From positions 620,001 through 684,000 of the forward strand of contig NZ_JTEO01000004.1 in the NCBI RefSeq assembly GCF_024500045.1: a DNA stretch of 64,000 nucleotides. Reading direction: 5' to 3'. A program made the position numbers and the translations under genes. The notes under the pieces are model-generated. The model was given only the letters and a program-made list of their open reading frames with translations. It made no database searches and was not told the DNA's origin. Positions 1 to 64,000 of this stretch are shown here, piece after piece (within the stretch, counting starts at the first letter, position 1; every line of letters starts with the position of its first letter). The stretch comes from Methanolobus chelungpuianus. Lineage in GTDB: Archaea > Halobacteriota > Methanosarcinia > Methanosarcinales > Methanosarcinaceae.

Positions 1-273
1 ATGGGAGTGCGCCTGTGCAGTTCCTACATGCGTGTGGTCAATGAGTTCCTCGGGATCAATCTTTCCATCGGTGACCCCACGATGGATGTCAACATGGAGG
101 GAGTATCCGATTTCATAAAGAAGGAGATAGGCCAGCTGGCTGACGAGTTCATAGTCGTCAAGGGGGAATGCTATATCCCATCCACCAACTCCAGGAACGA
201 ATTCAACATGCTCTTCGAGCCTGAGGCCAGTGACATCATTATGGCTGCTATCATGAAAAAAATGATGGGATGA
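1..273 (+). CDS. CheC-family phosphatase, C-terminal part (cut by window edge)
   Basis: The 90 visible residues align by eye with the second half of the CheC proteins further on: a helix following the second active site (SSYMRVVNEFLGI), a Pro/Asp turn, a helix like IKKEIGQLADEF, and a closing strand-helix LFEPEASDIIMAAI that matches the LFDPESMDRI end of the CheC at 3281. CheC proteins dephosphorylate CheY-P in the cytoplasm. The first base happens to be an ATG, but both active-site helices are missing, so the gene almost certainly begins upstream of the window. It ends one base before the next start, which suggests co-translation with the FtsA-like gene. Confidence 0.6.
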   Translation: MGVRLCSSYMRVVNEFLGINLSIGDPTMDVNMEGVSDFIKKEIGQLADEFIVVKGECYIPSTNSRNEFNMLFEPEASDIIMAAIMKKMMG

Positions 274-274
274 A

Positions 275-2395
275 ATGAACGGTTCCCACTTTGCCCTGGA
301 CATAGGTACCAGGACCGTTGTGGGGCTCATTGTCGAAGGAGAGCCTCTGGAAGTAAAAGCCGCATGCATCTGTGAACATGATGAACGCAGCATGCATGAC
401 GGACAGATCCATGATGTTGAGAAAGTCGCAGAGGTAGTCGGTAAAGTAAAGTCAGAGCTTGAGAAACAGCTCGGATACAAGCTCACGAAGGCCAGCGTGG
501 CTGTTGCCGGCAGGGCATTGAGAACCTCCAGGGCAAAGGTCGCCATCGAACTCCCATACCGTGAGATCACTGAAAAGGAAGTGTCTGAGATCGAGTTTGA
601 AGCAGTTGCAAGGGCCAGCAGTAAGATCGATGGCGATGAGCGCTTCAGCTGCGTAGGTTATTCGGTCATCGGGTACGAACTTGACGGACAGGGGATCTCC
701 AATATCATAGGGCACAGTGGAACTTCGATATCCGTGGAAGTTCTTGCAACCTTTCTGCCGGAAGCTGTGGTTAACAGCATGTTCGCGGTACTCGCCAGGT
801 GTGGCATGGAGATCGCGGGTATCACCCTGGAGCCCATCGCCGCCCTGAGCGTTGCCATCCCCGTGGATATGCGCAAGCTCAACCTGGCGCTTGTGGACAT
901 TGGTGCAGGCACCTCCGATATAGCAGTGACGAGTGACGGAACTGTCATAGGGTACGGCATGGTTGCGGAGGCGGGGGACGAGATCACTGATTTCATATGC
1001 GACCATTACCTGGTCGACTTCAAAAAGGGAGAGGAGATAAAGCAGAAGCTGTCTGCCTGTGAGAAGGTGGAGATACAGGACTTCTTCGGCAATGTGACAG
1101 AAATACAGGCTGCTGAAGTCATTTCTGCCATAGGGGAAGAAGTGGACAGGCTAGCCCGGCACATAGCCGACGAGATACTTGCAATAAACGGCAAGCCACC
1201 CCGGGCAGTGGTGCTTGTGGGAGGCGGGTCCCAGACTGTCACACTGAAGGAACGGCTCTCAGTACATCTGGGAGTACCTGTGCAGCGCATAGGAGCCCGT
1301 CTTCCTGCCATGATAGAGCAGTTCAGGGACAATACCGGCAAGGTCACAGGCGCCGACATGATCACACCACTTGGCATAGCCCTGGCATCCATACGGAAAA
1401 CAGGCATCGGGTTTACAGAGCTAACTGTTAACGGTGCAGCTGTTCATCTCATGGCATTGAACAGCCTTACGGTAATGGATGCCCTGGTAGCCGCGCACAT
1501 AAAAAGGATATATCCGCGTCCGGGGCTGGCCCTTACGCTAAAGGTGAACTCGCAGTTCATGACCGTTGAAGGAGATGCAGGCAAACATGCCGGTATCCTC
1601 CTGGGCGGGAAGAAGGCGACCCTTGGGGATCCGGTCGGCAACGGGTCCGTGATAGAGTTCGAACCGCCCGTAGACGGCAGTAATGCAAGCATAACTGTCA
1701 GGGAACTTGCATCCAGAACCGGAACCCCACTGCTCACCGGCATAATCATCAACGACCAGGGAGCAGAACAAATGACCCCTGTCCTTGTGAACGGGAAGAA
1801 GGCATCACCCGGGGACAGTATACCTGACAGGTCAGAGGTATCGATACAGGCAGCCACGCTTCTGGATGTAGTGCTCGGCAGAGCAGGCAGTGGCCCACAG
1901 GACAGGATACAGGTCACCGTCAACAAGAGGCCAAAGGTCCTCTACAGGATGCGATTTGATGTCACGCTTAACGGGAGCCCTGTAGATGCGGGGAAACTTT
2001 CCAGCATAGTGGTAAGCGAGGGGGACCGGATACGGATATGCGAGACCGGGATTGACTGGACCCTTGCCGAGATAATCGAAGCACCTTCAAGGAGAAAGAG
2101 CATCAGTGTGATCCTGAACGGTAAAAAGGTTGTGTTCAATGGCCGTGAAGGTTCTGTCATGGTCAACGGAAGGAAGGCAGAACTTTCCGAAAGAGTGCTT
2201 GACGGTGACGATATCACAATAAAGGAAGGGATTGATGAGAGTCCGATACTTTCCGATCTTTTTGAATTCATGGACATTAACAGGGAAGAGCTTGTGGGAA
2301 AAAGCATCAGGCTAATAGTTAATGGTGCCCCCGCTCGTTTTACGACCCCGCTGAGCGACGGGAACAAGGTTAGCATAGAGTTCCCGGAGGTATAA
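275..2395 (+). CDS. FtsA/PilM-like actin-fold ATPase with long C-terminal extension
   Basis: A 706-residue protein with an actin-like ATPase core: phosphate-1 motif FALDIGTRT near residue 6, an FtsA-type inserted SHS2 subdomain around residues 85-165, phosphate-2 motif VDIGAGTSD near 208, and adenosine motif VVLVGGGS near 312. The last 290 residues are not part of FtsA; they hold several short beta-rich units with repeated VNGKK/LNGKK turns, like ThiS/S4-type folds. Classical FtsA is about 420 residues, so this is the long FtsA-domain form also seen in Firmicutes. Archaea of this group lack a bacterial divisome needing FtsA, so a PilM-like scaffold in motility or pilus machinery is an inference from the chemotaxis neighbours. 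It ends directly against the cheR start codon. Confidence 0.75.
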   Translation: MNGSHFALDIGTRTVVGLIVEGEPLEVKAACICEHDERSMHDGQIHDVEKVAEVVGKVKSELEKQLGYKLTKASVAVAGRALRTSRAKVAIELPYREITEKEVSEIEFEAVARASSKIDGDERFSCVGYSVIGYELDGQGISNIIGHSGTSISVEVLATFLPEAVVNSMFAVLARCGMEIAGITLEPIAALSVAIPVDMRKLNLALVDIGAGTSDIAVTSDGTVIGYGMVAEAGDEITDFICDHYLVDFKKGEEIKQKLSACEKVEIQDFFGNVTEIQAAEVISAIGEEVDRLARHIADEILAINGKPPRAVVLVGGGSQTVTLKERLSVHLGVPVQRIGARLPAMIEQFRDNTGKVTGADMITPLGIALASIRKTGIGFTELTVNGAAVHLMALNSLTVMDALVAAHIKRIYPRPGLALTLKVNSQFMTVEGDAGKHAGILLGGKKATLGDPVGNGSVIEFEPPVDGSNASITVRELASRTGTPLLTGIIINDQGAEQMTPVLVNGKKASPGDSIPDRSEVSIQAATLLDVVLGRAGSGPQDRIQVTVNKRPKVLYRMRFDVTLNGSPVDAGKLSSIVVSEGDRIRICETGIDWTLAEIIEAPSRRKSISVILNGKKVVFNGREGSVMVNGRKAELSERVLDGDDITIKEGIDESPILSDLFEFMDINREELVGKSIRLIVNGAPARFTTPLSDGNKVSIEFPEV

Positions 2396-3232
2396 ATGCT
2401 TAAAACTGCTGAGAAACATGCAACTAAAGAAGATACTGACTTTATTATGCTCAAGAGTGTGATCAAGGACAGGCTCGGGTTCAACTGCGAGTACTACAAG
2501 GATTCCCACTTTAAGAGAAGGATAGATGTCAGGCTGCGGGCTTCAGGTGCAAAGGACTATGGAGAGTACGTCCGGATCCTGAAGGATAATCCCGGGGAAC
2601 TTGACATCCTCATGGACACGCTTACGGTCAATGTGACTAACTTCTTCCGTAATACCGAGGTCTATGACATAGTGGAGAAGGAAGTTCTCCCTGCAGTTAT
2701 CAAGGCTAAAAGCACAACTTCTCTCAGGTCCATTAAGATATGGAGCGCAGGCTGTTCCATAGGAGTGGAAGCCTATTCCATTGCCATGCTTCTGCACCAC
2801 ATCCTGGGAGACAACATCAGGAAGTACAATATAACTATCACAGGCACCGATATTGATAAGGCAAGCCTGCAGCAGGCCCAGCAGGGTCTCTACGGTGAAG
2901 TGGAAATGAAGGATGTCAGGCCTGCATTCCTCAAGAAATATTTTGTGCAGCAGGGGAACCACTACCAGATAATAGATGAGATCAGGAAGATGGCACACTT
3001 CAAGTCCCATGATATGATATCAGGCCCAAAGATGAAGGGATTCGATATAATCTTCTGCAGGAACGTGACCATTTATTTTGAAAAGGAACTGCAGGAAAAA
3101 CTGTACATGGACTTTTATGACGGGCTCAATGATAACGGGTTCTTTGTGATGGGAAAAACGGAGACGCTCCTTGGCCCTTCAAAAGACCGCTTCAAGCCTT
3201 TCAACGCAAAGGAAAGGATATACAATAAATGA
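2396..3232 (+). CDS. cheR: CheR chemotaxis protein glutamate methyltransferase
   Basis: CheR transfers methyl groups from S-adenosylmethionine to glutamates of chemoreceptors during adaptation. The 278-residue protein has the family order: an N-terminal helical domain with the TVNVTNFFRN motif (about residues 77-86), the SAM-binding loop IWSAGCSIGVEAYS (about 115-128, where GCSTGEEPYS is usual), an acidic GTDID loop and the FCRNVTIYF motif near 220. The start codon is immediately after the upstream stop with no gap, so translation is probably coupled. The length is typical of the family. Confidence 0.95.
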   Translation: MLKTAEKHATKEDTDFIMLKSVIKDRLGFNCEYYKDSHFKRRIDVRLRASGAKDYGEYVRILKDNPGELDILMDTLTVNVTNFFRNTEVYDIVEKEVLPAVIKAKSTTSLRSIKIWSAGCSIGVEAYSIAMLLHHILGDNIRKYNITITGTDIDKASLQQAQQGLYGEVEMKDVRPAFLKKYFVQQGNHYQIIDEIRKMAHFKSHDMISGPKMKGFDIIFCRNVTIYFEKELQEKLYMDFYDGLNDNGFFVMGKTETLLGPSKDRFKPFNAKERIYNK

Positions 3233-3280
3233 CCGGGATGCCTCCCGCCCAGGGAATAAAAACGATGTCAAGGAGAAAAA

Positions 3281-3895
3281 ATGATAGGCAGGATGGATGA
3301 ACTGACCGAGCTGCAGACCAGTGCGCTGAAGGAGATAGTCAATATCGGCGTGGGCAATGCTGTTACTGCTCTTTCAAAAATGGTCGGGAAGCAGATAAGT
3401 ATAGAAGTTCCTGAACTTAAGATAGAGAAGATAGAGGAAGTGCCTGAAAGGGCCGGTGGCGCTGACACAGTTGTATCCGGGGTCATCATGCATGTGAACG
3501 GGGACATCAACGGCTATATTATGATGCTGCTATCCCGGAAGACTGCCGAAACGATCTGCACGACCATCACAGGTGAAGAGGCTCCTGATATACTGGACCC
3601 GATGAACCAGTCCCTTATCGAGGAGGTCGGACACATCCTGGCTGGCTCCTACGTAAGCTCTCTTTCCGAATTCCTGGCTCTTGACTTTATGATATCGCCT
3701 CCAATGCAGACCTATGACATGCTTGGTGCCATCATGGACCAGATGCTGATCGAGATGAGCAGGAATGTGGAATACACATTCCTCTTTGACACATTCTTCA
3801 CGATGCAGGGAAACAGGATGGAGGGAATCCTGCTCACCCTGTTCGATCCGGAATCCATGGACAGGATACTCTTGAGGATCAACGAGATGGTTTGA
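3281..3895 (+). CDS. cheC: CheC chemotaxis phosphatase, paralog 1
   Basis: CheC hydrolyses CheY-P and binds CheD. This 204-residue copy has a good first active site, LKEIVNIGVGNA (E-x-x-N), and an altered second one, IEEVGHILAGSY, where the Asn is a His. In the studied Thermotoga CheC both sites carry E-x-x-N, so this copy may keep one working site. A ribosome-binding site (aagga) lies just upstream of the ATG. It is the first of two adjacent CheC genes with 15 bases between them. Confidence 0.92.
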   Translation: MIGRMDELTELQTSALKEIVNIGVGNAVTALSKMVGKQISIEVPELKIEKIEEVPERAGGADTVVSGVIMHVNGDINGYIMMLLSRKTAETICTTITGEEAPDILDPMNQSLIEEVGHILAGSYVSSLSEFLALDFMISPPMQTYDMLGAIMDQMLIEMSRNVEYTFLFDTFFTMQGNRMEGILLTLFDPESMDRILLRINEMV

Positions 3896-3910
3896 CAACA
3901 GAGGTGGAAA

Positions 3911-4522
3911 ATGAAAATAATACTTGACCAATTCTATTACGATGCACTCAATGAGATCGGCAACATAGGCATGGGAAATGCTACGACAGCTCTTTCCCGG
4001 CTGGTTGGCAAGAAGATCAAGGTCAGTGCATCCGAGCTTACATCCCTTGCGCCTGAATACATTTCCGGACACCCGGACAACAGCAAGTCTGCGGTCACAG
4101 TCAAGATAATAGGTGACCTCAACGGCGGTTTCATACTGATGCTGAACAGGAGGCATTCAGAAACACTGTCAGAGATGCTGCTTGCACGCACGGAGTACGA
4201 GAATGACAGCTACATGAAGAATTCAGTGGCTATTGAAGTTGCAAACATCCTGGCAGGCACCTACTGCACAGCTCTCTCCAGGTTCCTTGATATTTCCGTG
4301 ACGCCCTCACTGCCTGTTCTGGTTGAAGGGAGCCCGGATGATGTGCTGAATAAGTGCGGGAAGTACCTCAACGGGAAAGTGGACCATATCATGGGACTGA
4401 CCGCCCTGTTCGAGATAGAGGCTGAGGATGAGTACCACAGCCTGAGCGGTGATATATACATGCTCCTGGACGCCGCTTCCATGAGAGTGATCATTGACAG
4501 GATAAACCGGATGCGTACCTGA
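3911..4522 (+). CDS. cheC: CheC chemotaxis phosphatase, paralog 2
   Basis: A 203-residue CheC with both phosphatase sites intact: LNEIGNIGMGNA near the N-terminus and AIEVANILAGTY near residue 110. It is thus the copy most likely to be a full CheY-P phosphatase. A clear ribosome-binding site (gaggtgg) precedes the ATG. It stops seven bases before cheD, and CheC-CheD pairing is the usual arrangement, with CheD stimulating CheC activity. Confidence 0.93.
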   Translation: MKIILDQFYYDALNEIGNIGMGNATTALSRLVGKKIKVSASELTSLAPEYISGHPDNSKSAVTVKIIGDLNGGFILMLNRRHSETLSEMLLARTEYENDSYMKNSVAIEVANILAGTYCTALSRFLDISVTPSLPVLVEGSPDDVLNKCGKYLNGKVDHIMGLTALFEIEAEDEYHSLSGDIYMLLDAASMRVIIDRINRMRT

Positions 4523-4529
4523 TACAATC

Positions 4530-5003
4530 ATGATAGTCGTAGGAATGGCAGACAGCGCAGTAGCAAGAAAACCCGTTAAGATCTCGACCCTGGGGCTGGG
4601 TTCGTGCGTAGGTGTTGCCATGTACGATAAAACAAGCTGTATCGGCGGAATGGTCCATATAATGCTTCCAAGTGTTGAGAATGCAAGGTCCAAGGATAAC
4701 CCTGCAAAGTTTGCCGATACGGGCATACCATACCTCCTGGAGTGCATGGTGGAAGAGGGTGCTGCAAGAAAAGCCGTCAAAGCCAAGATCGCAGGAGGAG
4801 CGAGGATGTTCTCCTTCAGCTCTAACGCCCAGCTCAATATCGGCGAGAGGAATGTAAGTGCGACCAGGGAGGCACTGAAGAAGCTAAGGGTCCCGCTTGT
4901 TGCAGAAGATACGGGTGAGAACTACGGGCGTACAATAATCCTGGATACGGAGAACGGAGAGCTGACAGTAAAAAGTGCCCTCAAAGGCCAAAAAATATAT
5001 TAG
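4530..5003 (+). CDS. cheD: CheD receptor glutamine deamidase
   Basis: CheD deamidates specific glutamines of chemoreceptors and, when bound to CheC, raises CheY-P phosphatase activity. The 157-residue protein has the catalytic triad in the expected register: Thr20, Cys26 in LGLGSCVGV, and His43 in GGMVHIMLP, one residue earlier than in Thermotoga CheD. The downstream motifs KIAGGARMF and NIGERNV are also present. It follows cheC paralog 2 directly. Confidence 0.95.
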   Translation: MIVVGMADSAVARKPVKISTLGLGSCVGVAMYDKTSCIGGMVHIMLPSVENARSKDNPAKFADTGIPYLLECMVEEGAARKAVKAKIAGGARMFSFSSNAQLNIGERNVSATREALKKLRVPLVAEDTGENYGRTIILDTENGELTVKSALKGQKIY

Positions 5004-5024
5004 TTATTAAATATAAATACTCAG
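5004..5024 (+). promoter_or_regulatory. Possible internal promoter before the DUF835 gene
   Basis: Straight after the cheD stop is an AT-rich run (tattaaatataaatac) resembling an archaeal TATA box, about 40 bases before the next ATG. It could drive the last two genes of the cluster separately. No BRE element is clear, so this is tentative. Confidence 0.35.
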
Positions 5025-5058
5025 AAGGAGACTGACAAGGATCGAAGGTGCAAGGAAC

Positions 5059-6282
5059 ATGTTAACCCCGGATATAACTCTCATTTACATCATATTCATC
5101 TCTGTTTCGCTCTCAGCAGGGATAGCAGCCATTTACTTCTGGGTGAAGGTCTATTACGAGACAAAGAAAGGGTCCATAGCATGGCTGCTGCTTGCACTCA
5201 CAGCGATCTTCCTCATAACCACGTCTATTTTCCCTTCCGTGGCGGTCAGTGTTCCCGACCCAACCGTTTCAGAGACGATCCTTATCTATCTCGGCTTCTG
5301 GAGCGCGGTCTACACAAGTATATTTGCTGCAGCAGGTTTCATGATGTATACTGCCTTCAGGACCATTCCCCGTGAGAAACTGGGAGATTTCCTGCTTGAG
5401 GGTATGGTCTTCCAGAAAAACGAGATTCTGAAGTCCGCTTGTGCAAAGAAATGCTCCCTCTGTGAAAAACATGAGAGCGAGGAGTGCCCGGGATGCGTGA
5501 CTAAGAACAAGCATGCTGAGGAGAGATGCCTGATATATGAATGTGTGGTTGACAAGGGCATGACCTCATGCATGGACTGCGACGTGATGGATACATGTAG
5601 CAGGTATGAGAGGGAGATTGAAAAGTGTCCCATGAATGACAGGGTGGGAGCCTTTGCAGAGTTCGAGCAGACCGCAAAACTGTTCAGGAGATCCACTCTA
5701 CTTGAATATACGCCCCATATGAGATACGAGGATGCTGTCATCGAGATATGCCTGAGGCTCTATGGTGAGATGGTCAATACCGTACTTGTATCCACCCAGC
5801 CAAGGACAGCCCTCTACAGGGAAAAACTTGCCGACCTCATAGATGTGGGGGCAATGAAGTTCATAGAAATATCCCCTACCGGAAAGACAGTTTCCGAAGA
5901 TAGCGGGATAGTCAGGCTGCCTGTCAGTGAGCTGGATAAGTTCTTCGACCTTACAAGCAAACTGCCTAAGGACTGTGCCATCATATTCGAGCCTCTCACA
6001 CACCTGATAGTGAGTGAAGGGGAAGTGGAAATATATGACTTCGTATCACGGATGGCAGAGAGAGCCAGTGTCAGCGAGCTCCTGCTTATAGGCCTCTTGA
6101 ACAAGCCTGCCCATGACGAGAAGACCGTTTCGAGGTTTGAGGGCCTTTTCCTCAACATTGCCGATGTCGTGCAGTCAAGGATACGTATTGTAAAAGGCGG
6201 CAGGGAAGAGTATGTGCGGTTCTATGTGGGCGAGAAGTTCTACATGGAGCAGACCGAAGAAAGTCAGAGAGCAATGCAGTGA
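5059..6282 (+). CDS. Membrane protein with Cys-rich linker and DUF835 domain
   Basis: A 407-residue protein in three parts. The N-terminus has three hydrophobic segments (about residues 5-30, 38-60 and 70-98), so it sits in the membrane. Residues about 127-193 contain many cysteines in C-x2-C and C-x4-C spacing (CAKKCSLCEKH, CPGC, CMDCDVMDTC), enough for one or two metal sites. The C-terminal region, about 225-395, matches the archaeal DUF835 domain, with the TVLVSTQPR start, the IIFEPLTHLI strand and a final helix. Its function is not known. Its position between cheD and another cheC suggests a sensor or adaptor linked to taxis, possibly redox- or metal-responsive; that is inference. Confidence 0.75.
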   Translation: MLTPDITLIYIIFISVSLSAGIAAIYFWVKVYYETKKGSIAWLLLALTAIFLITTSIFPSVAVSVPDPTVSETILIYLGFWSAVYTSIFAAAGFMMYTAFRTIPREKLGDFLLEGMVFQKNEILKSACAKKCSLCEKHESEECPGCVTKNKHAEERCLIYECVVDKGMTSCMDCDVMDTCSRYEREIEKCPMNDRVGAFAEFEQTAKLFRRSTLLEYTPHMRYEDAVIEICLRLYGEMVNTVLVSTQPRTALYREKLADLIDVGAMKFIEISPTGKTVSEDSGIVRLPVSELDKFFDLTSKLPKDCAIIFEPLTHLIVSEGEVEIYDFVSRMAERASVSELLLIGLLNKPAHDEKTVSRFEGLFLNIADVVQSRIRIVKGGREEYVRFYVGEKFYMEQTEESQRAMQ

Positions 6283-6303
6283 GCCTGAAGAAAGATAGGG
6301 AGG

Positions 6304-6936
6304 ATGCGTTATATGGACACATTGAACAGTTTCGTGACCGATGCTCTCAAGGAGATCGGAAGCATAGGAATGGGAAACGCCACAACCTCTCTTTCAAGGC
6401 TTCTCGGTCGCAATGTAAGGCTCAACCTTTCCGATGTGGGCATGCTGCAGCAGGAAAAGGTCGCCATGATCATCCCGGATTCTATAACGATGGCAGGCGT
6501 GATGTTGCGTATCGAAGGGGATCTCAGGGGTGTTGCCCTGCTCCTTTTTGAGTTCAGCAATGCCGTGCTGCTGAGCAGCCTGATGCTGAATGATCCGGAG
6601 CAGGCCGGTGATCCTGCGATGCATGAGTCCGCACTTGCCGAATTGGGAAACATCATTACAGGTTCCTACTTGGGTGCAATCACATCTTTCCTTGATATAG
6701 GGGTGCTTCATGATGTTCCGGAGATAAGTATAGGACCGGTGATGGATATTCTGAAGAGGGCTTCATCGCTCATAGAGAACGAACCTGAAGAACTGCTGAA
6801 CATTGAAACGATGTTCATGGTGCATAATGCCGGTGACGGGAAGGGGCTCAATACCATTTACGGGGATATGTTCCTCCTGCTTGACCCGGCTTCCCTGGAT
6901 AAGCTCAGGGAATCTATCGGAAAGATGCTTGCCTGA
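6304..6936 (+). CDS. cheC: CheC chemotaxis phosphatase, paralog 3
   Basis: A 210-residue CheC-like protein. Its first site reads LKEIGSIGMGNA, where the conserved Asn is Ser; the second, LAELGNIITGSY, keeps E-x-x-N. This is the mirror image of paralog 1, which loses the second site. The ATG at 6304 follows aggga; a second ATG three codons in is an alternative start. It appears to be the last gene of the cluster. Confidence 0.9.
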   Translation: MRYMDTLNSFVTDALKEIGSIGMGNATTSLSRLLGRNVRLNLSDVGMLQQEKVAMIIPDSITMAGVMLRIEGDLRGVALLLFEFSNAVLLSSLMLNDPEQAGDPAMHESALAELGNIITGSYLGAITSFLDIGVLHDVPEISIGPVMDILKRASSLIENEPEELLNIETMFMVHNAGDGKGLNTIYGDMFLLLDPASLDKLRESIGKMLA

Positions 6937-6981
6937 ATGAACGGAACAGGCAGCCGGAACTAACACTATAACTGATCCCTC

Positions 6982-7524
6982 ATGACGAACCTATGGATAA
7001 GACATCTTGAGAAAGCGGCTCCCGAAGAACAGGAGCGTGGAGCATCTTTTGTGAATATGCTGCATTCCCTGAGCAGAACCAGCGGGACCGTAAGAAGGAA
7101 ACTGAATATAGAGAGGCATCCTCAAGGGAGGAACGGACTGGCCTCAGGCGTGAGCGCAAGCTTAAGTGCAGCATGTGCTGAGGAACGGCCCCATAAGACC
7201 GAGGCCACTGGACCGGTAGATGAAAGTCGGCCATCACCAGGCTGGTGCGCAGCTGAGCAGGATCGACGCACGGAGCTATGCAAATGGACTGCAAGAAGCC
7301 AGCATGGATATGAAGCAGGTGCTGATGTCCCTGAAGAGGATTACGTGCAGTTGCTAAGGCTGGAAAGCGGAGATCTCATGCTCAGGTATAATGTCACCGG
7401 GGAAGAAGTTTTCGAGACAGTGGTGACCTCGCCTGAGGAAGCTGAAAGCCTGATCCTGGAGGACAATATGACTACCGCCAGCCTCTATCCTGAAAACCCC
7501 GAGTTCCAGTGGTCAAAAAAATAA
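6982..7524 (+). CDS. Hypothetical protein, possibly frameshifted
   Basis: An open frame of 180 codons with no recognised domain. The last 60 residues (from EEDYVQLLRLESGDLMLRY to the end) look like real protein and use the G/C-ending codons typical of the neighbours. The middle (about 7220-7345) does not: in this frame it uses mostly A/T-ending codons, whereas the next frame starts with ATG at 7220 and reads a well-composed stretch (LSRIDARSYANGLQEASMD) rich in G/C-ending codons. This suggests two compensating indels, or a shorter frameshifted gene beginning at 7220. The gene lies downstream of the chemotaxis cluster, and no function can be assigned. Confidence 0.4.
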   Translation: MTNLWIRHLEKAAPEEQERGASFVNMLHSLSRTSGTVRRKLNIERHPQGRNGLASGVSASLSAACAEERPHKTEATGPVDESRPSPGWCAAEQDRRTELCKWTARSQHGYEAGADVPEEDYVQLLRLESGDLMLRYNVTGEEVFETVVTSPEEAESLILEDNMTTASLYPENPEFQWSKK

Positions 7525-7577
7525 GCTTATTTTAATATAATCTTGTCAATTCAATAGCAAAGAATAAAAACTATCAG

Positions 7578-7602
7578 TACAATTAATATATAAATATAGT
7601 AT
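7578..7602 (+). promoter_or_regulatory. Probable promoter of the paralog pair
   Basis: A strong TATA-like run (attaatatataaatatag) lies about 50 bases upstream of the gene at 7646, which also has its own ribosome-binding site (aaggag near 7630). The pair of genes that follows is therefore probably transcribed separately from the chemotaxis cluster. Confidence 0.5.
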
Positions 7603-7645
7603 ATTTAGATCAAATGGTGCTAGACGCATAAGGAGAACCATAGTC

Positions 7646-8272
7646 ATGATGGACATTGCAATATATTCTCTTGTTGATGATATGGTCAGCAAAGCTGGGA
7701 CGGAAGGTGTTGTAGAATACTGGCTCCGTGTAGGTGAGAGCTATGCAGAAAGGATGGGAAAGGAAGCCTACGTAGGCTGGCCCGCCTTTAACGTGGCTAT
7801 GAAAGAGGGGAGGACGTCCCTTACAGTGGAAGGAGAGGTTAACGTGCTGACCGATCTTGCCATTATTGACAGGGACGGAGATGTTATTGGATACGTCTAC
7901 GCACTGAAGACATGTCCCATGGCACCGACCATGAGAAGATATATCTCCAGGATCGGCCCCATCCCCGATTCGGACACCGATGTTGCCGACAGTTATAATA
8001 ACCGTATCAGGGATTCTGCTGTCTCTAATTATTGCATCACCCACCAGAGATTCAGGGAGATAGCGGCCAATAACATCACAGTTGCAAAGCAGGCGCTTGA
8101 ATGCCTCCAGCTTGCGAACAAGGGCATGACCGGCGACGTGAAGATGGTTCCCGAGAACCTTGCGAGAATAAACGTGGACGAGCGCCACATCAAAAGTATC
8201 CTGCGCAGTGCGTCCTGCGTGTTCGCTCTTATCGTGAAGGGAAAGAGTGCAGGCGAGGAGATAGTTGAATAA
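7646..8272 (+). CDS. Cys/His protein of unknown function, paralog A
   Basis: A 208-residue soluble protein, clearly related to the next gene. The two share a pattern: a CP pair, then R-x-YI-x-RIG, then Y-x-N-x-I-x2-SA, then C-x2-HQ-x2-R, ending with a TGD motif. Here these read KTCPM, RRYISRIG, YNNRIRDSAV and YCITHQRF. The conserved Cys, Cys and His could bind a metal or Fe-S cluster, or be catalytic; the CP...C pattern faintly recalls 2-amino-thiazoline-4-carboxylate hydrolase-like proteins, but I do not assign that. An aaggag site lies 12 bases before the ATG. Confidence 0.7.
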   Translation: MMDIAIYSLVDDMVSKAGTEGVVEYWLRVGESYAERMGKEAYVGWPAFNVAMKEGRTSLTVEGEVNVLTDLAIIDRDGDVIGYVYALKTCPMAPTMRRYISRIGPIPDSDTDVADSYNNRIRDSAVSNYCITHQRFREIAANNITVAKQALECLQLANKGMTGDVKMVPENLARINVDERHIKSILRSASCVFALIVKGKSAGEEIVE

Positions 8273-8282
8273 AGGTGATAAC

Positions 8283-8900
8283 ATGGCAGAGAATATCGAA
8301 TCCAATCCTTTCGTTGATGTTTCCGTCTTCCTCTTCTTTGAGGACATCTCAGATAAGCAGGGAGTGGAAGGCTTTACAAATTACATGGTCGGCCAGGCCG
8401 AATCACTTGCCAAGTCCGTGCCTGAGGAAGAATACGAGACATGGGACGACTTCGCAAACGCCGTCTCCAACGGAGAGTCTGTGTTCTCATCCTTCGAGAG
8501 TATCAGGCAGATAAGCAAGTATGGTTTTGTGACAAACATCTGTCCCTTCTCCAAGGCGATCAGGGAATACATCAAGCGTATAGGCAATTTCAATCCTGTC
8601 CACATGGAAGCCACTGACCATTACAACCATACGATACAGCCATCTGCTGCCCACAGCGCATGCATGATGCACCAGACCTACAGGAAAGAGGTTGCCAAGA
8701 GGATAAAGATAGCCGGCAAGCCTCTGCAGTATGCCCAGATCGGCGCCAAGGCATACACAGGTGATATCGCACTGCCTCCGGAGTCATGGAAGAAGGTGTT
8801 ACTTGAAAAAGCGGGCATTTCCGAGACCCAGGGTTTCATGGAGATGAGAGAGAACAGCTGCCTGTATCTCCTGTACGTCGAAGAGAGAAATCCTCGCTAA
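8283..8900 (+). CDS. Cys/His protein of unknown function, paralog B
   Basis: Paralog of the preceding gene, with the same landmarks: NICPF, REYIKRIG, YNHTIQPSAA, CMMHQTYR and a TGD motif. The open frame extends back to a TTG at 8265, but the ATG at 8283 is preferred because aaaggtgat lies just upstream and the TTG would overlap the previous gene. Tandem placement suggests the two products form a heteromer; that is inference. Confidence 0.7.
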   Translation: MAENIESNPFVDVSVFLFFEDISDKQGVEGFTNYMVGQAESLAKSVPEEEYETWDDFANAVSNGESVFSSFESIRQISKYGFVTNICPFSKAIREYIKRIGNFNPVHMEATDHYNHTIQPSAAHSACMMHQTYRKEVAKRIKIAGKPLQYAQIGAKAYTGDIALPPESWKKVLLEKAGISETQGFMEMRENSCLYLLYVEERNPR

Positions 8901-9244
8901 AGATCTTAGGGACTGGCTATAAGTTCTGTGTAGTACTTAAAGCCCGTCCTGGAAACTAATCTGCTTCTGGTTTTTGTTATTTCACTTGTGCGGATTCTTA
9001 TCCCTATTCTTATCCTTACTGCGCGCCGGGATACGCATGCTTTCCTGATCATGATAACCGCTGGCAGGCGTGCCTGCCAGCCAGGCGAATGAAACGATGG
9101 ATGCGATTTCCACAGGCAGGAGCATCGGCTTATTCTGCACATTATAGGGGTCAAGTACTTTTTTACATTCACCCCGGCCTATCTAAAAACCTTTAAGGAG
9201 CCAGCTGGTTTAAATAAGATTGCGTTGATTAGATTAAATGGGGT
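8901..9244. other. Intergenic stretch with palindrome and permease promoter
   Basis: No convincing gene is seen in these 344 bases. It holds the strong hairpin at 9060-9081 and, near 9210, a TATA-like run (tttaaataag) about 35 bases before the permease ATG, consistent with a nearly leaderless transcript. Confidence 0.6.
9060..9081. repeat. 10-bp inverted repeat with 2-base loop
   Basis: gctggcaggc and gcctgccagc form a perfect 10-bp inverted repeat around a gt centre, within otherwise non-coding DNA. There is no U-tract after it on either strand, so it is more like a protein-binding palindrome or a stable RNA hairpin than an intrinsic terminator. Confidence 0.6.
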
Positions 9245-10549
9245 ATGATGGGGCCAATAACTATCTTCGTAGTAGCTTTGATTTTTATTCTGATACTTAC
9301 CGCACGCTTAAGAATACATCCTTTCCTGAGCCTGATAGGCGGCTCTATGCTGGTCGGGCTTCTGGCAGGCGAGACAGAAGGAACTATGGAGGCTATCGCA
9401 GCCGGAATGAGCAGTATCTTTGCGGAATTCGCCATTGTGGTCACTGCGGGAAGTATAATCGGAGTGATCCTCCAGAGGAGCGGTGCCACTTCTATCATAG
9501 CTGACGATATCATCAGGATATTCAAAAAGCCGGTACTGGCTCTCTTCCTCCTGGGATTCATGTTCGCAGTGCCTATGATGTGCCTGATACTGGCATTCAT
9601 AATCTTTCTCCCGGTGGCCAAGGATCTCAGTGAGAAGCTCAAGCTTAAAAAAGGTGTAACAGAAGGTGCTCTTGCACTGGGCACAATGGTCTCTTTCGGC
9701 CTGATATATCCTTCACCCGGTATCTATGCCTTCGTAAGGGATGTTGGCCTTAGCACTGAGATAAGTGCATTAAGGGTAATGGTCACAGGTGTGATTATTG
9801 CCGTGTTCGTATCCCTTGTAGGATACCTGTACATCATGAAGGTCTTCAGCATGAAGAACAGGGAGGACTATTTCAGGTACACGGCCCCGGAAAGGGACCC
9901 TGCTGTGACGCAAGTCCTCCCCACCAGGGTTGCATGTTATGCACCTATTATTATACCGACGATACTTATCCTTATGCGCATAACCACGCATGCAGACATC
10001 TTCTATTTCATAGGTAATCCAGGCATGGCGCTCATGTCCGGGGCTGTGGTCGCCATGGTCCTGCCCACCAGGAAGTTCTCTTCTGCGGATGTAAGGGCAT
10101 GGGTCGAGAAAGGCATAAGGCGGAGCGGTCTTGTAATGCTGGATATATGCGGCGGCGGAGCCCTCGGGGCAACCCTGGCACTTGCAGGTGTCGGCGAGGC
10201 GCTTGGCGATATGCTGATCACTTCAAGCATACCTGCGCTCTTTATCCCGTTCCTTATCGGAGCTGCTATCCAGACCGTGCAGGGTTCAAGGATGGTAACG
10301 CTCTTCGTTGCTTCGGCACTGGTCGTGCCTATAATGCCACAACTGGGTCTGCCTGCGGAGATAGTGCTCTTTTCCATGGCTTCCGGGACCTTCCTGATAT
10401 CGCATTTCAACGATCCTTTCTTCTGGATACTGGGCGATCTTGCGGATATGGAGACTCCCGAGATATTGAAAACATACACCATGGGCGGCATCGTGATGGG
10501 GCTTAGCAGCATGGCAATTACCAGTATCATCTACTTTGCCTTCTACTGA
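9245..10549 (+). CDS. GntP-family permease
   Basis: A 434-residue integral membrane protein with about 12 hydrophobic segments spread over its full length. The N-terminal HPFLSLIGGSMLVGLLAG segment, the VTAGSIIGVILQRSGA loop and the late SHFNDPFFW motif match the gluconate:H+ symporter (GntP) family. The substrate in a methanogen is unknown; a small organic acid is possible. Its neighbours do not suggest a pathway. Two adjacent ATGs (9245 and 9248) could start it; no clear ribosome-binding site is visible. Confidence 0.85.
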   Translation: MMGPITIFVVALIFILILTARLRIHPFLSLIGGSMLVGLLAGETEGTMEAIAAGMSSIFAEFAIVVTAGSIIGVILQRSGATSIIADDIIRIFKKPVLALFLLGFMFAVPMMCLILAFIIFLPVAKDLSEKLKLKKGVTEGALALGTMVSFGLIYPSPGIYAFVRDVGLSTEISALRVMVTGVIIAVFVSLVGYLYIMKVFSMKNREDYFRYTAPERDPAVTQVLPTRVACYAPIIIPTILILMRITTHADIFYFIGNPGMALMSGAVVAMVLPTRKFSSADVRAWVEKGIRRSGLVMLDICGGGALGATLALAGVGEALGDMLITSSIPALFIPFLIGAAIQTVQGSRMVTLFVASALVVPIMPQLGLPAEIVLFSMASGTFLISHFNDPFFWILGDLADMETPEILKTYTMGGIVMGLSSMAITSIIYFAFY

Positions 10550-10553
10550 AAAA

Positions 10554-10577
10554 TGCGGGAGAGAATGTTCTCCTGCA
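10554..10577 (+). terminator. Possible terminator hairpin after the permease
   Basis: tgcgggaga and tctcctgca pair with one mismatch around a six-base loop, five bases after the stop codon, followed by a weakly T-rich run. Confidence 0.4.
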
Positions 10578-10705
10578 TCATTATTCAAAGGAAAGGCATA
10601 TCCCGCTTTTCCTTAAGTCCATGACTCCGCATCTTTGTGGTTACTATTTGCGAATCACTTTGAAGACACGCGGACTGCTTAAAAGATATGGTAAAAAAGG
10701 ATGGT

Positions 10706-10736
10706 AAAAAAAGTGCGGGATAGAGAGAACCCCGCA
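10706..10736 (-). terminator. Terminator of hemerythrin gene 1
   Basis: Read on the minus strand, tgcggg and cccgca pair around an 11-base loop and are followed by a run of seven T. It lies 20 bases past the stop of the gene at 10757. Confidence 0.65.
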
Positions 10737-10756
10737 GTTGCCGTAAGAGTAGCTGT

Positions 10757-11827
10757 TTATCTCCTGCCGTGAACAGTTCTGTACTTGTCCTTGAAAGCAA
10801 GGTATTCCTGTGCGATCTCTCCTGCCCTCTGGTCGCTCAGAACCTGTCTGGAAGCCGGGAACATTTCTTTCTCTTCTTCCTCTACATGGTGCCTCACATT
10901 CTCCTGCAGGACCTTAAGCTTGGATGTCCACATCTCATCCTTCTCACTCATTGTATCCAATTCTGATAATAATATCTTGGCCACGTGGTGCTCCTGGTAG
11001 CCTTCCATGGTGATATCGTGGGTCCTGTTCTCGCCCTTGAGCACCGGGTACAGGAGTTCTTCCTCGCCATTGAGATGTGCGCCAAGTTCATCCTTGATCT
11101 GCATGAAGGTGTCCCTTGAACCGTTCCTTATAGCCTCGTCGAACAGGCTCAGTACCCTGTCATGCTCGTCCTTGAGTATCTGATAGATCTGCCTGCCACT
11201 TGCAGGAGCTGCTGCGATTACAGTGGTACCTTCCCCTCTCATAGTTGTCCTTTCAGCGGCTATAGGGGCAGTAGTATCGGCACCTATGATCTCTCCCCGA
11301 CTCGTTGCAGCCATTGTTTCTTCAGCACCCATGGTCACAGGCTCACGCTCTTCATCGCGTATCCTGGTTTCAGGCTCATGTCTCCAGGCTCTCTCATATT
11401 CATTACCTGACATGACAACAGGTTCCTCAAGGGACCGCATCCTTCTCTCCTCTACCTCACCTCTCCTCAGTGACGGCTGCTCATAGCCGTAATAATCATA
11501 GATGCTGGTGACGTACTCACGGTGAGCTTCGTCTGTGGTACCTGGCCAGCGGTCCTTGTCAAAGCCGGGTGCATTCTCAAGCCTTTCCTTGTCGACGTTC
11601 AGAATGAAGTTGTGCGAGCCGGGATCCTTGTGGATTGCCTGCCAGGGCACTCCGAAATACTTGTCCCCAAGGCCTAGGAATCCTCCGAAGGATAATACGA
11701 CATATGATACGGACCCGTCCTCCAGATCGATCATTATGTCCTTTATGCTTCCAAGATCTTCACCTTTTTCGTTTACAACCTTATCCCCTTCAATTGTACT
11801 GGCAGATAGTACTTCTGGTACAGCCAC
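10757..11827 (-). CDS. PRC-barrel plus hemerythrin-like (HHE) protein 1
   Basis: About 356 residues. The N-terminal 90 form a PRC-barrel (GEDLGSIKDIMIDLEDGSV, then YVVLSFGGFLGLGDK and a WPG stretch). A variable linker follows, and the last 140 residues form a hemerythrin HHE domain with candidate iron ligands in KDEHDRV, LGAHLNGEEELLYP, YQEHHVAK and NVRHHVEEEEKEMFP. Such proteins are thought to bind a di-iron centre and sense or store oxygen or NO. The open frame begins at a GTG at 11836, but the GTG at 11827 is preferred: a gggag ribosome site sits eight bases upstream, exactly as in the paralog at 12449. No membrane segment is present. Confidence 0.85.
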   Translation of the reverse strand: MAVPEVLSASTIEGDKVVNEKGEDLGSIKDIMIDLEDGSVSYVVLSFGGFLGLGDKYFGVPWQAIHKDPGSHNFILNVDKERLENAPGFDKDRWPGTTDEAHREYVTSIYDYYGYEQPSLRRGEVEERRMRSLEEPVVMSGNEYERAWRHEPETRIRDEEREPVTMGAEETMAATSRGEIIGADTTAPIAAERTTMRGEGTTVIAAAPASGRQIYQILKDEHDRVLSLFDEAIRNGSRDTFMQIKDELGAHLNGEEELLYPVLKGENRTHDITMEGYQEHHVAKILLSELDTMSEKDEMWTSKLKVLQENVRHHVEEEEKEMFPASRQVLSDQRAGEIAQEYLAFKDKYRTVHGRR

Positions 11828-11849
11828 TAATAACACTCCCTTTTAATTT

Positions 11850-11910
11850 CGATATGAGGCACTCTGTTTTACCTCACCTAAGTTATATGGGGCCCGAGTT
11901 TATATAAGAA
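11850..11910 (-). promoter_or_regulatory. Promoter/leader of hemerythrin gene 1
   Basis: On the minus strand: a TATA box (gtttatataa on the plus strand, 11898-11907), then ccccatataactta and gcctcatat in the leader. The same elements in the same order occur before the second hemerythrin gene (13535-13595), so they are probably regulatory. Confidence 0.6.
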
Positions 11911-12162
11911 TTGTGAAACCCAGTATCGGGAGATTGTTCACGAGGATTCTTCCCTTTGCCGGGCGCAGCAGGTGGATCAATTGTGCCATTGCTTTGGTCT
12001 GGCAGAAAAGTAAAACAGATATGAATAATACATCGCAAATATAAATTCAATCTCATTTTAACTATTTTACGTTGACTTTTTTATTTAAGTACATTTTTAT
12101 AATAGTACTCCCCCAAAGGAGTATGGGGGTAAATACCGCCAAACCAAGGGGAGGTGAGATAT
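11911..12162. other. Intergenic region with promoter of first DUF2795 gene
   Basis: No gene is seen. A TATA-like run (tttatttaag near 12080) precedes the DUF2795 gene, and tactccccc/gggggta around 12105-12131 form a short inverted repeat in its leader. Confidence 0.45.
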
Positions 12163-12351
12163 GTGAAAAGCAATGTCGCAGCTGTACAGGAAGCTTTAAA
12201 GGGCATTGACTACCCAAAAGAGAAGAAGGAAGTCATTGAGTATGCCAAAGACCATAAGGCTTCCAAGGATGTCATGTCAGATCTGGAGAATATTTCAGAC
12301 CGTAAATATCAGACAGCAGCAGATTTGAGCAAAGAGTTCTCAGGAAAGTAA
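12163..12351 (+). CDS. DUF2795 mini-protein 1
   Basis: About 62 residues. The N-terminus KSNVAAVQEALKGIDYPKEK, the central YAKDH...S and the closing DRKYQTAADL match the small DUF2795 helical family found with stress genes. The frame is open from GTG 12154, but the GTG at 12163 is chosen because ggggaggt lies seven bases upstream and because the two paralogs (14736, 15173) begin at the equivalent M-[RK]-S-N. It probably forms a small helical or winged fold; its role is unknown. It is flanked by the two hemerythrin genes. Confidence 0.8.
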   Translation: MKSNVAAVQEALKGIDYPKEKKEVIEYAKDHKASKDVMSDLENISDRKYQTAADLSKEFSGK

Positions 12352-12378
12352 GTTCGATGGGAACTAAGAAGAGATGAT

Positions 12379-12401
12379 GCCGGCCTATAACGGCCGGCTT
12401 T
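12379..12401 (+). terminator. Terminator hairpin between convergent genes
   Basis: gccggcc and ggccggc form a perfect 7-bp stem around tataac, followed by ttt, between the ends of the DUF2795 gene and the second hemerythrin gene. It may serve both directions. Confidence 0.6.
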
Positions 12402-12448
12402 CAAAAACATAAAAATTCAAAGCAATAAAAATTTGAGGGTATATTTTG

Positions 12449-13513
12449 TCATACCCTGTAATGGTCCTTGAATTCCAGGTACTTCTGCGCTATCTCCTTT
12501 GATTCGCTTGTACTTATTTCACGCTGTGCATCAGGGAACATGTGCATTTCCTCTTCTTCGACGTGATGTCTCACATTCTCCTGCAGGACCTTGAGCTTAG
12601 GTATCCACATATCGCTTCTCTCATCCATGACCTCAAGTTCCGAGAGCAGAAGTTTGGCTATATGGTGTTCCTGATAGCCTTCCATGGCAATATCATGTGT
12701 CACGTTCCTGTCCCTGAGCATCGGATAAAGGACTTCTTCTTCCCCGCTCATGTGAGAGTAGAGTTCAGACCTGATCTGCATGAAAGTGTCTTTCGAACCA
12801 CTGTTTATCGCTTCGTCGAACAGGCCCAGTACCCTGTCGTGCTCGCTTGACAATATGCTATAGATATCGTCACGTGCCTCGGACCTCACTTCTCTCGCAC
12901 TTACCTGGCGTGTCTCTGCACTGGCCTCGGCAGCACATTCCTGCATATCGCGGGCACGGATCTCTTCCTCCGTGGTCCTTCTTCTGGGATACTTCAGTGT
13001 CCTTCCACCTGGCTCTTCAAGATCAGGGTTTCCAAACTCCGTGAGTGTCCTTCCTCTCTCGGTAATGCCGCCAAGGCCCTCAATGGTAGTACCTGCCGGC
13101 TCCTCAAGCGACCTGTCCCTCGTTCCCAGCGCCTCTCCGTATATGCGTGCCTTGTAGGGGCATTCATATCCGTAGTAATCATAGACATTCATTACGTAGT
13201 CGTTGTACGACTCACCGGCTTCTGTGCCGGGCCAGTGGTCCTTATCAAACCCCGGAGCATTCTCAAGCCTTTCTTTATTAACATTAAGAATAAAAGCGTG
13301 CTCGTCAGGTTTCTTCCTCATGGCTTCAAGAGGGACGCCAAAAAGCTTATTTCCCATACCCAGGAAGCCGCCAAAAGACAACACAACATAAGCAACGGTG
13401 CCTGTCTGCATATCTATCATTACGTCTTTTATATCTCCAAGCTTATCGCCCGTTTCGTTTACTACCTTATCTCCTTCCATAGCACTAGTTGACAACATCT
13501 CTGGCACAGCCAC
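12449..13513 (-). CDS. PRC-barrel plus hemerythrin-like (HHE) protein 2
   Basis: Paralog of the protein at 10757, about 354 residues with the same order: PRC-barrel (GDKLGDIKDVMIDMQTGTV), Arg/Glu-rich linker with more acidic and ETR-type residues, and an HHE domain with SEHDRV, LYSHMSGEEEVLYP, YQEHHIAK and NVRHHVEEEEMHMFP. The GTG at 13513 is the likely start, with ggggag eight bases upstream; the longer GTG at 13522 would overlap that site. The linker differs from its paralog far more than the two end domains, suggesting it is a flexible spacer. Confidence 0.85.
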   Translation of the reverse strand: MAVPEMLSTSAMEGDKVVNETGDKLGDIKDVMIDMQTGTVAYVVLSFGGFLGMGNKLFGVPLEAMRKKPDEHAFILNVNKERLENAPGFDKDHWPGTEAGESYNDYVMNVYDYYGYECPYKARIYGEALGTRDRSLEEPAGTTIEGLGGITERGRTLTEFGNPDLEEPGGRTLKYPRRRTTEEEIRARDMQECAAEASAETRQVSAREVRSEARDDIYSILSSEHDRVLGLFDEAINSGSKDTFMQIRSELYSHMSGEEEVLYPMLRDRNVTHDIAMEGYQEHHIAKLLLSELEVMDERSDMWIPKLKVLQENVRHHVEEEEMHMFPDAQREISTSESKEIAQKYLEFKDHYRV

Positions 13514-13534
13514 AGTTATCACTCCCCTTCAATA

Positions 13535-13595
13535 TTCAATATGAGGCAATGTAATGCCTACCCCATGTTATATGGGACCGGAGCTTATTTAAGTA
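13535..13595 (-). promoter_or_regulatory. Promoter/leader of hemerythrin gene 2
   Basis: TATA element (cttatttaag on the plus strand, 13584-13593), then cccatataacatgggg and gcctcatatt in the leader, closely matching the region before the first hemerythrin gene. Confidence 0.6.
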
Positions 13596-13852
13596 TTGCG
13601 AAATACGAGAACTGAAGAAAGAACACATCCTACATATTGATTTTATTTAGAAACAGCCTGCTCATTCCATCGGACCTTTCCTGATGATACCCTTGCAAGA
13701 CTTTTAAGTTATTTATTTATGTCAGCATGTACAATGAAAATCAGAGTGATGTTTGATCGCGCTATTTTCACGCCGTCAACTCACATCTGACAGAAAGCCC
13801 TTTCCGGCATGATCTGCAGCAGCCCGCATTCCTGAAAGATCGGGAACTTTAT
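13596..13852. other. Intergenic region with channel promoter
   Basis: No gene is visible. A TATA-like run (ttttaagttatttatttatg, 13701-13720) faces the ion-channel gene, leaving a long leader of about 110 bases. Confidence 0.4.
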
Positions 13853-14611
13853 ATGGATAAAGAACAATCGAACAGGGAAAGAGAACACATACTTTCCGAG
13901 ATCAATGAAACATTGGACACTCCTCTTATATTCCTGTCCATGGTCTGGCTGGTTCTTATTATAATGGACCTGCTTTACGGTCTTCCCGCTTTTCTGCAAA
14001 CTTTGAGCACTGTTATATGGGCGGTATTTGTAATTGATTTTATCATAGAGCTGTACATTGCTCCCCATCGCAGGGTTTATTTAAAGGCCAACTGGCTGGT
14101 GGCATTATCATTATTGTTGCCTCCGTTGCGTATTCTCAGACTGTTCCGGGCATCACGGATCGTAAAAGCTGTCCGGGTAGGCAAATCTTTTAATCTTGCC
14201 CGGCTGCTCTCATCCTTCAACCGCAGCCTGAGGGTGGTAAGGAACACCATGAAAAGAAGAGGGCTTGGCTACGTGATGGCCCTTACAACTATCATAACCC
14301 TGCTTGGCGCAGCAGGCATGTACAGTTTTGAGTATCCGCACTTTGACTCCTATGGAGATGCCCTCTGGTGGACCAGCATGATCATGACGACAATAGGCAG
14401 TCAGTACTGGCCTGTCACCAGTGAAGGACGCATACTGACTTTCCTGCTGGCATTATATGCTTTTGCCATTTTCGGGTATATAACTGCAGCACTTGCAAGC
14501 ATCCTTGTGGGAAAGGACAAGGAATCACAATCCGGCGAGATATATGAATTGCATAGAGACATACAAGAACTCTCCGATAAAATGGATCATATCCTGAAAA
14601 AAGAGGACTAA
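13853..14611 (+). CDS. Voltage-gated-type ion channel with unusual pore
   Basis: A 252-residue membrane protein with the six-segment plan of a voltage-gated channel: hydrophobic segments near residues 25-43 and 52-70, an S4-like helix with spaced arginines (LRILRLFRASRIVKAVRV, about 98-115), then a pore helix and a final segment (about 188-215). The pore reads MTTIGSQYWP where potassium channels have TVGYGD, so ion selectivity is uncertain. The C-terminus is a short charged helix (LHRDIQELSDKMDHILKK), perhaps a coiled coil for tetramers. It may respond to the same stress as its neighbours. Confidence 0.8.
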   Translation: MDKEQSNREREHILSEINETLDTPLIFLSMVWLVLIIMDLLYGLPAFLQTLSTVIWAVFVIDFIIELYIAPHRRVYLKANWLVALSLLLPPLRILRLFRASRIVKAVRVGKSFNLARLLSSFNRSLRVVRNTMKRRGLGYVMALTTIITLLGAAGMYSFEYPHFDSYGDALWWTSMIMTTIGSQYWPVTSEGRILTFLLALYAFAIFGYITAALASILVGKDKESQSGEIYELHRDIQELSDKMDHILKKED

Positions 14612-14663
14612 TAAATGATATCCCGATTTCATCGAATGTGAGTTGTTAAAGCCCATTCACGCA

Positions 14664-14688
14664 TTATTTATATGCACTATAACATAGG
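14664..14688 (+). promoter_or_regulatory. Promoter of second DUF2795 gene
   Basis: TATA box ttatttata followed four bases later by actataacatagg, resembling the catataac-[at]-t-[ag]-gg element of the two hemerythrin promoters at a similar distance from the TATA box. Confidence 0.45.
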
Positions 14689-14735
14689 ATTCATGGGGTT
14701 TGAAAGGAATACCCTTAGAATCGGGGAGGAGAATA

Positions 14736-14996
14736 ATGAGAAGCAATGCAGCTGCTATACAGGCAGCACTGGAAAATATGAACTATCCCAAAAGGAAAGA
14801 AGAGATCCTGGACTATGCTAAGAGCCACAATCTCTCGGAGGATATGATGGCAGACCTGCAGGAGATCTCGGACAGGATATATGATAATCCGCTTGAAATA
14901 AGAAATGAGTTCGAGGAAGGCAGGCAGTCAGGGGCAGTAAGGGAATCTGTCAAAGAGAACGAGGGCCATTCAAGGGATGAAAGGGGAACAAGGTAG
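14736..14996 (+). CDS. DUF2795 mini-protein 2
   Basis: 86 residues beginning MRSNAAAIQAALENMNYP, with the same core as the other two copies (YAKSHN, DRIYDNPLEI) plus a charged C-terminal tail of about 25 residues. The ATG is preceded by gggagga at six bases. An in-frame extension back to 14700 exists but would bypass this ribosome site. Confidence 0.8.
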   Translation: MRSNAAAIQAALENMNYPKRKEEILDYAKSHNLSEDMMADLQEISDRIYDNPLEIRNEFEEGRQSGAVRESVKENEGHSRDERGTR

Positions 14997-15172
14997 ATCG
15001 GTCAGTAGTAGGATTGTTTGAACTTATTGTGGTGAGGTTTGCAAAGAGCAAAGGCCGGACAGCAGATTTATGCAATCTGCATTATTTTTTCTTGCAAATC
15101 TAATTTAAGTATTTATTTATATGGCACCTCACATAATATTAAATGGCAATTCCTATACAGGGGGAGTGAAAT

Positions 15173-15439
15173 TTGAGAAGTAATGCAACCGCAATACAGG
15201 AAGCACTATTAGGAATGGAATATCCCAGATCAAAAAAGGATATTCTCGACTATGCAAGAAGTCACAACGCCTCGGAGAACATAGTTTCTGACCTGCAGGA
15301 CATCCCTGACAGACAATACGAAAGTCCGGCAGATATCCGGAAAGTCTTTGGTGAACGCAGGGAAGCAGAGATGCCTGAAAGGATCAATGAGGATATTGAG
15401 AAGATAGACAGGGATATGGAGAGCTGGAAAAGGCAATAG
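15173..15439 (+). CDS. DUF2795 mini-protein 3
   Basis: 88 residues starting with TTG (MRSNATAIQEALLGMEYP), supported by a gggggag site six bases upstream and by the match to the other copies. The core (YARSHNASEN, DRQYESPADI) is followed by a Glu/Lys/Asp-rich tail likely to be helical. A TATA-like run (tatttatttatatgg, about 15110) lies upstream. Confidence 0.8.
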   Translation: MRSNATAIQEALLGMEYPRSKKDILDYARSHNASENIVSDLQDIPDRQYESPADIRKVFGERREAEMPERINEDIEKIDRDMESWKRQ

Positions 15440-15476
15440 TCCTGGAAGTAATCTGGATGTTTCCTATTAAGAAAAT

Positions 15477-15516
15477 ACATAATCCTGTTATCATTCCAGG
15501 ATTATGTAATACCTGT
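15477..15516 (+). terminator. Terminator after third DUF2795 gene
   Basis: acataatcct and aggattatgt form a perfect 10-bp stem around an 11-base loop, followed shortly by tgtttt. Confidence 0.6.
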
Positions 15517-15647
15517 TTTAATCTGATCTCTTTTTAATCTGACCCCTATTTCCCTGTTCATGATAATGCTGCCCTTCTCCGGCAGGATTTCCTCTTTCGA
15601 AGGGGACCGGGGCTCAGCCGGGAATTACACTTTTCCGGATACCCTGC
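15517..15647. other. Intergenic, nothing recognised
   Basis: No gene or clear signal is seen here; it separates the convergent DUF2795 gene and the minus-strand small membrane genes. Confidence 0.4.
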
Positions 15648-15734
15648 TCAATACTTCCTGGACAGTGCATCTGTGATAAGGGAACCGCACAGGACAACCA
15701 GTATAAAGAGCCAGATCGCATACCTGATATCCAT
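15648..15734 (-). CDS. Putative 28-residue single-span membrane peptide
   Basis: Nine bases after the DUF3784-like stop, the minus strand reads MDIRYAIWLFILVVLCGS and ends ...DALSRKY. It is one hydrophobic helix with a charged C-terminus. The ribosome-binding site is weak. Its close spacing to the upstream small membrane gene suggests co-expression, but a gene this short is uncertain. Confidence 0.35.
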   Translation of the reverse strand: MDIRYAIWLFILVVLCGSLITDALSRKY

Positions 15735-15743
15735 AAAATGCAT

Positions 15744-15965
15744 TCAGAGAGCTATCATTATTGACAGAATGCCTGCGGTTATCATGAAGGCGCCTATGGG
15801 TCTTGACAGGCCATGCCTGTCCTTTGCATTTTCCACATTAAAACCAGCTATTAATCCCATTTCCTTTTTTACCCGGACCAAGTATCCGATGAGTATAAAG
15901 AACGCTCCGATGGAAACAAATATCACCGACAGTGCCACAGACGTGTTTTCCATGGTTTCCGGCAT
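15744..15965 (-). CDS. Small membrane protein, DUF3784-like
   Basis: About 73 residues with two hydrophobic segments (VALSVIFVSIGAFFILIGYL and the C-terminal IGAFMITAGILSIMIAL) separated by a loop with GLIAGFN, a hallmark of DUF3784. The start is placed at ATG 15965 (MPETMENT) because the longer frame runs through the upstream terminator hairpin. It follows fpoO on the same strand but after that terminator. Confidence 0.6.
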   Translation of the reverse strand: MPETMENTSVALSVIFVSIGAFFILIGYLVRVKKEMGLIAGFNVENAKDRHGLSRPIGAFMITAGILSIMIAL

Positions 15966-15974
15966 GAAGGATAA

Positions 15975-16005
15975 GAAAAAAAGCCGAAACCGGCATGACG
16001 CCGGT
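15975..16005 (-). terminator. Terminator of the fpo operon
   Basis: On the minus strand, accggc and gccggt pair around a five-base loop, followed by ttcggc and a run of seven T, 12 bases after the fpoO stop. Confidence 0.7.
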
Positions 16006-16016
16006 CTCATATCTGT

Positions 16017-16400
16017 TTAGTGGACTGTGTGTCCGCGTGTTATGTGCTCGTGCGAGTGCTCAGCCTTGTCGCGGTCCCATTCTCCTTTGGCATCAGATAT
16101 GGAATTAAGGCACCTGCTACAGAGATAGACAGTGTCCTTCTCCTCGCCCTGGGAGAAGGACGGCCTGCTGATGTGCACGCCATAGAGACGCTCGATGGAG
16201 CTGCAGAGCTGGCATGTGCCGGCAGTACCGCATGAACCGGTCCTGGTCTGCTCCTCTTTTGTCCTTATCGCTGCACTGACACATAGTTCGCAAAGTCCCT
16301 GCCACATGCCCTGCGGATAGGAGTGGGCGTACTTTGGTTTGTACACCTTTACAGGTACAAGTGTCGGAAGGGCTATTCCGCAAAGATCGCAATCTGCCAT
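16017..16400 (-). CDS. fpoO: F420H2 dehydrogenase subunit FpoO
   Basis: A 127-residue soluble protein with four Cys pairs: CDLC near residue 4, CELC near 37, CQLC near 63 and CSRC near 93. FpoO is the small redox subunit known only from Methanosarcinales fpo operons, thought to carry an Fe-S cluster and perhaps help electron exit. It is the last gene, directly after fpoN with no gap, and ends His-rich. Confidence 0.9.
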   Translation of the reverse strand: MADCDLCGIALPTLVPVKVYKPKYAHSYPQGMWQGLCELCVSAAIRTKEEQTRTGSCGTAGTCQLCSSIERLYGVHISRPSFSQGEEKDTVYLCSRCLNSISDAKGEWDRDKAEHSHEHITRGHTVH

Positions 16401-17852
16401 TTACATTCCTCCTGCAAGCAATACTTTTGCAGCTTCCATTGCCCAGTAGATGAAGGGCTCGGGCCAGAAGCCTATCGCAAGCACACCGGCAACAGCCACA
16501 ACAAGGGCGAGGGTGTATGGGAGAGGCTCTGATACCTTTTTTCCTTCGGTGGGCAGGAAGTACATATACTTCACTATCTTGGCATAGTAGTACAGAGAAA
16601 GGGCACTGTTAAGTATGGCGATGACTGCAAGCCACGCGAATCCTGCCTGGATGGTCGAGGAGAACAGTACGAACTTGCTCATGTAACCTGCTGTGAGCGG
16701 TATGCCTGCCAGCGCAAAAACGAAGACCGTCATGGAGAGCGCAGTGATCGGCATCCTTCTGCCAAGACCCCTGAAGTTATCAATATGGTCCGGGTTCTGT
16801 GCATCCTTGTTCTCTGAAAGCACCATGTAGACGACTGCAGCTGTTACTATGAAAGCTCCGGCCTTCATGAAGCCATGGGAGAGAGCATAGAGTATGCCAC
16901 CGCCAAGTGCCATTGGTGTCAGGACCACGAATGCCATTGTGATGTAGCCTGCCTGTGCAAGGGAGGAGTATGCGAGCATTCTCTTCACGCTTGTCTGGGA
17001 GAGGGCTGCTGCGTTACCTACGGTCATGGTTATCACAGCAAGGATCGCGAATGCGATCTGCCACTCTACCTTAAGGGCTATCAGGGCGACAATGAACACC
17101 TTGAAAGCTGCCACGATACCCATCTTCTTGGAGCCCGCTGCAAGCAGGGAGGAGACGAGTGAAGGTGAACCCTGGTAGGTGTCAGGTGCCCACATGTGGA
17201 AGGGCACAAGGGCTATCTTGAAGCCGAAACCTGCGATAAGGAGCACCACGGCCAGAATCCCGATAGGACTTGCTGCGAGTGCTGCTGCGCCGGCTGCGAT
17301 GCCAGGGATGCTGGTTGTCCCGGTTACACCGTAGAGGAAGGTTATACCGAAGAGCATCAGTGCAGCCGAGAGGGAACCTATAAGGAAGTACTTTATTGAT
17401 GCCTCAAGGGACTGCGCGTTGTTCTTCTCGAATCCGGAGAGCGCATATGTGGATATACTTGCAAGCTCGAATGCCACGAAGAGCACCATGAGGTCGTTGG
17501 CAGATGCCACGAACATCATTCCGATGGTGGCAAAGATAGCCAGTACATAGAACTCCTCGGTATTCTTGCTGCCTTCAGTGTACTTGACGGCTGCTATGGA
17601 AAAGAGCAGGGCCACTACAAGGAACACTATCTTGAAGAACTGCGAGAGCGCGTCAACGGATAAAGTGTCATAGAAGGCCAGTGCGTTTGTTCCAAGGCTT
17701 GCCACTGTGAAGTATAGTGCTATAAGGATGCCGAGGCTTGCAAGGTATCCCAGCACTTTCTTGGATTCAACCGGAAGGAACAGGCCTATGAGCAATACAG
17801 CCAAGCCTGTGACAACCATCGTTATTTCAGGTGCGAAGAGCATCAGATCCAT
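16401..17852 (-). CDS. fpoN: F420H2 dehydrogenase membrane subunit FpoN
   Basis: 483 residues, NuoN homologue, one of the three antiporter-like proton-pumping subunits. It has about 14 membrane segments, with the family signature around KIALVPFHMWAPDTYQGSP (charged Lys and the HxWAPD loop) and a downstream KRMLAYSSLAQAGY stretch. It starts three bases after the fpoM stop. Confidence 0.95.
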   Translation of the reverse strand: MDLMLFAPEITMVVTGLAVLLIGLFLPVESKKVLGYLASLGILIALYFTVASLGTNALAFYDTLSVDALSQFFKIVFLVVALLFSIAAVKYTEGSKNTEEFYVLAIFATIGMMFVASANDLMVLFVAFELASISTYALSGFEKNNAQSLEASIKYFLIGSLSAALMLFGITFLYGVTGTTSIPGIAAGAAALAASPIGILAVVLLIAGFGFKIALVPFHMWAPDTYQGSPSLVSSLLAAGSKKMGIVAAFKVFIVALIALKVEWQIAFAILAVITMTVGNAAALSQTSVKRMLAYSSLAQAGYITMAFVVLTPMALGGGILYALSHGFMKAGAFIVTAAVVYMVLSENKDAQNPDHIDNFRGLGRRMPITALSMTVFVFALAGIPLTAGYMSKFVLFSSTIQAGFAWLAVIAILNSALSLYYYAKIVKYMYFLPTEGKKVSEPLPYTLALVVAVAGVLAIGFWPEPFIYWAMEAAKVLLAGGM

Positions 17853-17855
17853 GTC

Positions 17856-19337
17856 TCACACCCCCATGCCGGCCATAAGGCCGACCAGATATTCTGAATT
17901 CGTCAACATCATATCAAGCACCGGGCTTGGATTGAGTCCGAAGTATACTATCAGGATGGCAATGAGACCCATTGCGAAGGTCTGGTAGCCATTGATATCG
18001 ACAACGTTGCCCAGTTTCTCTTTGTATACGCCAAACATCGACCTCTGGAGAGCCCACAGGTGATATGCTCCGGTTATGACTATTGCCATCAGTGCGATCA
18101 CAACGTAACCCTGCAGGTTCACGAAGCTGCCTGAAAGGACGGAGAACTCGGCGATAAAGCCTGTAAGTCCCGGAAGTCCCAATGAGGCCATGAATGCCAG
18201 CACCATGATGACGGCCAGCTTGGGCATTCTCTGTGCAAGGCCTCCAAGCTCGTTCATTATCCTGGTGCCTGTGGCGTTATTGATGACACCGCATGCCATG
18301 AACATTATGCTCATGATCAGTCCGTGGGAGAACTGCTGGAACATAGCGCCTGACACTGAGAGTGATACAAGGCCTGCTGCACCGAGGGTTACGTAACCCA
18401 TGTGGCTCAGGCTTGAGTATGCAACCATTCTCTTCATGTCCTGCTGCGCGAGGGCAAGGAAAGCACCGTAGAGAACACTGACCGCACCGAGAGCTCCCAT
18501 TATAGTGATCATCAGGTTGGGTGATGCAGTGAATGGAAGCAGCGGGAGCATTATCTTGAATATGCCGTATCCTCCGATCTTAAGCAATACGAAGAGCACG
18601 CTGCCTGCGGTAGGTGCCTCGGTATACGCATCAGGGAGCCAGGAGTGGAACGGGAACACCGGCAGCTTGACTATGAAACCGAACAGCAGTGCAAGGAATA
18701 TGAGATCCCTTGTCATTCCTGATCCCACGAACTGGAACTGGGAAAGCAGGTACGGAATGTTAAGGCTCGGGGTTCCGGTGTTGCTCCAGGCTGCAAAGTA
18801 CAGGCCGAATATGCCCAGCAGCATTACGAGGGATGCCACGTGGGTGTATATGAAGAACTTGATGGATGCGTAGTGCTTCTTCGGACCACCCCACATGCTC
18901 ACCATGAAGAAGAGCGGTATGAGGGTCAGTTCCCAGAATACATAGAACAGGAAGAAGTCCAGTGCGCAGAACACACCAAGTACGGCACCCTGGGTGATCA
19001 GTATCAGTGAGTAGAACCTGTTGGGTGCATGCTTTTCGTCATTCCATGTGAACAGAATGAGGAGCGGTATGACTATTGCATTGAGGAGTATCAACGGAAG
19101 TGATATCCCATCGATACCCAGGTTGTAAGATATGCCAAGGGTGGGGACCCATGTGTACATTTCCTCAAACTGAGTTGCGGCTGACGTACTGTCGAACATG
19201 AAGTACGTGTATATTGTGAGCAGCAGGACAGCCACACTGGAAACCAGTGCAAGCGCCCTTGCCTGTGCTCTTGTTCTTGTGAGTAGTGTCAATACTGCGA
19301 ATATCAGAGGTATCAGCACTATCATTGATAATAACAT
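17856..19337 (-). CDS. fpoM: F420H2 dehydrogenase membrane subunit FpoM
   Basis: 493 residues, NuoM homologue. The antiporter family motifs are visible: the Glu of FYVFWELTLIPLFF, the KLPVFPFHSWLPDAYTEAP loop, and KRMVAYSSLSHMGY. It acts as a proton channel in the membrane arm. The start ATG overlaps the fpoL stop (tgatg), indicating translational coupling. Confidence 0.95.
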   Translation of the reverse strand: MLLSMIVLIPLIFAVLTLLTRTRAQARALALVSSVAVLLLTIYTYFMFDSTSAATQFEEMYTWVPTLGISYNLGIDGISLPLILLNAIVIPLLILFTWNDEKHAPNRFYSLILITQGAVLGVFCALDFFLFYVFWELTLIPLFFMVSMWGGPKKHYASIKFFIYTHVASLVMLLGIFGLYFAAWSNTGTPSLNIPYLLSQFQFVGSGMTRDLIFLALLFGFIVKLPVFPFHSWLPDAYTEAPTAGSVLFVLLKIGGYGIFKIMLPLLPFTASPNLMITIMGALGAVSVLYGAFLALAQQDMKRMVAYSSLSHMGYVTLGAAGLVSLSVSGAMFQQFSHGLIMSIMFMACGVINNATGTRIMNELGGLAQRMPKLAVIMVLAFMASLGLPGLTGFIAEFSVLSGSFVNLQGYVVIALMAIVITGAYHLWALQRSMFGVYKEKLGNVVDINGYQTFAMGLIAILIVYFGLNPSPVLDMMLTNSEYLVGLMAGMGV

Positions 19338-21349
19338 CAGAGTACCTCCCTGACAACTGCTATTAATATTACCAGGAGGCTTACTCCTGTAATTACGATC
19401 ATTGCGTAGTTCTGTACAACGCCCGTCTGGAAATGGCGCAGGGCATCTCCCGTATCGAGGGAAATGTTGCCGATCCAGTCCACTGTCCAGTCAAAGCCCC
19501 TGTCAACGGCACGGCCTGCAAACGCAAGACCCTCGTAGACTACCTTTATTGAAAGGAAGTTAGTGAGGATAGCATTCTGGTAGTACCTGTTGTAGAGAAG
19601 CTTGTATACGGGATTGTTCCTTGAGACCAGCTTATCCATGTTAACGACCCTCATGCCGTATACAAGATAGGCTATGAGCAGGCCTGCAACTCCTACGATG
19701 ACAGGCATCCAAAGTATCAGGAGAGGCTCCTCACCTGCGTGTGCTGCAAGGTGGTACCCTCCCAGCTCTGCAAGTGCGTGGATGTCCATGTGGACGAAGT
19801 TATTAACGAAGGTCTCACTGACGAACCCGTTGAACCTTTCCACTGTAAGTGCACCGAAGACCAAAGCAAGGACTGCAAGTATGGAGAGTGGGATCGTCAT
19901 GGATGCATGGGCTTCATGTCCACCGTAGGCAGTGCGTGGCTTGCCGAAGAATGTCATGAAGATTAGCCTGAAGATATAGATGGATGTCAGCAGGGCTGCT
20001 GCAATTGAAAGCACGTATGGGAACCATCCTCCGCCATTCTCACCGAAGAGGTATGCCGCCTCTATGATCGCGTCCTTGCTGATGAAACCGCTGAACCCGA
20101 TGGAGGTGCCCGGTATACCGATACCTGCAAGCGCCAGGGCTGCGATGATCATAGTGGCTGCCGTTATCGGCATCACCTTTGCAACACCGCCGAGCTGCCT
20201 CATGTCGTGGGTGCCGACTGCGTGGATCACACTGCCTGCACACAGGAAGAGCAGGGCCTTGAAGAATGCGTGGTTGATGAGATGGAACATTGAGATGCCG
20301 ACCGCCTCAGCGCCTATGGCTGCACCCACACCAAGCCCCAGCATCATGTAACCGAGCTGGCTGATGGTGGAATATGCAAGCACACGCTTGAGGTCGTTCA
20401 TCACGATACCCATGGTTGCTGCGAAGATCGCTGTGAATGCACCAAGGTAGGCTACCGCCATGAGTGAGTCAGGGGCTGCTATGAACATCGGGAATGTCCT
20501 TGCCACCAGGTAGACACCGGCTGTAACCATCGTTGCCGCATGGATGAGAGCGGAAACCGTTGTCGGACCTTCCATTGCATCCGGAAGCCACACATGCAGC
20601 GGGAACTGGCCTGACTTACCAACCGCACCACCGAAGAACAGCAATGTTATCAGGGTAAGGTGGTTGACCTGGAAACCAAGGACCGGTGTGCTCATTGCAG
20701 TAAGCTGCGGTATCTGGGCGAAGATCTGATCGAACTTCAGTATGAATACACCGTCAGGGATTGCGCCGTTATACAGCCTGAACAGGTCTGCGAACAGTAC
20801 AACAATACCTGCAAGGAACATCACGTCACCAATCCTGGTGGTCAGGAAAGCCTTCTTTGCTGCACTTGCTGCTGCAGGCTTCTGGTACCAGAACCCGATG
20901 AGCAGGTATGAGCACAGGCCCACAAGCTCCCATGAGATGAAGAGCTGCAGGATGTTGTCTGAGATGATGAGGCTCAGCATTGAAGCAGTGAACAGTGCAG
21001 TCTCTGCAAAGTACCTGTACTGGGCCCTGTCATGTGACATGTAGCCTGTGGAGTAGATGTGGATCAGCAAACTGACGAATGTCACCATTGTCAGCATCAC
21101 CGCAGCAAGCGGGTCCACAAGTATTCCCAGGTTGAGCATTGCAAACCAGCTGACTGACTGGTTGATGACCTGCTCGGGATTCCGGAGCAGGCCCAGTGTG
21201 ATCAATAGGGAGATAACGAACGATGTAGCAATTGCTATAATAGGTATTATTGCACCGCCGTTTGGCAGTTTCTTCCCGAGGAAGAATGTAAGCACAAAGG
21301 CCAGTGCGGGTAAGAGTGGTATTAGGAACGCATAATCGCCTACTGCCAT
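19337..21349 (-). CDS. fpoL: F420H2 dehydrogenase membrane subunit FpoL
   Basis: 670 residues, NuoL homologue and the distal pump subunit. It has the typical IHIYSTGYM region, FISWELVGLCSYLLIGFWY, the KSGQFPLHVWLPDAMEGPT loop and KRVLAYSTISQLGYM, then extra C-terminal helices that in complex I form the lateral arm. The length fits NuoL. Confidence 0.95.
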   Translation of the reverse strand: MAVGDYAFLIPLLPALAFVLTFFLGKKLPNGGAIIPIIAIATSFVISLLITLGLLRNPEQVINQSVSWFAMLNLGILVDPLAAVMLTMVTFVSLLIHIYSTGYMSHDRAQYRYFAETALFTASMLSLIISDNILQLFISWELVGLCSYLLIGFWYQKPAAASAAKKAFLTTRIGDVMFLAGIVVLFADLFRLYNGAIPDGVFILKFDQIFAQIPQLTAMSTPVLGFQVNHLTLITLLFFGGAVGKSGQFPLHVWLPDAMEGPTTVSALIHAATMVTAGVYLVARTFPMFIAAPDSLMAVAYLGAFTAIFAATMGIVMNDLKRVLAYSTISQLGYMMLGLGVGAAIGAEAVGISMFHLINHAFFKALLFLCAGSVIHAVGTHDMRQLGGVAKVMPITAATMIIAALALAGIGIPGTSIGFSGFISKDAIIEAAYLFGENGGGWFPYVLSIAAALLTSIYIFRLIFMTFFGKPRTAYGGHEAHASMTIPLSILAVLALVFGALTVERFNGFVSETFVNNFVHMDIHALAELGGYHLAAHAGEEPLLILWMPVIVGVAGLLIAYLVYGMRVVNMDKLVSRNNPVYKLLYNRYYQNAILTNFLSIKVVYEGLAFAGRAVDRGFDWTVDWIGNISLDTGDALRHFQTGVVQNYAMIVITGVSLLVILIAVVREVL

Positions 21350-21352
21350 TTT

Positions 21353-21655
21353 TTACCACCTCAGTACATTTATTTTATCAAGATCGATCATATCCTTCAT
21401 TCTGAAGATGGACATCAGTATGGCAAACCCTATTGCAGCCTCTGCAGCAGCCAGTGCGATAACGTACAGGGTGAATACCTGCCCTGTAAGGTTCCCGTGG
21501 TAGCTTGAGAAGGCAACAAGGTTGATGTTTGCGGAGTTCAACATAAGCTCCACGCACATCAGCATCCTGACTCCGTTACGCTGTGTCATGAAGCCGAAAA
21601 GGCCTATTGTGAATATGACAGCAGCAAGTCCTATATAAAGTTCAACAGGTATCAT
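21353..21655 (-). CDS. fpoK: F420H2 dehydrogenase membrane subunit FpoK
   Basis: 100 residues, NuoK homologue with three membrane helices. The conserved membrane glutamates appear in [18 protein letters not shown] and [11 protein letters not shown]. The ATG overlaps the preceding stop (atga). Confidence 0.95.
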
Positions 21656-21954
21656 CTGCCTGCCTCCCCTTTTGCGATATAGATAGCGCCCACCATTGCT
21701 GAGAGCAGCACGATGGAGAGTATCTCGAAGGGCACTACGAACTCCGTGAATATCAGAAGCCCGATACCCTTGATGTTACTCTGGTCATCAAGGTTCTGTG
21801 GCAACTGGTCGATCGCAGGCCAGCTGGTCCCGATGACCGATACCAGTACAATAGCTAGGAACAGAAGCGCAATGACCATTCCCAGTATACGCGGTCTGAA
21901 GAACCTGTATACAGAGGTGATGATCTGCATTATGGTAAACTGTTTATTCAGCAT
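21652..21954 (-). CDS. fpoJ: F420H2 dehydrogenase subunit FpoJ, C-terminal half
   Basis: About 100 residues matching the last two helices of NuoJ ([20 protein letters not shown] and [20 protein letters not shown]). FpoJ is encoded by two genes in Methanosarcina as well. The frame opens at a TTG (21963), but the ATG at 21954 is preferred because aaggag sits about ten bases upstream; it overlaps the end of the first fpoJ gene. Confidence 0.9.
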
Positions 21955-22222
21955 CTGAACCAAACTCCTTTTTCGTGAGCATGACGGCGAACAGTATCAG
22001 TACTCCGATAGCTCCTATGTAAACCAGCACCTGGACGACACCCAGGAACTGTGCGTTCAGCAGGACGTATAGGCCTGCGACTACGAACATTGTGAATACC
22101 AGTGACAGTGCTGCCCTTACAACGTCCTTTGCCGTCACTACGAACAGTGCGAACATGATGGATGCAAGAGCCATGATTATAAAGACAGCCAGCTGCAGTA
22201 ATGTGCCTATTGAGGTGTCCAT
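21944..22222 (-). CDS. fpoJ: F420H2 dehydrogenase subunit FpoJ, N-terminal half
   Basis: 92 residues with three helices matching the first part of NuoJ, including AALSLVFTMFVVAGLYVLL and the conserved VQVLVYIGAIGVLILFAVML pi-bulge segment. An ggaggtg site precedes the ATG, which lies inside the end of fpoI. Confidence 0.93.
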   Translation of the reverse strand: MDTSIGTLLQLAVFIIMALASIMFALFVVTAKDVVRAALSLVFTMFVVAGLYVLLNAQFLGVVQVLVYIGAIGVLILFAVMLTKKEFGSDAE

Positions 22223-22650
22223 CTGCTCACCTCCTTGCCTGCCTCTTTCTCAGCACGGATGTCAACCTCTCTAGCCAGCATATCGGGTGTGAAGAGGAGA
22301 TCACAGTGATCATAGCGGATTATACCTGTAAGGTAAACCTTGCTGCTCGACAATGCCTCATGAGGGCACTGGTCTATACACAGGCCACAGAAAAGGCAGT
22401 GGCCGATATCTATTGAAGGGAACCATCTCTTCTTGTCGCTGGTGGGACTGACCCTGGCCTTCACTATCTTGATAGCATTGTTTGGGCAGGTGTTGGCACA
22501 GATCCCGCAGCCGATACATTTGCTCTTATCAAGCTTCTGCAACCCTCTGAACCTGTCCGAGAGCCTTGTGGGCACTTCGGGACACATCCTGGTTACCGAG
22601 GGACCGAAATAGATGTTCTTGACAGCTCTTATTACATTCTTGATAACCAT
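22207..22650 (-). CDS. fpoI: F420H2 dehydrogenase Fe-S subunit FpoI
   Basis: 147 residues, NuoI homologue with two 4Fe-4S motifs, CIGCGICANTCP and CLFCGLCIDQCP. It carries electrons from the F420H2-oxidising side to FpoB. The arrangement of the two C-x2-C-x2-C-x3-CP motifs is complete. Confidence 0.95.
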   Translation of the reverse strand: MVIKNVIRAVKNIYFGPSVTRMCPEVPTRLSDRFRGLQKLDKSKCIGCGICANTCPNNAIKIVKARVSPTSDKKRWFPSIDIGHCLFCGLCIDQCPHEALSSSKVYLTGIIRYDHCDLLFTPDMLAREVDIRAEKEAGKEVSRWTPQ

Positions 22651-22656
22651 TTTTTA

Positions 22657-23679
22657 TCACCCCAGCAGACCCAGTGCGATTACCCAGCCAAGGTTAAGGA
22701 GGGCTAAGGGGAGGAGCTTTTTCCAGCTGATGTCCACTACCTGGTCTATCCTGAATCTTGGGACGGACCACCTGAGCATGATAATGAACAGCATCACCAG
22801 GACCACCTTCAGCAGGAAGAAGACCGTTGGCAGGACTATTCCGAGTATATTGTTGGATGTCAGTACAGCAGGCAGGTTCCAGCCACCAAGGAAAAGCAGC
22901 ACAACGAGCATTGAACCCAGGATCAGGTGGATGTATTCTGCGAAGAAACCGAGACCGAACCTCATACCCGTATATTCGGTGATCCATCCTGCGATCAGTT
23001 CTTCCTCAGACTCGTTCTGGTCGAAGGGGAGACGTCCCATATCAGCCATAAGCGCAATGAAGAACACGATAAATCCGATAGGTTGCTTGAAAATGAACCA
23101 CAGCGGGCTCTGAGCCTGTGCAATTTCCACAATGTTCAGTGAACCTGCCATGATGGCGACACTGACGATAGTAAGACCCAGAGGAACTTCATATCCGATC
23201 ATACGTGCAAAGTTCCTGAAGGCACCAAGAAGGGAATACTTATTGTTGGCACTGTATGCCACCATGAAGATACCGATGATCGAAACAGCTGACACGGCTT
23301 CTATGTACAGGATGCTGATGTCCATGTCGGTGGCAGCTATGGGGTAAGTATCGCCGTTGATGATAATGGCACCAAAAGGAATAGCAACAAGCATAAGGAA
23401 AACTGAACCCATCATCATGATAGGTGCTGCGACGAACAGTAAGCGGTCAGCGTTCTTGGGTATGATGTCCTCTTTCGTGAACAGCTTGATCGCATCTGCC
23501 ACCAGCTGGAGCAGTCCGTGAGGACCTGTCCTCATCGGCCCGTATCTCTGCTGGATATCTGCAGAAAGCTTACGCTCGAACCATACGGCTGCCATCGCAC
23601 CAAGGAATATGGCACTCATGAGGCAGATACCGAGGATACCTCTTACAAGAGGATTGAATAGGATTTCCGGCAATTCCAT
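22657..23679 (-). CDS. fpoH: F420H2 dehydrogenase membrane subunit FpoH
   Basis: About 340 residues, NuoH homologue that forms the quinone-like (methanophenazine) access site. Motifs include AAVWFERKLSADIQQRYGP, GLLQLVADAIKLFTKEDIIP and FDQNESEEELIAGWITEY. The frame is open to 23727, but ATG 23679 (MELPEILFNP) is chosen: the aggtga site lies just upstream and the longer version would overlap fpoD by 40 bases. Confidence 0.95.
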   Translation of the reverse strand: MELPEILFNPLVRGILGICLMSAIFLGAMAAVWFERKLSADIQQRYGPMRTGPHGLLQLVADAIKLFTKEDIIPKNADRLLFVAAPIMMMGSVFLMLVAIPFGAIIINGDTYPIAATDMDISILYIEAVSAVSIIGIFMVAYSANNKYSLLGAFRNFARMIGYEVPLGLTIVSVAIMAGSLNIVEIAQAQSPLWFIFKQPIGFIVFFIALMADMGRLPFDQNESEEELIAGWITEYTGMRFGLGFFAEYIHLILGSMLVVLLFLGGWNLPAVLTSNNILGIVLPTVFFLLKVVLVMLFIIMLRWSVPRFRIDQVVDISWKKLLPLALLNLGWVIALGLLG

Positions 23680-23683
23680 TTTA

Positions 23684-24811
23684 TCACCTGTCAACCTCAC
23701 TGGTACATGTGTCCATACTTCCGGCAATTGCTACAATATCAGCAACTCTTACACCCTTGATGAGAGGAGGCAGTCCCTGCAATGTGGGATATACAGGACC
23801 TCTGATCTTCACGCGGTAAGGCTTGTCAGAACCATCGGATACCATATAGAATCCCATTTCACCTCTTGGGTCCTCAACGCGGTGGAACACCTCTCCTGCA
23901 GGCACTCTCATAATAGGGCTCCTGCGTCCGTAGGGTGTTCCTTCGGGGAACAGAGGTCCCTGCGGTATCTGGTCCAGACACTGCTCTATAATATACATGC
24001 TTTCGCGCATCTCGTCAAGACGAACCTGCACTCTTGCGTACACGTCGCCCTCTTTGCGGGTGCAGACCTTGAAGTCCAGGTCAGGATAGGCAAGGTAAGG
24101 CTCATCCCGGCGGATATCGAAAGCAACTCCCGTTGCCCTCAAAGGCGGCCCGGAAACCCCGATGTCCTTTGCCACTTCGGGGGTCAGCACGCCGATGCCC
24201 ACGGTCCTTGACCTGTAGATCTCATCGGAACTGAACAGCTCCTCATAAGTATTAATGGCCTTTCTGAGGTTACCAAAGACATATTTTACGTCATCCTTGA
24301 ACCCTTCGGGCAGGTCATCCTTCACACCGCCAAAGCGCAGGAAACTATGTGTTATACGAGCCCCGGTGACAGAGTCCATAAGGCTCATCACATCTTCCCT
24401 GTCCCTGATAGTGTACATGAACATGCTCACAAAGCCCACGAAGGATGCATATTCACCCATGCCCAGCAGGTGGCTCTGTATCCTGGAAAGCTCTTCCATG
24501 ATCACGCGGATGTACTGCGCCCTCTCAGGCACTTCTATGCCCGCTAGTTTCTCAACGCAGCCCACGTATGCCTCCTCGTTGGTCAGCGCTGCAAGGTAGC
24601 ATATCCTGTCCACGATGGTTATGCCCTGCAGGTATGTCTTGCTCTCAAGTATCTTCTCGATCCCTTTATGGATCCAGCCCATCTCGACCTCGGAGTCCAC
24701 AACGGTCTCACCCCTCAGTTTTGCATTCAGCCTGAAAGGCCCCGGCATCATGGGGTGCTGTGGTCCGAGGTGCACTATCATTTCAGAAGGTCCTACTTTT
24801 TCGTCCAGCAT
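23684..24811 (-). CDS. fpoD: F420H2 dehydrogenase subunit FpoD
   Basis: 375 residues, NuoD homologue lining the methanophenazine-binding pocket with FpoB. Visible motifs are LGPQHPMMPGPFRL, EMGWIHKGIEKI, IVDRICYLAALTNEEAY and the C-terminal VADIVAIAGSMDTCTSEVDR. The length is normal. It follows fpoC by nine bases. Confidence 0.96.
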   Translation of the reverse strand: MLDEKVGPSEMIVHLGPQHPMMPGPFRLNAKLRGETVVDSEVEMGWIHKGIEKILESKTYLQGITIVDRICYLAALTNEEAYVGCVEKLAGIEVPERAQYIRVIMEELSRIQSHLLGMGEYASFVGFVSMFMYTIRDREDVMSLMDSVTGARITHSFLRFGGVKDDLPEGFKDDVKYVFGNLRKAINTYEELFSSDEIYRSRTVGIGVLTPEVAKDIGVSGPPLRATGVAFDIRRDEPYLAYPDLDFKVCTRKEGDVYARVQVRLDEMRESMYIIEQCLDQIPQGPLFPEGTPYGRRSPIMRVPAGEVFHRVEDPRGEMGFYMVSDGSDKPYRVKIRGPVYPTLQGLPPLIKGVRVADIVAIAGSMDTCTSEVDR

Positions 24812-24820
24812 AATAAATCC

Positions 24821-25297
24821 TCACACCAGGTTTTTAGCGGTCTTGTTGGGGAAGCCTTTATAGTCCTTCCTGAGAGGCCATTCCCCGAGCATATCTTCCG
24901 GGAGAACAAGCGGCCGCAGGTCCGGATGGTTAAGGTACTTCACACCAAGCAGTTCGTATGTCTCTCTCTCATACCAGTTCGCATTCCAGTATACAGACAC
25001 AACAGACTCGATCTCAGGATTATCCCTTGGAAGAAGAGCCTTAAGAGTGAGTACTACAGGGTGGTCGTATGAACCGATTACGTACACGACCTCTATCTCG
25101 TTCCTGCCCGGATAATCAACACCGAACTCACAGCACAGGTGCCCGAAGGACAGGTTTTCCTTGAGATACTTACATACATCCTTTACGTTCTCTGGCTTCA
25201 CTTTCGCAAAGATCCTTATCTTGGATCCTACCTTCGTATCATAAATTGCGTCCGGGAACTGGGTGGAAAGTGAATCTATCATAGTATTAGCATCCAT
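24821..25297 (-). CDS. fpoC: F420H2 dehydrogenase subunit FpoC
   Basis: 158 residues, NuoC homologue. The typical tail WYERETYELLGVKYLNHPDLRPL followed by LRKDYKGFP is present (shown here in parts: YERETYELLGV and RPLVLPED). It is a structural subunit of the hydrophilic arm, separate from FpoD as in Methanosarcina. Confidence 0.95.
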   Translation of the reverse strand: MDANTMIDSLSTQFPDAIYDTKVGSKIRIFAKVKPENVKDVCKYLKENLSFGHLCCEFGVDYPGRNEIEVVYVIGSYDHPVVLTLKALLPRDNPEIESVVSVYWNANWYERETYELLGVKYLNHPDLRPLVLPEDMLGEWPLRKDYKGFPNKTAKNLV

Positions 25298-25307
25298 TTA
25301 AGTCACC

Positions 25308-25835
25308 TCAATACTCCGTACCCCTGTCCTGTTTGGCTTCGATCTTTTTCTGCAGCTCAAAGAATCCCTGGATAAGTGCTTCACACCTTGGAGGACAGCC
25401 CGGGACAAAAACATCCACAGGGAATATCTCATCCACATTCTGGTGGGTGCTGTAGGATTCATAGAAAGGACCGCCGCTGATCGCACAGTCGCCGAAGGCT
25501 ATGACCCACTTTGGTGAAGGCATCTGTTCCCATATCCTCTTCAATGCAGGCAGGTACTTCTTCGTAACATATCCACTGATGATAAGCACGTCCGCATGCC
25601 TGGGAGAGTTCCTTGGAATGATCCCGAAGCGGTCCGTATCATAGTGTGCCATGCCGGTGGAAAGCAGTTCCACACCGCAGCATCCCATTGCGTTCACAGT
25701 GAACCACAGAGAGTTCTTTCTGCCCCAGTTGAGAACATCCTGGACCTTTGTCTTTTTCAGGAAGTCACTGATAGCATTGCTGTCGGTCATTATGACGCCG
25801 GGGATCTCCTCGTAATCAGTTTGCTCTACTGCCAC
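25308..25835 (-). CDS. fpoB: F420H2 dehydrogenase Fe-S subunit FpoB
   Basis: 175 residues, NuoB homologue that binds the terminal N2 4Fe-4S cluster: tandem cysteines in MGCCGVELL, then FGDCAISGG and FVPGCPPRCEAL supply the ligands. It begins with GTG, with ggagg seven bases upstream, and overlaps the fpoA end by 10 bases. Confidence 0.95.
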   Translation of the reverse strand: MAVEQTDYEEIPGVIMTDSNAISDFLKKTKVQDVLNWGRKNSLWFTVNAMGCCGVELLSTGMAHYDTDRFGIIPRNSPRHADVLIISGYVTKKYLPALKRIWEQMPSPKWVIAFGDCAISGGPFYESYSTHQNVDEIFPVDVFVPGCPPRCEALIQGFFELQKKIEAKQDRGTEY

Positions 25836-26215
25836 TTAAGAGCCTCCTTCTTTAACAGGTACACGTAACCAAACAATACAACAAAGATAAAGATCAGCAT
25901 TTCAACGGTTGCTATCTCAGTGATCCCGTGACCCTGGAATACCATGGCCCACGGATAGAGGAACAGTACTTCTATATCGAATAGCACAAAAGCAATGGCA
26001 TAAAGATAATATTCGACATTGAACTGTATCCTTGCATCTCCGATAGGAACGGAACCAGCCTCGTAGGTGTCGTATTTTGAGACCCCTCTGCTCCTTGGAC
26101 TTAATGTCTTGACAAGGAACATGGTCAGAGGAGGCATCAAAAGTGCCACAACAAGGATGATTGCAACCGGTATGTAACTGTATATAATGTTACTTATATC
26201 GATTATTCCTGACAT
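25826..26215 (-). CDS. fpoA: F420H2 dehydrogenase membrane subunit FpoA
   Basis: 129 residues, NuoA homologue with three helices. The acidic loop SKYDTYEAGSVPIGDARIQF and the helix YLYAIAFVLFDIEVLFLYPW are diagnostic. It is the first gene of the operon; fpoF, the F420H2-oxidising subunit, is not in the window, as expected from other species where it lies elsewhere. A cagga ribosome site precedes the ATG. Confidence 0.95.
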   Translation of the reverse strand: MSGIIDISNIIYSYIPVAIILVVALLMPPLTMFLVKTLSPRSRGVSKYDTYEAGSVPIGDARIQFNVEYYLYAIAFVLFDIEVLFLYPWAMVFQGHGITEIATVEMLIFIFVVLFGYVYLLKKEALKWQ

Positions 26216-26588
26216 AACGATTCTCCTGATGGTTATAACGTAGACAAATTATAGGTATAAAACACCTTCCGTGTGATTTTTTTCGTATGCGCGCGTTCAC
26301 AACTTTATGGAATAAAACATATCTTTTGATATATTTTTCAATAGAGCGAATTGACTACTACTTGATAATAATTCATCATATTTAAATTGTGGCAATTCAG
26401 GTTCCAGTGATTCAATATCAGCACTCTGGAAAAGGAAGTCCTTCCACATAAAAACATCGTCTTCTCTATTAAAAGATACGGACCTGTGACAGAAAATACA
26501 ACCGATAAAGTAAATATGACAGATAAGTTAAATCTGATCAACGGAAGGGATGAGCCTTCCGCCGCAAAAGTGTTCAGCCGGAGCCTTC
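26216..26588 (-). promoter_or_regulatory. fpo promoter region and intergenic DNA
   Basis: No gene is assigned in these 373 bases. The best TATA candidate for fpo is aaaaatatat on the minus strand (26329-26338), which would give a leader of about 85-90 bases; a tatgcgcgcg element lies between it and fpoA. The remainder up to the zinc-ribbon gene shows only an 8-base direct repeat (gagccttc) near 26549 and 26581. Confidence 0.4.
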
Positions 26589-27095
26589 TCAGACCTGTTT
26601 CGGCGAGTAGTATTTCTTAATGACCGTATCACAGTTAGAACAGGAAACCACAAGCCACTCGCCCAGATTATGCTGAGCGTATTTTTCGAATATGGAAGAG
26701 CCACATGTGGGACATACGTAGTATTCCTTGAAGTAGTAATGATAGAATTCGGGTGTTCCGGCAAGCCAGTCAAGGACCTTCTGCATATGCTCGAAATAAC
26801 GCTGCTTTGAAGAGTTTCCGGAACTGCTCTGTATGGCATTCGAGACCTTCTCGCTCACACGTGTTGTGTGCTGGCCTGATTTTTGTGTGAGTTTCTTATA
26901 GTCTGAAATATACCTCGTTGTCCGGTCAAGATACTTAAGATAGCCTTCGTGGGCCTTTGGCTCGCTCTTCCATATGGTTCGTACAAAGTACTCCCCCATG
27001 ATATCTTCCATGAGGTCGGCGCATGTAGTGCATATATTGTAACCTTCATACTGCCGTGTGTCCTGCGGGTTACCGCATATCAGACATGTGTCCAT
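26589..27095 (-). CDS. Zinc-ribbon protein of unknown function
   Basis: 168 residues with a zinc knuckle at each end: CLICGNPQ...CTTC in the first 25 residues and CPTCGSS...CSNC near 130-155. The middle is a polar helical region with a Ser/Gln-rich stretch. Both ends look able to bind a structural zinc. The gene sits 13 bases after the DUF22-like gene on the same strand, so the two are likely co-transcribed. I do not recognise a named family. Confidence 0.65.
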   Translation of the reverse strand: MDTCLICGNPQDTRQYEGYNICTTCADLMEDIMGEYFVRTIWKSEPKAHEGYLKYLDRTTRYISDYKKLTQKSGQHTTRVSEKVSNAIQSSSGNSSKQRYFEHMQKVLDWLAGTPEFYHYYFKEYYVCPTCGSSIFEKYAQHNLGEWLVVSCSNCDTVIKKYYSPKQV

Positions 27096-27108
27096 AGGTC
27101 ACAACTCC

Positions 27109-27534
27109 TTAAACCTCATGTACTTCCCGGGGTGTTATGGCCTCACGGGTGAACATTATAGGGAATATATTGAGCACTGCCAGCAGGTCGCCCTTCTTCA
27201 CCTGCCCTGTCTCCTGGCCCAGGACGTATGCGTAGTTGATCACGCGTTCATTGTCAACCGGCTTTGCACCGCCCTTTGCACCCACCTTAATAAGGGAAAC
27301 AAATGCATGATGCGTAAAAGTACAGGGCATGGCCACTGTGTCAGGCTCCAGATATATTTCCCTGACACTCACTTTTCTGAACTCTCCGGCGCGGATGTCT
27401 GTGTCTTCGTCGCAGATTACCATCTCCCACCTGGCACGCGTGGCAACTGTGAATTCGTATGGTGCTGCTCTGACATTCTTGCAGACAAGTTCACCGTTAT
27501 CCCTGCATACTACCCGGACCACTTCTTCTTTCAT
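27109..27534 (-). CDS. DUF22-like archaeal protein
   Basis: 141 residues, predicted soluble and beta-rich, with the patterns WEMVICDEDTDIRAGEFRKV, LEPDTVAMPCTFTHHAFVSL and GQVKKGDLLAVLNIFPI. This resembles the archaeal DUF22 family, whose function is unknown; the assignment is from memory of the pattern. It is flanked by the zinc-ribbon gene and an Lrp regulator, all on the minus strand. Confidence 0.55.
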   Translation of the reverse strand: MKEEVVRVVCRDNGELVCKNVRAAPYEFTVATRARWEMVICDEDTDIRAGEFRKVSVREIYLEPDTVAMPCTFTHHAFVSLIKVGAKGGAKPVDNERVINYAYVLGQETGQVKKGDLLAVLNIFPIMFTREAITPREVHEV

Positions 27535-27608
27535 TCGATCACCAAAATGAAAGTACTATATCTATCTATATATAAGTTCCGAATAACTATCATGAATAAT
27601 CATGATAT

Positions 27609-28070
27609 CTACAAAGGGGGGTTCCTTTTGCGTATAGAAAGAGAGCTTTCCTTGTGACACTTTGTGGTCAGGATGCTGTATGATTTCTTTATGCCGTCCA
27701 CTGCGGCGATTGGATTGAGTACGTCCTCTTTCAGGGTATGCACATCAAATGTCTGCACTTTCAAAAGCAGGTCATAAGGCTCAAGCAGTTCATATATCTC
27801 AAGCACATCCTCGATAGCTTTGAGGCTTTCTATCACGCTGGTCCTTTTCGTCGGCTCTATGTTTATCCCTATAAAGGTCGTGATATTGAATCCTACAACA
27901 GCCGGGTCTACCCTGATCGTGAACTCCTTGATGATACCTGAGCTGTGAAGCTTATCTATCCTTTTGTGCACAGTGGATGTAGCCACGCCAAGCTCATTTG
28001 CTATTAGAGTGCTGTGCATCCTGCAATTCTCGGAGAGACGTTCCAATATAGCGATATCTACCTCATCCAT
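27609..28070 (-). CDS. Lrp/AsnC-family transcription regulator
   Basis: 153 residues in the classic two-part form: an N-terminal winged helix (IAILERLSENCRMHSTLIA, then LGVATSTVHKRIDKLHSSGII) and a C-terminal RAM ligand-binding domain (IKEFTIRVDPAVVGFNITTF through LKEDVLNPIAAVDGI). Such regulators sense amino acids or related metabolites. The divergent neighbour is the ferredoxin/flavoprotein unit, which it may control together with the genes downstream of it. Confidence 0.9.
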   Translation of the reverse strand: MDEVDIAILERLSENCRMHSTLIANELGVATSTVHKRIDKLHSSGIIKEFTIRVDPAVVGFNITTFIGINIEPTKRTSVIESLKAIEDVLEIYELLEPYDLLLKVQTFDVHTLKEDVLNPIAAVDGIKKSYSILTTKCHKESSLSIRKRNPPL

Positions 28071-28196
28071 ACAGATAAATATGCAATGTTAATAATATAT
28101 TTTTCTGTTTTTAACCCTTTCCGGAAACAAATTAAGGGATCAACTCCCAAATATTTCATTATGGTTGTCCAAATGACACAAAATATGAGGGGCTAT

Positions 28197-28218
28197 GTTC
28201 TCCGTCGGACAGGAGAAC
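28197..28218. promoter_or_regulatory. 7-bp inverted repeat between lrp and ferredoxin
   Basis: gttctcc and ggagaac surround an 8-base spacer in the divergent intergenic region. Lrp-type proteins bind spaced inverted repeats, so this is a candidate operator. Confidence 0.35.
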
Positions 28219-28285
28219 CAGCAGTAATGACAATAACACTTTTTATTATTGAGTTCTTTAATAACACAAAAAACGGTGAAAGACC

Positions 28286-28441
28286 ATGAGAGTGAACGAA
28301 AACTGCGTAGGATGCGGCCAATGTGCTTCTTTTTGTAGATTTGACGCCATTGAGGTGAGAGGCAGGGCGAGTATGAACGGAAATTGTGTAGAGTGCGGTA
28401 TTTGCACCGCTTACTGCCCTGTTAAGGCAATAGAGGGATAA
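28286..28441 (+). CDS. 51-residue 2[4Fe-4S] ferredoxin
   Basis: A mini-ferredoxin with two cluster motifs: CVGCGQCASFC (ending RF instead of the usual P) and CVECGICTAYCP. The start ATG follows ggtga, and the stop is one base before the flavoprotein ATG, so the two are coupled. It probably supplies electrons to that enzyme or accepts them from it. Confidence 0.85.
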   Translation: MRVNENCVGCGQCASFCRFDAIEVRGRASMNGNCVECGICTAYCPVKAIEG

Positions 28442-28442
28442 G

Positions 28443-29738
28443 ATGAAGGCAATTGTAATAGGCGCCGGGCTTGGCGGTCTGTTGAGCGCAGCCAGGCTCT
28501 CAGGAGAAGGATGGGAAGTAGAAGTGTTCGAACGGCTCCCCTTTATAGGGGGCAGGTTCACAAACATACCTTACCATGGATTCCAGCTGTCCACAGGTGC
28601 GCTGCACATGATACCTCACGGCCCTTCCGGCCCTCTTGCAAGGCTTCTCAGGGATGTCGGAGCAGATGTCGAGATAGTCCGCTCGAAACCAACCGCAGTT
28701 ATCCGGGTGCCCCGGAAGAAAGGGGACCGGGACTACAAGTTCGGCCACAAGGATATCCTTTTTCAGGATTTCAAGGTGCCATTCTCCCTGGTGAACCGCC
28801 TTAAGCTTGTCTACTACATAATAAGCACCAGGAAGAACCCGCCTAAGGGAATCTCGTTTGCTCAATGGTGTACGGACCACATTGACCAGGACTGGACACA
28901 CAGGATATCAGACTCGTTCTTTGGCTGGGCCCTGAGCCTCAGGGCGGCGGATGTGCCAGTAGAGGAGGCGTTCGAGATAATAGAGAACCTCTATCGCTAC
29001 GGAGGATCGGGCGTGCCTATGGGAGGATGCAAGGGTGTGACAGATGCTCTTGTCAAAGTGATAAATTCCAACGGGGGCGTGATACATACCTCGTCGGAAG
29101 TGACATCCATAGCCGCAGGAGCAGCCGATGCTACAAAAGCCGGCAGTGTCATCGTTTGCGGCACTGAGCATGCGGCAGACATCATCATAAGTGACATTGG
29201 ACATGAGTCCACTGCCACTCTGCTGCAAGGCTTTGAGGCCGACAGAAAGCTTCAGGATTATACACGCACAGCCGGCGAACTGAAACCCTCTGCCGGTATT
29301 AAGATATGCCTTTCATCGGATAAGCCACTCATCGGACATGGGGGTGTCATGCTCACACCGTATGCAAAGAGAGTGAATGGCATTAACGAGGTCACCAATA
29401 TCGATCCGGGTCTTGCGCCTTCCGGAAAGCACCTGACCATGTCCCACCAGTGTGTCCGCTGGGAAGACCTTGACAAACTGGATAAAGAGATAGAACTTGG
29501 CCTGGAGGACCTCAGGGACATATTTGCCGGAAAGGATTATGAGGTGCTGCTCATCCAGTCATACTCCGACGGCTGGCCTGTAAACAGATCCCCTTCCGGA
29601 GCTGACCTGAAGAACAGGACACCAGTTTCCAACCTGTTCATTGTAGGGGATGGGGCAAAAGGCAGGGGAGGCATAGAAGTAGAAGGTGTGGCCCTTGGCG
29701 TGGAGCACACCATGAAGGAGATACTGGGAGGAAAGTGA
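28443..29738 (+). CDS. FAD-dependent oxidoreductase, phytoene-desaturase-like
   Basis: 431 residues with an N-terminal dinucleotide-binding fold (IVIGAGLGGLLSAARL, then EVFERLPFIGGRF) and the C-terminal FAD motif VGDGAKGRGGIEVEGVALGV. This is the CrtI/phytoene dehydrogenase-like amine oxidase superfamily. Methanogens make saturated isoprenoid chains and methanophenazine, so an isoprenoid oxidation or reduction step is plausible but unproven. Pairing with a ferredoxin one base upstream mirrors the ferredoxin plus geranylgeranyl reductase pair at 33841. Confidence 0.8.
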   Translation: MKAIVIGAGLGGLLSAARLSGEGWEVEVFERLPFIGGRFTNIPYHGFQLSTGALHMIPHGPSGPLARLLRDVGADVEIVRSKPTAVIRVPRKKGDRDYKFGHKDILFQDFKVPFSLVNRLKLVYYIISTRKNPPKGISFAQWCTDHIDQDWTHRISDSFFGWALSLRAADVPVEEAFEIIENLYRYGGSGVPMGGCKGVTDALVKVINSNGGVIHTSSEVTSIAAGAADATKAGSVIVCGTEHAADIIISDIGHESTATLLQGFEADRKLQDYTRTAGELKPSAGIKICLSSDKPLIGHGGVMLTPYAKRVNGINEVTNIDPGLAPSGKHLTMSHQCVRWEDLDKLDKEIELGLEDLRDIFAGKDYEVLLIQSYSDGWPVNRSPSGADLKNRTPVSNLFIVGDGAKGRGGIEVEGVALGVEHTMKEILGGK

Positions 29739-29820
29739 ACAGAGCCACAGTATACTCCCGGTACGGAAGAAGAACATTCAATTAAACTTATGTATATGTT
29801 ATTGTATTCATTGATTAACG

Positions 29821-30807
29821 ATGCCTGAATTCATAACTTTTTGTCGTAACGTCTTCATACCTGTCACCAATATCTGCAGGAATGAGTGCGGATACTGCAC
29901 CTTCAGACGTAGTCCGGATGACCCGGCAGCCCGGCTGATGACCGGAGAGGAGATCGTCCCCTTACTTACCGAAGGTAAGGAAGCAGGGTGTACGGAGGCA
30001 CTTTTCACATTCGGTGAATATGCCGAGGAAGTGCCGGGATACAAGGATCTGCTTGAGGGGATCGGATATTCTTCTACCGTAGAATATGTTTCCGACCTTT
30101 GCAGGATTGCCATAGAGATCGGGCTCCTGCCGCATACCAACGCAGGGCTTCTCAATTACACGGAACTTGAGACCCTTAAGCCATTGAATGCCAGCATGGG
30201 CCTTATGCTCGAGACCACGGCTGATCTTGATGCACATGCCGGCAGCCCCGGTAAAAGACCCTCGGCAAGGCTCAAGACCATGAGCTACGCAGGAGAGCTT
30301 CAGATCCCTTTCACTACAGGCATACTTGTCGGGATCGGAGAAACACTGGATGACAGGATTAATTCCCTCCAGTCCATTGCAGAACTGCATGAGAAGTACG
30401 GACATATCCAGGAAGTCATAATCCAGAACTTTATGCCAAAGCCCGATACACCAATGGCAGACTGCCTCCCTCCCACCGATGAAGAGATGATGCAGACCGT
30501 ACTGATTGCAGGCGAGATACTTCCGCAGGATGTCACGATACAGGTCGCACCCAATCTCATCGATCCCTATGTTCTGATACAGTGTGGGGCAGGCGACCTT
30601 GGAGGCATATCCCCGACAACCATCGACTGGATCAACCCGGAGGCAAACTGGCCTGACCTTGAAAGGCTGAAGCAGATGGTAAGGGGTATTCCGATACGGG
30701 AAAGACTCCCGATATATCCGGAATACATAAGGAAGGGCTGGTACAGCGAACAGCTGAAGGATCTCATCCTCTCTGTCGCGGATGAGGAAGGATACCGGAA
30801 AGTTTGA
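29821..30807 (+). CDS. cofG: FO synthase subunit CofG (radical SAM)
   Basis: 328 residues. CofG completes formation of the deazaflavin FO (7,8-didemethyl-8-hydroxy-5-deazariboflavin), the chromophore of F420, from the adduct made by CofH. The radical SAM cysteines are in CRNECGYCTF near residue 20. The later VGIGETLDDR and GDLGGISP motifs match the family. A TATA-like run about 30 bases before the ATG suggests a leaderless message. Confidence 0.93.
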   Translation: MPEFITFCRNVFIPVTNICRNECGYCTFRRSPDDPAARLMTGEEIVPLLTEGKEAGCTEALFTFGEYAEEVPGYKDLLEGIGYSSTVEYVSDLCRIAIEIGLLPHTNAGLLNYTELETLKPLNASMGLMLETTADLDAHAGSPGKRPSARLKTMSYAGELQIPFTTGILVGIGETLDDRINSLQSIAELHEKYGHIQEVIIQNFMPKPDTPMADCLPPTDEEMMQTVLIAGEILPQDVTIQVAPNLIDPYVLIQCGAGDLGGISPTTIDWINPEANWPDLERLKQMVRGIPIRERLPIYPEYIRKGWYSEQLKDLILSVADEEGYRKV

Positions 30808-30896
30808 AATGCTACGGCATTGTATAGTGGGGATAATTCCAATGGGATAAGCCCGGAAGAAGAGGTCTGCCTGAACACAACATACCGGAGAATTTC

Positions 30897-32015
30897 ATGA
30901 AACCGACTATCAGTGACGATGTAATTGAGAATGCCCTGGAGGGAAGAACTACTAAGGAAGAAGCACTCTCCCTGCTGCAGGCGCATCCGTTCGAACTCTT
31001 TGAACTTGCCGACAGGTTACGTTACGAAACAGTCGGGGATGTTGTCACCTATATTGTGAACCGCAACATCAATTTCACAAACAGATGCATTGGCAACTGC
31101 GGATTCTGCGCCTTCAAGGATAATTCCGGCTATATCCTCAGTACCGATCAGATACTTGAAAAGGTGGAGGAGGCTGACAGGCTCGGGGCAACCGAGGTAT
31201 GCATCCAGGGAGGCCTGCTGCCTGATGTGGATCTGGATTTTTACATCAATATCATTGAGTCGGTGAAGGAAGCGTTCCCTCACATAAGTACTCATGCCTT
31301 TTCTCCCATGGAGGTCTACCACGCATCAAGAAAGAGCGACATGGAAGTCGATGATGCATTGCTTGCTTTGAAAAAGGCGGGCCTTGACTCCATGCCGGGA
31401 ACGGCAGCAGAGATACTTTCCGACAGGGTACGGAAGCTGATATGTCCCGGCAAACTGAACACCGCAGAATGGGCCGACGTGATCACAAAAGCCCACAGGA
31501 CCGGCATACCCACCACAGCCACCATGATGTACGGTCACATCGAGACCATGGAGGAAAGGATAGAGCATATGATGCTTATCAGGGAGATACAGAAAGAAAC
31601 AGGCGGCTTTACAGAGTTCGTGCCCCTGCCTTTCATGCCCTATAACAATAAGGTCGGCGAACAGATGCTGAGATCCGGGAAGTATGTCACCCCTGGCATG
31701 GAAGACCTGAAGATGTATGCCCTTGCCAGGATAATCCTCAACACCCATGTAAGGAATATCCAGTCCAGCTGGGTGAAGCTCGGAAAGAAACTGTCTCAGG
31801 TTGCATTGTACTGCGGGGCCAACGATCTTGGAGGAACCCTTATGGAAGAGAAGATATCCCGTTCTGCAGGTGCCACCAACGGAGAGTTCATGTCCGCACA
31901 GGAACTTGAATGGTTCATCAGGACGGCAGGAAGGCAGCCAAAGCAGAGGAACACGGTCTATACCAAGGTGTTCGATGCAGCCACCCCGGGAAAAGTGAAT
32001 ATAAGGATGGCATGA
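30897..32015 (+). CDS. cofH: FO synthase subunit CofH, copy 1 (radical SAM)
   Basis: 372 residues. CofH couples tyrosine to 5-amino-6-ribitylaminouracil in FO synthesis. The radical SAM cluster motif is CIGNCGFCAF (about residues 66-75), followed by EVCIQGGLLPD and the SPMEVYHA motif typical of the MqnC/CofH group. The last four bases (atga) overlap the second copy. Confidence 0.92.
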   Translation: MKPTISDDVIENALEGRTTKEEALSLLQAHPFELFELADRLRYETVGDVVTYIVNRNINFTNRCIGNCGFCAFKDNSGYILSTDQILEKVEEADRLGATEVCIQGGLLPDVDLDFYINIIESVKEAFPHISTHAFSPMEVYHASRKSDMEVDDALLALKKAGLDSMPGTAAEILSDRVRKLICPGKLNTAEWADVITKAHRTGIPTTATMMYGHIETMEERIEHMMLIREIQKETGGFTEFVPLPFMPYNNKVGEQMLRSGKYVTPGMEDLKMYALARIILNTHVRNIQSSWVKLGKKLSQVALYCGANDLGGTLMEEKISRSAGATNGEFMSAQELEWFIRTAGRQPKQRNTVYTKVFDAATPGKVNIRMA

Positions 32016-33091
32016 GGATCTTGCTTCCCGACCATATCATTGAGAATGCCCGCAGCGGAGATATAGGGTATGAAGATGCCCTGGGGCTGCTGGATGCAAA
32101 TCCCTTCGATCTCTTCAGCCTTGCAAACGACATCCGCTATGATGCTGTAGGCGACACTGTCAGCTATGTGGTCAACAGGAACATCTACCTTACTAACCAC
32201 TGCATCGGAACCTGCGGTTTCTGTGCTTTCAAGCAGAGCAAGGGCTATGTGCTTTCCAGGGAGGAAGTGCTCAGGGAAGTGAAACTGGCAGATGATGCCG
32301 GAGCCGCCGAGGTATGCGTGCAGGGCGGATATAATCCTGATCTCACACTCGATTATTATCTGGATATCTTCGAGGCTATCAGGTCCGAGTATCCCGGGAT
32401 GAACATCCACGGCCTCTCACCCATGGAAGTATCCTATTCCGCAGCCCGGGCGGGAGTGCCCGTGGAAGAAGCGCTGACGCTCCTGAAGGAGAGCGGACTC
32501 GGAACACTTACAGGTACCTCGGCAGAGATCCTTGTGGACAGGGTGCGCAATATAATATGCCCTGACAAGGTCAGCACAGCTGAATGGACCAGTATCATCA
32601 CAACTGCTCACGGGGTTGGGCTGCGCACCAACTCGACAATTATGTTCGGCCATGTTGAAAGCATAAGGGAAAGGCTTGAACATATATTCCTTATACGTGA
32701 TATCCAGAAGCAGACGGGCGGATTCACCGAGTTCATACCCATGCCTTTCATGCCCTATAACAACAGGATAGGGGAAAGCATGATGGAAAGAGGCCAGTAC
32801 ATGACCGGCGGTATTGAAGATATCCGGCTGTTAGCCCTTGCAAGGATCATACTTAACACTCACATCGATAATATACAGGCACCCTGGGTGAAGCTGGGCA
32901 AGAAGCTTGCACAGGTTGCGTTATTCAGCGGCGCCAACGATCTTGGAGGAACGCTCATGGAAGATCACATCACCACCGCTTCGGGAGGCAGCAACGGGGA
33001 ATACACCCCTGCAGGCGAGCTGGAGTGGATCATCCGGGAGAGCGGCAGGATACCAAAAAGAAGGAACGCCGTTTATGAGGAATGCAGATGA
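32012..33091 (+). CDS. cofH: FO synthase subunit CofH, copy 2 (radical SAM)
   Basis: 359 residues, clearly homologous to the gene before it, with cluster motif CIGTCGFCAF, EVCVQGGYNPD and SPMEVSYSA. Two cofH genes also occur in Methanosarcina. The start is set at ATG 32012 (MRILLPDH), which overlaps the cofH-1 stop; the frame extends 34 codons further back inside cofH-1 but that part is not family sequence. Whether both copies make FO or one has another role is unknown. Confidence 0.9.
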   Translation: MRILLPDHIIENARSGDIGYEDALGLLDANPFDLFSLANDIRYDAVGDTVSYVVNRNIYLTNHCIGTCGFCAFKQSKGYVLSREEVLREVKLADDAGAAEVCVQGGYNPDLTLDYYLDIFEAIRSEYPGMNIHGLSPMEVSYSAARAGVPVEEALTLLKESGLGTLTGTSAEILVDRVRNIICPDKVSTAEWTSIITTAHGVGLRTNSTIMFGHVESIRERLEHIFLIRDIQKQTGGFTEFIPMPFMPYNNRIGESMMERGQYMTGGIEDIRLLALARIILNTHIDNIQAPWVKLGKKLAQVALFSGANDLGGTLMEDHITTASGGSNGEYTPAGELEWIIRESGRIPKRRNAVYEECR

Positions 33092-33720
33092 AAGCACTCA
33101 TCCCTTACAAAAAACAGAACGCTAAATCACGACTCTCTCCTGCGCTTTCCCTCCGTGAACGGGAGCACTTTGTTGAACTCATGCTCAGGGACGTGGTGGG
33201 AAGCCTTCGGAAGGCAGGTGTCAACAGCATTGATGTCCTGACAACACCAAGCAATGGTGTCCCAAGTGATCTGGGAGTGAACATACTTCTCAGCGAGCAC
33301 GACCTCAATGAGGCCATCAACCAGTATCTTGAGTCTGTCAGCGAACCCGTGCTCATTATAATGGCAGACCTGCCAATGGTGCTTCCCAGGCATATCAGCG
33401 AGATAGTTGCCGTAGAGAAGGACCTGGTCATAGTTCCCGGGAAAGGAGGGGGGACCAATGTGCTCTTCATAAGGAATCCGGGAAGTTTTCATGTTCGTTA
33501 CTATGATTCCAGTTTTCTCAATCACTGCAGGATAGCGGAGGAAATGAGACAGTCCGTCCATGTATACGATTCCTTCCTGCTGAGCACCGATATTGATGAG
33601 CCCCATGACCTTATAGAAGTGATGCTGCACGGGCACGGCCTGTCAAAGGCATACGTTGACAGTAAGTTTGGTATGGAAGGCAATGGCAGGTCAAGGGCCA
33701 GGCTTGAACTCCTTCAGTAA
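33088..33720 (+). CDS. cofC: 2-phospho-L-lactate guanylyltransferase CofC
   Basis: 210 residues. CofC activates 2-phospholactate (or phosphoenolpyruvate) with GTP for transfer to FO. The nucleotidyltransferase signature appears as ALIPYKKQNAKSRLSP at the start, MADLPMV near residue 93 and the glycine-rich PGKGGGTNVLF. ATG 33088 is chosen over 33082 because it overlaps the cofH stop in the usual atga manner. Confidence 0.93.
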   Translation: MKALIPYKKQNAKSRLSPALSLREREHFVELMLRDVVGSLRKAGVNSIDVLTTPSNGVPSDLGVNILLSEHDLNEAINQYLESVSEPVLIIMADLPMVLPRHISEIVAVEKDLVIVPGKGGGTNVLFIRNPGSFHVRYYDSSFLNHCRIAEEMRQSVHVYDSFLLSTDIDEPHDLIEVMLHGHGLSKAYVDSKFGMEGNGRSRARLELLQ

Positions 33721-33840
33721 TGTAAAGTATTTGTAACCCTTCCGCCATATAGGATAACCTCATGCCATTCCCGGTTCTATGCCGTGGGACTATAGACTTC
33801 CTCACTACAGATAAAACGTTGTTAATACAGGTGATAATAA

Positions 33841-34014
33841 GTGGCCATCAAGGTGAATAAATTCAAATGCGGATACTGTGGTGCATGCGTAGGTGTGTGC
33901 CCTCCCGGTGCGCTTGAATTGGTCGAGACTTGGATCGAAGCGGATGAGAAGTGCACAAGTTGCGGGATATGCGCCAAGATCTGCCCGGTGGGAGCCATTG
34001 AGGTGTCCAGATGA
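33841..34014 (+). CDS. 57-residue 2[4Fe-4S] ferredoxin
   Basis: Two complete cluster motifs, [14 protein letters not shown] and [14 protein letters not shown], in a 57-residue protein starting with GTG after an aggtgat site. The stop overlaps the start of the reductase gene (atga). It is the likely electron donor for the lipid reductase, since archaeal geranylgeranyl reductases in methanogens are known to use a ferredoxin encoded alongside. Confidence 0.88.
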
Positions 34015-35225
34015 AAGACCATTATGATGTCATTGTGGTCGGTGCAGGTCCTGCCGGATCCATTGCTGCCAAGACCGCAGCGATGAAAGGCCTCAGTGTG
34101 CTTATGATAGAGAAACGCCAGGAGATAGGGGACCCTGTCAGGTGTGCAGAGGGAGTGAGCAAGGTATGGCTGCGCAAGCATATTGAGCCTGACCACCGCT
34201 GGATATGCGCCGATGTCAAGGGATCACGTATCTTCTCACCTGATGGCACCATGATCGAGATGGCAGAGGAAATAGCCGGCGGAGAGGTCGGTTACGTCCT
34301 GGAACGTAAGATATTTGACCGTGCGCTTGCATACGAAAGTGCAAAAGCAGGCGCAGAGGTAATGGTCAAGACCAGGGCGACAGGACTCCTAACAGAGAAC
34401 GGGTTCGTCAGGGGTGTCAGGCTGATGCACCTGGGAGAAGAAAAGGAAGTTCGTTCAAGACTGGTTATCGGCGCAGACGGTGTCGAATCAAAGGTAGGCA
34501 GGTGGGCTGGCATTGATACTTCGATCAAGCCTGCTGATCTCGAGACGTGCGCCCAGTTTCTCATGAGCGGGACAGGCATTGACCAGGACTACTGCTATTT
34601 CTACCTGGGCAATGAGATAGCCCCATGTGGGTACATATGGATATTCCCGAAGGGAGAGGACCTTGCCAATGTAGGCATAGGCATACTTGGTAACAAGTCC
34701 GGTAAGAAACATGCAGTTGACTACCTGAAGGATTTCGTGGGACAAAAGTTCCCCGATGCAAAGATACTTGAGATCGATGTCGGAGGAGTGCCTGTCAGTG
34801 GCAGTATAGAAAGGACCATTGCAAATGGCCTTATGCTGGTGGGAGATGCGGCAAGACAGTCTGACCCGATCACGGGCGGAGGGATAATAAACGCCATGGA
34901 AGCAGGCAAGATCGCAGGCGAGGTTGCATACGAGGCCATTTCCAGGAACGATGTCTCAACATCGATGCTGGAGCTCTATGAGAAAAGATGGCGCCAGACA
35001 ATAGGTATGGAGATCGATAACAGCCTGATCGTTAAAGATGCTTTCATCAGTTTTACGGATAAGGAGATCAACTCCCTGGCGCACTCTCTGGAAGGCGTCA
35101 ATTTCTCCAGCATGAGTCTCATTGACCTCCTATATGCCCTTTTCAAGGCAAACAAAAAGCTTCTCTGGGACCTGAGAGTACTTTTCAAGAACGTGGTCAA
35201 ACACGAGCTGGACTTTGAGCGCTGA
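34011..35225 (+). CDS. Digeranylgeranylglycerophospholipid reductase
   Basis: 404 residues. It saturates the geranylgeranyl chains of archaeal membrane lipids, using FAD. Motifs: [19 protein letters not shown] at the N-terminus, [23 protein letters not shown], and the second FAD contact [16 protein letters not shown] near residue 280. The length and order fit the family closely, and the coupled ferredoxin supports the assignment. Confidence 0.93.
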
Positions 35226-35226
35226 C

Positions 35227-35252
35227 CGGCAGGAAACTGCCGATCACATTTT
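35227..35252 (+). terminator. Terminator after the lipid reductase
   Basis: cggcag and ctgccg pair around a stable gaaa tetraloop immediately after the stop, followed by a T-rich run (cattttgtttcc). Confidence 0.6.
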
Positions 35253-35300
35253 GTTTCCGGTCTATTTTTCTTCAGCTACTTCCACTGAAACAGCTGTAGC

Positions 35301-36743
35301 TCAGTCTTTCCAGAACTCGGGTGTCAGCATCACTATCACAGTGAACACTTCAAGCCTGCCTATCCACATGTTGGCTATCAGGAGAAGCTTGCCAAGGAAA
35401 GGGACAACATCAAAGTTAGCCATCGGGCCCACAGCATTGAAGCCGGGACCGATGTTACCCAGTGTTGCAATGGATGCAGTGATGGAGCTTATCAGGTCCA
35501 TGCCCATCAGGGCAAGTATTCCTGTAGATATGGCAAATATCATCATGTAGATGACAACAAAGGAAACGATGGACTGCATGATTTCCTCAGGCACAGCTTT
35601 GCTATTATACTTCACAGGCTTTATCGCCTTGGGATGCAGCGCCTTGAACAGCACGTTCTTTCCGTACTTTAATAAAAGAAGTATCCTGACAGCTTTTACT
35701 CCGCCGGCTGTGGACCCCGCGGAACCTCCTATGAACATGACGGCCAGCAATACGATCCTTGCAGAGTCGCTCCATATATCAAAATCTGCGGAAGCATAAC
35801 CTGTGGTAGTTGTGATAGAGACGACCTGGAAAACCGCATATCTGAAAGCTGTCTCAACTGTCTGCCCCATATCCTTCCAGAGGGAGAATGTCAGCACCAG
35901 GGTCGCCAGCAGGATAATGACAGTATAGAACTTGAACTCCTCATCCTTTATGAAACTGTTACGGTCAACATACAGCACACGGTAATGCAGTGCAAAGTTG
36001 GCTCCTGCAATGAACATAAAGACCACTATGATCCCTTCTATGAGGGGATCGTTGAATCCTGCTATGCCTGGTCCGTAAGGTGAGAAGCCGCCTGTCGACA
36101 TTGTTGTAAAAGTGTGTGTTATAGCATCGTAGTATGACATGCCTGCAAGCCTCAGTGCAACTGCCTGCACAACAGAAATGAACACATAGACGGTCCAGAG
36201 TATCCTCGCAGTTCCTCTTATACGCGGCTTCAGCTTGTCCTCGGTGGGGCCCGGTGCTTCTGCGCGGAACAACTGCCTTCCTGCAACCCCGAGTTTGGGG
36301 AGGATAGCAATGAAGATCATGATGATGCCCATGCCGCCGAGCCACTGCGTCATGCAACGCCAGAAAAGTATGCTCCTGGAGTGGGATTCTATATCCTGCA
36401 TGATCGTTGCTCCGGTGGTCGTAAAACCGGACATTGATTCAAAAAGAGCGTTAACAGGACTTATGCCATCCAGCACATAAGGGATAGAACCGAAGACGGC
36501 CACCGACAGCCAGCCTAAAGCTACTATGGCAAAACCTTCCTTGATCTTCCATTCGCCCTGTGCACTATATTTCCTGGAGAGCACCAGGCCGAGAGTACCC
36601 GTAATGACCACTGCTGCCGCGAAAGGCACAGGTGAATCACCATAGTAGAATGCCACAAACAGGGGGATCAGCATCAAAAGAGCAAGAAAGGTGAGAAGTT
36701 CTCCCAGTACGTTATAGATCACAGCATAGTTCACGTGTTGCAC
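35301..36743 (-). CDS. trkH: TrkH-type potassium uptake channel, copy 1
   Basis: 480 residues with the four-repeat K+ channel fold. Pore signatures are visible: SGFTTTGATIM, TMSTGGFSPYG, TTTGYASAD and ATLGNIGPG, one per repeat, each centred on the filter glycine. It is the membrane subunit for K+ uptake gated by TrkA. It lies 110 bases downstream of the second trkH on the same strand. Confidence 0.93.
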   Translation of the reverse strand: MQHVNYAVIYNVLGELLTFLALLMLIPLFVAFYYGDSPVPFAAAVVITGTLGLVLSRKYSAQGEWKIKEGFAIVALGWLSVAVFGSIPYVLDGISPVNALFESMSGFTTTGATIMQDIESHSRSILFWRCMTQWLGGMGIIMIFIAILPKLGVAGRQLFRAEAPGPTEDKLKPRIRGTARILWTVYVFISVVQAVALRLAGMSYYDAITHTFTTMSTGGFSPYGPGIAGFNDPLIEGIIVVFMFIAGANFALHYRVLYVDRNSFIKDEEFKFYTVIILLATLVLTFSLWKDMGQTVETAFRYAVFQVVSITTTTGYASADFDIWSDSARIVLLAVMFIGGSAGSTAGGVKAVRILLLLKYGKNVLFKALHPKAIKPVKYNSKAVPEEIMQSIVSFVVIYMMIFAISTGILALMGMDLISSITASIATLGNIGPGFNAVGPMANFDVVPFLGKLLLIANMWIGRLEVFTVIVMLTPEFWKD

Positions 36744-36854
36744 TCCAAAGTCGAATCAGACACTACATGCCAGACTAGTATAAAAAGCAATCTTTGCCTT
36801 CTCATGCTCTTATTGAGCATAAATAACAGAAATTGCCGAAAAAGTATATGTGGA

Positions 36855-38288
36855 TCAGTCACTCCAGAATTCGGGAAGCAACAACACGAATACTGTGAAC
36901 AGTTCCAGTCTTCCAAACAACATGTTCCCTATCAGCATCACTTTACTAAAAGCAGGGATCACGTCAAAATTGCCCCAGGGTCCTACAACATTCAAACCCG
37001 GGCCGATGTTCCCTATCGTTGCAAAAGATGCTGTAAGGGATGTTATAATATCCATTCCCTGAATGGCCAGCACGGATGCAGTGAAAAAGGCCAGCAACAG
37101 ATATAATCCCAAGAATGAGACAATAGACTGTAATATGCTTTCGGGTACAGCTTTTTTATTGAACGTTATCGGTTTAACGGATTTGGGATGAACTAACCGG
37201 AATAACTCCCTGATACTGAATTTTACAAACAGGAGAGATCGGACTACCTTCACACCACCTGCAGCCGAACCCGAACAGCCGCCAACAAACATTGAGGCAA
37301 TTATGATGAACTTTGCTGAATCGGACCAGAGGTTGAAATCAGCAGTTGCAAAGCCGGTAGCAGTGGATATTGATACGATCTGAAATACTCCGTATCTGAA
37401 AGCTCCAAAAATATCCGGATATGAATCCCTCCAGAGGATCAATGAGATAATGAGTGTCAGGCAAACTACTACAAGCGCATATATCCTGAACTCTTCATCA
37501 TTTATCAGGCTTTTGCGATCTGAGTAGAATGTCCTGTAGTGCAGAGCAAAACTCGCCCCTGCAATAAACATAAAGAAAGTGATGATCCCTTCTACCAGGG
37601 GACTGTTAAAGGTAGCGATGCTATCGCCGTACGGCGAGAAACCTCCACATCCCATAGTGGAAAATGTATGGGTCAATGCATCATATAGGGAAAGGCCGGC
37701 AATCAGTAATGCCATTACCTCAAGGAAAGAGATAACCAGATAGACGGACCATAGTATTTTCGCAGTCCCCCTGATCCTTGGCTTGATCTTGTCCTCGAAC
37801 GGACCCGGTGCTTCTGCGCGGAACAACTGCCTTCCTGCAACTCCAAGCTTAGGCAGGATGGCTATAACAAGGACAATGATTCCCATGCCTCCTACCCATT
37901 GGGTCATGCTGCGCCAGAAGAGCAGGCTTTTTGAATACGCCTCAATGTCAACCAGGATAGTGGCTCCCGTTGAAGTGAAACCGGACATTGTTTCAAAGAG
38001 TGCGTTAATAACTGTTACCCCTTCAAACAGGAAAGGAATCGAACCAAAAATTGCAGCGGAAAGCCATCCCAGGACAACTATGAGAAAACCTTCCCTGATC
38101 TTCCATTCACTTTCGGTTTTCCATATACGGGAAAGTGCAATGCCGGATGCGACTGTAATCACTATGGATGTCGCAAAAGGCAATAATGGCTCTCCATAAT
38201 ATAAAGCTACAACTAGGGGAAATACCATTATAAGCCCGAGAAAACGAAGCAGATTTCCCAATACATTGAAGACTATAGCGTAATTCAA
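36855..38288 (-). CDS. trkH: TrkH-type potassium uptake channel, copy 2
   Basis: About 477 residues, paralog of the previous gene, with filters SGFTSTGATIL, TMGCGGFSPYG, ATGFATAD and ATIGNIGPG. The frame is open to 38360, but a TTG at 38288 is the likely start: aggag lies eight bases before it and the resulting LNYAIVFNVLGNLL lines up with VNYAVIYNVLGELL of copy 1. The second filter has Cys-Gly-Gly where copy 1 has Thr-Gly-Gly, so the two may differ in kinetics or selectivity. Confidence 0.9.
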   Translation of the reverse strand: MNYAIVFNVLGNLLRFLGLIMVFPLVVALYYGEPLLPFATSIVITVASGIALSRIWKTESEWKIREGFLIVVLGWLSAAIFGSIPFLFEGVTVINALFETMSGFTSTGATILVDIEAYSKSLLFWRSMTQWVGGMGIIVLVIAILPKLGVAGRQLFRAEAPGPFEDKIKPRIRGTAKILWSVYLVISFLEVMALLIAGLSLYDALTHTFSTMGCGGFSPYGDSIATFNSPLVEGIITFFMFIAGASFALHYRTFYSDRKSLINDEEFRIYALVVVCLTLIISLILWRDSYPDIFGAFRYGVFQIVSISTATGFATADFNLWSDSAKFIIIASMFVGGCSGSAAGGVKVVRSLLFVKFSIRELFRLVHPKSVKPITFNKKAVPESILQSIVSFLGLYLLLAFFTASVLAIQGMDIITSLTASFATIGNIGPGLNVVGPWGNFDVIPAFSKVMLIGNMLFGRLELFTVFVLLLPEFWSD

Positions 38289-38307
38289 ACAAACGGCTCC
38301 TGAAGGA

Positions 38308-39642
38308 TTATTTGAACAGACTCTCGACCTCATTATGTACGGACTGCAGGGCAAACACAACTACCCTGTCGCCTTCCTCAATTACATACTCGCCGCGGGG
38401 GACGACTGTATTCCCCTTGTGTACGACCATGCTTACAATAGCACCCGGCGGGAACTTCACGTTCTTCAGGGGCTTGCCGACTATCTTTGATTTCCTTGAG
38501 GTTGTGTATTCTATGATCTCGGCCTTCTCGCCTTCTATGGTCGTGACAGACTCAATCCCCTTCCCAAAGGTCAGCTTGAGGATCTCGCTGACAGTAGCCT
38601 GCCTGGGACTGACTGCGCTGTCCACGCCCACCATCTCGAACAGGGATACATAATCTGACCGGTCAGCCCTGGCTATGACCTTCTTGCCTCCCAGATGCTT
38701 TGCAAGCAGGGCACAGAGGAGGTTCTTTTCATCACTGTTGGTTACAGCAATGACGACATCCATGTCAGCAACACCTTCCTCCTTCAGGAGGTTTATATCG
38801 GTACCATCGCCGTTGAGAACCAGGACGCCATGCAATTCCTCGGCTATATGCTCGGACCTCTCCCTGTCCGCCTCGATTACCTTGATGTCGAATTCTCCGT
38901 TCGAGATCACTCTGGCAAGATAGAAGCCAACTATACCCCCGCCTATTATCATGACCTTACTGCGTTTCCCTGTCTTTTCACCGAACATGTCGCGGACTTC
39001 TTTGATGGAAGCCGGCTTGCCGATGACTACTATATGGTCATTCTTCTGTATCGTATCTTTACCATGGGGGATGATCACGTCGGAGTCACGGAAGAGTGCA
39101 CTGACTATGCAGCAGTTGGCCAGGTTCAGTTCCTGCAGTTCTTTACCTACAAGCTCGCTGCTGTCCGAGACTGCAAACTCCATCATCTCGACCTTTCCCT
39201 CTGCGAAATACTCCGCGCCTATGGCGTACGGGATGGAAAGGATTTCCGCTATTTCAGAAGCCAGCGTCAGCTCAGGGCATATCATGGTATCAATGCCTAT
39301 CTTTGTGCGTTTTGCCACCGGTTTATCGATATAGTCAGGATTGCTTACCCTTGCAACGGTCTTGAGCCTCTCCTTGTCCTTTGCCACCAGTTTTGACGCC
39401 ATGCAGGCGACAATGTTCACTTCATCGGAACCTGTCACTGCTGCAAGGAGATCCGCATTATCCAGGGTTTTGCTGAGAATGGACACATTGGCGCCGTTAC
39501 CCTGGATCACCTGTACGTCAAGCTCATCTGCACGATGGCAAGCTTCCTCACTCTGATCTATTATAATAATGTCATTTGAATGATGAAGTGCCTTGGCAAT
39601 ATGGTAGCCGACCTCGCCGGCACCGATAATAACAATCTTCAT
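38308..39642 (-). CDS. trkA: TrkA potassium uptake regulator
   Basis: 444 residues made of two RCK units. Each begins with a nucleotide-binding fold (IVIIGAGEVGYHIAKAL at residue 3 and VMIIGGGIVGFYLARVI near 230) and ends with a TrkA-C ligand domain. TrkA binds NAD(H)/ATP and gates TrkH on the inner membrane face. It is the first gene of the trkA-trkH-trkH set, 19 bases before the second trkH. Confidence 0.93.
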   Translation of the reverse strand: MKIVIIGAGEVGYHIAKALHHSNDIIIIDQSEEACHRADELDVQVIQGNGANVSILSKTLDNADLLAAVTGSDEVNIVACMASKLVAKDKERLKTVARVSNPDYIDKPVAKRTKIGIDTMICPELTLASEIAEILSIPYAIGAEYFAEGKVEMMEFAVSDSSELVGKELQELNLANCCIVSALFRDSDVIIPHGKDTIQKNDHIVVIGKPASIKEVRDMFGEKTGKRSKVMIIGGGIVGFYLARVISNGEFDIKVIEADRERSEHIAEELHGVLVLNGDGTDINLLKEEGVADMDVVIAVTNSDEKNLLCALLAKHLGGKKVIARADRSDYVSLFEMVGVDSAVSPRQATVSEILKLTFGKGIESVTTIEGEKAEIIEYTTSRKSKIVGKPLKNVKFPPGAIVSMVVHKGNTVVPRGEYVIEEGDRVVVFALQSVHNEVESLFK

Positions 39643-39759
39643 AAAATTCCTTCTTATTTATTTATTGGTAAAGATGAACGTAAAGAAGGCTTATTAAGAG
39701 TAGTGCCTTTTAAAACTTACCATCGGACAGTAAAAAAGAAAAAGGATGCAGGAGATTGT

Positions 39760-40926
39760 TCACGTATCAAAGGCTTCCTTAACCTTATCGAAGATGCCTT
39801 TTCCGCCTTTAGGGTTCTTTGACTTCCCGCTCTCCTCCGGCAGATCCAGCTTCCGCAGAAGATTCTTCTGCTCCTCGGTAAGGTTTGTGGGGGTCCTTAC
39901 AACAACTCTCACAAGCTGATCGCCCTGGCCGCGCCCGTGCAGGTATGGCATGCCTTTTCCTTTGAGCCGCAGGATTGAATGTGTCTGGGTGCCTGGTTTG
40001 ACGTTCATCTTCACGTTGCCATGAAGTGTGGGTACCATTACATCGGCTCCCAGTGCCGCCTGGGTAAAGGTCAGTGGCAGCTCGTAGAGTATGTCATCTC
40101 CCGCACGCTCGAACATTCTATGAGGTTCCACATGGAGGACCACATACAGGTCTCCAGGAGGAGCTCCCGGACTTCCCTGCTCGCCTTCTCCGCTGATCTT
40201 CAGCCTTAATCCCGTATCTGCGCCCTTGGGCACCTTGACCGATATCTTACGTACTTTCTTCTGCTTGCCGGTACCCCTGCATGCAGGGCAAGGCTCCTCG
40301 ATTATCTCGCCGGTGCCTCTGCATACGTTACAGGTGCTTGTGGACATGAAGCGTCCAAAGGGCGTGTCACGGGCATGGGTGACCTGTCCTGTCCCATGAC
40401 AGTTGGTACATGTCTTTGGACTGGTGCCGGGCTTAGCGCCGGTCCCGCTACAGGTATCACATATCTCCGCCCTGGGTACATTGATGGTGGTTTCCACTCC
40501 CTGTGCTGCCTGTTCCAGTGTTATGTTAAGGTCATAGCGTAGGTCCGATCCCCGCACAGGTCCGCGGCGCTGCTGCTGTCCGCCGAATCCTCCCCCAAAA
40601 CCTCCGAAGCCGCCGCCGAATATGCTCCCAAGAATGTCGCCCAGATCCTCGAAACCTCTGAAATCGGCATTCCTGAATATGTCTTCCTGGCTGTAACGGC
40701 TGTCGATACCTGCATGGCCGAAGCGGTCGTACTGCTCCCTCTTCTCGGTATCGGAAAGCACTGCATAGGCTTCAGATATTTCCTTGAACTTCTCTTCAGC
40801 ACCGGGTTCCTTATTCTTGTCAGGGTGATACTTCATCGCAAGCTTCCGATACTCTTTTTTGATCTCAGCTTCCGTTGACTCTTTCGATACACCAAGTATC
40901 TCGTAATAATCGCGTGTAGTGGACAT
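39760..40926 (-). CDS. dnaJ: DnaJ co-chaperone
   Basis: 388 residues, full type I DnaJ: J domain with the KYHPDK motif (HPD near residue 33), a Gly/Phe-rich linker ([15 protein letters not shown]), four zinc repeats ([32 protein letters not shown]) and the C-terminal substrate domain. It stimulates DnaK ATPase and delivers clients. A terminator separates it from dnaK, so it may have its own promoter. T-rich runs (39729-39745 on the minus strand) follow the stop. Confidence 0.95.
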
Positions 40927-40963
40927 AAATGATTCCTGTGGGTTACCTAGGCTGAATAAACAT

Positions 40964-40996
40964 AAAAAAGTAAGGTACTGTGCCTGAGTACCTTAC
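40964..40996 (-). terminator. Terminator between dnaK and dnaJ
   Basis: On the minus strand gtaaggtact and agtaccttac form a perfect 10-bp stem around a 7-base loop, followed by cttttttatg. It ends dnaK transcripts, or reduces read-through into dnaJ. Confidence 0.75.
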
Positions 40997-41012
40997 GTAA
41001 AGCTGTTCGGGA

Positions 41013-42872
41013 TTACTTTTTGTCCTCATCGACCACTTCATAGTCTGCATCCACGATGTTCTCGTCGGATGAGCCTGATGAAGCTGAACCTGCGCCACCT
41101 TCACTTGAAGCGGCAGCTGCTGCTTCTTCCTGAGCCTTCTTGTACATTGCTGCAGAGATATCATATACCGCAGTCTGGAGTGCCTCGGTCCTGGACTTGA
41201 TACCTTCGATGTTATCTCCTTCGAGTTCCTTCTTCAGGTCACCGATGGCGGATTCAACCTTGGATTTCTGCTCAGCAGTGGCAACATCCCCTGCTTCCTT
41301 GATGGCTTTCTCAGCTGCATTTATCAGGGATTCGGCATTGTTCTTGACCTCTACCTCTTCCTTGCGCTTCTTATCTTCCTCTGCGTGAAGTTCCGCATCC
41401 TTGACCATCCTGTCGATCTCATCCTCGGAAAGTCCTCCGGGCTTCTGGATGGATATGGACTGCTTCTTACCGGTGCCAAGGTCCTTTGCAGTGACATGCA
41501 GGATACCGTTCGCGTCTATGTCAAAGGTGACCTCGATCTGTGGCATGCCCCTCGGAGCTGGCGGAATGCCGTCAAGCATGAACCTTCCCAGCGTCTTGTT
41601 CGCAGAAGCGATACCTCTCTCGCCCTGAAGCACATGGATCTCCACAGAGGGCTGGCTATCTGCAGCTGTTGAGAATACCTGACTCTTCTTTGTGGGGATG
41701 GTTGTGTTCCTTTCGATAAGAGGCGTTGCAACACCTCCGAGGGTCTCGATACCCAGGGTGAGCGGAGTGACATCCAGAAGCAACACATCGTGGATCTCCC
41801 CGCCAAGGACTCCTGCCTGCACTGCAGCACCTACTGCAACAGCTTCGTCAGGGTTGATGTTCTTGTATGGGTCCTTGCCTGTTACCTTGCGGACAAGCTC
41901 GGTAACTGCAGGTATCCTTGTGGAACCACCTATCAGAAGCACCTTCTCAATGTCTTTCGGCTTGAGCTTTGCATCATCCATCGCCCTGTTCACAGACACA
42001 AGCGTCTTGTCAAGCAGGTCGCCTATCATCTTCTCGAACTGGGCCCTTGTAAGGTCCATATCTATGTGCTTTGGCTGGCCGTTGGAGTCCGCTGTGATGA
42101 ACGGCAGGTTGATGTTGGTGGATGTGACACTGGACAGCTCGATCTTGGCTTTCTCCGCCGCATCCTTCAGGCGCTGCAGTGCTGCCTTGTCCTTTGAAAG
42201 ATCGATGCCTTCGTTCTTCTTGAATTCGTTAACGATATGGTTGACTATCCTCTGGTCGAAGTCATCTCCTCCGAGGTGCGTGTCACCGCTTGTGGACAGC
42301 ACTTCGAATACGCCCTCTCCCAGTTCAAGGATGGATACGTCGAATGTACCTCCTCCAAGGTCATACACCAGTATCTTGTGTTCCCCTGACTCCTTGTCTA
42401 TCCCGTAGGCAAGGGCTGCAGCAGTAGGCTCGTTGATGATCCTCTTTACGTTAAAGCCTGCAATGGCCCCGGCATCCTTTGTGGCCTGCCTCTGGGAGTC
42501 GTCAAAGTAAGCAGGCACAGTGATAACCACATCATTGATGGTCTCACCCAGGTATGCCTCTGCATCATCCTTGAGCTTGCGCAAGATCATTGCGGAGATT
42601 TCCTGCGGAGTGTAGTCCTTGCCGTTGAGCGTGACCTTGTAGTTTGCCTCTCCCATGTGTCTCTTGATGGAGCTCACACTGTTCTCGGAGTTAGTTATGA
42701 GCTGCCTCTTTGCAACCTGGCCTACCAGTTTTTCTCCCTTCTTGGAAAACGCAACTACTGAAGGTGTTGTCCTTCCCCCTTCGGCGTTTGGAATAACTGT
42801 AGGTTCTCCACCCTCGATCACAGCCATGCATGAATTTGTAGTTCCCAGATCGATTCCCAAAATCTTTCCCAT
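41013..42872 (-). CDS. dnaK: DnaK (Hsp70) chaperone
   Basis: 619 residues. ATPase signatures [25 protein letters not shown] and [11 protein letters not shown] are in order, then the substrate-binding domain and a helical lid ending in a Gly/Ser-rich tail and an acidic [12 protein letters not shown] terminus like bacterial DnaK. This bacterial-type Hsp70 is patchy in archaea and reflects old transfer. An agaggt site lies seven bases before the ATG. Confidence 0.97.
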
Positions 42873-42948
42873 GATTATACCTCTTTTCGGTTACTTATAA
42901 TACAGTTATGTTCTTCTTTTATTTGACAGCACTCTTTGCAAAGGAGGG

Positions 42949-43464
42949 TCATTCTCCCCCGGTCTCCGGTTTCTTCGAGACTGCTACCATGGCCGGCCTG
43001 ATGACTTTTGAGTGCAGGTAATATCCCGGCTTACATACTTCCACGACAGTATTCTCCTCGTGCTCCGGATGCTCAACGTGCATGATAGCCTCATGAAGAT
43101 GAGGGTCGAACGCAGCACCATGGCACTCTATCCTCTGGAGGCCTTCCTTCTCAAGGATAGAAGCAAACTGCCTGAACACCATATCCACACCCTTTACGAC
43201 GGATTCAATATTGTCGGTCTGTTTTGCAGATGCTATTGCACGCTCGAAGTTGTCATATACTTCAAGCAACTCTGTGATGATCTGTTCAACTGCGAACTTG
43301 CGGTACTCTTCCTTTTCCCGGATGCTTCGTTTCCTGAAATTATCAAATTCTGCGGTGAGCCGCAGTAATTTATCACGAAGCTGTGCAGTTTCATCCTCCT
43401 GCTGGGTTTCAGCATTTGTTGCCTCTGAATCCAGGTCATCACATTTCTCAGATCCTTTATCCAT
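42949..43464 (-). CDS. grpE: GrpE nucleotide exchange factor
   Basis: About 171 residues: an acidic N-terminus, a long coiled-coil helix (ETAQLRDKLLRLTAEFDNF then RKRSIREKEE), and the beta-wing end with FDPHLHEAIM and VEVCKPGYYLHSKVIRPAMV. GrpE releases ADP from DnaK. The frame reaches back to 43545, but ATG 43464 (MDKGSEK) is preferred because ggaga lies eight bases upstream and the longer form would run through the promoter. Confidence 0.92.
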   Translation of the reverse strand: MDKGSEKCDDLDSEATNAETQQEDETAQLRDKLLRLTAEFDNFRKRSIREKEEYRKFAVEQIITELLEVYDNFERAIASAKQTDNIESVVKGVDMVFRQFASILEKEGLQRIECHGAAFDPHLHEAIMHVEHPEHEENTVVEVCKPGYYLHSKVIRPAMVAVSKKPETGGE

Positions 43465-43484
43465 CTCGATATCTCCACTGATTG

Positions 43485-43502
43485 ATGCGCAATTATGCGC
43501 AT
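43485..43502. promoter_or_regulatory. Inverted repeat at the grpE transcription start
   Basis: atgcgc and gcgcat form a perfect inverted repeat with a 6-base spacer, lying about 25-45 bases downstream of the TATA box at 43527-43536, so it overlaps or directly follows the expected start of transcription. This is where an archaeal repressor would block RNA polymerase. It does not match the bacterial CIRCE sequence. Confidence 0.55.
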
Positions 43503-43526
43503 TTGGTTTAATCATTGTTTGAAGTT

Positions 43527-43536
43527 CTATAAATAG
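43527..43536 (-). promoter_or_regulatory. TATA box of grpE
   Basis: ctatttatag on the minus strand, preceded by a purine-rich gaaag BRE-like element. It sits about 65 bases before the grpE ATG. Confidence 0.55.
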
Positions 43537-43604
43537 CTTTCCCATCTTGAGAAGGTTTTGTCAACAATAACCCAATGATCCCTCTAAAAGATATGATGTA
43601 AAAG

Positions 43605-44027
43605 TTAATAAGATGACTGCAACTTATGTTGCAATAGCCGTATTATGAACATGCTCGCAACCATGCAAACGGCAAGTGCCGACAGGATCTGTTCCCACCA
43701 GAGTGCCCGGATGCCGCCGTTCAGTGCATATGTCACTCCTGTGAAAAAGGCCGTGGCCACGAAAGTGGCAATGAAGGATGCGATGGCGCCTCCGACCATG
43801 GAGCCGATATAGTCTGCACCGCGGCTTTCAAAAAACACGGAGCCTGCAATAAAAACTACTGCAAAGATGAGCAGAATGACAGCCGTCGGGACAGGCGTGG
43901 TGTCACTTGACGCAGCAACGTTGGATGCCATATTCATAATGCCAAGTGCCACACTTATCATGAAGAGGGCCATTACAGTTGAAACTGCCAGTGCCTGAAC
44001 AAAAGGGTTATCAGCATTCAATTCCAT
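43605..44027 (-). CDS. Four-helix membrane protein of unknown function
   Basis: About 140 residues with four hydrophobic segments (ALAVSTVMALFMISVALGI, VILLIFAVVFIAGSVFF, IASFIATFVATAFFTGV and ILSALAVCMVASMFIIRLL). The start is placed at ATG 44027 (MELNADN), six bases after aagga; longer starts at 44033 and 44051 overlap that site. It lies upstream of grpE on the same strand but with its own spacing, and diverges from mfnD. No family is recognised. Confidence 0.6.
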   Translation of the reverse strand: MELNADNPFVQALAVSTVMALFMISVALGIMNMASNVAASSDTTPVPTAVILLIFAVVFIAGSVFFESRGADYIGSMVGGAIASFIATFVATAFFTGVTYALNGGIRALWWEQILSALAVCMVASMFIIRLLQHKLQSSY

Positions 44028-44142
44028 TTTCATTCCTTGTCGGGTATTCACGTGATACTATATATTTATTTTTAATATACAATTAGGCTAACAGCAATAA
44101 ACAATAGTAAATGATATATCAAATAATGCACTTGCATTCAAC

Positions 44143-45063
44143 ATGAAGATACTGCTGGCCGAATATGCAGTCGGGATCGGACTTGAAGGAACACTGCTGA
44201 AGGAAGGAGGAGCCATGCTGAGGACACTTGTGGACAGTTTCTCCAGGCTTGGCCATGAGGTGACATATCTTTCCGCAGGCCCCCTACTCCTGAGAGGCCG
44301 GGCAGTCAGCTCCTCTGCGGACAACTTCCAGGAAGTACTGGAAAGGGAATCATCTCATGCAGATGCCGGCCTGGTGATCGGTCCTGATGAACTGCTTGCA
44401 GAGCTTTCAGCTGTGGTCGAGGAGAACACTACAAACCTTGGATGTTCCTCAAGATCGGCAAGACTCTGTGCTGATAAGCTGGAGTGCACCAGGACATTGC
44501 AGTCCCACTCTGTCAGTGTTCCCCGTATATTGGAATGTGGGGTTGCAACCGCATGCGTGATCAAACCCAGATTCGGCTGTGCATCTGAAGGCGTCAGGGT
44601 AGCATCTTCCAGCGATACGGAAGAGGGCTTCATCGCTACCGAATACATTGAAGGGGAGCACCTCAGCGTCAGTATGATATGCGGCACCGGCTCTCTTCCA
44701 CTCAGCGTAAATAAACAGCACATTGAGATTGATCGCAACAGGCCTGGATCACCTGTGACGTACAAAGGCAATATCGTGCCTTACAGGACTGGCCATGAGA
44801 AGGAGTTATTCGATGTTGCAGCCAGAACTGCAAAAGTCCTGGGATGCAATGGTTATATCGGAGTAGACATAGTATATGGTAAAGGACCGTATGTTGTTGA
44901 TGTGAACCCCCGGCCCACCACCGCTGTTTACGGACTGGCCAGGACACTCAGGACCGAGATCGGAGAGCTCCTCCTGAAGAACATTTCAGGAGAGCTGCCT
45001 GATGCTGTGGTCACTGAAGGGGAGTTCTCGTTCACGAAAGATGACTTTGAGGACATTGTATGA
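44143..45063 (+). CDS. mfnD: Tyramine--L-glutamate ligase MfnD (methanofuran)
   Basis: 306 residues, ATP-grasp fold. MfnD joins tyramine to glutamate, an early step in methanofuran synthesis. Visible features: a first lobe with LAEYAVGIGLEGTLLKEGGAML, the ATP-binding CVIKPRFGCASEGVRV and EYIEGEHLSVSM, and the metal-binding VDVNPRPTTAVYGL. The operon with mfnF and mfnE strengthens the call. The stop overlaps the next start. Confidence 0.85.
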   Translation: MKILLAEYAVGIGLEGTLLKEGGAMLRTLVDSFSRLGHEVTYLSAGPLLLRGRAVSSSADNFQEVLERESSHADAGLVIGPDELLAELSAVVEENTTNLGCSSRSARLCADKLECTRTLQSHSVSVPRILECGVATACVIKPRFGCASEGVRVASSSDTEEGFIATEYIEGEHLSVSMICGTGSLPLSVNKQHIEIDRNRPGSPVTYKGNIVPYRTGHEKELFDVAARTAKVLGCNGYIGVDIVYGKGPYVVDVNPRPTTAVYGLARTLRTEIGELLLKNISGELPDAVVTEGEFSFTKDDFEDIV

Positions 45064-46052
45064 AAACAATCGGGATAGATATTGGCGGCGCGAATACAAA
45101 GATCGCTTCTGCCGATGGTGAGATCATTGAACTGCATTATATACCCCTCTGGAAGGACACAAGACTTCCCGAAGCACTGGAAGAGATAGCCGAGAAACAC
45201 CAGCCCGACAGGGTGAGTGTTGTCATGACGGGAGAACTTGCCGACTGCTTCGAGGACAAGATGGCAGGAATAAAGTTCATCATGGAATCAGTAGATCAGG
45301 CCTTTGAGTGCGAGGTCCGCTACATTGACAGTAACGGTGAATTCTATGATGGCTCCGGAGACCTGCGCAAGCTGGCAGCTGCCAACTGGGCGGCCTCGGC
45401 CAAGCTCATCGGCTCGGAGATAGGGGATTGCATCTTCGTGGACGTGGGAAGCACTACCAGCGACATCATCCCGATAAAGGGCGGAAAACATACAGCCGGC
45501 CTGACGGACTTCTCAAGGCTCATCCGAAGCGAACTGGTCTATGCAGGGGTGCTGAGGACGAACCTGGCATATCTTGCAGACAGCCTGGACCTGGCGGCCG
45601 GGAAGTGCCGGGTATCCTCGGAGCTTTTCGCAACCACAGCCGATGTGTATCTTTTATTGGGAGACATATCAGAGGAACTGTACACCTGCGAGACTGCCGA
45701 TGGTGCAGGAAAGAGCAAGACCGATGCAATGAGAAGGATCGCACGTGTGGTCTGCGCCGACCTGTCAGAGATATCTCCCGACGAGATATACCGCATAGCA
45801 GAGCAGGTGAAGGATATGCAGGTAACCCTGCTGAGCGATGCGATCGCAGAGGTTGCAGAGAAGAACGAGCTTTCCACCATAGTGTCGGCAGGCCTTGGGG
45901 AGTTCCTCATCCGTGCAGCTGCAAAGAGGCTTGGCTTTGAATGTATCTCTGTTGCACAACGCTGGGGAGAGGAAATATCAAAGGTGTTCCCGGCATATGC
46001 GGCTGCAAAGATGTTCGAGGCCGACGTTTTAACAGGAAAGGACAAGGAATAA
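45060..46052 (+). CDS. mfnF: Methanofuran biosynthesis enzyme MfnF
   Basis: 330 residues of the hydantoinase/oxoprolinase (ASKHA) type, with IGIDIGGANTKIA at the N-terminus and FVDVGSTTSDIIPIKGG near residue 130. MfnF couples the furan moiety (aminomethylfuran phosphate product) to glutamyl-tyramine. It is coupled to mfnD by a 4-base overlap. Confidence 0.85.
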   Translation: MKTIGIDIGGANTKIASADGEIIELHYIPLWKDTRLPEALEEIAEKHQPDRVSVVMTGELADCFEDKMAGIKFIMESVDQAFECEVRYIDSNGEFYDGSGDLRKLAAANWAASAKLIGSEIGDCIFVDVGSTTSDIIPIKGGKHTAGLTDFSRLIRSELVYAGVLRTNLAYLADSLDLAAGKCRVSSELFATTADVYLLLGDISEELYTCETADGAGKSKTDAMRRIARVVCADLSEISPDEIYRIAEQVKDMQVTLLSDAIAEVAEKNELSTIVSAGLGEFLIRAAAKRLGFECISVAQRWGEEISKVFPAYAAAKMFEADVLTGKDKE

Positions 46053-46061
46053 GGAAGGAAC

Positions 46062-46703
46062 ATGAGGATCGTGGTGAAGCTCGGGGGCAGCCTCATGGAT
46101 GACTCCCTGCCGGTAATAAAAGCGCTGCAGGCAAGGTTCGGAGCATGCAACGATAAGGAGTGCACATCAATTCTCGTGATACCGGGAGGAGGTATCTTTG
46201 CTAATGCTGTCCGTTCCGCCAGTGAGAAACATAGGATAAGCGATGAAGCAGCTCACTGGATGGCCATACTTGCAATGGAACAGTATGGGTATTATATCCA
46301 TGACAAGACCGGGATTGATATTACCGGGTCACTTGATGGCATTCCCTACGGTGTGAGGATGTTACTTCCATACAGGATACTGAGGGAGAGGGATGAGCTC
46401 CCGCATTCATGGGATGTAACCGCAGATACCATCGCCGCCTGGATAGCCAGACAGTTCGGAGCCCCGCTCTTTGTGAAGGTCACTGATGTGGACGGGATCT
46501 ACGCCGAGGATGTGGTGCAGCAGTTCCTGACAGCTGATGAGGTCATGAAGATGGGCGCTACCTGCGTGGACAGGGCTTTACCTCTGTTCCTGAAGGAGAA
46601 CAATATGGACTGCCTTATAGTGAACGGCCTTCACCCTGAAAGGGTAATTGATGCCGTTCTCGGAAAAGATGTAGTGGGGACTTACATCAAGGGGAATATT
46701 TAA
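46062..46703 (+). CDS. mfnE: Methanofuran biosynthesis kinase MfnE
   Basis: 213 residues of the amino acid kinase fold: VVKLGGSLMDDSLPV at the start, IPGGGIFANAVR near residue 44 and FVKVTDVDGIYAED near 140. MfnE phosphorylates 5-(aminomethyl)furan-3-methanol phosphate so that MfnF can use it. An aaggaa site precedes the ATG. The three mfn genes together form one operon. Confidence 0.85.
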   Translation: MRIVVKLGGSLMDDSLPVIKALQARFGACNDKECTSILVIPGGGIFANAVRSASEKHRISDEAAHWMAILAMEQYGYYIHDKTGIDITGSLDGIPYGVRMLLPYRILRERDELPHSWDVTADTIAAWIARQFGAPLFVKVTDVDGIYAEDVVQQFLTADEVMKMGATCVDRALPLFLKENNMDCLIVNGLHPERVIDAVLGKDVVGTYIKGNI

Positions 46704-46792
46704 ATTATATACTGCGTATGTACTGAAATCATCGACATGCTGAATTTTTCAGTATTATATTGATCAGATATCACGCTTAAAGGAGAGTTTAA

Positions 46793-46960
46793 ATGGTAAA
46801 CAAAGTTGAGAACTGTACTTCCTGCAACAAGAGGCTTGTAGAAGCCGGATTTGCACGCTTCCCATGCCCTGTATGCGGCAGGGAACTTGGAAGATGTGAG
46901 AGCTGCAGACAGCAGAGCAACCCGTACACCTGCCCGAAATGCGGCTTTGTAGGCCCGTGA
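46793..46960 (+). CDS. Small four-CxxC zinc-finger protein (HVO_2753 type)
   Basis: 55 residues with four Cys pairs: CTSC, CPVC, CESC and CPKC, spaced as in the archaeal HVO_2753-like small zinc-finger proteins. Their close pairing with EF-1 beta is conserved in archaea. It likely binds two zinc ions; its role is not established, though translation is suggested by the neighbour. An aaggag site lies before the ATG. Confidence 0.85.
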
Positions 46961-46970
46961 GGTGGACTGA

Positions 46971-47240
46971 ATGGGAGATGTAGCAGCAACCATAAGGATC
47001 ATGCCGGTTTCCGTAGAGACCGACCTCAATGATCTCAAAGAGAGGCTCGTAGCAGCCTTGCCTGAGGGTTCACAGTTCGGTACCTCCAAGGAAGAACCCA
47101 TTGCCTTTGGCCTGAAGGCCATTATAATGGTAGTGCTTGTAGGCGACCTTGAAGGCGGCACCGAGCAGGTCGAAGAGGCCCTTGCAGCTGTCGAAGGCGT
47201 TGAGAGCGTAACGGTCACCGAAGTCGGCAGACCTGTTTAA
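46971..47240 (+). CDS. Translation elongation factor EF-1 beta
   Basis: 89 residues, the archaeal EF-1 beta that exchanges GDP on EF-1 alpha. The motifs IRIMPVSVETDLNDL, EEPIAFGLKAIIMVVL and VEGVESVTVTEVGR cover the whole compact fold. It starts 10 bases after the zinc-finger stop with ggtgg between. Confidence 0.95.
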   Translation: MGDVAATIRIMPVSVETDLNDLKERLVAALPEGSQFGTSKEEPIAFGLKAIIMVVLVGDLEGGTEQVEEALAAVEGVESVTVTEVGRPV

Positions 47241-47243
47241 GCC

Positions 47244-47264
47244 TCTTTTTTTACCTTTTTTAAC
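47244..47264 (+). terminator. T-rich terminator after EF-1 beta
   Basis: Two T-runs (ttttttt and tttttt) directly after the stop, without a hairpin, as is common for archaeal termination. Confidence 0.5.
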
Positions 47265-47287
47265 CACTACTCATTCCGACCAGATCT

Positions 47288-47359
47288 GGGCTTGTAGATC
47301 AGGGGTAGATCGTTACGTTCGCAACGTAAAGGCCGCGGGTTCAAATCCCGCCGAGTCCA
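47288..47359 (+). tRNA. tRNA-Ala (anticodon CGC)
   Basis: A full cloverleaf: acceptor gggcttg paired with cgagtcc including a G3-U70 pair (the alanine identity mark), D stem gatc/gatc, anticodon stem ttacg/cgtaa with loop ttcgcaa (anticodon cgc), and T stem gcggg/cccgc with loop ttcaaat. The discriminator is A and no CCA is encoded. No intron is seen. It marks the boundary between core genes and AT-rich accessory DNA. Confidence 0.93.
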
Positions 47360-47877
47360 CTAAAATAGTTTAGATAGTCCTAGTTTGATGGTGTTTTCAG
47401 TTAATTTAGAACAATAGTAAAGATAATCTCCTCGAGATATATAGACAATGAATCCCCATGACTCGTAAATTACCTTCCGTAGTCTTATTTTAACATTATA
47501 GTATGATATCTCAAAAAACGAGAACATTCTCTATATGATAATGCTCTGACAATAATATCAAAGATTTAGTGTACTTTATCTTCTCTATCAGAAAAACTTC
47601 GGCCTCTACAGGATAGAAGTAACCCTTTTCTGAATATTATAAGGCCAAGGGAAAAGTGCATTTTCTGAAAGGAGGATTATTACCTAATATTGAAGCTTCA
47701 TTTAAAATATTAAACGTTTAATCAATAGATAATACAATAAGACTAATATATTTAATATTGCATAATATATGTAGATTCTCTTGGAGAAAATGACAAACAG
47801 ATTAAAATACAACTTAAAAGTTAAAGAAAAAAGTGTAGTAATTCTTGTGGTGTTATTGTTATGGTGGATGTATATAT
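47360..47877. other. AT-rich gap after tRNA-Ala
   Basis: 518 bases without a supported gene, much more AT-rich than the DNA to the left. It contains a 14-bp perfect palindrome (attaaacgtttaat, 47709-47722), about 155 bases before the three-gene operon, and possible TATA runs near 47795. No second copy of the tRNA end is visible here. Confidence 0.6.
47709..47722. repeat. 14-bp perfect palindrome
   Basis: attaaacgtttaat is fully self-complementary. It could be an operator upstream of the unknown operon, but in AT-rich DNA chance is not excluded. Confidence 0.4.
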
Positions 47878-48465
47878 ATGCTGATGAAGTTAGCAATATT
47901 TGAAGATGTCAGCTTAGAAGATGATATTAAAAAATGTTGCAAGAAGAATAATACTCTTTATATTCCACTCATGAATAATCTTTTTGGCTTGCTAGCAGAG
48001 AGTTCTAATTTATCCTATGGATCTGAAGATTCAAGTCACGAAAATGAAACTAATGTTACAGAGTTTGTAGAAACATATAAGTGTACGCTTAAATCACTCG
48101 AAGCAAGAAAATCATTTTTTACTTCTAGACCAAAAGTAGTCTATAATGGTAAGATATTAGACAATAGATTTTTCAGAAATATCATTTCTTACTGTCAAGA
48201 AAAAAAAATGGATTTTTACTATGCGATAATACGCGATTCTACAGGTGATGAAGACAGATTTAATGAGATAGATCAGGTTAAATCCTATTTCGCTGAAAAT
48301 GAAAGAGCGATTTTCATACGGGTGGGATTTTGTATAGATGGAGAAACTCTCATCTTTTCTAGACGTGGCTATATAAACTATTCAGGTGATCTTCAGAGTT
48401 TCAATAATAAAAAAGAAGAACTCCTTACAATGCTAAAAACGGGACTTGAGAACAATCATGATTAA
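47878..48465 (+). CDS. Unknown-operon protein 1 (soluble)
   Basis: About 195 residues from ATG 47878 (MLMKLAIFED); the frame extends to 47845 but ggtgg lies ten bases before 47878, and 47884 is also possible. No family is recognised. The protein looks soluble, with a polar, Cys-poor C-terminal half (DFYYAIIRDSTGDEDRF, then AIFIRVGFCIDGETLIF) that may be alpha/beta. It is the first of three genes with overlapping ends, and its base composition differs from the core genome. Confidence 0.7.
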   Translation: MLMKLAIFEDVSLEDDIKKCCKKNNTLYIPLMNNLFGLLAESSNLSYGSEDSSHENETNVTEFVETYKCTLKSLEARKSFFTSRPKVVYNGKILDNRFFRNIISYCQEKKMDFYYAIIRDSTGDEDRFNEIDQVKSYFAENERAIFIRVGFCIDGETLIFSRRGYINYSGDLQSFNNKKEELLTMLKTGLENNHD

Positions 48466-49099
48466 GTCAATCATTGAGTCTCTAAGTGATTTCTTGACTT
48501 TGTTAGTGGTTGTTTGGGGTGTCGTGTCTTTTGTCGATGATATCTCAGATATGAGTCCCCTAATCACAAAATATGAGTATTTAATAAAGATGATACTGTC
48601 TTTGATTTTTGTTATAATAGTAATGTATAACTCAATTGTAAAAAATGCATTTTTAATTCAATATCGAATTCCAAGTAAGCCTATGTCTCTCGATTTATCT
48701 AAAAGGGTATTCGAAAATCAGGAAACTATAGAGTTAACAATTAGTAAAGAAAAAGAGAATAGCATATGGCTTCGGTTTCTTGGATTCATTGGATTTGATA
48801 CATTCTTAAAATGGGAATATCCCATCGGAACCAATATTGATATGGAAAGAGATTATACGGAATTCAAGAAAGTTGAATCTGAGGATAAGTTACAAAGCAA
48901 AGTAGCTCAAGCAAAAATAAAGCTAACTGGTAGAAGACAATTAACATTAAATACTTTTCTGGAATCTAATACAAGTTTTGTTGGGAAAGACTTTTTACAC
49001 CTAAAAATATATATCGGACCTAAGTCTAAATATCTTCGATGCATAATAAAGTTTGAATTGTGCAAACAGTCAATTGAAATATTACCATATAACGGATGA
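48458..49099 (+). CDS. Unknown-operon protein 2 (two-span membrane protein)
   Basis: About 213 residues from ATG 48458 (MIKSIIESLS), overlapping the stop of gene 1 by eight bases. Two hydrophobic helices (about LTLLVVVWGVVSFV and MILSLIFVIIVMYN) lead to a cytoplasmic or exposed domain of about 140 residues rich in beta patterns (IELTISKEKENSIWLRF, KIKLTGRRQLTLNTF, LRCIIKFELC). This two-helix plus beta-domain plan occurs in some membrane-acting defence effectors, but no motif proves it. Confidence 0.7.
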   Translation: MIKSIIESLSDFLTLLVVVWGVVSFVDDISDMSPLITKYEYLIKMILSLIFVIIVMYNSIVKNAFLIQYRIPSKPMSLDLSKRVFENQETIELTISKEKENSIWLRFLGFIGFDTFLKWEYPIGTNIDMERDYTEFKKVESEDKLQSKVAQAKIKLTGRRQLTLNTFLESNTSFVGKDFLHLKIYIGPKSKYLRCIIKFELCKQSIEILPYNG

Positions 49100-49986
49100 T
49101 TCTAATGACTTCTATAGCAGATATAATTCCATTATGGAGCAAAGGTATAAACTTTAAAGCATATTCTATTGACAAAAACTTAGAATACGATCAAATTGAG
49201 AAAACATTAAAGCAGTTTAATGGAAATTTGAAGGAACAAAAAGAAGGTTGGCTCACAGACTATCCATATATCAACGATGGGAAAACGATATCTTTTGTGT
49301 ACACACGTTTTGTAAATGATTCAAAGGCATCTCGTGTAGTTAATTATAACGTGCAAGTTCCAGATTCCGTGGGATGCTATTTTTATAAAGACAAAAAGAT
49401 ACTCATTGTTTCAACTGCAAGCGATTCCAAGATAAATGGGTTAGTAAGAAAAAAAATGTTTTCTGCAATTAATATTCTTGCAGAACCAAAATCTGTAGAA
49501 TATTCAACCGATTTTCTTTTCTGGCTTGCATATAAACATGATATTGAAGGAATGAAGATTACCAATCACTTGAAAGTTGAAAGTGTAAAGGCTATATCAA
49601 GTGAGTTTGAAAAAACGAATCTAAGTGGCGCTGTAAGCTCAAACAGTAATGTTACTGATCATATTCAAGCTCAAATTATGCTTGCAATTTATGGTTTTGT
49701 AAATGGTGCAGAAGTAACATTTAACCATAAAGATGCTAAGTATTCTTTTAAGATTTCTGCAGACGGCAGGATAAGTGCTGGAATTCCTTCTACAGTTGAA
49801 AACAAAGAAGATAAGGCACAATTTGCTTTAATGATTCATAGCATCTTACAAGAGACCTATAAGATATATGAAATGGATAAAGACTCAGTTAAATGGGAAG
49901 AAAAGAAGAAACATTATCGATGCAATAAACTTGACAAATGTTCCAAGAGCATCCAAGACTTTAAGAAGCAAATGATGAACAACTAA
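49096..49986 (+). CDS. Unknown-operon protein 3 (soluble)
   Basis: About 296 residues; it overlaps gene 2 by four bases (atga), with another ATG at 49105. Features: a central YSTDFLFWLAYKHDIEGM segment and a C-terminal Lys/Cys-rich tail (KKKHYRCNKLDKCSKSI). No nucleotidyltransferase, nuclease or ATPase motif is seen. The tight coupling to genes 1 and 2 says the three act together. Confidence 0.7.
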   Translation: MILMTSIADIIPLWSKGINFKAYSIDKNLEYDQIEKTLKQFNGNLKEQKEGWLTDYPYINDGKTISFVYTRFVNDSKASRVVNYNVQVPDSVGCYFYKDKKILIVSTASDSKINGLVRKKMFSAINILAEPKSVEYSTDFLFWLAYKHDIEGMKITNHLKVESVKAISSEFEKTNLSGAVSSNSNVTDHIQAQIMLAIYGFVNGAEVTFNHKDAKYSFKISADGRISAGIPSTVENKEDKAQFALMIHSILQETYKIYEMDKDSVKWEEKKKHYRCNKLDKCSKSIQDFKKQMMNN

Positions 49987-50271
49987 CAGTACATATAAAT
50001 AATAATGAATTATGGGTCGATTGCTGGTTTTGCATTGTATATATAAGACTAATCTGGCTATGTCAGCAGGATATGGCTTGGTTATGTCTTTACGTATCTT
50101 CCGCAGTCCTACGGGCAGTTTATCCAAGTATTGGCCCTATTAAGTTCACAGCAGGGACACATTTAATTTTTCTTCCCATATAACCAGTTACCAGTCTCTA
50201 GTTTCTGTACCAATTCCAAAGACGGAGTTTTAATAGTTAGCTTGTCAAGCCAAGATATATTTTCAAACGTA
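49987..50271. other. Gap between convergent units
   Basis: Between the unknown operon (plus) and the restriction operon (minus). A 39-codon open frame follows the metallopeptidase stop on the minus strand (SWLDKLTIKTPSLELVQKL) but has no start codon and may be a gene fragment. Nothing else is recognised. Confidence 0.4.
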
Positions 50272-50988
50272 TCAGTAAATCCAGTTCACATGGCTAACTG
50301 GCAACTGATTTAACTTGTTCTTATAAAACTGCCATTTCGGCATGAATCTGTCCATGAGAACGATAAAGTTTGAGTTATGTGTTGGTTCCAGAAGATGAGA
50401 TAACTCGTGCACTACAATATATTCTAGACATTCAGATGGCTTCTTAGCAAGTTCTGTGTTAAGTAAAATATTACCTGCCTTAGGATTACAGCTTCCCCAC
50501 TTTGTTTTCATCCTTCTTATGAGTAAACGTTCCACTTTAATGCCCATTAGCTTCTCCCATTTGGCGATCAAGGGCAATGCAGCTTTCCTGAGTTGTTCCC
50601 GATACCATGCATCGATAACTTCCTGTTTCTTGTTCTCATCAGCTCCGGGACGTACTCTTAAAATCATCTTTTTGTGCTTCAACTCAACAGATGGTGCTTC
50701 ATCTACTTCAAGAACCTCAAGCAGGTAACGTTTCCCCCATACATAATGACTCTCACGGTCTAGATACTCGCGTGGAGTTTCTCGCTCCTGTTCCTGGAGC
50801 TTTTTCTGTTGCTGTTTTATCCATCCAAGTTTAGAAATTGCAAAGATGCGAATTTTGTCTATGTCCATCCTTAAAGGAGCAGATATTCTGACTTTTCCAG
50901 TGGGTGGGTAAACACTTAGGTGTATGTTCTTAATATCCTTGAAGACTACGTCTGCTGTAATCTCTCCCAGTTGGATCTGAGTGACCAT
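50272..50988 (-). CDS. YgjP-like metallopeptidase (M48 type)
   Basis: 238 residues with the zinc-protease motif VVHELSHLLEPTHNSNF (HExxH plus a downstream His) near residue 200, and the WGSCNPKAGNILLN stretch before it, both typical of the YgjP/DUF45 family. Genes of this family often sit next to hsdR; their target is not known. Its start overlaps the hsdR stop by one base. Confidence 0.88.
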   Translation of the reverse strand: MVTQIQLGEITADVVFKDIKNIHLSVYPPTGKVRISAPLRMDIDKIRIFAISKLGWIKQQQKKLQEQERETPREYLDRESHYVWGKRYLLEVLEVDEAPSVELKHKKMILRVRPGADENKKQEVIDAWYREQLRKAALPLIAKWEKLMGIKVERLLIRRMKTKWGSCNPKAGNILLNTELAKKPSECLEYIVVHELSHLLEPTHNSNFIVLMDRFMPKWQFYKNKLNQLPVSHVNWIY

Positions 50989-53900
50989 CAGTATTCCTTC
51001 TGCGCTTTGATTATAAGGAAGATACGCTCCACTTCATCCGTATTTTGCAGGATTTCATACAAAGCTTGCTTAATGGTCCTTTCCCGCGGTTCCACACCTC
51101 GCCAATCATCTGACCTGACACTTCTCACAGTTTCATCGATCTTTATTGCAAGATCAAGAACAAAGTCTTCTGAAGATGCATATGCTGAGATCCCTTCTGC
51201 CAAGATAGCAGAGTTTTCCCTGAAGGGCTGCAGATTATTATAGAGCGCACGCAGTGCAGGGCTTGCCTTGAGCTGCTGGGGTGTGTTATCCTCATGTCCT
51301 GCCTCGACTTTCTTTACAAGCTCGGCAATCTGCCGCAGGTATTCTTCATACTCTATCGCTTTGGCCTTCCTGGCTGCTATTATCTCGTCCAAGAGAGCTG
51401 ACATCTTCTCATAGAAGGCAGGGTCGTTCAGGTGTTCCTTAATTATCCTGCTGCGGACATTGTTCTCAATGGTCTCTGCGATGGCATTTTTGTTTCCTTT
51501 CAGTCCGTTTAGCTGGGTATCGATGGCTTTGTTGATGCCACTTTTTACAATAAGCTCAAGGAGCGGGATAGTGTCAAAGGATGAGACTTTCCTGGGCTCG
51601 GCTGCCTCTATGTAAGTGTCGATGAGATGACGCATATCAGCCTCGTAGGCTTTCAGGTCGAGTGTTTCGCCACTGGCACGGCGTATTATCTCACGGATGT
51701 TCAGGTAATAGTCTATCTGTTGTCTTATGCGGGCTATACCTGCTTCACTGTACCCGGCAGACTCCAGTTCGTCAGAAATGTTGGCGAAGGCACGGACCAG
51801 TGAGGCTGTGGCCTTGTAGAGGGCTGCACGCTGTGTCTCACGTTCCTGCAGGTCAGTTGGTATCTCAGTGTTGCCGCAGAAGTAATGAATGTGCTCGAGC
51901 TCGCCTTTTGGTGGTTCTACAGGCTCGCATAACAGGAAAAGTTCCTCCAGCGCATTATCAAGACGTTCCCTGCCTTTCTTGAGGCGATCCTGCATTAAAA
52001 CCTCTGGATTGGCACCGCCTGCGCTGTGGTCCAGTTCGGAAGAGTAAACCTGAAGGGCTCCTGTGCCCTTGTCGTTGACAAGGTTCTTGAAAAGGTCCTT
52101 GTAGTCCACGATGTAGCCAAAGTCCTTGTCCTCGCCGTCAAGCCGGTTAGTGCGGCAGATCGCCTGGAAAAGCCCATGATCCCTCATTGACTTGTCAATA
52201 TAGAGATAGGTGCATGGTGGTGCATCAAAGCCGGTGAGGAGTTTGTCTACCACGATAAGCAACTTCATGTTTGCCGGTTCCTTGGTAAACAGGGCTTTTG
52301 CCCTCTCTTCGTAGGTCTCGGTCTTTGTCATGCTTGGCGCGGTATCGATGTCCTTGAGAAGCTCTGTATAGGTGTTGTAGAGGAACTGTTTCTCGGTCTC
52401 GGTGTTGGCACCGGTATCCTCTTTTGTCACATCCTGTGTCTGTGGGTTGTAGGATGTCACCACGGCACATCTGCCTTTAAAAAGTGTTTTCTGGAACAGG
52501 GAGAAGTACTTGCAGGCCTCATAGATGCTTGATGCCACAAGTATGGCATTGCCACGTTCGCTGGACAGGCGAGGCTTTACATTGAAATCAAATATTATGT
52601 CGCTCACCACTCGGTCCATTCGGGAGCGTGAGCTGAGCACCTTCTGCATGGTACCCCAGTGATTCTTCAGCTCATCCTTCTGCCAATCATTAAGGCCCTT
52701 TGTCTTTGCCTCGAACCATGCGTCGATTTTCTCCCCTGAGCCAAGGCGCTGGTCGATATCGCGCGCTTCGTAGACTAGGTCAAGCACTACCTTGTCCTCT
52801 ACAGCCTCGCAGAACTTGTAGGTGTGGATGTAGCCGCCGAAGACTTCCAGGCTTGTCTGCTTGTCCTTCTTGAGCAGCGGTGTGCCGGTGAAGCCTATGA
52901 AGACTGCATTAGGCATTATCGCCTTCATGGTTGTGTTCAGTTTTCCACTCTGGGTACGATGGCATTCATCCACGAAGATGAAGACCTCTCCCACAGTTTT
53001 GCTTGGCTGTGCCTTCAGGTCCCTGATGAAAGCATCGAAATCATCAACTCCCTTACGACCGAACTTGTGGACCAGGGAGCATATCAGGCGTGGTGTTGCC
53101 TGGCCGAGCAGGTTCAGAAGCTCCTGGCCACTGGTGGTGCGCCTGATCTTCTCGCCGGCTTCCCTGAACACTCCCTCGATCTGCTTGTCCAGTTCATCGC
53201 GATCTGTGACAATGACAACCCTAGCGTTGGGATTGTTTTCCAATATCCATTTAGCCAGAAGTACCATGACAATACTTTTACCACTGCCCTGGGTGTGCCA
53301 GATTATACCGCTCTTGTGCTGCCTTACATGCCTCTGTGCAGCCTTGACACCGAAATACTGGTGCACCCTGGGCAGTTTCTTGACACCGCCATCAAAGAGC
53401 ACGAAGTCATACATCAGCTCGATGAGCCGGTCCTTACGGCACATCTTCAACAGGTATTTGTCGAGCTTGAACCGGCTGTCGTCCTCCTCGTCTTCTTTCC
53501 ATTTGAGGAAGTACTTCTCAGGTGTGCCGATCGTGCCGTATCTTAAGCCCTCGGAATCGTTGCCTGCAAAGATGAACTGTACGGTACTGAAGAACCATTC
53601 GTTGAACTCAGGCTTCTGGTTGGAGATATTCTGCCTGATGCCATCTCCGATACTCACCCTGCTGTTCTTCAGCTCCAGCACCCCTACTGCAATACCGTTA
53701 ACATAGAGCACGATATCAGGCCGACGCTCGTGATTGCCCCGTAGCGTGACCTCCTCGGCAATTGCGAAGTCGTTCTTCTCCGGCTCCTGCCAGTTAATGA
53801 GCTGAACACTCTCTGTACATTCATCCACCTCAGTCTTCACAGGCACACCATAGCGCAGCAGGTTGTAGATAGCCTGGTTATTGCCGTAAAGACTCCGGCT

Positions 53901-54116
53901 GTGATTGTCAGCTTCTGTGCGCACGCGGTACAGTGCCATACCGATCTGCTTTTTGGTGTAGCCGTTCTTTTCCAGCCATGTGCCGAGCAGTCCTTCCTCG
54001 ATGTTGCTGTTGTTGTCGCGGTCGGTCCAGTCCCCAAGGTAACGATAGTTAAGTTCGTCCCGGAAAAGGGAAACGATGCGGTTCTGGGTGACTCGTTCAG
54101 GCTGGCCGATTTTCAT
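50988..54116 (-). CDS. hsdR: Type I restriction enzyme HsdR subunit
   Basis: 1042 residues. It cuts DNA after ATP-driven translocation. The N-terminal nuclease carries RRPDIVLYVNGIAVGVLELK (D...E-x-K) near residues 130-155; the helicase motor has IIWHTQGSGKSIVM (Walker A) and VFIFVDECHRTQ (DECH box), then the motif TGTPLLK; a long helical C-terminus binds the HsdM/HsdS core. A good ggagg site precedes the ATG, inside the end of the remnant gene. Confidence 0.95.
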   Translation of the reverse strand: MKIGQPERVTQNRIVSLFRDELNYRYLGDWTDRDNNSNIEEGLLGTWLEKNGYTKKQIGMALYRVRTEADNHSRSLYGNNQAIYNLLRYGVPVKTEVDECTESVQLINWQEPEKNDFAIAEEVTLRGNHERRPDIVLYVNGIAVGVLELKNSRVSIGDGIRQNISNQKPEFNEWFFSTVQFIFAGNDSEGLRYGTIGTPEKYFLKWKEDEEDDSRFKLDKYLLKMCRKDRLIELMYDFVLFDGGVKKLPRVHQYFGVKAAQRHVRQHKSGIIWHTQGSGKSIVMVLLAKWILENNPNARVVIVTDRDELDKQIEGVFREAGEKIRRTTSGQELLNLLGQATPRLICSLVHKFGRKGVDDFDAFIRDLKAQPSKTVGEVFIFVDECHRTQSGKLNTTMKAIMPNAVFIGFTGTPLLKKDKQTSLEVFGGYIHTYKFCEAVEDKVVLDLVYEARDIDQRLGSGEKIDAWFEAKTKGLNDWQKDELKNHWGTMQKVLSSRSRMDRVVSDIIFDFNVKPRLSSERGNAILVASSIYEACKYFSLFQKTLFKGRCAVVTSYNPQTQDVTKEDTGANTETEKQFLYNTYTELLKDIDTAPSMTKTETYEERAKALFTKEPANMKLLIVVDKLLTGFDAPPCTYLYIDKSMRDHGLFQAICRTNRLDGEDKDFGYIVDYKDLFKNLVNDKGTGALQVYSSELDHSAGGANPEVLMQDRLKKGRERLDNALEELFLLCEPVEPPKGELEHIHYFCGNTEIPTDLQERETQRAALYKATASLVRAFANISDELESAGYSEAGIARIRQQIDYYLNIREIIRRASGETLDLKAYEADMRHLIDTYIEAAEPRKVSSFDTIPLLELIVKSGINKAIDTQLNGLKGNKNAIAETIENNVRSRIIKEHLNDPAFYEKMSALLDEIIAARKAKAIEYEEYLRQIAELVKKVEAGHEDNTPQQLKASPALRALYNNLQPFRENSAILAEGISAYASSEDFVLDLAIKIDETVRSVRSDDWRGVEPRERTIKQALYEILQNTDEVERIFLIIKAQKEY

Positions 54117-54361
54117 TACTGTGCCTCCAATGCTAAGAAATCAGGTTTTGCCCGGATCATGGACATCATCCTGTCTCTGGTAGTAATTGGGATAGTATTT
54201 GGGGTAGCGATTGGGACAGTACTGCCCCAATCAAGAAAGGTTGTACGCATATGGGCAGGATTTGCCTGGAACGTCAGCATGAAACCTGCCATCCAAAAAT
54301 CATATTCTAGAGGCTGTATGCTACAGCATTCTATCCATTCAACCTGCTGATTCTCTTTCAT
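54116..54361 (-). pseudogene. Internally deleted RecG/AlbA_2-like ATP-binding gene
   Basis: An 81-codon frame beginning MKENQQVEWIE, the standard opening of AlbA_2-domain/RecG-like ATP-binding proteins, then jumping straight to sequence like the C-terminal end of that family: PLEYDFWMAGFMLTFQA followed by PITTRDRMMSMIRAKP, resembling the TT-repeat and winged-helix linker. The roughly 300 residues normally between are missing, and the final helix-turn-helix is cut short. The start overlaps the hsdS stop and the stop overlaps hsdR, so the remnant still links the two genes translationally. Confidence 0.6.
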
Positions 54362-55605
54362 ACCAATCGAATCCTCCCTGTAAGCAGCTCCCGCATCATT
54401 CCCTGCTTCACCCTGCGGCTCTTTTCAAGTTTCTCTTCCAGCGCGGCGATCTCCGCATCCATGTCTGAAAGGACGGTGGCTATGCGAACCTGGTTATCCA
54501 TTGATGGTAGCAGTACTGGATAATTTCCCACAGCGGCTTGTGATAGTCCAAAAAATGTAGTTCCGGATTTACTTTCCTCGACGAAACTTTTGAACCGCTG
54601 AGAGCACAATTGATAATACAAATACTTCGGATTGTAGCTATCTTTGATTGGACGGAAAAGAAGCAAATGGCTGTTAAGTGAGGCTTTGTGTGGGTAGGGA
54701 ATTGTGTCGATGTAAAGAACTTTGCCGATTGTGCCGTCTTTAGTCATGAGCACATCAGAAGGTCTTAGTTGAATATCACTTGCAATTTCATAGCGGGATT
54801 CAGAAACGTGATACACGTCGTTCCACCTAATTGCTCCGTCTTTGAAGTTCATACCTGTGATTAAGAATGGATCTTCTTCATTGGTAGTGAACTCTATTTG
54901 CTTCAATCCCTGCCATCCAATTCGTCCTTTCAAGGAGGACACTTCTCGTAGCAATCGTATGATATCTCCTTGCTTTGGACGGAGTAACTCCTGCATAGCA
55001 CCCTGCTTGATCTGGAGTTTCTTGGCGATTAGCTGCTCCAGTGATTCGATAAGTGTACCAGCATCGGTTAGTGCTTGGGCAATGGCTTCTTGTTCAGCCA
55101 CAGGCGGAACTGGAATCTGTATTGAATTACAATTATTTTTATTTAAGTAAGAAACAGATGTTTTGGTTGCCAAACCTTCAATCTGGAATCTTTGTGCTGG
55201 AATGACATTCAATAGGAATGATGCATTTATTTGTGAAGTAGGGATAAAAGCATGTAACTGTTGATTAATCACAATTTCATTAGTAGTAATTGCTGTAATG
55301 CCAAGCTCTCCAGCACATGACATCAAAACCGAACCACTTGGAACAACTTTTGAGCCTATAGATCGTGCCTCATCTCTCGAAATACATAAACCTATTCTAG
55401 AACTAGTTACGTTTCTTCCATTATCCAAATCAGGTATCGTAATCCAAGGTATTTCACCATCGAAATTTCGCGGTTTATTACGCCCAGGAACTATGAAATC
55501 ACAAACTTCTCCAACTCTTCTTACAGTCCAATCCTTTGGTATGACTCCAATCTCAGTCTGCTTATATCCCTGGGGGATACTCTCGGTAACACATTCTGCA
55601 CTCAT
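54358..55605 (-). CDS. hsdS: Type I specificity subunit HsdS, copy 1
   Basis: 415 residues with two target-recognition domains separated by conserved helices: the first half ends with EQEAIAQALTDAGTLIESLEQ and IKQGAMQELL, the second with ATVLSDMDAEIAALEEKLEKS and VKQGMMRELL. HsdS sets the DNA sequence recognised by the methylase and nuclease. The opening (SIPQGYKQTEIGVIPKDW) is nearly repeated at the start of copy 2. Confidence 0.93.
   Translation of the reverse strand: MSAECVTESIPQGYKQTEIGVIPKDWTVRRVGEVCDFIVPGRNKPRNFDGEIPWITIPDLDNGRNVTSSRIGLCISRDEARSIGSKVVPSGSVLMSCAGELGITAITTNEIVINQQLHAFIPTSQINASFLLNVIPAQRFQIEGLATKTSVSYLNKNNCNSIQIPVPPVAEQEAIAQALTDAGTLIESLEQLIAKKLQIKQGAMQELLRPKQGDIIRLLREVSSLKGRIGWQGLKQIEFTTNEEDPFLITGMNFKDGAIRWNDVYHVSESRYEIASDIQLRPSDVLMTKDGTIGKVLYIDTIPYPHKASLNSHLLLFRPIKDSYNPKYLYYQLCSQRFKSFVEESKSGTTFFGLSQAAVGNYPVLLPSMDNQVRIATVLSDMDAEIAALEEKLEKSRRVKQGMMRELLTGRIRLV
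54991..55100. repeat. hsdS central repeat, unit 1
   Basis: The DNA encoding the central helices of hsdS copy 1 is closely repeated at about 56280-56390 in copy 2 (for example gcaccctgctt and gagctg-tccagtgattcgat). Such repeats let target domains be exchanged by recombination. Confidence 0.6.
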
Positions 55606-56930
55606 ACTAATCGAATCTTCCCTACGAGTAGCTCCTGCATCATACCCTGTTTGATACTACGGCTCTTTTCGAGTTCCTCCTCAAGCATGGTAATCTCAGC
55701 ATCCATATCAGAGAGAATACATGCTATTGCTTCTTGTTCTGCAAGAGTGGATGGCAATGGCAATAGTATCTTTCCAAGAGTTTTCGCACCGATATTCGGC
55801 GGATCTGTTCCTGCCATTGCTTCATTCATAGCCTCAACAAAACGGGACATCTGCAATTCATAGTAAATAAAATTCAAATTAGCGGTATGTTTAGTAACTA
55901 TTTTTGCTACTCGTTGGTTGAGTAAGCATGGTAAGTCATTACTAGTCAGTTTTGCAATTTTTAGCTCACCATCTAAAATGGGACGAGTAAGAGCCATAAC
56001 TACATCGCCTTTTTGAAGCAAATAAGATTGGTACTCTCTAATGTAGGATGAAGGTAAAAAAGAGATTTCATTCCACATTATCTTTCTTTTGCCAACATTA
56101 GCTATTTTCAACCAGCGAACTCCATTTGGCACTGTAGCCTCACTTTTAAAAGCATTTCCACCAAAATAAGTAACAACTACAGCAGATTCTACACATTCCC
56201 AATCTTCTGGGACGAGTCCCAATTCTGTCTGCTTGTATCCCCTTTTAATCTCAAATCCCGGCAGCCGCCTCTTCCCCGTCAGCAACTCCTGCATAGCACC
56301 CTGCTTAATCTGGCGTTTCTTGGCGATGAGCTGTTCCAGTGATTCGATGAGGGCATCAGCATCGCTTAGTGCTTGGGCGATGGCTTCTTGTTCGGCTATG
56401 GCTGGTGGAAGTGGAACTGTGAAATGAAGCATGTCTCCAACATTCAAATGTTTCATTGTCGTTCCAGTTTCAATTAGCTTTAGACGAGAGCGGCCGGGTT
56501 TACTGTTGAGGTAATAAGAAATGAATGCTGAAAATGATTTTCTTTTGTCAAACCTTGAAATGATTAGTGCATGACAATTTGAACCTGCTAACGATTCTGG
56601 GACGATTGTGGTCAGCCCCACGTCTCCAGTCTGCACAGTGAGCAAATCACCGCCTTTTAAACATGATTTCATGTGTGCGTTGTGAAAATCTTCAGTCACA
56701 AACTTTATTCCGTGAAAGTTAAACGAATTCTCTTCCACATTGTAGCCTTGGATGTAGAGAATTCCATTATCATTACTTGCATAATGTGTCGTAGCAGTTC
56801 CAACAAAACCATTAGTCATTAGTACTGTCAGACTGCCAAGAGTAGGAGTTTGCCAATCCTCCGGTATCACTCCCATCTCAGTCTGCTTGTATCCGGCCGG
56901 GATGCTCTCAGCAACGCATTCAGAGGTCAT
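55602..56930 (-). CDS. hsdS: Type I specificity subunit HsdS, copy 2
   Basis: 442 residues, same plan: SIPAGYKQTEMGVIPEDW at the start, EQEAIAQALSDADALIESLEQ and IKQGAMQELLTGKRRLPGFE in the middle, a second GYKQTELGLVPEDW before target domain 2, and ACILSDMDAEITMLEEELEKS at the end. The target domains differ from copy 1 and are more AT-rich, so it should recognise another sequence. It overlaps copy 1 by four bases. Confidence 0.93.
   Translation of the reverse strand: MTSECVAESIPAGYKQTEMGVIPEDWQTPTLGSLTVLMTNGFVGTATTHYASNDNGILYIQGYNVEENSFNFHGIKFVTEDFHNAHMKSCLKGGDLLTVQTGDVGLTTIVPESLAGSNCHALIISRFDKRKSFSAFISYYLNSKPGRSRLKLIETGTTMKHLNVGDMLHFTVPLPPAIAEQEAIAQALSDADALIESLEQLIAKKRQIKQGAMQELLTGKRRLPGFEIKRGYKQTELGLVPEDWECVESAVVVTYFGGNAFKSEATVPNGVRWLKIANVGKRKIMWNEISFLPSSYIREYQSYLLQKGDVVMALTRPILDGELKIAKLTSNDLPCLLNQRVAKIVTKHTANLNFIYYELQMSRFVEAMNEAMAGTDPPNIGAKTLGKILLPLPSTLAEQEAIACILSDMDAEITMLEEELEKSRSIKQGMMQELLVGKIRLV
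56280..56390. repeat. hsdS central repeat, unit 2
   Basis: Second copy of the hsdS central-helix repeat. Related 3' helix repeats lie at about 54380-54470 and 55621-55720, and 5' start repeats at about 55554-55605, 56210-56250 and 56876-56930. Confidence 0.6.
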
Positions 56931-58086
56931 GTGTACTTGCCTCCAATTCTTTCTCTATCTTCTCCAGCTGCGCCTTCAATTCCGCCTTGGACGGAAGGTA
57001 GAGCTGGTATTTAGGGGCGAAGATGTTAGCTTCTTTTGGCAGGGTCAGTTCGACCAGTGCATCGTTCTTACGGCGGCAGAGGATAATGCCGATGGTGGGG
57101 AGTTCGTCGGCGGTCTTAACATGGCGGTCAAAGTAGTTCACATACATCTGCATCTGGCCAAGGTCCTGGTGGGTGAGCTTGTCACGCTTCAGGTCAATAA
57201 GCACGTAGCAGCGCAGGAGCCGGTTGTAGAAAACAAGGTCTACGTAGAAGTGGTCATTGTCGAAGGTAAAGCGCTTCTGTCGGCCCTCGAAAAGGAAGCC
57301 TTTGCCAAGCTCCAGCAGGAAAGTTTCCAGCCTGTCGATGATAGCAGATTCCAGGTCGTTCTCTGACCAGTAGGGTCGCTCCTCAAGACCAAGGAATTCA
57401 AGGACCAGAGGATTCTTGATCAGGTCCACCGCCTTCTCAACCACAAGCCCCTGTTCTGCGAGCCTGCGTATCTCTTCCTTGTTGCGGCTCAGAGCCAGCC
57501 GTTCGTAAAGCGAACTTGAGATCTGCCGCTCCAGTTCCCGCACGCTCCAGTGGTTCTGCGTGGCCTCTATCTCATAGAAACGGCGCTCATTATTATTCTC
57601 AATAGTCATCAGAGTCACATAATGTGACCAGCCAAGAGAGAAGCGCTTAAGCAACTCCATCATAACATTCTGCCATGAATCTGCTTTCAAAACAGTCCAC
57701 TCAGATATCGCAGACGGTGTCTGCGATATTGGCAGCAATCCTTCAGACAGGAGTTTTGCATCTTCTATTCCGAATTCCGCAGACATTGTCTGCGAAATCT
57801 TTCTCTGCATCAGGTAGAACTTCCGGCATTGTTCAAGAGTTCTGACAGAAAAGCCTCGCCCTAGTTGTTCTCCTAGTTCGTCGGACAACTGCTTCATGAG
57901 GCCAGCACCATATTCTGCCCTGTCCCCTCCGTTTTGCTCATACTCTACTATATACCATCCAAAAAGCCAGTTGCGTATCACCAGATGTATATCCACGGAG
58001 CGCCCCGCACGCCGCTGCATCTCCTGATGCGTCTGCATACAGAGATTGACCAGTTGCTTGAAGCCGTAGTCATTACCTTCGCTCAT
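56920..58086 (-). CDS. DUF1016 (YhcG-like) PD-(D/E)xK nuclease
   Basis: 388 residues in two parts: an N-terminal helical DUF1016 region (HLVIRNWLFGWYIVEYEQNG, RGFSVRTLEQCRKFYLMQRK) and a C-terminal nuclease core with FYVDLVFYNRLLRCYVLIDLK followed by a Gln helix (DLGQMQMYVNYF), matching the D...D-x-K pattern. The family is common inside type I restriction operons; its precise role there is not settled. It overlaps hsdS copy 2 by 11 bases and hsdM by 4. Confidence 0.93.
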   Translation of the reverse strand: MSEGNDYGFKQLVNLCMQTHQEMQRRAGRSVDIHLVIRNWLFGWYIVEYEQNGGDRAEYGAGLMKQLSDELGEQLGRGFSVRTLEQCRKFYLMQRKISQTMSAEFGIEDAKLLSEGLLPISQTPSAISEWTVLKADSWQNVMMELLKRFSLGWSHYVTLMTIENNNERRFYEIEATQNHWSVRELERQISSSLYERLALSRNKEEIRRLAEQGLVVEKAVDLIKNPLVLEFLGLEERPYWSENDLESAIIDRLETFLLELGKGFLFEGRQKRFTFDNDHFYVDLVFYNRLLRCYVLIDLKRDKLTHQDLGQMQMYVNYFDRHVKTADELPTIGIILCRRKNDALVELTLPKEANIFAPKYQLYLPSKAELKAQLEKIEKELEASTHDL

Positions 58087-60479
58087 ATCTTGAATCCCAT
58101 CCTCTCCAGGTGTCCTTTTACTTTAGCCTCCAGCTCAGCCACACGCTCGGTCATCTGTGGCAGCGGAGTTTCATACCTCTCTGACAGCTCTTTCACACGC
58201 TGAGTCAGAGACTGGCTAATTCGATCCATCTCTCCGTGGACAGCAGCATCCAATGCAGAGAGCCATTTATCATCAACTACCAGCGACTTGATCTCGTCCT
58301 CTGAGAGCCTAGGATACTGTGAATAGGCTTTTGCATCGAGGGCTGCCTCTGCATCCTTGACCTTCTTTCTCAGGTCTGCCTCATCGTTGGCTAGTTTCAG
58401 CCATTCATTAAGCACTGCAGCTTCATCCTTAGCCTCCCGGTCACCTTTGATCTCCTTCAGGCGGGCGCTGACACTTGCCTTGTTCACCTTGTCGAGTTCA
58501 GAAAAGGCACCTTCTTCCCCGCCTTGCTCCTCTTCCAGTTCAGTCCTGCTGGCAGTAACACTTTCCAGTTCGGCTGTGAGCCGGTCGATTTCCTCCTGCT
58601 CTTTAGAAAAATAACGGGCCACGATAAGCTCCTTGGGAACAAGGTCGCATGTCCAGCCCTTGTCCTTCTCCTTGCCCTTCTTGTCCTTCTCGATGATGCG
58701 GTAGGTCTGGGCCTTCCAGCCATCGGCGGAGATCATATAGCAGTCATCCTGCATGGTCTCAGCCCAATAGTCCATCAGGTGCTGATACACATCATAGTGG
58801 TTGATCAGCGGCTTACCTGTGTAATGTGCCAGCAGGCCCTCAGAAAGTTCAGCTATGATCTCCTTGGGATGGTTTTCAGCTTTCAACTGCTTCAGCATGG
58901 CAGAGAATCTTTCACGCCACTGGGCAAAGTGTACATTCATCCCGGCAATGAAGGCAGCAAACTCCGGGTGTTCATATATCGTGGATTTGATAGCAGACTT
59001 ATCCACAGTAAGTTCTAGGTATCCAGGCCGCATATCCCTGAACAGAGCCACACGAAGGTGCGGGCAGACATCCCAGTAACGCTTGAGAGCATCGATATCA
59101 GCACAGGGGATACCTCCATGCAAGTGGCCTTCGATGTCCTGCAGGTCCTCAGCCTGCTGACTGTCAATGTAACGCGGGAGGTTAAGATTGAACTCATTCT
59201 TCTCGATCTCCTCAAGGCTTACCATACGTGAATATTTAGGGACTTCAGTCTGTTTTGTGAAAACATCCACGATCTTATGTATATCCTGGGAACGCAGGCG
59301 GTTCTTGGGTCCGTCCTTCATGAAACCGGCACTTGCATCTATCATGAAGATTCCCTTGCGGTTGTGTGCATTCTCCTTGTCAATGACAATAATACAAGCA
59401 GGGATACCAGTACCATAGAAGAGGTTCGCAGGAAGGCCTATAATACCCTTGATGTATCCCTTGCGCACCAGCGCGCGCCGGATGTCAGCCTCAGCGTTAC
59501 CACGGAACAACACACCGTGCGGCAGGATACAGGCACCTTTACCCGTACTCTTAAGTGAGCGAACAATGTGGAGCAGGTAGGCATAATCTCCCTGCTTGGC
59601 AGGAGGGACTCCGAAAGGCTTGAAACGCTCATGCTCGTCCTTAAGCGGATCAAGTCCCGTACTCCACCGCTTGTCACTGAAGGGAGGATTTGCCACGACA
59701 TAATCAAAGGTCTTGAGCGTCTCTCCGTCCTTGAACTTCGGGTCAGCCAGCGTATTCCCCTGAACTATAAGTGCTTCAGGGTTGTTGTGCAGAATCATGT
59801 TCATTCTGGCCAGACCGGATGTGGCAGAGTCTTTCTCCTGTCCATAAAGGGTGATCTTTGTCCTTGCCTCATCTGCGACCTTCAAGAGCAACGAGCCTGA
59901 ACCACATGTCGGATCATAGGCTGTGGTGGAGCTTGTAGTCTCTGCCTGACGGATACCAAGGATCTGTGCTATAATACGGCTAACCTCAGCAGGCGTGTAG
60001 AACTGCCCTTTGCTCTTGCCGCTCTCCGTTGCAAAGTGCCGCATAAGGTACTCGTAGGCATCTCCAAGGATATCATCGCCTTCTGCGCGGTTCTTCGAGA
60101 AGTCAAGTGCCGGGTTCTCAAAGATCGATATGAGATTGGTAAGCCTGTCAACCTGCTCCTTACCACTGCCAAGCTTATTGGTGTCGTTAAAGTCCGGCAT
60201 GTCGGAAAGTTTGTTGGCACTGACCAGAGGGCCTATTATCTTCTTGTTGATCTGATCGCCGATATCCGGCTTGCCCTTGAGTGCAACCATGTCCTTGAAG
60301 CTTGAACCTGTTGGAATGGTAATGGGTGCGTAGGGCTGACCAGCGTATTTGTCACTGACGTACTTAATGAAAAGCAGCACAAGCACGTAGTCCTTGTACT
60401 GGCTGGCGTCCATACCGCCGCGCAGTTCGTCACAACTGGACCAGAGGGAAGAATAAAGTTCGGATTTTTTCAGGGCCAT
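58083..60479 (-). CDS. hsdM: Type I DNA adenine methylase HsdM
   Basis: 798 residues. It methylates adenine at the HsdS target to protect host DNA. SAM-binding TAYDPTCGSGSLLLKV (near residue 190) and catalytic YVVANPPFSDKRW (near 250) are clear. An unusually long C-terminal region (about 600-798) is charged and coiled-coil-like, with ELEEEQGGEEGAFSELDK and RVAELEAKVKGHLERM. It is the first gene of the operon; gggtga precedes the ATG and TATA-like runs lie 100-190 bases upstream. Confidence 0.95.
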   Translation of the reverse strand: MALKKSELYSSLWSSCDELRGGMDASQYKDYVLVLLFIKYVSDKYAGQPYAPITIPTGSSFKDMVALKGKPDIGDQINKKIIGPLVSANKLSDMPDFNDTNKLGSGKEQVDRLTNLISIFENPALDFSKNRAEGDDILGDAYEYLMRHFATESGKSKGQFYTPAEVSRIIAQILGIRQAETTSSTTAYDPTCGSGSLLLKVADEARTKITLYGQEKDSATSGLARMNMILHNNPEALIVQGNTLADPKFKDGETLKTFDYVVANPPFSDKRWSTGLDPLKDEHERFKPFGVPPAKQGDYAYLLHIVRSLKSTGKGACILPHGVLFRGNAEADIRRALVRKGYIKGIIGLPANLFYGTGIPACIIVIDKENAHNRKGIFMIDASAGFMKDGPKNRLRSQDIHKIVDVFTKQTEVPKYSRMVSLEEIEKNEFNLNLPRYIDSQQAEDLQDIEGHLHGGIPCADIDALKRYWDVCPHLRVALFRDMRPGYLELTVDKSAIKSTIYEHPEFAAFIAGMNVHFAQWRERFSAMLKQLKAENHPKEIIAELSEGLLAHYTGKPLINHYDVYQHLMDYWAETMQDDCYMISADGWKAQTYRIIEKDKKGKEKDKGWTCDLVPKELIVARYFSKEQEEIDRLTAELESVTASRTELEEEQGGEEGAFSELDKVNKASVSARLKEIKGDREAKDEAAVLNEWLKLANDEADLRKKVKDAEAALDAKAYSQYPRLSEDEIKSLVVDDKWLSALDAAVHGEMDRISQSLTQRVKELSERYETPLPQMTERVAELEAKVKGHLERMGFKI

Positions 60480-60729
60480 TTTACGTCACCCGTAAATGCA
60501 ATTTGAAGTGGCTTATTGAACGCGAAATTGAACTAGTAAACGAGATTTGTTTTACTTTACTATTCATTAGTGATTTTCATCCTTTTCCGTGTTTAGTAAT
60601 AGCCAATTACAGTGGAAAGTAATAAGTGTGTTCTTTTTACTTAGAATATTATATTCTCTTTCTAAAAACTATATAGGGTGTTAATAAACTCTACGATTTT
60701 TTGCTATTGCCCTCCTATAAGGTGAAAGT

Positions 60730-61002
60730 TCAAGCAGTAAGCCCTTTGTTTTCTTCAGAAACAACTTTCGTAGACTCATTAGAACAAGGCATAAACCTAT
60801 TAAAGTACTCTCGATAACACTTATCGCACCGGTGCACTACATGCCCGTCAGTCAATAGTGACTGATTAGATGCAGTATTGGAGCCACAACCTGCACATTG
60901 AGTGTCCAACTTCTCTTGAGCTAATTGACAATGTTGGAAGTGTGGTATATCTAAATCTAGTTTTATCTGTGTATAATAACAATTGATGAACTCATTTAAA
61001 AC
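60730..61002 (-). CDS. Zinc-finger reading frame, possibly truncated
   Basis: Minus-strand frame open from 61002 with no ATG; the first usable start is a TTG at 60909 (59 residues, starting just before DTQCAGCG). It reads ...CAGCGSNTASNQSLL...VHRCDKCYREYFNRF and ends SEENKGLTA, with a C-x2-C...C-x2-C zinc ribbon. The upstream in-frame sequence (FINCYYTQIKLDLDIPHFQ) looks coding too, so the 5' end may have been lost. Confidence 0.4.
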   Translation of the reverse strand, partial: VLNEFINCYYTQIKLDLDIPHFQHCQLAQEKLDTQCAGCGSNTASNQSLLTDGHVVHRCDKCYREYFNRFMPCSNESTKVVSEENKGLTA

Positions 61003-61175
61003 CTATTTTGTAGTCACTTAGTGAGTTAAGTGTTATACTGAACAAATAACATGTGTAAACAGGTTTTCAATTTTATTTACTTAATCAGTGATGAGAGAAG
61101 GAGAATTTTTGAACAATCTAGACTAATTTGACAGAAAATACCGTATTATTGCCGCATTATTTCCAAATTACTGAT

Positions 61176-61200
61176 GAATTATTGACGAATTATTGACGAA
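61176..61200. repeat. 11-bp tandem direct repeat
   Basis: gaattattgac occurs twice in direct tandem, followed by a third start (gaat), with a looser match just upstream. Short direct repeats beside a replication gene are typical of iterons. Confidence 0.5.
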
Positions 61201-61229
61201 TATCTCTTGACAATAAATGAAAGCATCAA

Positions 61230-61259
61230 GCTCATTCCAGTAAATTCCTTGGAATGAGC
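61230..61259. repeat. 10-bp inverted repeat with 10-base loop
   Basis: gctcattcca and tggaatgagc are perfectly complementary. There is no adjacent U-tract, so an operator or origin element is more likely than a terminator. Confidence 0.55.
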
Positions 61260-61328
61260 ATAAGCAAATCTGAGAGTGCTTGTTTCGGGAATTCAGGCTA
61301 TAATATTGTACAGACTCTTATCATTATA

Positions 61329-61378
61329 GCACTATCACTTATCCAGTTAAGTGGAACTGCCACTTTTGAAGATAGTGC
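61329..61378. repeat. Nested inverted repeats
   Basis: Outer arms gcactatc and gatagtgc enclose an inner hairpin aagtgg-aactg-ccactt (61349-61365). It lies about 60 bases past the stop of the primase-polymerase gene. Confidence 0.5.
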
Positions 61379-61438
61379 ATCCTCTGAATTTGACATTCTA
61401 ACTATTGATGGGTAACATCAAGTCATCGTACCTCTAAC

Positions 61439-63910
61439 TCATTTGAAAACATTTTCTTGTAGATTAGTGTCACCTTGGCACCTAATGTCACCGAGCTGAT
61501 ATCTTGTCAAGGTGACAGGAGAAGCGCTAGCATCCTCCTCGGTACATGGAGGTGTCACCTTCTCTCTAGAAGACAAGGAAATATCTACTGGTGATAAGGT
61601 ATTATCTCTTTTATCGTCTACTACTATACTATTTTCTATATTATGGAGATATGGATTAGTAATGTGGTCTTCAATTATCGTTTCATCTATCACCTTTTCA
61701 GATGTGATACCCTGGTGATAACTGGGTGATAGAGTGTCATTGTATGCCTTGTCAAAATCTTCAAAGAACTTAGACAAACAATTTTGTAGATTATTCATAT
61801 CAATGACAGCAAACTTAGCATACTTGTTAAAGTCCTCAGTACCATAATAGAGATAGGAGTTTAATTTTTGCCTCTCGTCTTCATCAATTTTTTTATCTGT
61901 GTTTTCCCAGTTGATTTGGACTTTGCTTGTCAGACCGGACTTCCCATCCTTACCGTGCAAAATATTACGTACTGCAGTTTTTCCTACGCCAAAGTGCTTG
62001 ACTAGTTGAGCAATAGTGACACTTGCAGGATATTGCGTATTTTTTGTTGGATACCTGACTTTGTTATTTTGCTCTATGAAATATTGTAAATATTCAAGCT
62101 CCTTTCGTGTTAACTGTGTAGCATTGCTGTCAGCTGACATTGAATATATAGAGATGGCTCTTTCAAAGTCTTCAAGTGTAGCAAAATAAACGCCGTTCTT
62201 TTCCTCTCGCTGGAAGACTTTATAGAGGCAACATGACCTAATCATATCTAGGAATTTTTTTATGTTCCGCAGTTTGGTCTTATCTGCCAGCTTAATTGCC
62301 TTTGCATAAGGGATAAGAATCTCGTAGTCTTTAGCTGATAAGATGTCGTAAATGCATCTACATACCTGCACATCAAAATCACTATAGTCAAATCGGCAGA
62401 CCTCGGAGTCAAGTATGAAATCGGCCACTTTCTCAAGATGGTTAAAATCATTTTTGGTATCAAGTAGTACAAAGCGGTCTGCCATCTGGTCATCGTTGAT
62501 ACCGTTAACACTATTAATAAAAAAAACTTGTCTTTCTGGTGCTTCTAGATCCATGCTCTTACCATTGATCACGGTACCGTGTTTGATTCTCTCTTGGAAG
62601 TTTGAAGTTATCTTCTTGATGGTGTTTACTTGATCCTCATTTGAGTCGTCGTCATCAAGAATATTAATCCTCCTAGGAGTTGCCTTCTTATCATAATACA
62701 TTTTCTTAGCTGACATTGAGCTATTTAAAATGAAACGTGGAGGTAACAGATGAATACATTTATCAAAAGCATCACTCTTCCCTGTACCTTTGTCTCCTGA
62801 TATCTTTACATGCAGGCCCCGTGTATTCGAGATAAACATACTTGCTGCAGCAAGTAAACAACTCCATATAATAGACTCGTCTCCAAGATGGCGCTTTCCA
62901 AATGTATCTCGGATGAACTGTGCAGGATCTCCTTTGTAAAGAATGTCATATGCTGTTTTTAAAACTTCCTGGGGATAAGCTTTGATAATATCCTCTATTA
63001 TCAATTGCTCAGTAACATGATCTCTTTTCTCTGTTACTGGTGTGTACTTTTCTGTCAGGCCATCTATGGCCTTCTTGATGGTGTTCTTTAGGTAAGTAGG
63101 ATGTGTATCCCACTTACTACGATCAAGACTTGACATCCTCATGAGTCTCTCAACTTGACTTTCGTCCTGTGTGTAAAAAGAGATGTAGTTAGCAATACCC
63201 AGATCCGCTTCGCTTGCAGACGGATACGTACTTGTAGAGCCTTCCCACAAAGGTTTAAACTTATCTGCTATTGCAGACCCAAATAACAACGAAAGTATCT
63301 CATTGTCTTCCATAGAGGGACTTTCACTAATTACACTCTGTGGAAACTTGTTTAGATTATCTTTTGGTTTGTCGATTTTATCATAGATGGCTTTAAGAGC
63401 TTCAACAGGTGCATAGTTAATGGTTTTTGGTGTCTCCGGAAGGTGTTGTCCTGTCATTACAAAGAAACGTCCTTGGTCATACATCTCTCTGGGACCAGAT
63501 CTGCAACGATTGTTACTGGGTTTCTTGCCTTTACAGATTACATGTGCACCCTTTCCACTCTGGGAAACCTCAGCATAGCTTTCTAAAAGGAGAATCTCCT
63601 GATAAATATCTTCATCAAATTCCCCTGTCTCCTGGTTTCTTACGTTGTCCCAGTCAATACCTACATAGTCATCGTCGCAAGAAAAAACAAATCCAATGCC
63701 ATGATACAAACCCGTATCCAGAGCTTTAATGCATGCATCAAAGGTGGACCAAGTTGTTGGTTTGTCTGTCGAGGCCTCGAAATTATCGACAGTATAAGGA
63801 ACCTTTCGGGGCTTATTTTCCCCTTTCTTTGAAATCAACTTCCACATTACCCACTGGTCATGCTCCTTCATCTCTTGTGGTATGCCGTCAATATTAGGGA
63901 GAAAATCCAC
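61439..63910 (-). CDS. NrS-1-type primase-polymerase with SF3-like helicase
   Basis: 823 residues starting with GTG, nine bases after ggggag. The N-terminus (MKEHDQWVMWKLISKKGENK, then PRKVPYTV, FSCDDDYVGIDWDNV and HVICKGKKP) matches primase-polymerases of the NrS-1 phage type, with the DxD-like acidic pair as metal site. The middle holds an ATPase: ISGDKGTGKSDAFDK (Walker A, about 370), RRINILDDDDSN (Walker B) and FFINSVNG. The C-terminus has a winged-helix-like QLVKHFGVGKTAVRNIL segment. It should start and extend DNA chains for a phage or plasmid-like element. Confidence 0.8.
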   Translation of the reverse strand: MDFLPNIDGIPQEMKEHDQWVMWKLISKKGENKPRKVPYTVDNFEASTDKPTTWSTFDACIKALDTGLYHGIGFVFSCDDDYVGIDWDNVRNQETGEFDEDIYQEILLLESYAEVSQSGKGAHVICKGKKPSNNRCRSGPREMYDQGRFFVMTGQHLPETPKTINYAPVEALKAIYDKIDKPKDNLNKFPQSVISESPSMEDNEILSLLFGSAIADKFKPLWEGSTSTYPSASEADLGIANYISFYTQDESQVERLMRMSSLDRSKWDTHPTYLKNTIKKAIDGLTEKYTPVTEKRDHVTEQLIIEDIIKAYPQEVLKTAYDILYKGDPAQFIRDTFGKRHLGDESIIWSCLLAAASMFISNTRGLHVKISGDKGTGKSDAFDKCIHLLPPRFILNSSMSAKKMYYDKKATPRRINILDDDDSNEDQVNTIKKITSNFQERIKHGTVINGKSMDLEAPERQVFFINSVNGINDDQMADRFVLLDTKNDFNHLEKVADFILDSEVCRFDYSDFDVQVCRCIYDILSAKDYEILIPYAKAIKLADKTKLRNIKKFLDMIRSCCLYKVFQREEKNGVYFATLEDFERAISIYSMSADSNATQLTRKELEYLQYFIEQNNKVRYPTKNTQYPASVTIAQLVKHFGVGKTAVRNILHGKDGKSGLTSKVQINWENTDKKIDEDERQKLNSYLYYGTEDFNKYAKFAVIDMNNLQNCLSKFFEDFDKAYNDTLSPSYHQGITSEKVIDETIIEDHITNPYLHNIENSIVVDDKRDNTLSPVDISLSSREKVTPPCTEEDASASPVTLTRYQLGDIRCQGDTNLQENVFK

Positions 63911-63916
63911 TTCACA

Positions 63917-64000
63917 TCACTCCCCAGCAACTATACGTTTGGCCAAGTCTACAAATATCAGGAGTGTAGGGTTTGTAGCCTTTATCAAGTCATAAATTCG
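63917..64000 (-). CDS. C-terminal end of an upstream gene (cut by window edge)
   Basis: The last 27 codons of a minus-strand gene (...NPTLLIFVDLAKRIVAGE) are visible; its stop lies within the ribosome-binding region of the primase gene, so the two are in one operon. The fragment is too short to identify. Confidence 0.6.
   Translation of the reverse strand, partial: RIYDLIKATNPTLLIFVDLAKRIVAGE

Follow-up and report, generated by a model that had tools for sequence, protein, structure and literature searches.

An open reading frame of 81 codons, lodged between hsdS and hsdR of a predicted type I restriction-modification operon in a Methanolobus-like archaeon, is probably a young, decaying remnant of an accessory gene, that is, a scar of accessory-gene turnover. 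The window, by which we mean the whole stretch of 64,000 nucleotides analysed, carries this operon on its minus strand in the order hsdM, YhcG/DUF1016, hsdS, hsdS, remnant, hsdR, ygjP, with neighbours overlapping by 1 to 11 nt; it is assigned to type I because the hsdM, hsdS and hsdR frames are open and contiguous and each has a Pfam match. The genes, and the parts of the remnant, are as follows.

58083..60479, minus strand: hsdM (N6_Mtase, HsdM_N)
56920..58086, minus strand: YhcG/DUF1016 nuclease-like gene, between hsdM and hsdS (YhcG_C, DUF1016_N; PADLOC PDC-S02)
55602..56930, minus strand: hsdS, first copy (Methylase_S, two stretches)
54358..55605, minus strand: hsdS, second copy, overlapping the remnant by 4 nt (Methylase_S, two stretches)
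54373..54378, minus strand: GGGAGG, Shine-Dalgarno-like, for the remnant, within hsdS (from the sequence)
54116..54361, minus strand: remnant ORF of an SLFN_AlbA_2/RecG-like accessory gene, 81 codons (ORF call, overlaps, homology to the intact gene)
54335..54361, minus strand: N-terminal piece, codons 1-9, MKENQQVEW (9/9 residues and 26/27 bases as in the UBA474 gene)
54320..54334, minus strand: putative deletion joint, codons 10-14, IECCS (alignments)
54140..54319, minus strand: C-proximal piece, codons 15-74, matching the 451-aa gene of genome G065 at residues 347-406 (tblastn)
54116..54139, minus strand: tail FLALEAQ and stop, in place of the greater part of the winged helix, which is lost (alignment; compare L046, L010)
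54124..54128, minus strand: GGAGG, Shine-Dalgarno-like, for hsdR, within the remnant and 7 nt 5' of the hsdR ATG (from the sequence)
50988..54116, minus strand: hsdR, 1042-aa open frame (HSDR_N, SWI2_SNF2, T1R_D3-like)
50272..50988, minus strand: YgjP/SprT-like metallopeptidase gene, overlapping hsdR by 1 nt (YgjP-like)

The two full-size hsdS genes stand in tandem (54358-56930) with a 4-nt overlap, and it is the YhcG gene that separates hsdM from hsdS. On the 3' side of hsdR, a gene of 238-242 aa resembling the window's YgjP/SprT-like gene recurs in 10 of the 11 loci listed, and a SprT-family gene also lies 3' of hsdR on an Aliarcobacter plasmid (L091). Upstream of the operon is an 823-aa frame (61439-63910) that gives the impression, on reading, of the primase/helicase of a mobile element.

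The remnant starts at ATG and encodes a predicted product of 81 aa. It shares ATGA with the end of the second hsdS (4 nt, 54358-54361) and a single base with the start of hsdR (TAATG, 54116); both overlaps had been claimed in the preliminary description, and both are confirmed on the sequence. An intact gene occupies the same slot in genome G065 (L046 6275-7630), where the order is hsdM-hsdS-451-aa gene-hsdR-ygjP and where, if hsdR begins at ATG, the gene overlaps its neighbours by 4 nt on both sides. In Methanolobus sp. UBA474 (L011), the same gene starts right after the hsdS stop and can be followed to codon 391, at which the contig ends. Codons 1-9 of the remnant are identical in protein to residues 1-9 of the UBA474 gene, with agreement in 26 of 27 bases, while residues 15-74 are 72% identical to the stretch 347-406 of the G065 protein (tblastn, E 3e-21). 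About 330 codons of core are skipped in frame, codon 9 being joined to about codon 341. The preliminary description had seen here the family opening fused to text like its C-terminal end with the core gone, and had explained it by an in-frame internal deletion from a full-length AlbA_2/RecG-like gene. Comparison with relatives upholds both points, a full-length version being present at the same place in G065 and beginning at the identical place in UBA474. Its wording of a “C-terminal end” holds for a C-proximal piece only, as the true C-terminus (residues 407-451) is missing.

Very little of any domain survives. The 451-aa protein carries SLFN_AlbA_2 at residues 3-108, HATPase_c_4 at 276-362 and HTH_24 at 396-437, of which the remnant retains only 3-9, about 341-362 and 396-406 in the numbering of the intact gene. 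Compared with Pfam (E up to 1) and PADLOC (E up to 0.001), the 81 aa match no family. They are unmatched by the SLFN_AlbA_2 model (PF04326), which the intact relative matches at 3-108 with E 3e-14; by HATPase_c_4 (PF13749), of whose residues 276-362 at most about 341-362 are left; and by HTH_24, residues 407-451 being gone. Descent from a gene of SLFN_AlbA_2 type is nevertheless supported by the N-terminal bases, by the E value of the C-proximal part and by the shared operon position.

At least two large losses and one of 6 nt separate the window's copy from its intact relatives, and the frame is open after all of them. The second large loss is that of most of the winged helix (residues 407-451), and the last seven codons before the stop are without clear match. 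At the joint one reads the filler ATA, then GAATGC, which is common to codons 341-342 of the intact gene, then two codons as against four in relatives, two codons thus being gone. The hexamer TGAATG is present at both breakpoints in G065, so the short direct repeat that one might look for is there; a plain repeat-to-repeat deletion is nonetheless rejected, as the window retains the GAATG core of both copies together with the 3-nt filler.

On the reading that we prefer, a full accessory gene (SLFN_AlbA_2 / RecG-C-like / winged-helix) would once have been inserted between hsdS and hsdR, and the losses would represent either deletions inside that gene or illegitimate recombination as accessory genes were exchanged. 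The remaining product would have no protein function, and the ORF would survive mainly through its youth, helped by selection that removes deletions harming the hsdS end or the hsdR start, within a slot that as a whole appears to turn over among relatives. Counting against this young-scar reading, an open frame through two large losses and one of 6 nt is not the commonest random outcome. The order of the losses may be visible elsewhere. At L089 5052-5258 and L090 7105-7299 (both reverse-complemented) lie C-proximal pieces of the window's AlbA_2 subfamily that break off inside the winged helix at about the same point as the window's copy, and each is followed by the start codon ATG of a further AlbA_2 gene or gene piece; given these, the winged helix may have been lost before the core.

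Among 111 genomes of the family, the 81-aa query matches five (E up to 0.001): the window's own, G065, UBA474 (G008), Methanosarcinaceae UBA470 (G068) and Methanolobus psychrotolerans (G006), all classed within the window's own genus and family. The gene is intact in G065, intact as far as seen in UBA474, in a two-end form in UBA470 and a hybrid in M. psychrotolerans. The same query brought up two bacterial loci beside those of M. psychrotolerans, UBA474 and UBA470; one, in a member of Thermoanaerobaculia, contains a long frame of this type, the other, in a member of Bacteroidia, a weak match only. A search of 392 phylum genomes with the C-proximal part matched 84, most of the listed matches starting past the linker and resembling a generic winged helix. 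Plasmids gave no match to the C-proximal part, and viral contigs none to the 81 aa; the intact gene found two viral candidates, none confirmed. Junction DNA matched three plasmid records over 53-65 bases; the matched stretch is annotated as hsdS or hsdR in two of them and has no annotation in the third.

The UBA470 locus (L009 8001 to the contig end) resembles the window closely: after hsdS comes a two-end form, MKENQHVEW-V-ECREHGIQPPEYDF, with the filler GTA at the same joint, the common layout being GAATGG-NTA-GAATGC. It differs in that its contig stops before hsdR. Over 40 codons, its C-proximal part differs from that of UBA474 by 2 synonymous and 0 nonsynonymous changes, and from that of the window by 9 synonymous and 15 nonsynonymous changes. 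By this nearness to UBA474 the UBA470 collapse looks recent and is possibly independent of the window's, in which case the joints would be two separate events at almost identical bases; or else recombination moved one of them. Near-identical joints despite so large a mismatch of the C-proximal parts are not explained by one simple event, and this tells against the young-scar reading. In M. psychrotolerans (L010 7833-8321), as in the window, a C-proximal part of the same subfamily stands directly before hsdR, here with a 4-nt overlap. Unlike in the window, the front of this 162-aa frame is not an AlbA_2 start but a diverged copy of the hsdR start (first 40 residues), and the rest comprises the C-proximal part and a winged helix that has been kept. 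The real hsdR comes after the hybrid, and TATCGA-like bases are common, by eye, to both sides of the joint.

Branch counts over 60 codons, with G065 as outgroup and two ambiguous sites dropped, give 10 nonsynonymous and 3 synonymous changes on the window branch and 5 and 7, respectively, on that of M. psychrotolerans, where neutrality predicts a nonsynonymous share of 0.73. Ten or more nonsynonymous changes of 13 would have a probability of 0.003 at an omega of 0.2, and five or fewer of 12 a probability of 0.02 under neutrality. Pairwise omega of the C-proximal part is 0.35-0.50 when the window is in the pair and 0 to 0.14 when it is not; the former is below 1 because such pairs include time before the collapse. 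Between the window and M. psychrotolerans, omega is 0.044-0.049 for hsdM, hsdR and ygjP. Two of 50 segments of 60 codons in hsdR have at least 14 nonsynonymous differences, the remnant having 17.3, and in none of the 50 do nonsynonymous differences equal or outnumber synonymous ones. Constraint thus marks the enzyme genes, whereas none can be detected, from so few changes, in the remnant along its own branch; the neutral reading carries the caveat that its counts are small, with 13 changes on the window branch. Nor can the open frame itself serve as proof of selection: it would stay open with a probability of 0.76-0.80 after 13-17 neutral changes, and of 0.69-0.85 for 22-10 changes. Silent divergence is lower in the AlbA_2 part than in hsdM in all nine pairs having both (0.28 vs 0.96 for the window and M. 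psychrotolerans; 0.22 vs 0.57 for UBA474 and G065). This points to transfer of the accessory gene between operons after these had parted, or to a lower silent rate of that gene.

How common such leftovers are was surveyed from the start of HsdR, which as a query gave matches in 11 of the 111 genomes of the family at E up to 1e-30 and in 18 of the 392 of the phylum at E up to 1e-50. With seven genomes common to both searches this makes 22 hsdR loci, namely the flanks of 20 together with L046 and the window. These 22 loci, together with L009 and L011, were searched in all frames with four AlbA_2-type proteins, at a threshold too strict for a piece of only 9 codons like the window's. AlbA_2 traces lie in or adjoin the slot in 10 of the 22. 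Two loci have intact genes only (G065, G278); seven have at least one broken gene (window, G109, M. psychrotolerans, G189, G130, G147, G369), with an intact gene beside the broken one in G147 and G369; and in G420 a trace at the contig end is assigned to neither class. The other 12 show no AlbA_2 trace, two of them with little or no upstream sequence. Eight broken pieces are counted across the seven loci, the second-type C-terminal end fused on in G130 being excluded. All eight keep the C-proximal part, and in three (window, G130, one in G147) the start is also visible.

The two-end forms of G130 and G147 belong to another family than the window's. That of G130 (L087 8513-9193), just before hsdR, joins an AlbA_2 start (MTETESIEYK...) to a C-proximal part of the same type and an end of a second type over 226 aa; an AlbA_2-type match of 25% identity between hsdM and hsdS of the same locus falls outside the tally. 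As a query, the 226-aa protein matched 8 of 33 genomes of the G130 family, and among these 33 a start plus C-proximal part over a short frame (residues 1-75) was found, besides G130, in G147 only. The G147 piece (L089 reverse-complemented, about 5264-5686) has an internal stop and is not adjacent to hsdR; a GCCGGTC-like stretch is common, by eye, to both sides of its joint. The AlbA_2 piece of G189 is a C-terminal half; it contains a frameshift, though the part next to hsdR is open, and the fetched stretch of this locus shows no hsdS. The C-terminal piece of G109 covers the region of the window's C-proximal part, and between the YhcG-like gene and this piece, before hsdR (L066 about 9290-9704, reverse-complemented), there is a duplicated hsdS 3' tail, as if recombination had used hsdS ends. 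In G105 (L047 6875-7104), an AlbA_2 start after hsdS ends at codon 50 in unrelated sequence, near the contig end. Otherwise the slot holds GmrSD-type DUF262 genes, YhcG, other genes without name, or nothing (one DUF262 gene was named by Pfam, the rest by likeness on reading). AlbA_2-type genes occur outside type I operons too, one of three plasmid neighbourhoods opened, out of 12 plasmid records, being a type I operon. To judge from these alignments, the spot before hsdR is one that repeatedly gathers AlbA_2 leftovers.

The preliminary description went on to suppose that the remnant is retained because translation through it couples hsdR. In its plainest form this makes the remnant a translational bridge, in which ribosomes translating it would re-initiate on hsdR and its amino-acid sequence would be irrelevant, an explanation that we consider unlikely. 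Type I gene coupling has been reported for hsdM-hsdS of EcoKI (PMC3510504). Coupling of the remnant to hsdR is possible because the hsdR start lies by an upstream stop, at -23 to +4 nt from that of the preceding gene or remnant, in 17 of the 19 loci scored of 22 (the L062 start is given 3 nt off, its class unaffected). The gene after hsdM is that close in only 6 of 14, a comparison restricted to ORFs of at least 150 or 180 aa, which smaller genes may escape. The run of overlaps from hsdS through the remnant to hsdR is unbroken, and neutral amino acids in an open frame are the pattern expected of a pure bridge. In-frame joints are seen in the window, UBA470, M. psychrotolerans, G130 and G147, although this tally is biased, several cases having first been spotted as open frames.

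Set against this, the window's hsdR has a GGAGG of its own, 7 nt upstream of the ATG, and ATGA joins hsdS straight to hsdR in 6 of 19 loci (G103, G080, G017, G242, G296, G437), so that no bridge is needed; and a neutral frame would, as computed above, most often stay open. The frameshift in G189 and the stop in G147 are weak evidence against a bridge, the former leaving the hsdR-proximal part open and the latter lying away from hsdR. One might still suppose that structured mRNA hides the hsdR Shine-Dalgarno sequence and forces coupling. Predicted mean pairing of the GGAGG is 0.83, 0.88 and 0.20 with 150, 100 and 60 nt of upstream sequence, respectively, but shuffled upstream sequence pairs similarly (mean 0.77), and 108 of 300 shuffles reach the observed 0.83, which is therefore ordinary. 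Folding of the region as a whole does not stand out in the window (z -0.37) or in G065 (0.40), and is stronger than in shuffles in M. psychrotolerans (-2.18). Retention for coupling is thus possible but unlikely, given the neutral counts, the hsdR ribosome-binding motif and the direct hsdS-hsdR junctions; decay of a young scar fits with fewer assumptions. More doubtful is the general form of the idea, that hsdR is translated efficiently only from an upstream frame ending at its start and that AlbA_2 genes collapse repeatedly to in-frame bridges. If it were true, exchanged slot genes would have to leave an open hsdR-proximal 3' piece, and the selected scars would do nothing except deliver ribosomes; coupling, if real, would account for the persistence of the pieces adjacent to hsdR.

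It is very improbable that the remnant is a functional small protein, on the model of AlbA_2 C-terminal pieces acting alone, for example as winged-helix operon regulators. The 162-aa hybrid of M. psychrotolerans does keep its winged helix (HTH_24, E 2e-10), its branch looks constrained, and G109 retains a C-terminal piece spanning this region. But the window's copy lacks most of the winged helix and any Pfam match, its own branch is at the neutral ratio, and the constraint in M. psychrotolerans may predate that gene's collapse. A conserved small protein family can be rejected, the two-end form being confined to the window and UBA470 among the 111 family genomes, with the branch counts given above; the 81-residue protein is not conserved as such.

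That the frame is a chance short ORF or assembly artefact merely resembling the AlbA_2 family, as its 81 codons, its lack of a family model match and a genome in 71 contigs might suggest, is hardly credible given the 26 of 27 bases at a fixed place, the E value of 3e-21, the same kind of two-end form in UBA470 and an 879-kb contig around the window, and it is ruled out by G065, where the intact gene occupies that place. No second close copy of the missing core is seen in the 99.99% complete genome, the best other match being 28% identical.

Taken as the young scar of an accessory gene, the remnant illustrates the gain, breakage and overwriting of accessory genes in a restriction operon whose core enzyme genes remain under constraint, and it gives, with its relatives, a small series at one place: intact, two-end, hybrid and stub. 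We found no description of AlbA_2 remnants between hsdS and hsdR in the open-licence literature, and within that literature the recurrent broken AlbA_2 pieces before hsdR are the part for which we found no prior description.

Accessory genes at this position have known counterparts. The rlo genes of Campylobacter jejuni type I loci were reportedly treated by Miller and co-workers in 2005, and rloA of that species is, we presume, an AlbA_2 gene. The R-linked ORFs (rlo) of Campylobacter sit between hsdR and hsdS and include DUF262 genes (PMC5183652, PMC4619093), and in the type I loci of C. jejuni the DUF262/GmrS gene is rloF (PMC5183652, PMC4619093, PMC2928727). The remnant, lying between hsdS and hsdR, has the position that defines an rlo gene (PMC4619093, PMC5183652). 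The rlo genes are like the window's locus in being accessory genes at the same position of a type I operon, with DUF262/GmrS represented both among them and among the window's relatives; they are unlike it in that the window's gene is broken and its host an archaeon. Another counterpart is found on plasmid pCNAC48 of Aliarcobacter cryaerophilus, where the order is hsdS, KAP NTPase, “ATP-binding protein”, HsdR and a SprT-type protease, and where the “ATP-binding protein” (WP_263515085.1) is 49% identical to the G065 gene. Both of these genes stand directly before hsdR, and it is from such a gene that the window's 9 and 60 codons derive; relative to either, the window has lost almost the whole of the two main domains and the greater part of the winged helix. 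Judged by these alignments and by its place in the operon, the window's remnant is a broken member of the Aliarcobacter- and rlo-like class of accessory genes.

Follow-up and report, generated by a model that had tools for sequence, protein, structure and literature searches.

On sequence evidence, the DNA analysed here (the window, a stretch of 64,000 nucleotides) harbors most of a tRNA-targeted integrative element that probably carries its own replication module, with iterons inside the end of the primase-polymerase (primpol) gene as the putative origin. The borders of the element, the empty counterpart of its site in a relative (G055), the intact integrase frame, the enzyme domains, and the iteron cluster with its recurrence in other genomes were computed directly.

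Borders, insertion site and cargo

The element spans 19,433 bp, from 47347 to 66779 in window coordinates, and the window, which ends at 64000, stops inside it (Table 1). This length is based on a 15-bp direct repeat, on the empty site in G055 and on the spacing of the flanks in G046. The first copy of the repeat closes the tRNA-Ala(CGC) gene and the second, at the far border, sits 45 bp upstream of the integrase start. In G055, whose left flank is 94% identical to that of the window genome, the site is uninterrupted, and directly after the tRNA comes the sequence that here lies beyond the second repeat; the same flanks are 1.9 kb apart in G046, vs. 22 kb in the window genome. The presence of mobile DNA at exactly the tRNA-Ala(CGC) site is close to certain, and the intact integrase, border repeat and empty site place it among the tRNA-gene/tyrosine-integrase elements. 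The host is a methanogen of the family Methanosarcinaceae with a genome of 2.6 Mb. A preliminary description had claimed an integrated mobile element, which the integrase and attachment repeat to the right of the window and the empty G055 site bear out; no capsid, relaxase or partition genes were identified in the element. About 0.6 kb immediately right of attR (L007:2780-3412), including a 166-aa ORF, are present here and absent from the empty site of G046, which may reflect an earlier insertion into this tRNA.

Table 1. Features of the integrative element, in window coordinates (aa, amino acids)
Feature	Position	Strand	Remarks
tRNA-Ala(CGC)	47288..47361	+	left end of the element; ARAGORN
attL core CCCGCCGAGTCCACT	47347-47361		last 15 bp of tRNA-Ala(CGC)
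Three overlapping genes	47845..49986	+	206, 217 and 296 aa; beside attL; no family match above cut-off
Type I restriction-modification cassette	50272..60479	-	complete; PADLOC, Pfam
YgjP-like metallopeptidase	50272-50988	-	type I cassette
HsdR	50988-54116	-	type I cassette
81-aa ORF	54116-54361	-	type I cassette
Two HsdS	54358-56930	-	type I cassette
PDC-S02 protein	56920-58086	-	type I cassette; putative PD-(D/E)XK
HsdM	58083-60479	-	type I cassette
Detached Zn-ribbon ORF	60730..60909	-	59 aa
11-bp tandem repeat	61141..61201		5.5 copies, 78% match, AT-rich (69%); TRF
Perfect 10-bp-stem hairpin	61230-61259		
Nested inverted repeat	61329-61336/61371-61378		around 61349-61354/61360-61365
primpol	61439..63910	-	GTG start, 823 aa
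primpol, N-terminal part	residues ~1-295		NrS-1-type AEP + HBD
primpol, central part	residues ~305-725		fusellovirus C674/A460-type AAA+ ATPase + wHTH
primpol, tail	residues 728-823		predicted disordered
Candidate origin	61468..61731	both	8 exact GGTGAYA iterons; last 300 bp of primpol gene
GGTGAYA iterons	61468, 61486, 61511, 61553, 61590, 61688, 61714, 61725	-, -, +, -, +, -, +, +	
Small gene upstream of primpol	63917 to 64189 (window part 63917..64000)	-	directly upstream; 90 aa; no Pfam match above cut-off
Tyrosine integrase	65521-66720	-	399 aa; PF00589, E 4e-20; no stops; right of window
Second copy of CCCGCCGAGTCCACT	66765-66779		= L007:2765-2779; 15-bp direct repeat, far border

The cargo includes the type I cassette, in which the gene for the YgjP-like metallopeptidase lies directly downstream of hsdR. 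The three overlapping genes beside attL could be a defence or other cargo operon of an undescribed kind; the 296-aa product has a single relative in 112 family genomes (G075, 36%). Among the element genes annotated with Pfam and PADLOC, several small ORFs being without assignment, there are no identified virion genes and no relaxase or VirB4/TraD-type genes.

The primase-polymerase, its relatives and its modules

Primpol had been described as a GTG-started NrS-1-type primase-polymerase with a P-loop part, of a kind that initiates replication, and this description holds: the NrS-1 HBD domain is detected (PF22763, E 5.6e-15), the Walker A motif reads GDKGTGKS, and the enzyme belongs to the primase class that starts replication. 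Its closest PDB sequence match is 7ola (E 9.6e-30), a staphylococcal SaPI primase-helicase, and NrS-1 polymerase is matched at E about 1e-21. In both cases the alignment runs over the AEP domain and takes in the catalytic and HBD residues. The DxD, SxSGxGxH and HBD R-x-K-W...Y residues are retained relative to NrS-1, of which the key residues and two recognition motifs have been described (PMC8718748), and these catalytic motifs together with the HBD make the protein an NrS-1-type AEP. The SF3 C-terminal helicase of NrS-1 is not found, as primpol has no D5/SF3 Pfam match. Compared by hhalign, the ATPase gives 0.5% with D5-type relatives, whereas the ATPase-wHTH module gives 97.8% with fusellovirus C674/A460 (E 9.9e-13, 307 columns); a fold search with the ATPase also retrieves A460 (E 5.8e-12). 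MCM helicases top the PDB fold search, yet the profile comparison reaches 65% over 71 columns only, and because this link is weak the ATPase is not filed as an MCM.

Relatives of primpol are encoded in 30 of the 112 family genomes, mostly with an integrase nearby, which in most loci is on the same strand; few came from scans of viral contigs and genome contigs. Three close elements are bounded by repeats of tRNA-Met (30 bp), tRNA-Arg (17 bp) and tRNA-Gly (15 bp), with sizes of 13.0, 12.0, and 12.1 kb, respectively. They have in common with the window element the integrase (53-71% identity), primpol and the small upstream gene, which is thus conserved in all four. Similarity between the enzymes can end abruptly: the first 308 residues of the window primpol share 60% identity with its G053 homologue, and beyond them the two proteins are unrelated. 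The AEP-HBD module is combined with three types of ATPase (fusellovirus-type, DUF3987 and D5/DUF5906) and the fusellovirus-type ATPase with three primases (NrS-1 AEP, DnaG/TOPRIM and PF09250), which indicates one element class that exchanges primase and helicase modules.

The end of the window enzyme leaves some room for a degraded element, in which primpol would have lost its C-terminal domain, by mutation or with the arrival of the restriction cassette, to become part of a non-replicating island. We give this reading limited weight. Unlike its G050 relative, the enzyme has no Zn ribbon at the C terminus and may therefore be impaired; a sequence with 56% identity to the G050 ribbon over 34 aa (E 7e-11) is encoded in the detached downstream ORF, ~530 bp away, and the stops in all frames between the two make partial decay possible. 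The downstream genes of relatives are likewise absent, with the restriction cassette in their place. However, the motifs of the AEP, HBD and ATPase are all intact, as are the integrase and the att sites, the iterons are well kept, and the C-terminal Zn ribbon is also missing from the G053 and G021 homologues.

An unlikely alternative is a virus satellite of the PICI kind, which would excise, replicate with its own primase-helicase and depend on a helper virus for packaging. The size of ~19 kb, the integrase, the fused primase-helicase, the putative 3′ iteron origin and the lack of identified virion genes match PICIs (PMC6092414), the best PDB match points the same way, and satellites have been proposed for this class (Makarova et al., 2014). 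Furthermore, the related G053 element (tRNA-Met) has genes for a large terminase (E 4.6e-111) and a tape-measure-like protein (6e-7) (L039, 3890-8819) and also encodes a Doc-like protein, with no portal or capsid among its proteins scanned, and may be a truncated provirus or a satellite. Against a satellite, G053 may be no more than a truncated provirus, and neither a helper virus nor genes for a terminase or for capsid remodelling were identified for the window element.

Iterons in the gene end and the downstream region

The eight exact copies of GGTGAYA lie within 264 bp, where 0.10 would be expected from the rest of the window, and a scan for two-strand 8-mers ranks them as the strongest repeat cluster of the 64 kb (z 6.8). 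They fall in all three reading frames, and none of 200 synonymous-codon shuffles of the gene reaches the cluster. Two groups of iterons flank a spacer (61597-61687) with 71% AT, a richness equalled by 1.8% of the 91-mers in the primpol gene. The DNA concerned encodes the protein tail and, with this tail predicted to be disordered, may be freer to carry sites.

In relatives, this position is occupied by other iteron words (ACTGATAC in G050, AACTAAAC in G053, GAATTCTG in L064 and TATTACAA in L054), which in some cases form two opposed arrays; the window iterons, in mixed orientations, are less neatly arranged than those of G050 or L064. A 3′-end cluster occurs in 11 of 39 primase/helicase genes vs. 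3 of 197 control genes (Fisher p 1.7e-7, an optimistic value because the compared sequences are related). The thresholds for a cluster were set during the analysis, and the words were picked after the data had been seen, albeit with shuffled nulls and control genes for comparison. All 12 D5-helicase types lack a clear cluster at the gene end, as do haloarchaeal plasmid relatives, which have a stand-alone AEP and no helicase. Of the bacterial phages with this primase, two lactobacillus phages have a cluster directly 3′ of the gene, strong in one and weak in the other, and three others have none at the gene end. In phage P4, used as a positive control, the same scan ranks crr first and also finds ori; the annotated type 1 repeats of crr are directly 3′ of alpha. 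Two-orientation repeat clusters (AACTAATC, AGCTAATC) are also present at the 3′ ends of other genes at or close to primpol loci (L055:10063-11737 and an ORF adjoining primpol in L063), where they may be origins that belong to a second replication gene.

The preliminary description had placed a candidate origin downstream of the gene, at 60480-61440, in some 960 non-coding bases with an 11-bp tandem repeat, a perfect 10-bp stem and a nested inverted repeat. All three repeats are present and the gap measures 959 bp, but it is not simply non-coding, as it contains the Zn-ribbon ORF. The tandem repeat is a possible accessory unwinding element. An origin in the stem-loop and AT-repeat part of this region (60980-61438) is improbable: its position and structure resemble pRN1 (PMC4234260), its 211-nt stretch with both hairpins folds more stably than 200 of 200 shuffles (z -3.8), its 11-bp repeats are AT-rich and structured segments occur at the gene ends of several D5/SF3-type relatives, but a DNA search of the 112 family genomes yields no homologue, with only 22-35 bp matches that we take as chance, no such gap follows primpol in the close relatives G050 and G053, and one part of the region resembles a gene end that became detached. 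A lack of conservation of the repeats had itself been named as grounds for giving up this proposal, and for these repeats that is what the 112 genomes show. The stem-loop was also rejected as a conserved origin of the window-type group: windows with a structure z below -3 (~2.4% of the baseline windows and 5% of the 3′ windows) are not enriched at window-type 3′ ends and are neither rare nor position-conserved. An Rfam scan of 60400-64000 gave nothing. Judged by these patterns in the DNA, the GGTGAYA cluster in the primpol 3′ end is a better origin candidate than the 959-bp region and the best current hypothesis.

With the iterons as origin, excision, iteron binding, initiation and autonomous replication would proceed as follows. 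The integrase would recombine the two 15-bp tRNA-Ala repeats and release a 19.4-kb circle. The primase-polymerase/AAA+ protein would then bind, probably via the wHTH, the GGTGAYA iterons that its own gene carries at the 3′ end, melt the AT-rich segment between the two groups and prime DNA synthesis, leaving host enzymes to complete the copying. Finally, the element would reintegrate or pass on, with the type I restriction-modification system aboard. A broader and rather doubtful generalization is a family of methanogen elements, possibly restriction-carrying virus satellites, that replicate from iterons within the 3′ coding part of a modular AEP/AAA+ initiator gene, with primase and ATPase modules swapped and each tail co-evolving with its own iteron word.

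Comparison with known systems

Like NrS-1 polymerase (PMC7102993, PMC8718748), the window enzyme combines an AEP with a SxSGxGxH loop and an HBD with the key R/K/Y residues; unlike it, the window enzyme ends in an ATPase of the fusellovirus C674/A460 kind, where NrS-1 has an SF3 helicase. The preliminary description took the element to be undescribed in this group, which is incorrect as far as the class is concerned. Methanogens and other archaea have been reported to carry integrated elements of small size that encode a primase-helicase-HTH-Zn-finger protein, and the arCOG07809 elements were proposed to be integrated satellite viruses and linked to ASV1 C674 (Makarova et al., 2014, PMC4158269). 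The window element resembles the Mpal_2033 type, a likeness drawn from its published description, in its integrase, its primase + helicase + HTH protein, its methanogen host and the lack of identified virion genes (PMC4158269), and its ATPase is related to C674 by the profile comparison given above. Of the four domains, primase, helicase and HTH are fused in the window enzyme and the Zn ribbon is detached, whereas in G050 it is fused. The window element further differs in its 10 kb of type I restriction cargo, and an origin candidate made of iterons is found in it. If the present reading is right, it gives the 2014 prediction of satellite-like elements in methanogens exact borders and a concrete origin hypothesis.

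In the Sulfolobus plasmid pRN1, a small gene likewise precedes the primpol-helicase-wHTH gene (orf56/orf904) and the origin is on the 3′ side of the latter. However, pRN1 needs for its replication a 100-nt stem-loop that is 54 bp downstream of its primpol gene, and its authors reported no iterons (PMC4234260), whereas those of the window element are within the gene end. D5-type primpol genes (L046, L049, L045, L051, L060) have strongly folded segments (z -3.8 to -6.6) at or near the stop codon, a place at which window-type relatives carry iterons. These structured gene ends of D5/SF3-type relatives are more like pRN1, and terminators could explain them.

By analogy, the window layout is most like that of PICI origins. 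PICIs/SaPIs and P4 share with the window element an integrase, a fused primase-helicase and iterons in both orientations at or just after the end of the initiator gene, and the P4 iteron GGTGAACA resembles GGTGAYA. In PICIs, the origin directly follows the 3′ end of rep and has an AT-rich region between two sets of iterons (PMC6092414); the putative origin in the window differs in that its iterons lie inside the gene end, not after it. The P4 alpha primase is of a different type (TOPRIM, PMC4234260), and the window element has an archaeal host and no evidence of helper packaging. If the proposed origin is correct, it would provide a compact origin-plus-initiator cassette for Methanosarcinaceae and extend the PICI/P4-type origin layout to archaea.
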